From a virus, in IMG/VR virus record IMGVR_UViG_3300031772_000165, positions 1 through 32,805 of that record: a stretch of DNA of 32,805 bases. The stretch is one strand, 5' to 3'. This document shows, one piece after another, positions 1-32,805 of the stretch; positions within the stretch are counted from its first letter, which is position 1, and every line of letters starts with the position of its first letter. The notes under the pieces are model-generated. The model was given only the letters and a program-made list of their open reading frames with translations, ran no database searches and was not told the origin of the DNA. Both the position numbers and the translations under genes were made by a program.

Positions 1-2652
1 ACTCTTGGCGCTGGAATCCGCATTGGAATCCAGAATCGGAAGACGGTCGATGATGTTGGGATGCGAGAAGTATGGTGTGTCCTTCCGCAGAATCCCGTAA
101 GGGCCGTTGTAGCTCGTTTCAACTTCACCATCAATGACCAAGTTCTCGTTATCAACGACCTGAAGAACGGCGTACTTTGAAGTATTGTCCGTGTTGACGG
201 GGCTGATCAAGTCGCCCGGTCTGACATTGGAGAACCACTGTGTTCCGGCGTCCCCCTCGATGACTGAGCTATCAGCCGTGAACGTGGCTTCACCTACTGA
301 GTACGTCCAATCAGTCTTGGCACCCGATCCAGCTGTGGTGACAATTGACGGGCCCACTGCCAACAGTTTGCCTGACACAGGGCTGGTGCTGTCTATCAGA
401 CCCTGATACGGGGTTGTCTCGTAGAAACAGGTGTATCCCTCAGAGTCAGAGATGGCACTGTGGGCAAGGACAGGAACCTGAATAGCCTTGCCGGCTCCCG
501 GCGCCGATGCAAACGTCACCCGAGTCAGTGTCTTGAAGTTCCCTGATGGAAGATCATCATTGTTGGTTGTCAGGGGCACCATCGAACCGTCGACATAGGC
601 GTAACCCGCACCATTCTTGCTGAAGTAGCTGGCGAGAGCAATGACGGATTTGCTGCTGCTGTCCAGAGTGAAGATATACAGAGACCCTGTAGCGGACTCA
701 TTCGGGGTGATCTCAAGCATCTCGGAGCAATCCGTGATACCCCGAGACTGACGATTCACGTCGAAGAACTTGACTCCGGTGTAGAGCTCCAACTCAACGT
801 CACAACCGTTGGCCGCTGTCGTTCCCATATTGATCGTGTAGACCGAAGGGTCACGACTGACAACGACCGTGTTCACAGAAGAACCACTGATCTTGACCGA
901 CCGTACACCCAGAATCTGATACCCATCGATCGTCCGCGGTACCGTCACAATAGCATTACCGTTGCCACGGACATGATAGACCATCTGGTGGCCAAAATCA
1001 CTCAATGATGTAGGCAGTGCCCCGCGATTGGTCAATACATTGGTGTACGTTCCATCCGTGGTACCAACCGCCGAGGACCCCCGAATCGGGATATCATTCC
1101 CTGGAACCGCTATTGCACAGGTTGAATCCTCTTTCCGGAACTCCAAGAAGCGATCCGGAAGAGCAGTCAACCCATTCGGCCCCGAGGGGATATTGAGCGT
1201 GTATTCAGCAGTGATCGTCTTTGATGTTCCGATCAGCGGAGACATCGCGGGTATAACAAAAGTGACCAACCCCGTCGACAGGCCACCAATTGTCAGCGTC
1301 TGGCTGGCCCGGTCGTTCGAATAGGTCTGCTGTACCGACGGAATCACAGTACCAGCAGGATAGTTGGTCGTGGCATCAATCCGTACTTGGTCCCCCAAAA
1401 CCCACGGGGAACCAACAGTGCCTGCGACCTTCTGCTGAATGGTCTTGACGATTGCAGTATCCGTCTGAATTCCACCTGCATTCGAGAAGATTCGACGGGC
1501 ACCATCACCGCGAGCAATCAACGTCGACCCGAACTTGTCCTCTTCGCTGACCGCGTCGGCTTGGGCCATTATCACGGCATGGTGGTCCTCACCCAAAGTT
1601 GTGCGGGACATCTTGCCGCGGATCTTGCCCTGAATCAGCTTCTTGAACCCATCCTCAGCAAGTTCCTGCCAATTGGCCTCGGGACTCACCAGCCGGCGCA
1701 TGTCCAGAATGTCATTCGCCGCGATGATGTCATTGTACAACCCATCCGGCCGGTCCGATGCAACCCCGGCCAAGAAATTCACGCGACTCTTGCCGGCACC
1801 GTTGGAATAGTTGTTCGGGTCAAACGCTGTCTTATTCCGACGGGCAACCATGAACATCGGAATGGCATAGGTATGCCCATCAACCGTCTGAAGAGTCTCC
1901 TGAGCAACCTCATCACCAGCACCGGCAATCCAGAGCCCCGGGTCCCCAGCCACGGGAGAGAAGTACGCATGGCTACAGGTATCGATCGGGTTGTCAAGGG
2001 GGCCCTGAACATAGACCTTGTTCGGGTCAAATCCATCGGGATACCCGTCGACATCAATTGCCGATACGACGCGAATCCGGTATTGGATTTGAACACGTAG
2101 CGAGGTCTCAATACCCATTGACGGGTCAATCAGATCATTGGCCGGGTTGGTTCCACCATAGAGCCAATTTCCGTACATCTTCACCGTGTCACTTGGCTCG
2201 ATGAGCTTGCGCCAGACCTCGAGAAACACGAAATCAACCTGGCCCCCAAATCCCGGGGGCGTGTTGAGCAGGATGACATTGTTCAAATTCGTCGACGTGT
2301 TTGACCCTTGGATCAGCACCCGGTAACCGTTCACCCATGCAGTAAGACGCCCGGTCTGAATACCACGGTCCAGAGCCACGAGAGTGAATGCATTGGCCAC
2401 ATTGGCCGGCGAGCACGCTACATCACCCGCAAGAAGGTTGGTCGTACCACCATCGGTGATATTTCCAACGATATCCCAACCGCTGGGGCCAATACGACGG
2501 GCGGCCTCTTGGGACTTTTGTGACACGAGACGTCCCGATAGGTCCATTTCACAGGACAGAGGTGGCTTGCGCTTCTGGTAGATCAGCTCTTCAAAGCTGC
2601 GCCCGTCCGGGTCAAGGACTCTGGTCTGATTTGGGCCGAGATAATCGTTCAT
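1..2652 (-). CDS. Large tail/baseplate periphery protein, paralog of the propeller protein (C-terminus off window)
   Basis: The minus frame is open from ATG 2652 to the left edge: 884 residues and no stop, so the C-terminus is missing. The start is well supported by an AGGAG seven bases upstream and an ATGA overlap with the stop of the preceding gene. Residues about 20-300 are clearly paralogous to the 1330-residue protein at 8155-12147. Shared blocks include QKRKPPL near the N-terminus, FLEVWR (about 141-146), RVQIQYRIR (about 184-192), TVDG, and a PMF..ARRN motif. The remainder is beta-rich, with a segment containing FFDVNRQSRGI. At about residues 800-865 is a GT.W...GD.I type module also found in the 1874-residue protein. 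No catalytic motif is seen. By size, position and paralogy it is a structural protein of the outer baseplate or a fibre attachment protein. The structural role is well supported; the exact role is inferred. Confidence 0.85.
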   Translation of the reverse strand, partial: MNDYLGPNQTRVLDPDGRSFEELIYQKRKPPLSCEMDLSGRLVSQKSQEAARRIGPSGWDIVGNITDGGTTNLLAGDVACSPANVANAFTLVALDRGIQTGRLTAWVNGYRVLIQGSNTSTNLNNVILLNTPPGFGGQVDFVFLEVWRKLIEPSDTVKMYGNWLYGGTNPANDLIDPSMGIETSLRVQIQYRIRVVSAIDVDGYPDGFDPNKVYVQGPLDNPIDTCSHAYFSPVAGDPGLWIAGAGDEVAQETLQTVDGHTYAIPMFMVARRNKTAFDPNNYSNGAGKSRVNFLAGVASDRPDGLYNDIIAANDILDMRRLVSPEANWQELAEDGFKKLIQGKIRGKMSRTTLGEDHHAVIMAQADAVSEEDKFGSTLIARGDGARRIFSNAGGIQTDTAIVKTIQQKVAGTVGSPWVLGDQVRIDATTNYPAGTVIPSVQQTYSNDRASQTLTIGGLSTGLVTFVIPAMSPLIGTSKTITAEYTLNIPSGPNGLTALPDRFLEFRKEDSTCAIAVPGNDIPIRGSSAVGTTDGTYTNVLTNRGALPTSLSDFGHQMVYHVRGNGNAIVTVPRTIDGYQILGVRSVKISGSSVNTVVVSRDPSVYTINMGTTAANGCDVELELYTGVKFFDVNRQSRGITDCSEMLEITPNESATGSLYIFTLDSSSKSVIALASYFSKNGAGYAYVDGSMVPLTTNNDDLPSGNFKTLTRVTFASAPGAGKAIQVPVLAHSAISDSEGYTCFYETTPYQGLIDSTSPVSGKLLAVGPSIVTTAGSGAKTDWTYSVGEATFTADSSVIEGDAGTQWFSNVRPGDLISPVNTDNTSKYAVLQVVDNENLVIDGEVETSYNGPYGILRKDTPYFSHPNIIDRLPILDSNADSSAKS

Positions 2653-3539
2653 CGCTGATCTCCTGCTTGCACCCGCCATGCGAACAAGGGCATGATAGTA
2701 GACGTTTCAAAGGAAGCGGCCTTTACAATACCCTTCACGAGGCCCTCAAAATTATAGAGAAAATCATAGTACACGGAAGGGGGGAAAAACCAAGTTGTCG
2801 GATACCCCGCTTCTTTTTTGAACACTCTGTCCGAATCAAAAAGCCTGTGAGTGACCTGAGCAGTCTTGGACATAATTTCCTTGATATCGCGAAATTCATC
2901 AATCAATCGACCCGCAATAATCGAGACGGGTCTCCGGTCATTTCTTCCAAGAGCCATACATAGATTCTTGTCGGAATGCTCCACGGCAGCTTCAAACCGC
3001 TCAAAATCATCCTTCATCTCATCCAAATCCGACCGAATTCCGTTCAAGAAACTCTGGATCTTCTTGCCACCCCACATCGTCCGGGGAATGTTCGTTCGAA
3101 GAAGGCCGTCTGCGAGATCCCGGCATTTACCAACAGGTTCCGTGAAGTCTGGCAAACCCTTCTGATACCCGTTCAAATCAGGGCTGGAGGCTTTCATTTC
3201 CCGAAGCCCGCTATCCTGCTGCTCATCCGGAGGCAAGGTCAGAACAGTTATCTTGGAGTCTTCAATCTTGCCGTCCAACTGTTTCAAAACCTCATCCATG
3301 GCGCCTTGATCTTTACTCGTTCGCCAGACCTTTACCGGGCTGCTCTTACAAATCTCGATCGTGGCCATGGCTACGACCGGAAGAGCCCGTTCCATGAAGC
3401 ACTTTCGTGTGTTTGACTCCGTTATTCGACTCCCATTCACAGTTCCGTAGAAGGACTTACCATCAACGTGCAGACCAATGGAATCTTGGCCCGTACTGAT
3501 CTTTCCTACCAATTTCCCGTTCAGAGCGAGTAATTCCAT
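2649..3539 (-). CDS. Hypothetical protein in tail cluster (296 aa)
   Basis: I do not recognise this family. The product has a beta-like N-terminus (about residues 1-65, with MELLALNGKLVGK and a possible strand set up to VAMATIEIC). A charged, helix-rich middle and C-terminus follow (about 150-270, including SDLDEMKDDFERFEAA). It has no signal peptide or membrane segment. Cysteines are scattered without a CxxC pair. It starts 4 bp after the stop of the 195-residue gene and ends in an ATGA overlap with the next large gene, so it is translated as part of the tail operon. The ribosome site before ATG 3539 is weak, which suggests translational coupling. It could be an assembly chaperone or a small baseplate component; neither is shown by the sequence. 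Confidence 0.8.
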   Translation of the reverse strand: MELLALNGKLVGKISTGQDSIGLHVDGKSFYGTVNGSRITESNTRKCFMERALPVVAMATIEICKSSPVKVWRTSKDQGAMDEVLKQLDGKIEDSKITVLTLPPDEQQDSGLREMKASSPDLNGYQKGLPDFTEPVGKCRDLADGLLRTNIPRTMWGGKKIQSFLNGIRSDLDEMKDDFERFEAAVEHSDKNLCMALGRNDRRPVSIIAGRLIDEFRDIKEIMSKTAQVTHRLFDSDRVFKKEAGYPTTWFFPPSVYYDFLYNFEGLVKGIVKAASFETSTIMPLFAWRVQAGDQR

Positions 3540-3543
3540 TGAC

Positions 3544-4131
3544 TTAGGCCGTGATCCGGAAAATGATCGTCATGGTCATCGAATTGGTCTTGTTGATGAC
3601 CGGGAATGTCCGATAGTTCACTTCAGTCCCACTGTCAGGGGCATCCACTGCGTCACCACCGAAGAGTCCCATTTCAACCAAGGGGCCCACCGCCTCTGTT
3701 TCAGCAAAGGTGGCCGTGTAATCAACCACGTTTGTTGGAGTGGTGATGTGTTCCCCCGTCATGGGGTCAACAAAAGACGTGTCCATAGTTGTGAATGCTT
3801 TGCGGGCAATCTCATTCTCGAGATGCACCTGCGTGACGGTGGGCTGCGGAGGATTCTGCAGACTCCACCCAGTCGCCCCGGTTCCTACCGCCAAATAGGA
3901 GATTCCAGCCGTCGGTTCATGATTGTCCTTCAGAAGACGGGCAATCAGAATTGAGGCCGTATTGACGATCAGGTTCTTGTCATGGCGTTGTTCAAGGATC
4001 AGACCGGTTGCAGCATCCCGAAGGGTAATCCAATACTCACCTTGGAGCCGCCGGATGTCCTCTTCGTAGACCAACTTGAACCCTCCGAACATGGTCTCTT
4101 TGGCCCGGCGAAGGTATTCTTTGAACATCAT
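3544..4131 (-). CDS. Conserved phage tail/baseplate protein (195 aa)
   Basis: The sequence follows a pattern common in small phage tail proteins found near baseplate and fibre genes. It has a basic helical N-terminus, then a strand set and the segment IVNTASILIARLL. Next come YLAVGTG and LENEIARKAF, and a C-terminal half with VEMGLFGG and FPVINKTNSM before a final strand. The pattern 'avGtG ... L..E..R ... iGlFgg ... K' is what I recognise; I cannot name the family with certainty. Two adjacent ATGs exist at 4131 and 4128. The first is chosen because GGGAG lies about 10 bases upstream. The gene is preceded by a 105-bp gap with a TATAAATA element and followed after 4 bp by the 296-residue gene. 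A likely role is attachment of, or adaptor to, peripheral baseplate proteins. Confidence 0.8.
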   Translation of the reverse strand: MMFKEYLRRAKETMFGGFKLVYEEDIRRLQGEYWITLRDAATGLILEQRHDKNLIVNTASILIARLLKDNHEPTAGISYLAVGTGATGWSLQNPPQPTVTQVHLENEIARKAFTTMDTSFVDPMTGEHITTPTNVVDYTATFAETEAVGPLVEMGLFGGDAVDAPDSGTEVNYRTFPVINKTNSMTMTIIFRITA

Positions 4132-4182
4132 GGTGTCGTGTCTCCCGTTATCGTGGGGGCATATACAACATAAGAGTGGCAG

Positions 4183-4190
4183 TATTTATA
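4183..4190 (-). promoter_or_regulatory. Candidate T4-type late promoter element TATAAATA
   Basis: Read on the minus strand, the gap between the 1182- and 195-residue genes contains CCTATAAATACTGCC. TATAAATA is an exact match to the single -10-like element used by T4-type late sigma factors (gp55 family). It lies about 50 bases before ATG 4131, leaving room for a leader of roughly 45 bases containing the GGGAG ribosome site. It is the only exact minus-oriented copy I noticed, and it falls in one of only three sizeable gaps. An 8-mer can arise by chance in AT-rich DNA, and no sigma gene is in the window, so this is a candidate only. Confidence 0.4.
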
Positions 4191-4236
4191 GGATATTACC
4201 CTGCCTATTGAACCTAACTCCAAATTTTCCAACTCG

Positions 4237-7200
4237 TTACAACGATAGCATCTCCGTCAGCTTGGTTGTTCTGAACGATCTATCAGGCATCAATTCACGA
4301 TAAGTCTTTGTTCTGAACCTCACTAAGTGGTCAGACATAAAGTCCAACTCGTCCGGACAAGACAATGGATCACCCCTGGAAGCCCGGTCAGGAATCTTTA
4401 TCAAAGCCCCGGGGAATGAATCCGGACACGCAATCTGGTCCTCGGCAGCGACATAGATTTCGAACAGGGGGCCACAGAAAACATGGTCCTCAACTTGGTA
4501 GGTATCCTTGTTGATGAATTTCAACTTGATGCCGGTCCCGTTGTCATCCAAAAAGTTCACATACTCATGGAAGACCAACCCCACCTCTTCGGTCAGGCCT
4601 GTATCCGGGCAGAAACCTGGGAACTCGTACCCGTCATCGAGTATGCGGGAGTTGTTCGGATCGATAACCGAAACGTGGCGCTTATTCCGGATCAAGTAAC
4701 GGAACTCAACCTCAGACGGATCCGCCCTGAATGTCACACGCAGAATATCTCCAGCATCAAATGCACCATCGAGCGGACCATCACGCCAAATCAACAGATT
4801 GTCAACAACATAGAAATCCGTCCCAACATATTGCGACGTCCCATGAACGATCGATACCGCTATGGAAGTTGACAACAGATTCCTCGGAAGTTCAACCTCA
4901 CCGCGGATGAGGTCCTGTTCTGTCAAGACAATATCAGAAATCTTGATGTCGTTTTGAGCATACAGGATAATTGTACCGGTGGTCGGGTCTATCGATTGAA
5001 TGACGTCATAGTCCCTGAGTCCATCAATATAGGCCTCAACATCGATCGAGCTCGCCAAAGTTGAAGCGTCATGCATCACCGGCAACGATGGGAAATCAAG
5101 CCATCCATAGGGCTGGAATTCACGGGTCACTGTCTCCGGCAGTTGGAAGACTGTCTGACCCCTTGAAGGCCATTCCGTGTAAGTAACCTGTACCACGCCT
5201 GATGTCGTCGTATCACGCAGGATCAGATTTGAACGGAGCCTGTAGTCCGGATTTCTCAGGTGCGGAGAGCCCGTCGTGGAGTCCCCCGGTATGATCAGTT
5301 CAACATCCATGGTCACCGCGGTGTCCGTGATAATCCATGGAGCGCACTCTGACAGATGAGGAAGATCTTCACCAAACCGAATCTGGAACGTATATCCGTC
5401 GCCATCACAGATGGACGACAAAGGTAGATCCGGATCCCCACTGATTTGGAACTCTTTGAGCAGCAGGTCTGAATAAATAACCGGATTATGATGACGCCGG
5501 ATATCCTGTACCTTATGGTCCTCAACCAATCGCGGATGATAAGAGAATGTCTTCTGGAACGGCGGCGTTCCCGGCCCCAACTTCAGTACCGGATCCAGAC
5601 CATTTTCCAAATACGGGTCATTCAGCACGTAGCTGGAAGTGTCGTACAGGAACTCTGGGCTGAACACGAGATTTTTGTGATTTAGCGAATCCTGATGATT
5701 GACCAAGGATGCTCGCAGAGCTGGCTTCTGGAAGTTGTTCAGAAGCAAGGACTCATAATGGAGTCCTGTACTATCGGCCGGCGCAAATGTGGAGTTCAGG
5801 ACTGAACTATGGTGCAACAGATAGGTCCGGTAACGATATCCAATCTCGAGCGGCTGCGGATTGACCTGCGAATCCCCAGCTGCATCGAGCACCAATGTGA
5901 ACGGAGAACCCGGGCCACCCGTGTCCAACGTTCGCTCCAAATCGTCCAGAATCATCGAATATGTACCGCCGAGACCCCGGTAGTAGCTGAAGTCAATGCT
6001 GTCACCGACTTGTGGCAAACGCCCAAGGGCTGTGTTCCAATACCCGGTCGAAGCGTCGAGGACAACATGTCCCAATAATGGATAAACGGCCTGCACGGCG
6101 CCTGTCAGGCTGGTCCCATCAAGAAATACGGAGATGTCATTGATTCCTGCCAGATTCCCCGAGGAATCTGCAAGAGGCACCGATGGCATCTGCCAATAAC
6201 TCATGCCAAATACGAAAGAATCAGATCGGGTATACTCGGTACCATCCGACAGGTAGTTATACCCGAACGACATCACATTACCGGTGATTGGCGTGCCACC
6301 ACCTGAAGCATCCCACCAAGCAGGGCTGGAGAACAGGCTGATGATCCCTGCCGAAGCATCCACCGAGGTCATTGCAGATAGAGGTGTACCGTCCCGCAAG
6401 AAGGACACGTTGGCCGGGGTTGCCGGCTGCCCAGACCCATCTGTAAGGGGCGCATAGGGCATCAAGAACGAGAACGGATCACCGTAGAGCAACGGGTTGG
6501 TAATGGTGTCCTGCCAAGGGAAGGAGAGGCGCGGACTCCACATTCTCTCGGCAAGATCGACTGAATATTGTCTGGAGCTATCCCACCGGTCAAGGCAGGG
6601 CTTTCTCAGGTCCTCATAGAGAGGAACCATGAGGTCCTGTACCCAACGGTCACATATGGTTGTTGGGGTAGATTTGATCTGAAGCGGGAAGCGGCCCTGC
6701 ACATCCATCACCTTCTTGACATTCTCTTGGAATGCGGGCCGACGATATGTACTTCGCCAGAACCTTTGTTCGGTTCCAAGATTGGGGATTGGCGGGATCC
6801 ACCAGAACTGCCAATCCCCTTCAATAGCCAGAGAGGTGATTTTGACGTACTGCCCAATCTGCAAATCAGAGAACCGGATGCGTTTACCAGTTGAGGCATT
6901 GAAGAAGATTGTTTGGTAAGCTCCAGATTCGGTGATGACCTTGGTTGAGTCTACCAAATAGAATACGAGGTCAGGCGGATTGAGCGAATCTATCTGTCCT
7001 GTCGCTCCGGCAGGTGATGCAAGAACCGTGACTGACAGGGCCAAGACCGTGGGTTCCCCAAGGGATATGGTGTCATAGATCGGGACACAGCCGCCACCGA
7101 GATCCCCATATAGAATGTCGACAACCTTGTTGACATCAAGCTGCTCAGTCCAAATGAGCTGGGTGTCATAGAGAACGTGAGCCGGCTTGATCAGATTGAT

Positions 7201-7785
7201 GAAGAAATCCAAGTCGGACTTGAGCTGTTCAAAGCTGCGGCCTGACCGGAGCAGATCATCCACCAGAACTTGAACAATCATTTTGTGCGTGTCAGAGACA
7301 TCGTACGCACTGTTAGGCTTGCGGGCTTCAAGATACAGCTCTTTGAGGATGATCGGCAGCTTGGTAAAATGGCTGGCCGTCTCCTCCATGTTGATCTTGG
7401 TGCTGCCTTTGAGATAGGCATCCTTCAATGAGATGAGATAATCCCGGAAGGTCTCATTATTGTAGGCCGCCGGGGCTAATCGGTCGTGCAGAAACAGGCG
7501 CTCTCCGAGTATTTGCTGCAGGAATTGAATGCGTGTCGCCGTGTACTGTTTATCGTTCGACAGGGCACTCATATCCAACTGTAGACGGGCAAACTCCCTA
7601 GACAAAACCCGGAAAAACTGGGCAAGGTTCGTGTTGAAATTCTGCGGGTAGTTGCTTGGAATCAAATCCAACATCGAGCCGATCAGGGTTGATGCCCGGT
7701 TAAACAGGTCTACCCTGAACGACTTATCATCTGGGAAGCGGCGACGTCCCAGATCTTCCGGATTTGGCGTATACAGTGATGCCAT
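4237..7785 (-). CDS. Putative baseplate wedge protein, gpI/gp7-like position (1182 aa)
   Basis: The N-terminal ~240 residues are helical and charged. They contain a segment resembling wedge proteins that follow gpJ in P2-like and SPO1-like baseplates (SMLDLIPSNYPQNF, then FFRVLSREFARLQLDM, and later FINLIKPAHVLYD). 'IKPAH..' style motifs are typical of gpI-like tail proteins. The remainder is beta-rich. It includes a tandem repeat of about 85 residues (about 435-520 and 520-610; each with D.F.F.M.Y, a LxDGT turn and a closing F.Y strand) and a third related strand set near 910-960 with YIDGLRDYDV. The start at ATG 7785 lies 6 bp after the 119-residue gene and has only a weak AGAG site. The protein probably joins the wedge to outer fibres. 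Structural assignment is firm; orthology to gpI/gp7 is inference from order and pattern. Confidence 0.82.
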   Translation of the reverse strand: MASLYTPNPEDLGRRRFPDDKSFRVDLFNRASTLIGSMLDLIPSNYPQNFNTNLAQFFRVLSREFARLQLDMSALSNDKQYTATRIQFLQQILGERLFLHDRLAPAAYNNETFRDYLISLKDAYLKGSTKINMEETASHFTKLPIILKELYLEARKPNSAYDVSDTHKMIVQVLVDDLLRSGRSFEQLKSDLDFFINLIKPAHVLYDTQLIWTEQLDVNKVVDILYGDLGGGCVPIYDTISLGEPTVLALSVTVLASPAGATGQIDSLNPPDLVFYLVDSTKVITESGAYQTIFFNASTGKRIRFSDLQIGQYVKITSLAIEGDWQFWWIPPIPNLGTEQRFWRSTYRRPAFQENVKKVMDVQGRFPLQIKSTPTTICDRWVQDLMVPLYEDLRKPCLDRWDSSRQYSVDLAERMWSPRLSFPWQDTITNPLLYGDPFSFLMPYAPLTDGSGQPATPANVSFLRDGTPLSAMTSVDASAGIISLFSSPAWWDASGGGTPITGNVMSFGYNYLSDGTEYTRSDSFVFGMSYWQMPSVPLADSSGNLAGINDISVFLDGTSLTGAVQAVYPLLGHVVLDASTGYWNTALGRLPQVGDSIDFSYYRGLGGTYSMILDDLERTLDTGGPGSPFTLVLDAAGDSQVNPQPLEIGYRYRTYLLHHSSVLNSTFAPADSTGLHYESLLLNNFQKPALRASLVNHQDSLNHKNLVFSPEFLYDTSSYVLNDPYLENGLDPVLKLGPGTPPFQKTFSYHPRLVEDHKVQDIRRHHNPVIYSDLLLKEFQISGDPDLPLSSICDGDGYTFQIRFGEDLPHLSECAPWIITDTAVTMDVELIIPGDSTTGSPHLRNPDYRLRSNLILRDTTTSGVVQVTYTEWPSRGQTVFQLPETVTREFQPYGWLDFPSLPVMHDASTLASSIDVEAYIDGLRDYDVIQSIDPTTGTIILYAQNDIKISDIVLTEQDLIRGEVELPRNLLSTSIAVSIVHGTSQYVGTDFYVVDNLLIWRDGPLDGAFDAGDILRVTFRADPSEVEFRYLIRNKRHVSVIDPNNSRILDDGYEFPGFCPDTGLTEEVGLVFHEYVNFLDDNGTGIKLKFINKDTYQVEDHVFCGPLFEIYVAAEDQIACPDSFPGALIKIPDRASRGDPLSCPDELDFMSDHLVRFRTKTYRELMPDRSFRTTKLTEMLSL
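5955..6480 (-). repeat. Tandem beta-domain duplication inside the 1182-residue protein
   Basis: Two adjacent units of about 85 residues (roughly 6230-6480 and 5955-6225) align along their length. Each starts with DPFSF/DSFVF, then M.Y, L.D..G, an FLRDGT/FLDGT turn and a bulky W. Each closes with a strand ending SFGYNY or DFSYYR followed by G-T-Y. The repeat is seen at protein level; DNA identity is low, so the duplication is old. Confidence 0.7.
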
Positions 7786-7791
7786 GGTTCT

Positions 7792-8151
7792 CTAAGAAAC
7801 TCTGTACCACGAGACAAGGTCTATGGATGTTCCATCGTTCGTGTGCAGTTCAAACAAACCCACAGGTTTCATCGCTGATGCATCCGGCAAAATCGGAAAT
7901 TCCAGCTCCCGGACACTAGAGGCCGACGCTGAGATCACACTGGTCATGTCCGCACCTTCACCCGAGGGGATGATGCAGAGGGTGGACCATTGATAAGAGC
8001 TCTGATCCGAGAAATTGGCCATTTCTGATATCTGGAGTTGACCCCCACGAAATAGAGCCACCATGTCCCCGAGTTTTACAGCCCCCGGAAACACGCGGAC
8101 GGTCGAATCACTGATTTCGAAATCGATGTAGTGGCTCTGTGTCGTCAGCAT
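7792..8151 (-). CDS. Small beta-rich structural protein (119 aa)
   Basis: A short soluble protein with alternating hydrophobic residues typical of a beta-barrel or sandwich (HYIDFEI, VRVFPGAVKLGD, WSTLCIIPSG, ending SIDLVSWYRVS). No known motif is recognised. It begins 3 bp after the stop of the 1330-residue gene, and AAGGTG sits seven bases before ATG 8151, inside the upstream gene. It ends 6 bp before the 1182-residue gene. Its position between two peripheral baseplate proteins suggests a small connector or clamp. No function can be read from the sequence itself. Confidence 0.82.
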   Translation of the reverse strand: MLTTQSHYIDFEISDSTVRVFPGAVKLGDMVALFRGGQLQISEMANFSDQSSYQWSTLCIIPSGEGADMTSVISASASSVRELEFPILPDASAMKPVGLFELHTNDGTSIDLVSWYRVS

Positions 8152-8154
8152 AGG

Positions 8155-11100
8155 TTACACCTTGCAGATGGGTTTGTTGGGCAGCCGGTACACTCCGATG
8201 GCGTCGGATGACCCAACGGTATTCTCTCTGCTGGAAGCAGTTGATTTTCCAAACACTACAAGGACATACTCACCCACTTCGAAGCGCCCATCAGAACAGG
8301 CCTTGACCCGGGCCAGAATCGGCGCGTAGACCTTCCTGGGAATAGTCGTCACAAGGCCCTCAGCCGAGAACTGAGTGGCAACTGAGCAGGTCTGATAGAA
8401 TGTTCTGCCGGCGGCATCGGATGATGCGGATGACAGAGTGACCTGCTGGCCTACCCCGGCCGGGATCAGGGTCGGGAGACGTACGTAGCCACTGTTGATG
8501 GAGTAGTTACCGAACTGCAGTGGGTCATAGTTCCCCAGATACTCGTCTCCCGGAACACCGGTCGTTATCGTGCCATTGAGAGGAATGTGCTCGATCGGGT
8601 TATCGTAGGGGCTCCCCGCGGCCCCGCCGGCAATTCCAAGTGTTGACACGATAACAGGTGCCACAGTGACCACATCAAGGGTCAGACTGCTTGGCAGGCT
8701 GGGAACAGTCTGCTTCGGGATGAAGTTGTATGCGATAAGCAAGCTGTCTACGTTCGGATCATTATGGGGCAATTGCGTCTGTTTCACCAGAAGCTGGACC
8801 CAAATCTTACCAATTAATGATGTTGCAAAGGTCACTCTAGCGGTACTCGTCCCCCATCCGGAGAGGACCCCAGCCTGTAGATTTGCTACTGACAAAGAAG
8901 CCCCATACCAGAAAGAATGCTGAGCGAGGCCAGATACAGTTTCAACCGTGGTTGCACCATATAGGACAGCGCTCCCCAATGATATGTCCACATAGGAAAA
9001 TGGGGCAAGAATTGAAGCCTCGACCCATCTTGATTCCACGAAGTTGTTTACAGCCTTAGTTCTCTCCGTGAAATTGACCGAGGCCCCATTACGAATCCCC
9101 TGCCATCTTGTTGTTCCCTCAAGAGCAACCGCGTAGGCCACAACCTCGACCACTGCACCTTGGACAAAAGTGTACCCAGCCACAGCAGTGACCGTTATTC
9201 CCGGGGAGAGGAATTGGATATTCTGAATCTTGTGAGAGAATCCAGACGTGATGTTGTTCACCTTGGAGACCGAGTAGATCTTCCACTTGGAATCTCCAGA
9301 GACCACTGTGATCTCCTGCTGCGGGACTTGGAGGGTCAACCCGGTCGTACCAACTGTGTAGAACAGGTGCAGTTCCACCGACGACGCCCGATTCCGCTGA
9401 CTTGTGTCGGACGAGTCTTTCGCCGGATACACCACGGCGTAGTTCTGGTGCCGGGGTATGGTTGAGTCCCAAGACTCAATGACTTTGGACGCTACAGAAT
9501 CAAGCATGCCATGATACCAGACTGTTGGGTTTCCACCGCCACTGATGTTCTGGGTCAGCTGAGGGTTGTAAGGCAGTCTGTTCAATGACGAGGCACTCGG
9601 AGAGTTGTACCTTGCCGTCAACTTGTATTTCAGCAAACCCGAATCATCATCCTTGTTCTTGATAAAGACACTGAAGACAAACTTCGGAAGGGTTGTTCCG
9701 ACACCTTCCCAATACCCCTCGACCTGCTGACCCGCATAAATTCCCTCTTTGTAGGTCGCCGAATAGTCCCATGGATTCTGACTGTACAAGCCGCTTATGG
9801 ACGGCATGGCTTGTTCAATCGGATTGGGATTGGGCGAAGCTACTGCGTTGACCTCAACGGTCTGTGTGTTGAATGTCAGTGCCGCCGAGATTGACCCGGA
9901 AGCTACGGTATTCAAACCCACAACTATCGGGTCCCCTCCGGTCCCCGCCCCAACCCGGTCAATCTGGAGCAACTGCGAACCATATTGGTCCCCGGTTCCC
10001 GACTGCCGAGCCATGACTGTGAGCATTCTGTTTCTGGACAGGAGATCGAGGTCTGACTCAAAGAGCTCGGTCAGTGACGGAATAATGATCTTACGGCGGA
10101 CATCAAGGAGATCCCCATCGACCACCATTGCCGCGGTCAAGAGGTCCGGACGAATGAATGTCCCGGGCTTGTGCTCCCCATTGGGGTTGGTCGCCGGGTC
10201 ATAAGCTGACGAGTTCCTCCGGGCAGTAATGAACATCGGAACCGCCCAGCAATACCCGTCGACCGTGTTCAGACACTTTGCACGCCACAACCCGTAGTCC
10301 CCGGTCGATGCACCCATGTTCTCGTACGGGAATTGCCCCGATAGATTGGGTCCGACACCCTTGATCGATGAAGATAGGCCGGCCTCTGGCGACGCATCAG
10401 GGTCAACCCCATTGACGATTCGAATCCGGTACTGTATCTGTACACGCTTGGTCGTTTCGACCGAGGCATCAGGATGAATGGAATCATCATTGAGGAAAAT
10501 GTCCGTGTCAACATTGCCCTCTTTGAAGACACGCTGAACGAGCCGCGCAACAGCACCGCTCGTTTCTCCTGCCCACGTATTACCTGCATCTTCAGTGCCG
10601 CGAATAACGGCGGAAGACCCAACCGCCCAACCCTTGTCCCCATCAACAAAATCCGTGGCATACAAGTTCTGGGTAACTCCGGTGTTCAGAGGAATCCACT
10701 CAGCACCAATATTGGTCGTACGAAGGGCCTTTCCACCCGCGCCCACAATCCACGCCTTGCCCATGAAAACCGGGCAGTCATTCTTGTACCAATAAGAGAC
10801 GAGAACAGTGGCGTGCAATACCGGCGCAACATTGAGGGTAATGACTCCGGTTGAACCGTTCACCGCATCCACAAGAACTTCGGTTCCATTAACTGTAACC
10901 GTGACATCGGATGGCAGATTGGTGATTGTACCCTTACCGTCGCCTTTGGAAATAGGAATATGAGCAACAATGCAGACTTTGTTCACACCATCGAATTGCG
11001 AAGTCATTTCTTCATCGGTGACCCGTTCATCCATTGTCGGGATGAGGCATACATCATTGAAATCCGTTGTCCAACGGGTATAGCTCGGATCCAAGATATT

Positions 11101-12147
11101 CCCGGAAACATCCCCCCACGTAGCCCCACCGTCGGTTGTCTTGAGGATGGTACCACCGTCACCAACCACAAAGCCGTAACTCAGCCCCCAGAAATGAACC
11201 GAGTTCAGATTTGCACCCACACCACTTGTCTGAGCCAACCACGTGGTACCACCATCCGTCGTTTTGAGGATGGTCCCGCCGCTGCCTACGACCCAACCAA
11301 CTTGATCGTTATAGAAATGGGCCTTGTTCAGGTTGGCCGTGACACCGCTGCTCTTGGTAACCCAAGTGATACCATTGGTGGTCTTAAGAACCGTACCGGA
11401 ATCCCCGACCGCCCACGCAACAAGCTGGCTATACGCATGGATCGAGTTCAGGTTCTCTGTCGTAGGACTTGTAAGCATATTCCATGTACTGCCGGCCGAA
11501 ACGGTCCTACCGATGGTTCCATTATCACCCACGACCCAACCAATGCCGCTCGTAATGAAATAGAGGCCATTCAGACTCTTTTTCGTGTTGATTGTCTGCA
11601 GCACCCAATTTGGGCTGGAAGGGCTCGAATACAGGATCAGCCCGTTCTGACCACACAACCAACCGACGTCTTCATTGTACATGAAGACACCATAGATGGA
11701 ATCAAGAATCGTGTCTGCATCGGGGCGATTAACCGAAGTATTCGGGTCAAGCAGCGCACGCCATACTTCAAGGAATACACCGCTGATACGGTTACCGGTA
11801 GTTGGAGCCGTACCCATATCGACTACATTGACATTGTCACGTTCATCAAATGTATTGGTGACCTGCAGAACCATGCCATTCACCAAAGCGTATTCGGGCT
11901 TCGCTGAAGACGGATCCTGTGTGTAGAATTGATTATGCAATGATCTGTCGACCGAGAGTGGATACATTGAGAGCCATCCGGACGGAATGCTCACGGATTG
12001 CCGATGATTGATAAGGGCCTGAATCTGCTGCACCAGATTTTGCTCGGTGTCCAGAATAGGCTTTTCTTTCTGCCAGACTACTGTATCGTAGGCATAGCCA
12101 TTCGGGTCACTGACGTATGAAACTGAACGGCCGAAATCTTCTGCCAT
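8155..12147 (-). CDS. Baseplate/tail adhesin-like protein with inserted seven-bladed propeller (1330 aa)
   Basis: Residues 1-130 and about 545-760 form a core shared with the protein at the left edge: QKEKPILDTEQNL near the N-terminus, FLEVWR (125-130), RVQIQYRIR (568-576), NTVDG, PMFITARRN, and a VRRKIIIP segment. Between FLEVWR and RVQIQYRIR lie 437 residues, against 37 in the paralog. Most of this extra sequence is seven beta-propeller repeats (about 152-541) of the Ycf48/Asp-box type (GWVVGSGGTILKTTDGGTTW in the best blade). A further ~90 residues are nested between blades five and six. Residues 760-1330 are beta-rich and unrecognised. ATG 12147 has CAGGAG six bases upstream; the gene follows the gpJ-like gene by 12 bp. 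The propeller probably acts in ligand or receptor binding or as a spacer. I see no sialidase active site. Confidence 0.88.
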   Translation of the reverse strand: MAEDFGRSVSYVSDPNGYAYDTVVWQKEKPILDTEQNLVQQIQALINHRQSVSIPSGWLSMYPLSVDRSLHNQFYTQDPSSAKPEYALVNGMVLQVTNTFDERDNVNVVDMGTAPTTGNRISGVFLEVWRALLDPNTSVNRPDADTILDSIYGVFMYNEDVGWLCGQNGLILYSSPSSPNWVLQTINTKKSLNGLYFITSGIGWVVGDNGTIGRTVSAGSTWNMLTSPTTENLNSIHAYSQLVAWAVGDSGTVLKTTNGITWVTKSSGVTANLNKAHFYNDQVGWVVGSGGTILKTTDGGTTWLAQTSGVGANLNSVHFWGLSYGFVVGDGGTILKTTDGGATWGDVSGNILDPSYTRWTTDFNDVCLIPTMDERVTDEEMTSQFDGVNKVCIVAHIPISKGDGKGTITNLPSDVTVTVNGTEVLVDAVNGSTGVITLNVAPVLHATVLVSYWYKNDCPVFMGKAWIVGAGGKALRTTNIGAEWIPLNTGVTQNLYATDFVDGDKGWAVGSSAVIRGTEDAGNTWAGETSGAVARLVQRVFKEGNVDTDIFLNDDSIHPDASVETTKRVQIQYRIRIVNGVDPDASPEAGLSSSIKGVGPNLSGQFPYENMGASTGDYGLWRAKCLNTVDGYCWAVPMFITARRNSSAYDPATNPNGEHKPGTFIRPDLLTAAMVVDGDLLDVRRKIIIPSLTELFESDLDLLSRNRMLTVMARQSGTGDQYGSQLLQIDRVGAGTGGDPIVVGLNTVASGSISAALTFNTQTVEVNAVASPNPNPIEQAMPSISGLYSQNPWDYSATYKEGIYAGQQVEGYWEGVGTTLPKFVFSVFIKNKDDDSGLLKYKLTARYNSPSASSLNRLPYNPQLTQNISGGGNPTVWYHGMLDSVASKVIESWDSTIPRHQNYAVVYPAKDSSDTSQRNRASSVELHLFYTVGTTGLTLQVPQQEITVVSGDSKWKIYSVSKVNNITSGFSHKIQNIQFLSPGITVTAVAGYTFVQGAVVEVVAYAVALEGTTRWQGIRNGASVNFTERTKAVNNFVESRWVEASILAPFSYVDISLGSAVLYGATTVETVSGLAQHSFWYGASLSVANLQAGVLSGWGTSTARVTFATSLIGKIWVQLLVKQTQLPHNDPNVDSLLIAYNFIPKQTVPSLPSSLTLDVVTVAPVIVSTLGIAGGAAGSPYDNPIEHIPLNGTITTGVPGDEYLGNYDPLQFGNYSINSGYVRLPTLIPAGVGQQVTLSSASSDAAGRTFYQTCSVATQFSAEGLVTTIPRKVYAPILARVKACSDGRFEVGEYVLVVFGKSTASSRENTVGSSDAIGVYRLPNKPICKV
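10525..11697 (-). other. Seven-bladed Ycf48/Asp-box-like beta-propeller insertion domain
   Basis: Seven repeats of about 40 residues each carry a GW.VG..GTI strand, then a T.DGG.TW-like Asp-box turn and a final LN...F strand. Approximate residue spans in the 1330-residue protein are 152-197, 198-238, 239-278, 279-318, 319-369, 461-500 and 501-541. Blades 4 and 5 are the most alike, with KTTDGGTTW against KTTDGGATW. Blades 1, 2, 6 and 7 are degenerate at the Asp-box. Ycf48/HCF136-type proteins also have seven blades (family knowledge). The fold call is strong; the ligand is unknown. Confidence 0.8.
10766..11040 (-). other. Beta-sandwich-like domain nested between propeller blades 5 and 6
   Basis: About 90 residues (370-460) interrupt the blade series. 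They contain VTVTVNGTEVLVDAVN, then GVITLNVAP and VLVSYWY. This 'V.V.G..v ... G.I.L ... v.VsY.Y' pattern resembles modules in the 1182- and 1874-residue proteins, such as ILVKNSEI...GRIILT...ISVSYYP. Blade 6 resumes at AWIVGAGGK. Confidence 0.6.
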
Positions 12148-12159
12148 AGATGACTCCTG

Positions 12160-15100
12160 TTAGAACGCCTGACGGCTCAATTCCCGGGACGCATCGAAGG
12201 TCACAGAGAACTGCCCAATGTTCAAATATTCAACCGACGCCACATTGATATCTTTTGACCCGACCTCGCCATACACAAAATATGCAGCTTGGTAGTTTTT
12301 ATTGTCCGGCAACAATCCGTCCCGGGTAGTGACAATCAATCTGCCATCGCTTTGGATGTACCCCCTGCCCGGGCCTCCCGAGACATTCAACGGATCCGAC
12401 TGCAGGACCAGAGGCATGTTTTCCTCGAAAATCCCCCTGAAATCATTCGACGACCCGCCCTTATCCACAGTCTTATAGGTCAGCACCGAGGCTACCGTGA
12501 TGTAGGACGTTGCCATACCTTCATTGAAGATTTCCCATTGAACCTTTCCTATTTCATCCCGGACAATGAAGGACCCGTCTGCCTTGACCATCCGCAAAAA
12601 TGGAAGCACGGTGTAATCGACATCCGCCACATTGTTGATGATGGCAACTACATCACTCTGGGTCAGGGAGACACCAACGCCCAGCTGAGATACGAAGTTG
12701 GCCACATCAGTACGAATTCGTGAAGTCAGATTTGATGTGCTCACCATGCCGGCCTTGGGAATAACCGTGATTACAAAATCAACATCATTCTGAAGAGCCT
12801 GCTTAGTGATAGCATCCGCACAAGCATGCTTCGTTTTGTCAATCTCTTCCTGAACCGTTCCCAGCAACCCATCCGTCGTATAGATTATCGTGAAGTTCTC
12901 GATGGCGTCATAGCTAACCAGAGCTCTCTGGCCATTGATGATCGCCCCGGATTCGATCATCCGAATTGCCGTGGGTGTGGTATCAGTACCGTTCTGGACC
13001 AGATAGTCCGCATTCGCCACGTACGTTATAGTCTTGCCCTCATTTTGCACCACGATGCTGGTTGGGTCGACGCCCAGATAATTGAGATTCTCATCCACGC
13101 CCAGAATCATCACGTGTGGTTCATCAACAATGGTCTGCGTTCCTGTTACGGGCAGATTGTTGGCAAACTTGATCCGAATTCCGTCCTTGGCGATGGTCGA
13201 GCCTCCGTCCTCGAGAGGGTCCTGCAGCCGCACAAGGTCCCAATTGTCGGTGGTAAGTGGCCCTGAAAGCTGACCGGTCACCGAGATTATTTCTACTACT
13301 GGCTGGCGCTGCAGAACAAAGACGTCTGAACTCCGGTATTTGTAGTCCACACGGATCACATCAGCAACGGCCAATCCGATCGAGGCGTTTATCGGGTTGG
13401 ACTCGTTCAAATCTATCACCTGACCATCGCCGATGATTTGATACCCTGTCAGGTCATAGTCCTGACTACGAGTAGCATTGTGAACTCTGGACACCTCGAA
13501 AATGGGCGTATGAGCCGTCACCGCGGCATTGTTTGTCTTGAATTGGAACGAAACCGCGTTGATGACTGTAAAGGGTTCATCAGCCTTCGTCCCCCCAGAG
13601 GCCACCACACTCTCGTAGGAGAAAGCGAGCTGGTCCGCAACCTGCTCCAGATGTCGACCTTGAATGTAGAGGTCGACCTTTCCCCCGATATGTTCCTTGC
13701 GGATCGGGTCCCAATCCCGGCGCATCAGACTATCCCCGGCCTTTTCAACCCGGACATTATGCACACCGGAGATACTGACAGCTATGCGGGCATATCCTCC
13801 TTCGGTTCCGGTGTCGACAAAGAAGGCCAACATAATTCTTGTGGCAAGGTCATGATTTGATTCTTGATCAACTCCAAATGAAATCGGATTGGGGTTCTCC
13901 ACCAAGAAGCCCGGATCAACTCCGGATTCATAGGTCTTTATGGTGTAGGAATCAGAGTTTCCGGATTCACCAGGAACTATGGCTTCAACATCCACCTCGA
14001 GCTCGTAACGCTGCATGGTAGGATTGTAATAGGAATCCGCAGACTGAAAATCCATGATTCTGGTAGCCTGAGTCCGGTAATTCTGGGACGGAATCCCTGC
14101 ATCAAGGTCACCTGTTGTTGCTATCAAGGCCCCTTCGTAAACTATCATATCACGAATTGGCGCCGTATCCGTGTAGAAAACTGCCGACCCGGTCGCTGAG
14201 ACGGCTGATTTGCGAATAATGTTCACGTTTGAGGCCAGCTTCACGAATTGCTGATCAATCAGGCTCTGTAGTGCTCCGTCATCTGTCAAATTCAAGGCAA
14301 CCTGCAGGGCCCTTTTCTGAAGAGAGTCCACAACCAAATCACTCTCCCCATCTCCGTTCTCATCATCAAAAGCGAGCAGGGTGCTGACCGAGAGTGACCG
14401 AGCCATGAAATCCTGAATGATGTAGAGCCGAGCCTCCTCTTCAGCTATCGGATCCATCATATCACGAAGAGCCGTACCGGGCTTGGTGTCGACACCCGTA
14501 TTACCGACCAACAATTCCCGGCTGTAGGTCAGGATGATGTCATTCTGCGTACGTCCCGGCAGGTCCGCAATTCCCGTGGTGATGATCAAAGGCGACCCTT
14601 GGAGTTCCGGCGAGTAGGTACTCTCGGAAACCTTGGCTGTTGCCGGGTCATAAATCATGGCCGTGACCACAAAGAACAGTGGAGTATCGTCCGTGAAGGG
14701 CTGATTGGGCAATAAACTTGCACCCACCAATTCTGTGTAGCGATCCGGCGTCAGAGCCTGAGAGAAATAATAGGTACGGAGGAATTCCCTGGTCGTGGTA
14801 GTGACGATAATATTGCCGGACCGATCTTCAGTTGAACCAAGCGTTTTGAAGGAATCCTCGTAAAATGAATATTGGTCAATCAGGGCTTTGTTGATCTTGG
14901 CGTAAACCCCATTCACACCACCGCTTTGGGCAGAAACGTAGAAGTTGTATCCAACGGTCTGGGGCTCAGGATTTTGAGCACAAACAACGGTTACCATATC
15001 TTGTGCCCGTTGCAGACGAATGCCTGTGGGGGACGAGATGGTGATGAAATCATCTTGCTCGATAAGCGTTATGGTAATTGTTGTGGCTGGACTGACAAAC

Positions 15101-15342
15101 TGTGTGATCCGTTCAACTGCTACGACGGTCAGAGTATTAGCACCGAGTTCCAACGTACCAGTCCAAGACCAAACCGTTTCACCCGCGGTATAAGAAACGC
15201 CCAGAGTTGACCCATTGACTTTGATGGTCTGGGAATCGGCCACGGTCGTTCCAGACAGGGTCTGAGTAGCGGTATCGGTCGTGTAGCTTGTGACCGGGGG
15301 GCACTCAACCGGGAGTAAAATAATCGGATTAGGTATTGCCAT
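12160..15342 (-). CDS. Baseplate J-like (gpJ/gp6) wedge protein (1060 aa)
   Basis: This is the central wedge protein whose ring forms the periphery of the baseplate. The N-terminal ~95 residues form an Ig-like domain (TLSGTTVADSQTIKVNGS...LELGANTLTVVA). The baseplate-J core spans roughly 245-590, with PGTALRDMMDPIAEEEARLY, then NPISFGVDQESNHDLATRI (~480) and GTEGGYARIAVSISGVHNV (~510), which fits the family's '.. s.e..R.R... g...Y...a..i.GV..v'. Residues about 594-666 hold a TR..DYDLTG module also present in the 1874-residue protein. A C-terminal wedge domain (about 835-915; DAITKQALQNDVDFVITVIP, then an LGVGVSLTQSDVVAII segment) is typical of J/gp6. Its length exceeds P2 gpJ (about 300) because of the added modules. 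ATG 15342 overlaps the previous stop by one base (TAATG), and AAGGG lies seven bases upstream. Confidence 0.9.
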   Translation of the reverse strand: MAIPNPIILLPVECPPVTSYTTDTATQTLSGTTVADSQTIKVNGSTLGVSYTAGETVWSWTGTLELGANTLTVVAVERITQFVSPATTITITLIEQDDFITISSPTGIRLQRAQDMVTVVCAQNPEPQTVGYNFYVSAQSGGVNGVYAKINKALIDQYSFYEDSFKTLGSTEDRSGNIIVTTTTREFLRTYYFSQALTPDRYTELVGASLLPNQPFTDDTPLFFVVTAMIYDPATAKVSESTYSPELQGSPLIITTGIADLPGRTQNDIILTYSRELLVGNTGVDTKPGTALRDMMDPIAEEEARLYIIQDFMARSLSVSTLLAFDDENGDGESDLVVDSLQKRALQVALNLTDDGALQSLIDQQFVKLASNVNIIRKSAVSATGSAVFYTDTAPIRDMIVYEGALIATTGDLDAGIPSQNYRTQATRIMDFQSADSYYNPTMQRYELEVDVEAIVPGESGNSDSYTIKTYESGVDPGFLVENPNPISFGVDQESNHDLATRIMLAFFVDTGTEGGYARIAVSISGVHNVRVEKAGDSLMRRDWDPIRKEHIGGKVDLYIQGRHLEQVADQLAFSYESVVASGGTKADEPFTVINAVSFQFKTNNAAVTAHTPIFEVSRVHNATRSQDYDLTGYQIIGDGQVIDLNESNPINASIGLAVADVIRVDYKYRSSDVFVLQRQPVVEIISVTGQLSGPLTTDNWDLVRLQDPLEDGGSTIAKDGIRIKFANNLPVTGTQTIVDEPHVMILGVDENLNYLGVDPTSIVVQNEGKTITYVANADYLVQNGTDTTPTAIRMIESGAIINGQRALVSYDAIENFTIIYTTDGLLGTVQEEIDKTKHACADAITKQALQNDVDFVITVIPKAGMVSTSNLTSRIRTDVANFVSQLGVGVSLTQSDVVAIINNVADVDYTVLPFLRMVKADGSFIVRDEIGKVQWEIFNEGMATSYITVASVLTYKTVDKGGSSNDFRGIFEENMPLVLQSDPLNVSGGPGRGYIQSDGRLIVTTRDGLLPDNKNYQAAYFVYGEVGSKDINVASVEYLNIGQFSVTFDASRELSRQAF

Positions 15343-16070
15343 TACTCCGCCCTTATCCTAAGGAACTGAGAGAACATCAAAGGCTTACTAGACCTGGATG
15401 TCACGGTCACGTCAACCCTGAGAACAGTTCGGTCAACGTCATCAAACTTAACATCAATGCTTTCAACGGTTTCTAATGTTTCACCTTCTGTCATTGGCCG
15501 GCCGGTGAGCCGATATTGGCCCTGCATGTCTTGGAAACGCTGCAGAGCGGAAGTGATTTCCTGCGAAACCCGGGCCGCCAAGAAATCAGGATCTGTGATT
15601 CTCTTACCGATAAGCTGCATCAGACCCGTACCGACGAAGGCATGGAAAGGATTGCTGCGAAGCTCGGTGATGGTCCATTTCTCGAGATTTTGCATGAGAA
15701 GGGACTCTTCCCGGGTTGTAGCAATCTGTCCTCGGACGTCATAGGAAATATCATCTATCACCTTCAAATTATTACACTTAGAACAATAAGTGGAGAAGGT
15801 GACATAGGTGATCTCGAAGAAATCAGATGGGGATGCCCACTTTTTAGAGAACATGATCATCCGGGACTGATTGGCTTGGGACGAAATCGGGTCAAACACT
15901 ACGCTGTACATGGACTTAGGCACGAGGTTGTTCGATGCGTAGAGTTGCATATTCACGGCTGACGACAGTGGCTTCTGTATCCTCAGGGAACGGCGGTCAG
16001 ACGCCATAATCGCCAACTCCCTGAAAACAAGGTGGTTACACACAGTCGTTATTTTAAGGTCGAAGGACAT
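15342..16070 (-). CDS. gp25/gpW-like baseplate wedge protein with N-terminal extension
   Basis: The C-terminal ~140 residues resemble gp25/gpW-type wedge proteins: MQNLEKWTITELRSNPFHAF, then VGTGLMQLIGKRI and a final strand set VDVTVTSRSSKP. In P2-, Mu- and T4-type phages this gene directly precedes gpJ/gp6, as here, with a TAATG overlap. It is longer than the usual ~110-140 residues because of a beta-like N-terminal region holding a YCSKC pair. The longest frame starts at ATG 16070 (242 aa). ATG 16007 (221 aa, starting MASDRRSLRIQ) is a better start because AGGGAG lies nine bases before it, whereas 16070 has no clear site. The family assignment is from pattern plus order and is moderately sure. 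Confidence 0.75.
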   Translation of the reverse strand: MSFDLKITTVCNHLVFRELAIMASDRRSLRIQKPLSSAVNMQLYASNNLVPKSMYSVVFDPISSQANQSRMIMFSKKWASPSDFFEITYVTFSTYCSKCNNLKVIDDISYDVRGQIATTREESLLMQNLEKWTITELRSNPFHAFVGTGLMQLIGKRITDPDFLAARVSQEITSALQRFQDMQGQYRLTGRPMTEGETLETVESIDVKFDDVDRTVLRVDVTVTSRSSKPLMFSQFLRIRAE

Positions 16071-16110
16071 ATAGTATAAGATGCCTACATTAGAAGGATA
16101 TTATGAGCAG

Positions 16111-17724
16111 TCACGAAGGCTGCCCAACAGGGTCAGACCACCAACCCTTGGAAATAGTGGCCTGGTTACCATGGCTCGTCCTATATTCCACTAAGGTCGC
16201 TCTGAATGTTTGGTATCGTTCCTGAGAATCATACATGCTGGTCGAGAGGGAATCAATAAGTTTCAAACGGTTCTCTTCTTCGCTCGTCAACCCGCCGCTT
16301 CCGTCCTGGACAGTTGAAGATTTAGCAGGTATTAGGTAAAAAGCCGTCTGACTATCCTTGAACTTGAAGCGCTGCTGTTGATAACCCAGGATCAAATCAG
16401 CCTCCGTGACGTCACCAGGTTTCTTTCTCAAAAAACTCGCAGCCATTTTCATATCATCAGAGAACGTTGGCTCCTCAGGTACTTCCGGCGTCGGTGTTGG
16501 ATCCAAAACATCCAAACCGGCTGGAGCATACTCCGTAGTAACGGGGGTCGTATCGACACCTACAGCTTCGCTACTTTTCGTGACTTCTTCGGCGGCTTTG
16601 GTTGCAGTTACCTTCTGAGCCTCCTGCGCCGTATCTCTTTTTTCGTCCTCTTCGGATTTTGGCGGCGACCCACAGAAGGGTAACCCACCATACAAGGCCT
16701 TCACGCGCAACTTGAAAGCATCCGTTGCCTTATCCACAAACACTCTTCCGTCCCACACCGTCCAGAACTTAGCCGTTTTCTGCGTAAACTGAACCATCTT
16801 GGAAGTTGTTGCCGTCCTCTGCTGAAGAGAGTTATCATTACTAGGTCTATTTTTTGATTCTGTTCGACGACTGAAACCGCGGGAGAGATCCGGGTCATTG
16901 ATATTCTTGATCAGGTTATCCGCATATTTTTGGACCTTCTTATCGACAATCCCTGATTCCCCGGGATTTCCCACTTGGCGGATTTTTTCGAGGAGCCCCG
17001 ACAGAGCAACCCCATTTAGTGCTGAACCAGGTTTTTCATAGTCAAGCACGAGACTACCGTTCAGAACGTACGGGTTTCTCTCAGCGAAGGCAAGAAATTT
17101 GAGGTGAAGATTCTGCAAGGTTGGAACAATCTTCTGGTCCGAGGTGAAACCCTCAGTCCCGGCATCTGTCGTCGTGTAGCTCCTATAGAGAGTGTGAATC
17201 TCATATATGGCGTACAGTTCTGCTATGGCTCTCTGGGTGATGCGGTCTTTCTCCAGGTCTACATCGGCCGTCCTCTTTTGTGCAATTTGATCGTTCACCC
17301 TTTTCAGTTCATTGTTGAGATCCCGAACGTCAGCAACCAAAGACTTGATCTCAAACGCAATTGATTTCTGCTGTGAGACTATTTCCCAAATACCCACCGG
17401 CAATCTAATCAACTTTTCAATGTCATAATTGATGTATGCATGCGGGTCAGGATTTCCCGTATCATAGGGCAAGAATGATTGCATGGGCTCAACCTTCATA
17501 TAGGCGTCTGCCCGTTGCCCATCTATCGTCAGGAGAGTCAATTCCCGGCGGAGCTTCTGAAGCATCAGCATTTCAGTTGAACGGAGCTGATTCAGACGGC
17601 GCTGCTTAGCTGCGATGGCTGTGGGAATAAAATCCCTTGCTGCTCGCAGACCCGTCATACTGTTTCCCTCAACAAGGTTCTTATACCCTGTGAGTTCCTT
17701 CATCAGTATTTCATTGATAGGCAT
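16111..17724 (-). CDS. Coiled-coil tail/baseplate protein of unknown family (537 aa)
   Basis: Not recognised. Residues about 30-190 are strongly helical and charged, with coiled-coil character (KQRRLNQLRSTEMLMLQKLR; later VADVRDLNNELKRVNDQIAQ). Residues about 350-420 are an acidic, Thr/Pro/Ala-rich linker (KSEEDEKRDTAQEAQK, then TPTPEVPEEP) that should be flexible. The C-terminus (about 430-537) is a further small domain ending in GWWSDPVGQPS. No membrane segment or enzyme motif is visible. It starts 2 bp after the 583-residue gene and is followed by a gap before the gp25-like gene. It could be a scaffold or a long connector in the baseplate, but this is inference from position only. Confidence 0.82.
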   Translation of the reverse strand: MPINEILMKELTGYKNLVEGNSMTGLRAARDFIPTAIAAKQRRLNQLRSTEMLMLQKLRRELTLLTIDGQRADAYMKVEPMQSFLPYDTGNPDPHAYINYDIEKLIRLPVGIWEIVSQQKSIAFEIKSLVADVRDLNNELKRVNDQIAQKRTADVDLEKDRITQRAIAELYAIYEIHTLYRSYTTTDAGTEGFTSDQKIVPTLQNLHLKFLAFAERNPYVLNGSLVLDYEKPGSALNGVALSGLLEKIRQVGNPGESGIVDKKVQKYADNLIKNINDPDLSRGFSRRTESKNRPSNDNSLQQRTATTSKMVQFTQKTAKFWTVWDGRVFVDKATDAFKLRVKALYGGLPFCGSPPKSEEDEKRDTAQEAQKVTATKAAEEVTKSSEAVGVDTTPVTTEYAPAGLDVLDPTPTPEVPEEPTFSDDMKMAASFLRKKPGDVTEADLILGYQQQRFKFKDSQTAFYLIPAKSSTVQDGSGGLTSEEENRLKLIDSLSTSMYDSQERYQTFRATLVEYRTSHGNQATISKGWWSDPVGQPS

Positions 17725-17726
17725 AG

Positions 17727-19478
17727 TTAATCACCCGCCAACAGATTCATGATTAGGCTGAACGAAGTCTGCAGGGCTTTCGCCTGAGACTCGATAGCAT
17801 TTTCGTCAGATTCACCAATCGGACTCGTCGCGGAGGCTCCAAACATGAACACTATACCAGCGGTCATGCCGTTGGGTCCTGTAAATCCACCAGAGGGCTG
17901 TTTGGCTGCTTTGAGTCGGGTCATGAAGCCACTCACACCACCATCATCCGCAGGCACATACAAGAAGGCCACTGACTGATCCAGCGAAATTCTTTTGATC
18001 TGGGTCACGATCGCATTCAGGATCTCAACTATCTCCGCGTAGTATTCGATCTTCTCTATTAGAGCATTAATGAAATCCGCAAACGCGGATGATCCTGTAC
18101 TCAGCATGCCCTTCAGAATATTCAGCAGTTTATTGAACATCTCAAGCAACATTGGCATGAATGGGATCACCATCTTAAGACTGATGGAAGACCACGAACC
18201 CAATGCGCCCAATCCAACGGAAACAAATTCCAGAGCACCTCTTTCGTGCTGAATAACCGCTGCCATCTCCGGAGGAATACAATCAGAGGGCATTGGTACC
18301 TGCAACTCCGGAGTTCTGGGGCCCCAAATTCCATCCTCAGCCGTTCCAAAACCCGCTTCAACGACGTAATACAATTGATAGGTCTTTCTTGCGGGCATGT
18401 CATAGTCAATGAATGAGCCACCTCCGGTCACCGGATTTGCTTTGACAACCTTGGGTTTTCCTCCATTGAATTCCGGGTCTTTGTACTCCTGAACATAGAC
18501 CGGTGGCCACTCACCCCTTTTCGTTGCATTGGGGTCCACAGCAGTATTAGGCCTTGGTTTGGAAAAGAACGAAGCCAACCTGACTCGAACAGCATGGATA
18601 AACCCGTCCGGTCCCCCCAATTTTGTTGGTGCTGGATTCGTGACAACTGCAACTCCGTTTTGAATCTGGCTCCGGGATATCCGATAGGACATGGGAGAAA
18701 CTCTTAATGGAGGGGCATCCCATTTGACTTCGATGCCCAGCTTCCCATTTTTGTTTTCATGACTCTTATATATCCCATACAGACCTTGAATATTAGTCGG
18801 AGGCGGTGGCTCAGTGTTGATGGGAAGAAGATTCATGAAGTCAAACAGATTCCCCAATTGCTTCATTGAACCAAAGAACGATGCTGGGGATTCAGAATCA
18901 ACCAGAATGATAAAACCACCCACTTCGGCATTTTCAGAGAATACAGGGCGGTTCGGGTCAGCCGTGTTTCTCAAGGACACGCCGATCCTGTTGATAAAAC
19001 CGTTGAACCCGCCCGTAGACATGAAACCGGACGCCACACTACCCTGAAAATTCTTCATCAACCCCGGCGGAACAATCACATTCAGAAAGACCCCGGCGCC
19101 CATCATGTCTTTGGCCCATTCGTTAACCGCCATCTGCACGAAATCAATCAGAGCAGAAAGAATGGCTGAGAACGATGCAAATGCTCCTATGAACAGCTGC
19201 AGGAGCTTGAGGATTGGAGTCAGAAAATCAGTAACCTTCTGGAGCGCACCAATTGTCTTACCAAGAATCATGATTGGAGCTGCGGGAACTATGTCAGCAA
19301 GACTGAAAGAAGCCCATTTTCCAGACTTTTCATTCAAGTTTTCTGTGGCCTTCTTGATTGCTGCCTCTGCCAATGCGGCATCGGCCGCTGCAGCAGCTTC
19401 TACTGCACGGGAAGGAGGCGCCGGCGGCGTCACATAGGGGATGGCCTGAATCATTGCCCTGATATCCAGAGTAGCCAT
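17727..19478 (-). CDS. Bipartite structural protein with FN3-like middle (583 aa)
   Basis: The N-terminus is Ala/Pro-rich (APPSRAVEAAAAADAALAEA). It is followed by a very hydrophobic helix (about 88-112, ILKLLQLFIGAFASFSAILS) and a beta segment with GGFNGFINRI (about 155-165) and GGFIILVDSE. Residues about 223-395 look like an FN3-type domain (PPPTNIQGLYGIY ... EVKWDAPP ... YRISRS ... YQLYYVVEAGFG). A second half repeats the first: a helical stretch MLLEMFNKLLNILKGML (about 441-460), then GGVSGFMTRL (about 510-520) and AGIVFMFGA. The hydrophobic helices could be buried in an oligomer or enter a membrane; no signal peptide is present. ATG 19478 overlaps the 84-residue gene's stop (TAATG), with GGAGAAG nine bases upstream. 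Confidence 0.85.
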   Translation of the reverse strand: MATLDIRAMIQAIPYVTPPAPPSRAVEAAAAADAALAEAAIKKATENLNEKSGKWASFSLADIVPAAPIMILGKTIGALQKVTDFLTPILKLLQLFIGAFASFSAILSALIDFVQMAVNEWAKDMMGAGVFLNVIVPPGLMKNFQGSVASGFMSTGGFNGFINRIGVSLRNTADPNRPVFSENAEVGGFIILVDSESPASFFGSMKQLGNLFDFMNLLPINTEPPPPTNIQGLYGIYKSHENKNGKLGIEVKWDAPPLRVSPMSYRISRSQIQNGVAVVTNPAPTKLGGPDGFIHAVRVRLASFFSKPRPNTAVDPNATKRGEWPPVYVQEYKDPEFNGGKPKVVKANPVTGGGSFIDYDMPARKTYQLYYVVEAGFGTAEDGIWGPRTPELQVPMPSDCIPPEMAAVIQHERGALEFVSVGLGALGSWSSISLKMVIPFMPMLLEMFNKLLNILKGMLSTGSSAFADFINALIEKIEYYAEIVEILNAIVTQIKRISLDQSVAFLYVPADDGGVSGFMTRLKAAKQPSGGFTGPNGMTAGIVFMFGASATSPIGESDENAIESQAKALQTSFSLIMNLLAGD

Positions 19479-19732
19479 TATCGAATCTTCTCCACGGTCT
19501 TTATCTGACGTTGGATCTGTTTCACATCCCGACGTATGGCATAACCGGCAATCTTCACCAAGGTCTCAAGTTCTCTGATGAACTTGCTATTTGAACTCGG
19601 ACGTCTCCATTCCAAAACTACGCCAGAGTTTTGTTGACCGTCAGGGCTGACCCGTTCCTCGACTGTATTGCTTTGGTCTGCACCAACTTCGACTCGCAAC
19701 CCTGCACTCGGTTGAATCTGTTGTTCGCCCAT
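19478..19732 (-). CDS. Small coiled-coil protein overlapping the 3' end of the giant gene (84 aa)
   Basis: The frame begins at ATG 19732, inside the 3' end of the 1874-residue gene. It overlaps that gene by 115 nt in another frame and ends in a TAATG overlap with the 583-residue gene. AGGGGGA lies about ten bases before the ATG. The N-terminal half (GEQQIQPSAGLRVEVGADQS), encoded within the overlap, is polar and probably disordered. The C-terminal half is a basic amphipathic helix (KFIRELETLVKIAGYAIRRD, then VKQIQRQIKTVEKIR) with coiled-coil spacing. The stop/start junction and ribosome site argue for a real gene. A shorter start inside the non-overlapping part would need an unsupported TTG. 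Function is unknown; an adaptor between its neighbours is plausible. Confidence 0.72.
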   Translation of the reverse strand: MGEQQIQPSAGLRVEVGADQSNTVEERVSPDGQQNSGVVLEWRRPSSNSKFIRELETLVKIAGYAIRRDVKQIQRQIKTVEKIR

Positions 19733-22700
19733 ATGTAGAGATTCCCCCTGCCGCCATCCGAGGCCCTAAGCAGTTCCTCGTCTGAAACGGTTTGAACAAT
19801 TTCGGTCCGCCGTGTCCCATTGAAATACCCAAGACGGGTATCAATCTCGGCAATCCGGTCAACTATGTAGTCGGTTCTATCCGTCAGGTTCTTGTCAGAA
19901 AGGGTTTGATAATCCACAAAACAAGGCTTCAGACCCGGGTAAACAGTTACTCTCGGATTCATGTATTCCGACCCCAGCTGGAATCCAGATGGGTCTCCAT
20001 CATAGATCAGGTTTCCCGTTGCATCAAATCCCGGGGACAGATTGATAGCAGACTTCATCGTCCCGACAGTGGGAAACATGCTGTACATGAACGAGCTGGT
20101 CTGACTCCCGTAAGGGTCAACCCAACGAATCGTCAACGCTGACTCGTCCGTGATCACGTACGGAGATGTCTTGTCTGGAGAATTTCCAATGGTGAACAAC
20201 GCCGATTGATAAAGTTGGAATGAAATCTGGTTTGTGATGCTGTATCTGCTATCAATGCCCTTCAGGAAAATATTCACCCCTGAAATAAAGATGTTATTTG
20301 TTGCATCAACGAGATCTGTCTTATACAGATTGAAGGCGTTGTTGCCCGTTGCGTCAAACCCAGACACTGTGTTTATGCCCGTCTTCAAGGCCCCCACAGT
20401 CGAGTACGTGCTATAAGGGAATGCACTCGACTGAGGCTGAAGGAACATGTCTGTCCAATAGAGGGTCAGTGCTAAGGCATTTGTGATAACCACAGGGCTT
20501 GTTTCTGTTGATGCAATTGAAAACACCTGTTGAGCCCCTGTGGTATCCCAACCCGACCAAATACCTGGCATGATCCCGCTGGAATCAGCATAGCGAATCA
20601 CAGGTTTATTGGCATCAAAATTGGCTATGCGCCGATCGTAACCAGCAGGAACCTCAAGGATAAACGTGGTCTGGCCGGCTATTGGAACATATGGGAACGG
20701 GAAGACAGTCTCACCACCAATTCCCGTCGAGGTATTCTTTCCCAGAATCTTCTGATGGCCTGCAGTGAAATCCAGAGCCCACGTTCCGGGATCCATCGCC
20801 CCCATCCAACTCCCGAGCATTGACCCATCCGCAGACAGGGCGGATGAGCAATCAAGAACGGCCTGCTGAGCCAGATAAAGAGCGGTCAACGTCTGGGACG
20901 CATCCGGACGGTTGGGCTCAAGCAGGAGGTTCTGCAGGGTATCTATCTCTTCGGAGAGCCTTGTCAGCTGCACATGGATGGCATTGGTCTGGTCTGTTAT
21001 CTCCGGAAGAATCCCATTCAAATACGGAAGAGCATACGCGGAGGAGCGATCGACTTTATCGCCTCTGGGAGGAATCCCGATAGCAATGACTTCACTTACC
21101 AAGCCCTGTTCCGTGACAAGATGGCCGCGTTCCTCACTCAGCCACATGGACTCGGAGCTGCTGTCAGAAGTATCGTAGTTGCCAACCGCGGTCATGTCCG
21201 ACGTGAACCCCAGCTTGAAATTTGCAGAGCCCGTGCTGGCGATTGACAGACGGTTGTAAGATCCCAACGTGCGTAACACCAAAACCGTCTTATACCCATA
21301 GGACGAGCTGGCATCAAAAATCCACTCCGCTGTAGCATTGATTTCCGGAATGTCATTGTTGATGGTTTGGGCTGCATCGTCCAAAGAGAACTTTCGCAAC
21401 GACTTTTGTTTGCTGAGAGGCGGGGGAAATGTGGGATCACTGAAGGTAGCATCCTTCTGCACCCCGTCGACCCAACAACTGAACACGTCCCCGTTTACGA
21501 GCTTGGGACGAATGGAGGCCCGAGTCCCATTGATTTTGGGACCCAAATACCCATCGTCATCGAACAATGGGAACTTCGAGGTAAGCGTGAACAACTCCCC
21601 GTCGCTCGACGATGTTGGACCCGCATAGGGGTCCATAATAATCACTGTGCTGTCACTCAGGGCCGTGACAACCATGTAGTCTCTGGTTCCGTCCACCGGG
21701 CGTATCCAACCACCTGCGAGTGTCTGGAGTTCCCACCGTGTGCCAAAGCCGTTCGGGTCAACTACCCCGGTCACGATGTTGCTGCCATTGGTAAAAATGG
21801 CCCCGCCGGGCCCGTTCGTAGCCCCCGTCAGAGGTGTAATGAGAGCAGGATCATAGGAAGTCCAATCTGAATTTGGCCAGAGTCTGTTGAAAGACTTGGA
21901 CGCAATCATGCCTTGGTCATACTTTGACAATAGTCCATCGTTGTTACAGAGTTTGTATCCGAAAACGGAATACATCTCTGCACTCAAATCCTGCAGCCGG
22001 TCACTGAAGTAGTCGTAGATGGTCTCGTAGGTTCTGCACCAGATTTCAGCATCCCGTTGCCGGAACGGGTCATTCACCAAGCCACCTTCTGCGTTCCCTT
22101 GATCAGCATCACTCGGCAGGTCTCCGCCCTGACCCCCACCGCCCGCAAGTTGTGCATTTTCTTCATCGATCGCCGGCTCCACAACTTCTTCTAGGAACTG
22201 CAATCGAGTCATGACCTGAACGTAGAATTGGTCCAGATTATCATATTGAAACGAAGCTTGCAGCCTCGACCTCGCGGGAAGCATCGAGAAATATCTGGCT
22301 GAGTAGGAAACAGTGGAGTCCCCCAGATAGTCACGGCCGATATAGTCCAACGAATAACGCTGACCAGGTTCAAGCCCAGAGTTGAGCGTGATCCCCTCAT
22401 TGAATATCTGAAAATCTTCCGTGTATTGGCCATTAAAAAGGAGCGACGTACGCACGGGCAGCACAGTGGAGGAGTCCAGCCACGTAGCCAATCCAGAAAC
22501 CGGCTTCAGACGAAGACTCATCCAATCTGAAATGTAGACCGCTGCAGCAAACGGACCAATACTAAGGCTACCGGAGAGGTCCGCGAGCGTTGCATTGTTG
22601 TTCCAATCAAACCGGTAGGAGCTTGCATCAGTAACGATGCTCATGGCGGAGGCATCGATTGAAACGTACGCAGTGCCTTTTGATTGATAGCTGAGTGTCA

Positions 22701-25242
22701 ACCCGGGCTGTTCCGGAGTCGTGATAACAGGTTTGCGGGCCAAAACCGAAACTGTACCTTCATCATAAATGGGGCAGTCAGAAATTTCAACCGAGTTCAA
22801 TTCCGATACTGAAGTCCAATCTGACGCCAACGAAGATGAAAGAGAAACAACTGTGGCTTCAGAATCAAACGAAGCTCCCGCAACCCCGTACAGATCTGAC
22901 CCGCCAATTTTGATGGCTGAGTAAGGGCGGAACATATCGGGACGATTCAATCCTGGGAATCGAATAGAATTTGACCCGGAAACAAGGGCCTCTGCGGGAA
23001 AACCTATTGGAACAAACGAAACGGAAGCATCAGACGCGGTGATTCTGGGATTTACAAGGTCTTGGGGGACCTTGCTGTAGAAATTGACCGAAGTGTCCTC
23101 ACCATCATAGATAGCGTCTCGAACAGCAAACAGATAGGAATTTCGCGCATTAGAAGGAACCAATCGAACCACGGATCCCTCAGAGAAGAAGGGCCGGGCA
23201 TCAATCGCCTGCAGATACATTGTGCTTGAATCCTGCAGAACCGAATAGTTATTGAATAGCACCGGAAAATATTCAAGCGGCTCACTAAGGAATTCGTAGT
23301 TGATCGTGATTACATCGTTGACATCCAAACCAATCGCGATATTGGTCGGGTTTGCGGCCAGAATGAAAGTTGTCTCTAGAGGGGTCAATCCTGTGAGATC
23401 GTAGTCCTTGTTCCGAGTCTCGTTGTAGACCCTGAGGATTGTGATCTGTCGCGGGTCCAAGGCATAATCTGCCAATGAAAACTCGAAGCTTGATGCGGAA
23501 ACCACTGCCAGACGAGTTCCGTAGCTGGTGCAGGTCCAATTCCCGGGATAACTGAGCCCGTTCACCTGTTTCACCAACGGGTAGTAGCTGACTGAGATTG
23601 AGTCTCCAGCAACAATTGGGGATGTCAGAATGATGCGACCGGTCTGAGTGGATACTCTAAAGTCCGTATCCTCATCGAGAATTTCACTGTTCTTTACCAA
23701 GATGACGGAGTTGTCTTTGAGCGGATATTGCGAAACCCTGAATGCAGTCATCCCAACGGAAACCAATATGACTTCGTTGGTGACCGGTCCGCCCTGTACC
23801 TGATAGTTGACCATGTACTCTTCACCGGGCGCCGGATGATCGGACCCAACAGGAACAACCCGACCAACTTCCGGTGCCATGCGGACTTCATCAGTGTCCC
23901 GGGGCGGGATTGAGTACCGAAGCTTGCGACCGTCCAAAGAGAAGGAGATTCCATAGGACAGAAGTTCACTTATATCCTTGCCAACATATTTGACTAAGGG
24001 CTCCTCAACAATTGCGGAAGACGCCACTGCAACGCCTGCATCTGCATCTAACAGATAGTCAATATTGACCGTCTGATCGGCCCCATTTACCTGGATGGTC
24101 TCAGTTCCAGGCATGACACCGACAATTGAGTTCCCCGAGGAATCCACAAACTTAATGTTGCCGTTATATACTCCCGAGAGATTCTGACCCGGTTCGGACA
24201 GCAGAAACATCAAATTGGCAACTTGTCTGTCTTCCGGAGCCGGAGGAGTTATATAGATCGGGTCCTGAGAATAGGACACGACGTAATCTTGACCCCTGAC
24301 AACTGTAACCTTGTTGATCTTGAGCTCGAGCGATTCCTCAGGATTGGGAACGGCCGGCAGAGGGAATTGGAAAATAGGGCGTGTCGTTCTACGGGCCAGA
24401 TCCAAATTCAGAGCCAGATTTGAATCCATCATGTCCGGGGCATTTGGATTGATGGAATGAACGAACCGCAAATCAACCCCATCTACCATGGACACCGGGT
24501 TGGTCGTAGCCAGCAAGTCGCTATCTGTAGTGCTGTCGTTCTGTATCCAGAATCCCCCGTTCTTCTCATAACGGAAGTCGTCTTTCGTGTACCGATAGTA
24601 CATCTGGTCAATGAGCTGCTTCTTGGCCGTGGACGGCCCAATCACAGTGGGCGTTCCAATAAATGGTGTGGCCAACTTCAATGTGGAATCGCTGCTAACC
24701 TGCAGAATGCGAAAGTATTTCTGATAACTATCTGATTTGATGTAGTCATTGGAAGTCAGATCCGTCAACCATGTTGTTCCCACTCCGAGAACCCATGGAC
24801 TACCCTCCGAGAACACCGTCGTACCATAATAGAACGTGTTATTGATCTTGTCCGGTTCGACAAGATAATCCCGTGGTATCAGGCTCGCGGTGAAGTCAGC
24901 TGTCCCGGTAAACCCCGCAGTGGCATCCAGCCAGACGCTTGTCTGGTCAACTATGACATCTATAAGACGGCTGGAACCGTATGTAAGTGTGTCCCCAATC
25001 TTCAAGTTCCTGGCGTCCAAACCGGAGTATGGCGCATGAAGTGTCAGAGCAATGACAATGCTGCTGTCAGAGCTGAATGAAGCGTCCCCGTATATAGTCC
25101 CATAGGTCGGGATGTAGGACCCGCTGGTATATAGAGGCCCAGTCGTTCGGGCATTTCCAATACCTGACTTGGCACCGCGGATCTCGAAGGGGTCAAAGTT
25201 GACGGTTTCGAGCAGTTTGATTTCATCAAGGCTTAGAGGCAT
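19618..25242 (-). CDS. Giant beta-rich baseplate/tail structural protein (1874 aa)
   Basis: No enzyme motif is visible; the protein is a string of beta modules. Residues about 145-195 and 1150-1210 carry a GT.W...V..dSt module also seen in the left-edge protein. Residues about 585-651 (YNETRNKDYDLTG ... NIAIGLDVNDVITINYEF) match a module of the gpJ-like protein. Residues about 985-1095 form a helical segment (QVMTRLQFLEEVVEPAIDEE) broken by a Gly-rich hinge (AGGGGQGG, ~1031). A helical segment near 1400-1450 (HVQLTRLSEEIDTLQNLLL) precedes two C-terminal repeats of about 57 residues ending GFDATGN. ATG 25242 follows the 202-residue gene by 17 bp, with AGAAGG upstream. Location next to the spike tip suggests a hub-surrounding or wedge-connecting role. 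The real function is unknown. Confidence 0.86.
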   Translation of the reverse strand: MPLSLDEIKLLETVNFDPFEIRGAKSGIGNARTTGPLYTSGSYIPTYGTIYGDASFSSDSSIVIALTLHAPYSGLDARNLKIGDTLTYGSSRLIDVIVDQTSVWLDATAGFTGTADFTASLIPRDYLVEPDKINNTFYYGTTVFSEGSPWVLGVGTTWLTDLTSNDYIKSDSYQKYFRILQVSSDSTLKLATPFIGTPTVIGPSTAKKQLIDQMYYRYTKDDFRYEKNGGFWIQNDSTTDSDLLATTNPVSMVDGVDLRFVHSINPNAPDMMDSNLALNLDLARRTTRPIFQFPLPAVPNPEESLELKINKVTVVRGQDYVVSYSQDPIYITPPAPEDRQVANLMFLLSEPGQNLSGVYNGNIKFVDSSGNSIVGVMPGTETIQVNGADQTVNIDYLLDADAGVAVASSAIVEEPLVKYVGKDISELLSYGISFSLDGRKLRYSIPPRDTDEVRMAPEVGRVVPVGSDHPAPGEEYMVNYQVQGGPVTNEVILVSVGMTAFRVSQYPLKDNSVILVKNSEILDEDTDFRVSTQTGRIILTSPIVAGDSISVSYYPLVKQVNGLSYPGNWTCTSYGTRLAVVSASSFEFSLADYALDPRQITILRVYNETRNKDYDLTGLTPLETTFILAANPTNIAIGLDVNDVITINYEFLSEPLEYFPVLFNNYSVLQDSSTMYLQAIDARPFFSEGSVVRLVPSNARNSYLFAVRDAIYDGEDTSVNFYSKVPQDLVNPRITASDASVSFVPIGFPAEALVSGSNSIRFPGLNRPDMFRPYSAIKIGGSDLYGVAGASFDSEATVVSLSSSLASDWTSVSELNSVEISDCPIYDEGTVSVLARKPVITTPEQPGLTLSYQSKGTAYVSIDASAMSIVTDASSYRFDWNNNATLADLSGSLSIGPFAAAVYISDWMSLRLKPVSGLATWLDSSTVLPVRTSLLFNGQYTEDFQIFNEGITLNSGLEPGQRYSLDYIGRDYLGDSTVSYSARYFSMLPARSRLQASFQYDNLDQFYVQVMTRLQFLEEVVEPAIDEENAQLAGGGGQGGDLPSDADQGNAEGGLVNDPFRQRDAEIWCRTYETIYDYFSDRLQDLSAEMYSVFGYKLCNNDGLLSKYDQGMIASKSFNRLWPNSDWTSYDPALITPLTGATNGPGGAIFTNGSNIVTGVVDPNGFGTRWELQTLAGGWIRPVDGTRDYMVVTALSDSTVIIMDPYAGPTSSSDGELFTLTSKFPLFDDDGYLGPKINGTRASIRPKLVNGDVFSCWVDGVQKDATFSDPTFPPPLSKQKSLRKFSLDDAAQTINNDIPEINATAEWIFDASSSYGYKTVLVLRTLGSYNRLSIASTGSANFKLGFTSDMTAVGNYDTSDSSSESMWLSEERGHLVTEQGLVSEVIAIGIPPRGDKVDRSSAYALPYLNGILPEITDQTNAIHVQLTRLSEEIDTLQNLLLEPNRPDASQTLTALYLAQQAVLDCSSALSADGSMLGSWMGAMDPGTWALDFTAGHQKILGKNTSTGIGGETVFPFPYVPIAGQTTFILEVPAGYDRRIANFDANKPVIRYADSSGIMPGIWSGWDTTGAQQVFSIASTETSPVVITNALALTLYWTDMFLQPQSSAFPYSTYSTVGALKTGINTVSGFDATGNNAFNLYKTDLVDATNNIFISGVNIFLKGIDSRYSITNQISFQLYQSALFTIGNSPDKTSPYVITDESALTIRWVDPYGSQTSSFMYSMFPTVGTMKSAINLSPGFDATGNLIYDGDPSGFQLGSEYMNPRVTVYPGLKPCFVDYQTLSDKNLTDRTDYIVDRIAEIDTRLGYFNGTRRTEIVQTVSDEELLRASDGGRGNLYIWANNRFNRVQGCESKLVQTKAIQSRNGSALTVNKTLA
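19995..20507 (-). repeat. C-terminal duplicated module of the 1874-residue protein
   Basis: Two copies of about 57 residues lie at roughly 20335-20507 and 19995-20173. Both read TSP.VIT..ALT..W.D, then S..F.YS..(S/P)TVG..K..IN, and end GFDATGN. They are separated by about 55 residues that contain a linker and further strands. The repeat is seen directly in the protein. Confidence 0.75.
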
Positions 25243-25259
25243 CTTATTTCAATTCCTTC

Positions 25260-25868
25260 TCAAGCAAATTTTCCGGTTGCCGCTGCCGCTGGAATGGTCA
25301 CAGGACCAGCTGGAGGACCAGCAAAAGCACCCACACAGGTTGCCATAACAGTAGCTGCCTGTGTAATGTGATTGCAGATTCCACCAGCAATACAAGAGAC
25401 CAACGGCTGTAGTTTAGTTCCACCGATGACTTTGACTGCTTCCATACCGAGAATCTGTGCTTCGAGACCCTTTGCCACGACCCCGAGGACTTTACCCTGA
25501 CCGATACCCGGGCCACCACCAATGACTGCTCCTACAACGATGACAGTCTTCATGGCTTGAACCACGCCAAAGGATATGGAATCAAACAGTTTCTTGATGT
25601 CCCGTCCTGCAAGGCCCTGGGGGGATGCCAAGAGCATCATTTGGCTGCTCATACCAGACGGAGTCAAATTCAGGATCTGGCCTGTAAAGGTCCCGGCGCC
25701 CGGTCCAAGGACCGTACAGGTAGGGTTTGACATACCCACAGACATGATATAGGCCGCGGTCGCATTGGCGACAGCCGAAATCAAGGGCTGCAGCTTATCC
25801 CCAGACAAAGTCAGGGGGGCCGCCTTGCTCATGGCCAAGCCCGTGATAGATGTTGGAACCAATGGCAT
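25260..25868 (-). CDS. Small spike-tip-position protein with internal duplication (202 aa)
   Basis: The protein is Gly/Ala/Pro-rich and hydrophobic. Its two ends are related: residues about 20-63 (LSGDKLQPLISAVANATAAY ... NPTCTVLGPGAG) and about 147-189 (IGGTKLQPLVSCIAGGICNH ... MATCVGAFAGPP). The middle contains GAVIGGGPGIGQGK. Cysteines at 51, 159, 165 and 178 and His167 could bind a metal. It lies directly downstream of the spike gene, overlapping its stop by one base (TAATG) with AGGGA upstream. That is the place where phages and type VI systems often encode a PAAR-type tip. The standard PAAR repeat is not evident, so the tip role is inferred from position and composition. A chaperone-like or baseplate-centre component is an alternative. 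Confidence 0.83.
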   Translation of the reverse strand: MPLVPTSITGLAMSKAAPLTLSGDKLQPLISAVANATAAYIMSVGMSNPTCTVLGPGAGTFTGQILNLTPSGMSSQMMLLASPQGLAGRDIKKLFDSISFGVVQAMKTVIVVGAVIGGGPGIGQGKVLGVVAKGLEAQILGMEAVKVIGGTKLQPLVSCIAGGICNHITQAATVMATCVGAFAGPPAGPVTIPAAAATGKFA

Positions 25869-27814
25869 TAAGTCCCTGCCTTTACTGTCATTAGACCCTT
25901 AAGAGGTGCTCCAGTAACGTAATCCATGTGAGAAGGCATTGGGCCGGCTCCGGTGACCAGCCCTGATCGAGCAGGCCCATTTCCTAGTTCTACAATTGGA
26001 GCCTTGACCGTGACCATAGCCGTCCCAGAAACCTCGATGGAAGTACCCGAGATGGTGACCATTCCCGCGGTGGTTTTTACTGTCACGTTACCGGCAGTGA
26101 CCGCTATTTCGTAGTTTCCTGCGATTACTTTGCTGGTCCGATTTCCGGTGGTTACAGAATCATCAAGGTTCCCCGTGATAACGTCTGTCTGGTGTCCGCC
26201 AATAAGGACCTTTTCCTTGCGGAAACCCTTTATGATCTCGAGTTCGTCATCACCGCTGGAGATCGTGGTCTTTCTAGAACCAAACCGGCACTGCTTCTCC
26301 TTCGTTACAACCTCGGTTGACCCCCACGCAACGTTCTCGGATTTGTCAGCTTCATATTGAAAAACGGCGGATCCCATAATGAGCTCTGACTGTAACCCGG
26401 CCACAATCAAGTTGTCAGTTCCTGAGACCTCTCGGCTATGATCTCCGCCGGTGAGCTCAAACACATTACCATAAATCTTCTCCTGCTTACTCCAATCGTC
26501 ATCGTCCCCACCGTTGACCTCGATGAAAATGCTGCTGGAGGTCCGGATATCAATGCTTCGGCTACGGTCGTTCGTGTTATGAGCGCCAATTTGCCAACGG
26601 ATACCACCCTTCGCGGTCAGATCCCACGAGTTATTCTGAAGCGAATCCTGCCCCCAGACTTCCTTCAGGCCCCCGGTTGCCAGCGTTGACATTGACCGCC
26701 CATTACCTTGCGGGTTTGAACGAGAGGCCGACAGATTCATGAACAGCTGACCTTCTTTGTCAACCCCGATGAAGGACCCAGATTTCAGGAAATGCAGGGC
26801 AAATGCAAGACCCAGAGATGACACTTCATCCTGGCCCTTGTTCTGCATGGCTTGTACCAAAGCAAAAGCACCGACCCGATCGTTAGGTCCCGAGAATAGT
26901 GCGGGGCGCAATATGGCCCCATACTGCTTGGAATTGTTGGGGTCGGCTCCGATGTAATTACCCAAGGCAAAGGACACGATTGGGTCACGATTCGAAGTCG
27001 ACGTGGCCGCATTCATGTCATTTGAATCTAAGACTGCATCGCAGAGATCATCCGCATCGATGCGGTATTCCGAATAGAACTTTGTGTCGAAAGCGATCGG
27101 TTTTCCGTAGGGTACTATATAGATAACGTCCCCGAATTCAGGAATTGATTTCAGACTCCCGTTGGACCCACGCATTTTTACGCCATTCGCATCATAAAGG
27201 GTCATGCTGTTGCGAATAGCCGGACCCATGCTGACCGAGGCTCCATCAGCAAAGGTGTAATTTCCGACCGAGGTCGAGAGAATGGATTGGTCCCCATAGC
27301 GAAACTTGATTGTATCCCCGAAAGAATCCGAGAGTTGAAGGCCTTTATTGGCCAACAACATGCCTCCCAAAGAGGACTTTAAAATCATGTCTCCTTCTGC
27401 AAGATCACGGAAGCGGAATTTGATGACATTTTCGTCTTCATTAGGGACAGAATCAGGCAGGTTCTTGACATCACTGAAGTCCAGACCGGCGAGCAAAGAT
27501 GACGGAACAAACGTCAGGATGAATGGTGCGGCATGATTGAGACCAGTGCTGTAGAAACCGCAGATAGCTAGAGAGTAGCGCTCCGGTATTTGACCAAGAC
27601 AGCCGGAAGGGCCAACATATGGAAACGGAATTGGAATCCAATCAGGAGACCCGTCTCCGGTTTGCCACTGAATCTTGACCTGATAACCGCGGGGGTCAAC
27701 CTCCATGACTCTTCCAACCCGGAGAAACCTGTACCTATAATCGCCCGTAGCCTGTGTGATTACAGGACTTGGTTTCTCCCCCCGGCTATACTGACGCTTA
27801 GTCCAATTTGTCAT
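25868..27814 (-). CDS. Baseplate spike protein, gp5/gpV/VgrG-like (648 aa)
   Basis: This is the membrane-piercing central spike. Residues about 25-95 look like the OB-fold of gp5/gpV proteins (RFLRVGRVMEVDPRGYQVKI, WIPIPFPYVGP, then YSLAICGFYSTG). Residues about 505-613 are short strand repeats typical of a triple beta-helix needle (KVIAGNYEIAVTAGNVTVKT, then GMVTISGTSIEVSGTAMVTV). The middle is beta-rich without a visible lysozyme domain, unlike T4 gp5. A longer frame opens with TTG at 27844, but that TTG is one base from a GGAGAAG. ATG 27814 is preferred, in an ATGA overlap with a possible 17-residue leader frame. It follows the hub gene after 96 bp and precedes the tip-position gene by a TAATG overlap. 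Confidence 0.85.
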   Translation of the reverse strand: MTNWTKRQYSRGEKPSPVITQATGDYRYRFLRVGRVMEVDPRGYQVKIQWQTGDGSPDWIPIPFPYVGPSGCLGQIPERYSLAICGFYSTGLNHAAPFILTFVPSSLLAGLDFSDVKNLPDSVPNEDENVIKFRFRDLAEGDMILKSSLGGMLLANKGLQLSDSFGDTIKFRYGDQSILSTSVGNYTFADGASVSMGPAIRNSMTLYDANGVKMRGSNGSLKSIPEFGDVIYIVPYGKPIAFDTKFYSEYRIDADDLCDAVLDSNDMNAATSTSNRDPIVSFALGNYIGADPNNSKQYGAILRPALFSGPNDRVGAFALVQAMQNKGQDEVSSLGLAFALHFLKSGSFIGVDKEGQLFMNLSASRSNPQGNGRSMSTLATGGLKEVWGQDSLQNNSWDLTAKGGIRWQIGAHNTNDRSRSIDIRTSSSIFIEVNGGDDDDWSKQEKIYGNVFELTGGDHSREVSGTDNLIVAGLQSELIMGSAVFQYEADKSENVAWGSTEVVTKEKQCRFGSRKTTISSGDDELEIIKGFRKEKVLIGGHQTDVITGNLDDSVTTGNRTSKVIAGNYEIAVTAGNVTVKTTAGMVTISGTSIEVSGTAMVTVKAPIVELGNGPARSGLVTGAGPMPSHMDYVTGAPLKGLMTVKAGT

Positions 27815-27864
27815 ATATATAACCTGTGTCCCCAACTCTTCCAACTTCTCCGCTTACGCTTCAT
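27811..27864 (-). CDS. Possible 17-residue basic leader peptide before the spike gene
   Basis: In the 96-bp gap before the spike gene, ATG 27864 opens a 17-codon frame (MKRKRRSWKSWGHRLYI). Its TGA overlaps the spike ATG as ATGA. GGTGGTAAGGG lies just upstream, and an in-frame ATG at 27882 would add six residues. The peptide has seven Lys/Arg in seventeen positions. It could couple translation of the spike gene to ribosomes arriving from the hub gene. The frame is short and may be chance. Confidence 0.3.
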   Translation of the reverse strand: MKRKRRSWKSWGHRLYI

Positions 27865-27910
27865 ACCCTTACCACCAATCATACATTGGGCTGTTGATTG
27901 TTTGACAGTT

Positions 27911-30304
27911 TCAATTGATTTGATATTCAATCTCTCCCTCAGGTGGTATTGGGGCTGGTGGGGCTGGTGGTTTGGTGACCTTTTTTGGTTTTTTGACTTT
28001 TGCATTGCTGAGTGTTTTACCCGACAATGCCGACAATGCCGCATCGACTTGATTGGCGTCTGGTGTAATATCAGAGACATCCGGCATATTTGTTCGAATG
28101 TTGAACCCTTCCAAATAGGCCGGTATGAGACCTTCACGTCCTTCCCTGATAGTAGCCGCATAATCCTTCATATTTTCCGATTCCGCAACAGATCCAACGG
28201 TCATCTTAGTGATGCTGTCCTCAGCCTGCATGTTGGTGGCGGGTAGTTTCCAAGAGTCCTCGTCAATTCCCGTTCCACCTGTGACTGAAATTCCTCGACC
28301 ATATCTGAATGCGCCAATATGCCTATAGCCTTCTTCGTCGGTGAACGGGATAGACCTCTGTGTCACCGCCCGTGCAATGCTGGGGTCTTTTATACCTTTG
28401 TCCTTGGCTTCTTGGCCTTCTCTGGGAACAATATCATAGCGACCCTGCTCAACACCAACGATGCGGCCGGTGCTCGCGAGAAGCTGCCGGGCTTTTTCTG
28501 CGTTATCGCTCAGCTCCCAAGGGCTCGAATAGCTCTCACTTATCTGCTTCTCAAGTTCCTTCTTCGCTTCCGCATCCAATTGGGTCTTTGCCGGGGTACC
28601 CGTTGATTCCTTGTCTGTTCTCCCGGCTTTGACATCCTTATCTTCTTTTGTGACTGCTCCTGCACCCCTATATAGATAGATCTTGTCTCTCTCCAGAACA
28701 AATTGGTCGCCCTCCAATTTGTACATTCTGGTTCGCTCTGCTTCCAACGCCAAGGTTGTCGTGAATGCGGATCCATAATCAAAGCTATGATTGATTGACT
28801 TCACATAATGGAAGGAATCCCGATAGCCAAGATAGATCGGAAACCCCAACCGTAGTTCAGGACGACCCACAATAGTGATGCTCCCTGTGAAAGCCTTAGC
28901 ATTCAGGAAGGCCATGTGTCCCATCGCCATCATGTTCGCCGCAACCGTACTACGGATATACTCAAGAGTGACCCTTTTGAATTTGACCCCGTAGCGTTTG
29001 GCCAAATCGATATCGATGTGGAAACCACGTCCACTCGGAAGATCCAATCCGCGCAATTTCGGGTGAAAAGGAGTCTGAACCTCCAAAATTGTAGTAATTT
29101 CCTCAGCATTAGTCTGGAACGATTGGTTGATCACGTCTGCGGGATCTATTCGATACGGAGGAACATATTTGGTATTGAGATTGTAGAAGGGCGGCTTAAA
29201 AATCCACTGCCCGTTCACATCTTGAAAGAATTCAAACTCACAGCGGTTCTTTATTTCGATGGCGATATCCAACTTCGACATGTACTCTGCGTCGTTGAAT
29301 GTTCCCATTTTGTCGAATTGGAAGAAGACCGTGAATCCATTCAAATAAGCATTATCAATGAAGTCCTTGTTAGACTTGAATCCTTGCAACGGTTTACCCG
29401 TGATGTTCGTATCTTCAGTGGTATTTTTTATTTCGGAGGTGCTGCTTGTTCCAGCTCCGGGTATGTCGAAAGTCTCCCATTTACGGACTTTCCCTGGTTC
29501 TACAGGCTTCAATGGTTGCCCCATCACTCCATACATTTTCAATACTGAACCCAGCGCACTGAATCGCTTCTCCCAATATTGCATGATGCCCTTCACCACG
29601 GATTTGAAAGCCTGTGGTGGGTACAACTGACTCAGCGGGGTTTTCTGAGCCAGCCACGTGGGGGTCACAAACTCGTGCATGCCCATGCTCTGAGTCATCC
29701 GGTACAAAATGGTATAGGGGTTGGCATCAGTGAAGATAGTCGAATAGGCTGTCATGATCTGTCCCCCGCCGGCGGCAATGCCACTTGCAGGTACGGGGTG
29801 GATGTTGATCTGGCTATAAGCCCACCAATGAAGCATGTCAGAGCATTGAAGCGAGATGGTGTAGACACCGCCCGAGAAGTTTTCTTCTACTTGTACAATG
29901 AATCCCCAGAAAGACGGGTAGTATTTGGGGCTTCCATCAACCAAGAATCGACCCTTGAAATAGATCTTTACTTCCATCATGGGTACAAATATTGGTGAAC
30001 GAATGGTCTGCCCATCTATGCCGTAGAAAGAAATCCAATATTTTGAGTGCTCTCCATAGATGGGTGTGGTAATCGTGATGGAAGCAGACCCCTGACCCGG
30101 GTTATCGATTGTATTCTGAACATTGACTGAGGTGATCCCATCATTGAAGCTCATGTTCTGGTTTTTTCCAGACACAGAACTGATGACTGCTTCAGTCATG
30201 TTTCCATTCAAGAAAACCAGAACATCCGGGGCCTGTTTGATAACCCCGCGGTTCTTGAATTCCTGAAAAGTAAACAGGCCAGAATTTTTTGAGTTGTAAG
30301 CCAT
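27911..30304 (-). CDS. Baseplate hub protein, gp27/gpD/XkdQ-like (797 aa)
   Basis: This is the central hub between tail tube and spike. The N-terminus (about 30-150) has strands with DNPGQGSASITITTP and YPSFWGFIVQVEE, typical of tube-like hub domains. The clearest signature is at about 471-515: GSITIVGRPELRLGFPIYLG followed by YVKSINHSFDYGSAFTTTL. This matches the pattern 'G..ti.G.P.lr.G ... v.H....g..f.T.l' of gp27/gpD/XkdQ-type hubs. Beyond residue about 560 is a long charged extension (KDVKAGRTDKESTGTPAKTQ onward) ending in a Lys/Pro-rich tail KKPKKVTKPPAPPAPIPP. The extension is not needed for a hub and may bind a partner. ATG 30304 follows the previous stop by 2 bp. Confidence 0.85.
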   Translation of the reverse strand: MAYNSKNSGLFTFQEFKNRGVIKQAPDVLVFLNGNMTEAVISSVSGKNQNMSFNDGITSVNVQNTIDNPGQGSASITITTPIYGEHSKYWISFYGIDGQTIRSPIFVPMMEVKIYFKGRFLVDGSPKYYPSFWGFIVQVEENFSGGVYTISLQCSDMLHWWAYSQINIHPVPASGIAAGGGQIMTAYSTIFTDANPYTILYRMTQSMGMHEFVTPTWLAQKTPLSQLYPPQAFKSVVKGIMQYWEKRFSALGSVLKMYGVMGQPLKPVEPGKVRKWETFDIPGAGTSSTSEIKNTTEDTNITGKPLQGFKSNKDFIDNAYLNGFTVFFQFDKMGTFNDAEYMSKLDIAIEIKNRCEFEFFQDVNGQWIFKPPFYNLNTKYVPPYRIDPADVINQSFQTNAEEITTILEVQTPFHPKLRGLDLPSGRGFHIDIDLAKRYGVKFKRVTLEYIRSTVAANMMAMGHMAFLNAKAFTGSITIVGRPELRLGFPIYLGYRDSFHYVKSINHSFDYGSAFTTTLALEAERTRMYKLEGDQFVLERDKIYLYRGAGAVTKEDKDVKAGRTDKESTGTPAKTQLDAEAKKELEKQISESYSSPWELSDNAEKARQLLASTGRIVGVEQGRYDIVPREGQEAKDKGIKDPSIARAVTQRSIPFTDEEGYRHIGAFRYGRGISVTGGTGIDEDSWKLPATNMQAEDSITKMTVGSVAESENMKDYAATIREGREGLIPAYLEGFNIRTNMPDVSDITPDANQVDAALSALSGKTLSNAKVKKPKKVTKPPAPPAPIPPEGEIEYQIN

Positions 30305-30306
30305 GA

Positions 30307-31320
30307 TTATCTCGTAAAGAACTCCGACAGTGTTCCCTGTTCAAATGCCGTCAAAAGCTGCCCACGAAGTTTCATGTTCTGATTATAGGACCCATTCGTA
30401 TATTTTCGTTCGACGGCCTCACTCCAAGGGAGTCCATACGGAGGGAAAACCATCAAGGTTGCTTTCTCCCACAATTGGACGCAAGTCTCGTCTGTCTTTT
30501 GTCTCGTTGTTGTTGGATGAGCTACGGGCCCATTAGCCCCCACATCATAAATTAACGTGCTGGTGGGGTCGTCCTCCCCCAGAGACCGGTCCGAATTATC
30601 AAAGTTGGATTGGCTTGTCGTTTGGATGTCATCCAAAGGCCTGAAATGACCCCGGATGTAGTTGTAATTGGTTGAAAGAGAGCTACAGACAAATTCAAAA
30701 TTGTAGGAGAATATGAAGGGAGATTCGGCAGTTTCGTCGATCGTGAAGTTGTTGAAGTGCCCCATGAAAATCTGGCCGTCATATGAGAGCTCCACCCCCT
30801 GTACCAAATCAATGACTCGAGTGGCTGCCTGCGGGTCGGTCTGGTCATTCATCCTGTATCCGTTATTCTTGTAGGCACTGACCAGGGCCATGAAATTCAG
30901 GAAACCAAACGAATATTTCTTCAGGAGCTCTGCGGCGCCTTCACCGGAGACCATGAACATGGCTGACTTGCCAGTCGCTGTAAGCATATCCTGATTGTCG
31001 CCCCAGAGCTGGGGGATCCACCCATTTCTGGTGTAAACCGTCTGAGCGGCATTGGTTTTACCGTGGTTCATGTTCTCAGGATTGATGAGAAGTGTGATTT
31101 GAGCACGAAGCCCATCGTTTCCTGGAACTGCAATAGTCATGGGAAGAATGGCTTGAGCGGCACCCGTCAAGAAGATATTCTCGCGAGACAACGCACTCAT
31201 TAAGGCGTCGGAAAGGCCCTCGGCCGGGATCAATCCTGCAGATACTGGCTCAAAGGAAACGCTACCTTGAGCCCTATTCAGGAAATCATCAGTATCTATT
31301 CTGACTTGTTGGCGATTCAT
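30307..31320 (-). CDS. Tail-tube end/baseplate adaptor protein, larger paralog (337 aa)
   Basis: The product shares a core with the 238-residue neighbour. It has a (L/I)INPE(N/T) start, then T..GW...WG...D..T..G..A.F, a helical section containing NFMALVSAYKNNGY, a strand VELSYDGQIFMGHFNNF, and a final P(F)IFSYNFEF strand. The next ~90 residues (from RGHFRPLDD) are an extra tail. An earlier TTG (31326) would add two residues, but ATG 31320 lies 2 bp past the upstream stop and is preferred. Placement directly after the tape measure and before the hub fits adaptors that cap the tail tube. T4 gp48 and gp54 are such a paralogous pair (family knowledge); direct orthology is not shown. Confidence 0.8.
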   Translation of the reverse strand: MNRQQVRIDTDDFLNRAQGSVSFEPVSAGLIPAEGLSDALMSALSRENIFLTGAAQAILPMTIAVPGNDGLRAQITLLINPENMNHGKTNAAQTVYTRNGWIPQLWGDNQDMLTATGKSAMFMVSGEGAAELLKKYSFGFLNFMALVSAYKNNGYRMNDQTDPQAATRVIDLVQGVELSYDGQIFMGHFNNFTIDETAESPFIFSYNFEFVCSSLSTNYNYIRGHFRPLDDIQTTSQSNFDNSDRSLGEDDPTSTLIYDVGANGPVAHPTTTRQKTDETCVQLWEKATLMVFPPYGLPWSEAVERKYTNGSYNQNMKLRGQLLTAFEQGTLSEFFTR

Positions 31321-31322
31321 AA

Positions 31323-32039
31323 TCAACGAACCACGGATTTCCGGTTAGCAAATCTGAACAACGTTTTTTCTGCCCGAAACGTGATGGTGTAGGTGAATCG
31401 ATAGGGAGAATTGGAATCCTCAGTTGTATCAACACTTTCGAAGTACCCAATGAAAGATGCATAGTCATAAGTCAACCGGATGAACAACCTGTCTTTTACA
31501 AAGCCTTGGTTATCAAAAGTACACCCGTTGTGGGCAAAGATCTGGAGTAACTTCTTCCATTCTCGATAGGATATTGACAATCTCCGGTAACTTGTGGTCA
31601 ATCCGGGTTCGACATTCGTTGGGTAGCTAATTGCGTCACCCGAGGTCAGTTGATATTCACCTTGATGAATCTTCCCTGCGGAGCGCAGTGAGTCCGCTCC
31701 AATCACGAATGCCGCGGTGCTGCCTTGAAGGGTGATAGTGTCCATCTCCTCACCCCAATGGTCTTCAACCCAAGAAGTCATCGTTTGAGTACGGTTCACA
31801 ATTTTGGACATGTTCATGCTGAGCGTCGTCGGGTTAATCATCAGTCTCACACCAAGGAGCTCCGTCCCGTCCTCCATGGTGATTGACTCTCCAACACCAC
31901 TTGAATTCACCATCTCGACATAAAAAGGGCTACCCTTGGCGATCGGAACTGCCGCATAGTTATGCAGATAGTCCGATACGTTCAGCAGATAGTCACTGCT
32001 GCCGGAAACATATTGCTGTCTTGCGTCTTGATCAGCCAT
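31323..32039 (-). CDS. Tail-tube end/baseplate adaptor protein, smaller paralog (238 aa)
   Basis: The protein has an N-terminal extension of about 65 residues. It then carries the core shared with the 337-residue neighbour: MINPTTLSMNMSKIV, the motif SWVEDHWGEEMDTITLQG, a helical RLSISYREWKKLLQIFAHNG section, LTYDYASFIGYFESV and a closing PYRFTYTITFRA strand. No LysM repeat is visible, although PBSX XkdP at this position has one. The gene starts 3 bp after the tape-measure stop, and its ribosome site is weak, suggesting coupling. The 337-residue gene follows after 2 bp. Role by position: connector between tape measure or tube end and hub. Confidence 0.8.
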   Translation of the reverse strand: MADQDARQQYVSGSSDYLLNVSDYLHNYAAVPIAKGSPFYVEMVNSSGVGESITMEDGTELLGVRLMINPTTLSMNMSKIVNRTQTMTSWVEDHWGEEMDTITLQGSTAAFVIGADSLRSAGKIHQGEYQLTSGDAISYPTNVEPGLTTSYRRLSISYREWKKLLQIFAHNGCTFDNQGFVKDRLFIRLTYDYASFIGYFESVDTTEDSNSPYRFTYTITFRAEKTLFRFANRKSVVR

Positions 32040-32042
32040 TGG

Positions 32043-32805
32043 TTAGGCCATTTTTGCTTGGTAGAGGGCAGACTTGATTTCATTGGCGATCTTGTTGGCC
32101 AAATCGGTTTCAGTCGCATTCACTGTGATGTTGATGCTCCTTCCACCGCCCTGCTGAGCCCCAGATACGGTTTCTCCACGATGCAGCAGGAGATTCTCGG
32201 ATTGTCTTTTGACCTGATAACTTCCGATGAGTCCCGCTTCCGCTTTAGCCGGTGCCGGGGGCTCGGCCGCCAAGCGTCGCTTCTCGGCGGCCTCATATTG
32301 CTTTTTCCCTATTGCAATTTGCCCGCCCGATTCACCCATCAACCCCGATTTGCCCTTGTTTTCTTCCCACAACCCAGCTGTCATGAGTCCTTCTACCGAG
32401 TCAGCCATAGAGATGCCGAGTTCATTAAGTATCATCGGCAGAGTTTTACCTTCTTCCATCATTGCGGCTACTTCCACACCGAGTGCTTTCTTATCCCCCG
32501 TGAACATCATCTTCAATAGTTTTGCCATCTTCTCGCTTGTTTCGTTTCCGGTTGTCAGAAGTTTCAATTGTTTATTAATGGCTATCAAATTACCCTGGGC
32601 AGCTTCTAGTGCTTTCTTAGTCAATGCTATTCTTTCCACCTGCTTCTTCATAGCGTCTTTAGCTTCTTGGGTATCTCCTCCTTTTTCCTGCATAGCCATA
32701 AGTTCATCTGTCTGTTTTTTCAGCGTTTCTTGGAGGGAATCAACACCCGTTTGTGCGGCTGCTGCGGCCTTTGAAGAAACTTTTATTGCGGCATCAACCT
32801 TTTTC
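32043..32805 (-). CDS. Tail tape-measure protein, C-terminal fragment
   Basis: The frame is open to the right edge, so only the last 253 residues are seen; internal Met codons at 32699 and 32693 are not the true start. The visible part begins with an Ala/Lys/Gln-rich helical stretch (KVDAAIKVSSKAAAAAQTGV, then QETLKKQTDELM) and continues as coiled coil (VERIALTKKALEAAQGNLIA). It includes a KMMFTGDKKALGVEVAAMME segment and ends with INITVNATETDLANKIANEI...YQAKMA. That last block is the C-terminal signature often seen in tape measures (ININA...DLA..I...I). The protein would set tail length and sit in the tube. Location directly before the adaptor and hub genes agrees. Confidence 0.78.
   Translation of the reverse strand, partial: KKVDAAIKVSSKAAAAAQTGVDSLQETLKKQTDELMAMQEKGGDTQEAKDAMKKQVERIALTKKALEAAQGNLIAINKQLKLLTTGNETSEKMAKLLKMMFTGDKKALGVEVAAMMEEGKTLPMILNELGISMADSVEGLMTAGLWEENKGKSGLMGESGGQIAIGKKQYEAAEKRRLAAEPPAPAKAEAGLIGSYQVKRQSENLLLHRGETVSGAQQGGGRSINITVNATETDLANKIANEIKSALYQAKMA

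Follow-up and report, generated by a model that had tools for sequence, protein, structure and literature searches.

Beta-propellers and baseplate anchors in related systems

Ycf48/HCF136 (PF14870; PDB 2xbg and 5ojr) is a free-standing photosystem II assembly factor and the best match, by sequence and by fold, to the propeller described here, with which it shares seven blades and the repeat signature. Ycf48 proper carries a conserved arginine patch. Propellers in phage tail proteins are already known. In Synechococcus phages S-CAM9 (wedge protein YP_009322507, 3884 aa) and S-SSM7 (wedge initiator), a Ycf48-like propeller lies inside a baseplate wedge protein, and its gene comes immediately after gp25 and a further wedge gene. 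The receptor-binding protein (RBP) of phage 80alpha likewise has a propeller as a platform (PMC7048315), but one with five blades, on a different scaffold with a coiled-coil stem.

Attachment to baseplates is a role of the shoulder domain, which is common to RBPs and TssK (PMC7291167). Shoulder-like features have also been reported for eBAP3-5 and for the tCIS crown (PMC12923769). The eBAP3-5 fibres of eCIS are anchored on the baseplate and some, including eBAP3 fibres, bear propeller lectins; DUF6519 (PF20129) is eBAP5, a baseplate anchor of these fibres that has an insertion of its own (PMC12923769).

Here we analyzed a 32,805-nucleotide stretch of viral DNA (the window) encoding a 1330-aa protein in which a propeller interrupts an anchor-like scaffold. 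On balance, we favor the reading that this protein is a jumbo-myophage shoulder-type anchor, split by a propeller that was gained once and is displayed for contact with the host surface or a fibre. In the open-licence literature, we found no report of this architecture, of a propeller gained once by one member of a paralog pair, or of the nested swap described below. The window contains the following features.

8155..12147, minus strand: probable baseplate-anchor/fibre protein with inserted propeller, whole gene, 1330 aa (ORF; PF14870 E 2e-20; scaffold HMM E 5e-112, in two pieces)
11719..12147, minus strand: anchor scaffold, probably shoulder-type, N-terminal half, residues 1-143 (scaffold HMM positions 1-154; the scaffold family matches the DUF6519 profile)
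10537..11712, minus strand: inserted seven-bladed propeller, residues 146-537, ends approximate (PF14870, AlphaFold2 (AF2), Foldseek, fold superposition, profile search)
11575..11706, minus strand: blade 1, residues 148-191 (blade HMM, AF2 strands)
11452..11574, minus strand: blade 2, residues 192-232 (blade HMM, AF2 strands)
11332..11451, minus strand: blade 3, residues 233-272 (blade HMM, AF2 strands)
11209..11331, minus strand: blade 4, residues 273-313, Asp-box TTDGGTTW (blade HMM, AF2 strands)
11086..11208, minus strand: blade 5, residues 314-354, Asp-box TTDGGATW (blade HMM, AF2 strands)
10666..11085, minus strand: blade 6, residues 355-494, with the nested domain between strands A and B (AF2 strands on either side of the insert, 363-371 and 462-469; blade HMM)
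10777..11010, minus strand: nested beta domain of blade 6, residues 380-457, type A (own HMM, 8e-38)
10543..10665, minus strand: blade 7, residues 495-535 (blade HMM, AF2 strands)
9988..10536, minus strand: anchor scaffold, C-terminal half, residues 538-720 (scaffold HMM positions 149-346)
1..2679, minus strand: propeller-free scaffold paralog, 893 aa, cut by the window end (scaffold HMM E 3e-100, single continuous match)
2098..2199, minus strand: empty insertion loop of the paralog, from the VFLEVWRKL strand to the RVQIQYRIRVV strand (AF2 strands 138-151 and 186-196, numbered within the modelled stretch; alignments)
12160..15342, minus strand: Baseplate J-like protein, directly upstream of the propeller gene (PF04865 E 5.6e-14)
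4237..7785, minus strand: baseplate protein between the two paralogs (phrog_1160 baseplate, E 7e-4)

The propeller and its nested domain

A single Pfam family, PSII_BNR/Ycf48 (PF14870), matched the 1330-aa protein (73.7 bits; cut-off 27), and the same profile matched 29 of 29 homologs. The blades scored a mean of 66.9 against one another in Smith-Waterman alignments, compared to 22.5 +/- 1.2 for shuffled blades, ruling out chance repeats. Using an alignment of 29 propeller-bearing sequences as input, AF2 returned a model with a pLDDT of ~90 over the blades and a mean of 77 over the 740 residues modelled. The top 11 Foldseek matches of the propeller model in the PDB were all Ycf48/HCF136 (best E 6.7e-13), residues 148-530 superimposed on the designed seven-bladed protein 7bie with a Z of 33.1 (279 of 286 residues; VIA-align), and a five-propeller profile reached Ycf48 sequences at 1e-26. 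The first-pass annotation had claimed a complete, closed seven-bladed propeller of Ycf48 type and had proposed structure prediction as the check; in the prediction, the ring is indeed closed and complete.

Other details of that annotation required adjustment. It had placed the propeller at 10525-11697 (residues ~151-541), which is the right location, slightly shifted from the propeller proper at residues ~146-537. The seven repeats are present, but blade 6 is not the plain ~40-residue unit described, as its A-B hairpin holds a separate beta domain of ~78 aa (residues ~380-457). Asp-boxes are near-intact only in blades 4 and 5, as had been noted; blade 3 (TTNGITW) belongs with the drifted blades, from which it had been omitted. 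Neither the nested domain nor the propeller-free paralog had been recognized.

The nested domain differs among relatives. In the clade of the window protein it is of type A (~78 aa), while a sister clade (L079, L080 and others) has a different domain of ~110-150 aa at the same position in blade 6. One homolog, L121, carries type A as a tandem duplicate. Weak matches to type A were also detected in the adjoining large baseplate proteins of related phages.

We next consider what the repeat family says about function. Sialidases contain BNR/Asp-box repeats, the BNR Pfam profile weakly matched 8 of the 29 homologs, and GH74 enzymes were among the Foldseek matches (E ~1e-9), as would be expected if the propeller were a sialidase, a GH74 enzyme or another glycan-cleaving enzyme that trims surface polysaccharide. 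However, the nearest folds are those of the non-enzymatic Ycf48 group. Furthermore, the conserved propeller columns, defined as one residue in at least 85% of sequences, are structural Gly and Trp; the conserved Asp residues are Asp-box or blade positions, and no Arg, Glu, Tyr or His is found among these columns. The lack of such a column argues both against an enzyme, which we consider very unlikely, and against the ligand of Ycf48 itself. BNR sialidase was examined as a specific candidate and rejected: it has a catalytic Arg triad, a Tyr/Glu nucleophile and an Asp acid, and Arg, Glu and Tyr are absent from the conserved columns of the propeller.

The closest family and the closest solved structures are nonetheless those of Ycf48, which is what a captured auxiliary gene still helping a cyanobacterial host to assemble photosystem II would look like. 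We regard this explanation as hardly credible. In contrast to the free-standing factor, the propeller lies within a virion protein whose gene is part of a baseplate cluster, its blade 6 houses a nested domain, and the propeller has no conserved Arg column. In addition, no photosynthesis genes were seen in the window, and the relatives of the propeller protein come from assorted metagenomes.

The interrupted scaffold, a probable anchor

The stretches on either side of the propeller belong together as one domain, the anchor scaffold. The propeller splits it after the VFLEVWRA strand, and the scaffold picks up again at RVFKEGN...ETTKRVQIQYRIRV; the exact junction runs from VFLEVWRALL...NRPDA into the propeller and from the propeller into RVFKEGN...ETTKRVQIQYRIR. 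The scaffold part drew no match from Pfam or PHROGs, and its profile found no PDB chain by sequence. Most tail genes of jumbo phages lack an annotation (no PHROG match).

Profile comparison linked the scaffold to DUF6519. An hhalign comparison of seven DUF6519 proteins with the scaffold profile gave 96.7% probability (E 3.8e-10) and spanned the whole N-terminal anchor domain (DUF6519 positions 2-181). Corresponding motifs include V..QQGR..LDADWNE in DUF6519 and VVWQ..KP.LDAELN in the scaffold, and LVYL.VW.R..T and VFLEVWRA. With a single DUF6519 sequence, the hhalign match to the scaffold was weak (6.5%). Searched at E 10, the window gave no PF20129 match, and a one-sequence query found no DUF6519 in viral contigs.

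For the fold, we used an AF2 model of the propeller-free paralog in the window. The model matched the phi812 baseplate protein 9euj (Foldseek 6e-5, Z 9.3), the only match to exceed a Z of 8. Scores for several independent shoulder proteins were modest, and values below 8 can arise by chance: 7.3 for the 1358 RBP, 6.3 for the p2 RBP, 6.1 for Anabaena tCIS 7b5h and 6.0 for TssK. These shoulder domains may share the fold of the scaffold and have a baseplate attachment role, but they carry no propeller in the scaffold loop, and no sequence match to them was detected.

Gene order provides a third line of evidence. In eCIS-like plasmid loci, DUF6519 genes are preceded by genes for baseplate J and a tail protein; similarly, the propeller gene in the window sits right behind a Baseplate_J gene. 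Because profile, fold and gene order agree, the protein is best read as a shoulder-type baseplate-anchor/fibre protein distantly related to DUF6519/eBAP5. It differs from DUF6519/eBAP5 in that its insert is a propeller, that it belongs to a phage rather than an eCIS, and that it lacks a direct Pfam match. Sequence, predicted fold and gene context are likewise in accord on the placement of the propeller inside a baseplate protein, as originally annotated. Members of the shoulder-type anchor family have so far been described for phages of lactococci, for type VI secretion and for extracellular injection systems; with this assignment, the family would now reach jumbo phages.

Gain of the propeller and its proposed role

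A whole-protein, single-sequence search of viral contigs yielded no confirmed match, and alignment queries were needed. Alignment-based scans of IMG/VR identified 114 scaffold ORFs, 37 of them with blades and 26 with all seven blades as detected by a crude blade HMM; among genome contigs, the scaffold was present in two metagenome bins only. A query lacking the propeller found Tunturiibacter phage Tunturi_5 gp247, Bacillus phage G gp211 and two LR745208 proteins (from a 485-kb phage), all with an uninterrupted scaffold domain and no propeller. Phage G gp211 and Tunturi_5 gp247 have homologous scaffolds in cultured jumbo phages and are thus natural empty sites. The paralog of the window itself (ORF 1-2679) serves as a further empty-site control.

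We then built a maximum-likelihood tree of the scaffold with the propeller columns left out, using a quick method with SH-aLRT support only. The 28 propeller-bearing rows formed one clade (support 100) against 62 propeller-free rows, requiring one change on the tree. Because these rows form a single clade with this support, one of the two co-occurring paralogs probably acquired the propeller in a single event and has kept it since. All 21 propeller-bearing records that were searched whole have the scaffold split at the identical place, and 18 of them also hold exactly one continuous copy; judging from positions, the remaining 3 seem to end short of the place of the continuous copy. Several records exceed 200 kb, indicating jumbo phages. 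The S-CAM9 wedge protein is a different host protein with no detectable anchor scaffold, so its propeller was inserted independently.

What appeared to be an odd single protein can now be treated as a defined evolutionary event for which nature supplies controls: relatives with empty sites in jumbo phages that can be cultured, a paralog in the same genome whose site is also empty, and a domain nested in a domain. The ways in which very large phages equip the baseplate with surface-contact modules thereby become directly testable.

Conservation differed between the parts of the protein. Among the 29 sequences, mean pairwise identity was 57-58% for the scaffold, and mean identity was 45% for blades 1-5, 38% for blades 6b-7 and 32% for the nested region. 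Within blades, strand B was the most conserved and the A-B and D-A loops the least. Lower conservation of the propeller and variable loops would also fit a passive spacer.

These patterns bear on a rival reading, in which the propeller acts as a structural brace or spacer, packs on neighbouring wedge or fibre subunits and fixes the geometry of one of the two anchor positions without touching the host. A single gain retained throughout the clade is compatible with such a part, as are conserved columns that are purely structural Gly and Trp and a nested-domain type with weak relatives in neighbouring baseplate proteins, as for generic building blocks. Interfaces, however, usually stay conserved, yet conservation is lower in the propeller than in the scaffold, and the loops are the most variable parts of the propeller; moreover, the nested domain has been replaced in the sister clade and duplicated elsewhere. 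We hold a brace to be a serious but lesser possibility.

We consider surface contact more likely. A propeller that was probably gained once and kept, with a swappable extra domain, is a promising candidate for a module that contacts surfaces, and the propeller platform probably contacts the host surface. A structural part, too, would be expected to show one gain and retention by all members. No ligand, binding site, conserved surface patch or conserved polar site was found on the propeller. The propeller may have a receptor-binding or assembly function, as the first-pass annotation had suggested.

In the displayed-propeller model that we favor, the scaffold would dock onto the baseplate wedge and the propeller would jut from its side as a rigid, fixed, peripheral platform. 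From this platform, the variable nested domain and the variable loops could touch the host surface, either glycan or protein, or a fibre. The propeller-free paralog would occupy the other, non-equivalent anchor position.

A bolder version, which we regard as rather doubtful, views the propeller as an exchangeable cassette for recognition: a rigid platform fixed to one of two anchor proteins that are obligatory and non-equivalent, with a blade-6 hairpin that takes binding domains by swap or duplication. If this were the case, a jumbo phage would retune surface recognition within the baseplate rather than at its fibre tips.

Inserts at the scaffold loop

Propeller-free copies of the baseplate-anchor scaffold in loci L008 (7959-11189), L049, L051 and L084 carry an insert of ~110-130 amino acids that is unlike the propeller. 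This insert lies in the same loop region as the propeller, upstream of NKP..IYRHGN. Because the loop thus harbors a second kind of insert, it looks like an insertion hot spot.

Putative structural genes in the window

19618-25242, (-): 1874-aa ORF, one weak PHROG match to a virion structural protein
25868-30304, (-): genes of the tail hub, weakly similar to baseplate hub/tail lysozyme and to a tail protein with lysin activity

A Pfam search of the 1874-aa ORF returned zero matches; toward the N terminus, the protein seems to be built of repeated beta domains. The tail-hub genes are consistent with a contractile-tail cluster.

Ycf48-like blades in other phages

The 3884-aa baseplate wedge protein of cyanophage S-CAM9 (NC_031922; L213 2888-14542) contains a Ycf48-like propeller at ~residues 3350-3640, independent of the window's anchor family. 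Phage DSL-LC01 (OQ999401; L007 4917-5789) has a separate propeller gene of ~290 aa, annotated in its record as a photosystem II assembly factor and surrounded by collagen-like genes. Finally, ORFs in phage loci L190 (6306-11315), L193, L153, L154 and L189 each encode 10 to 24 tandem Ycf48-like blades; these probably fold into two or three propellers or else form open arrays.
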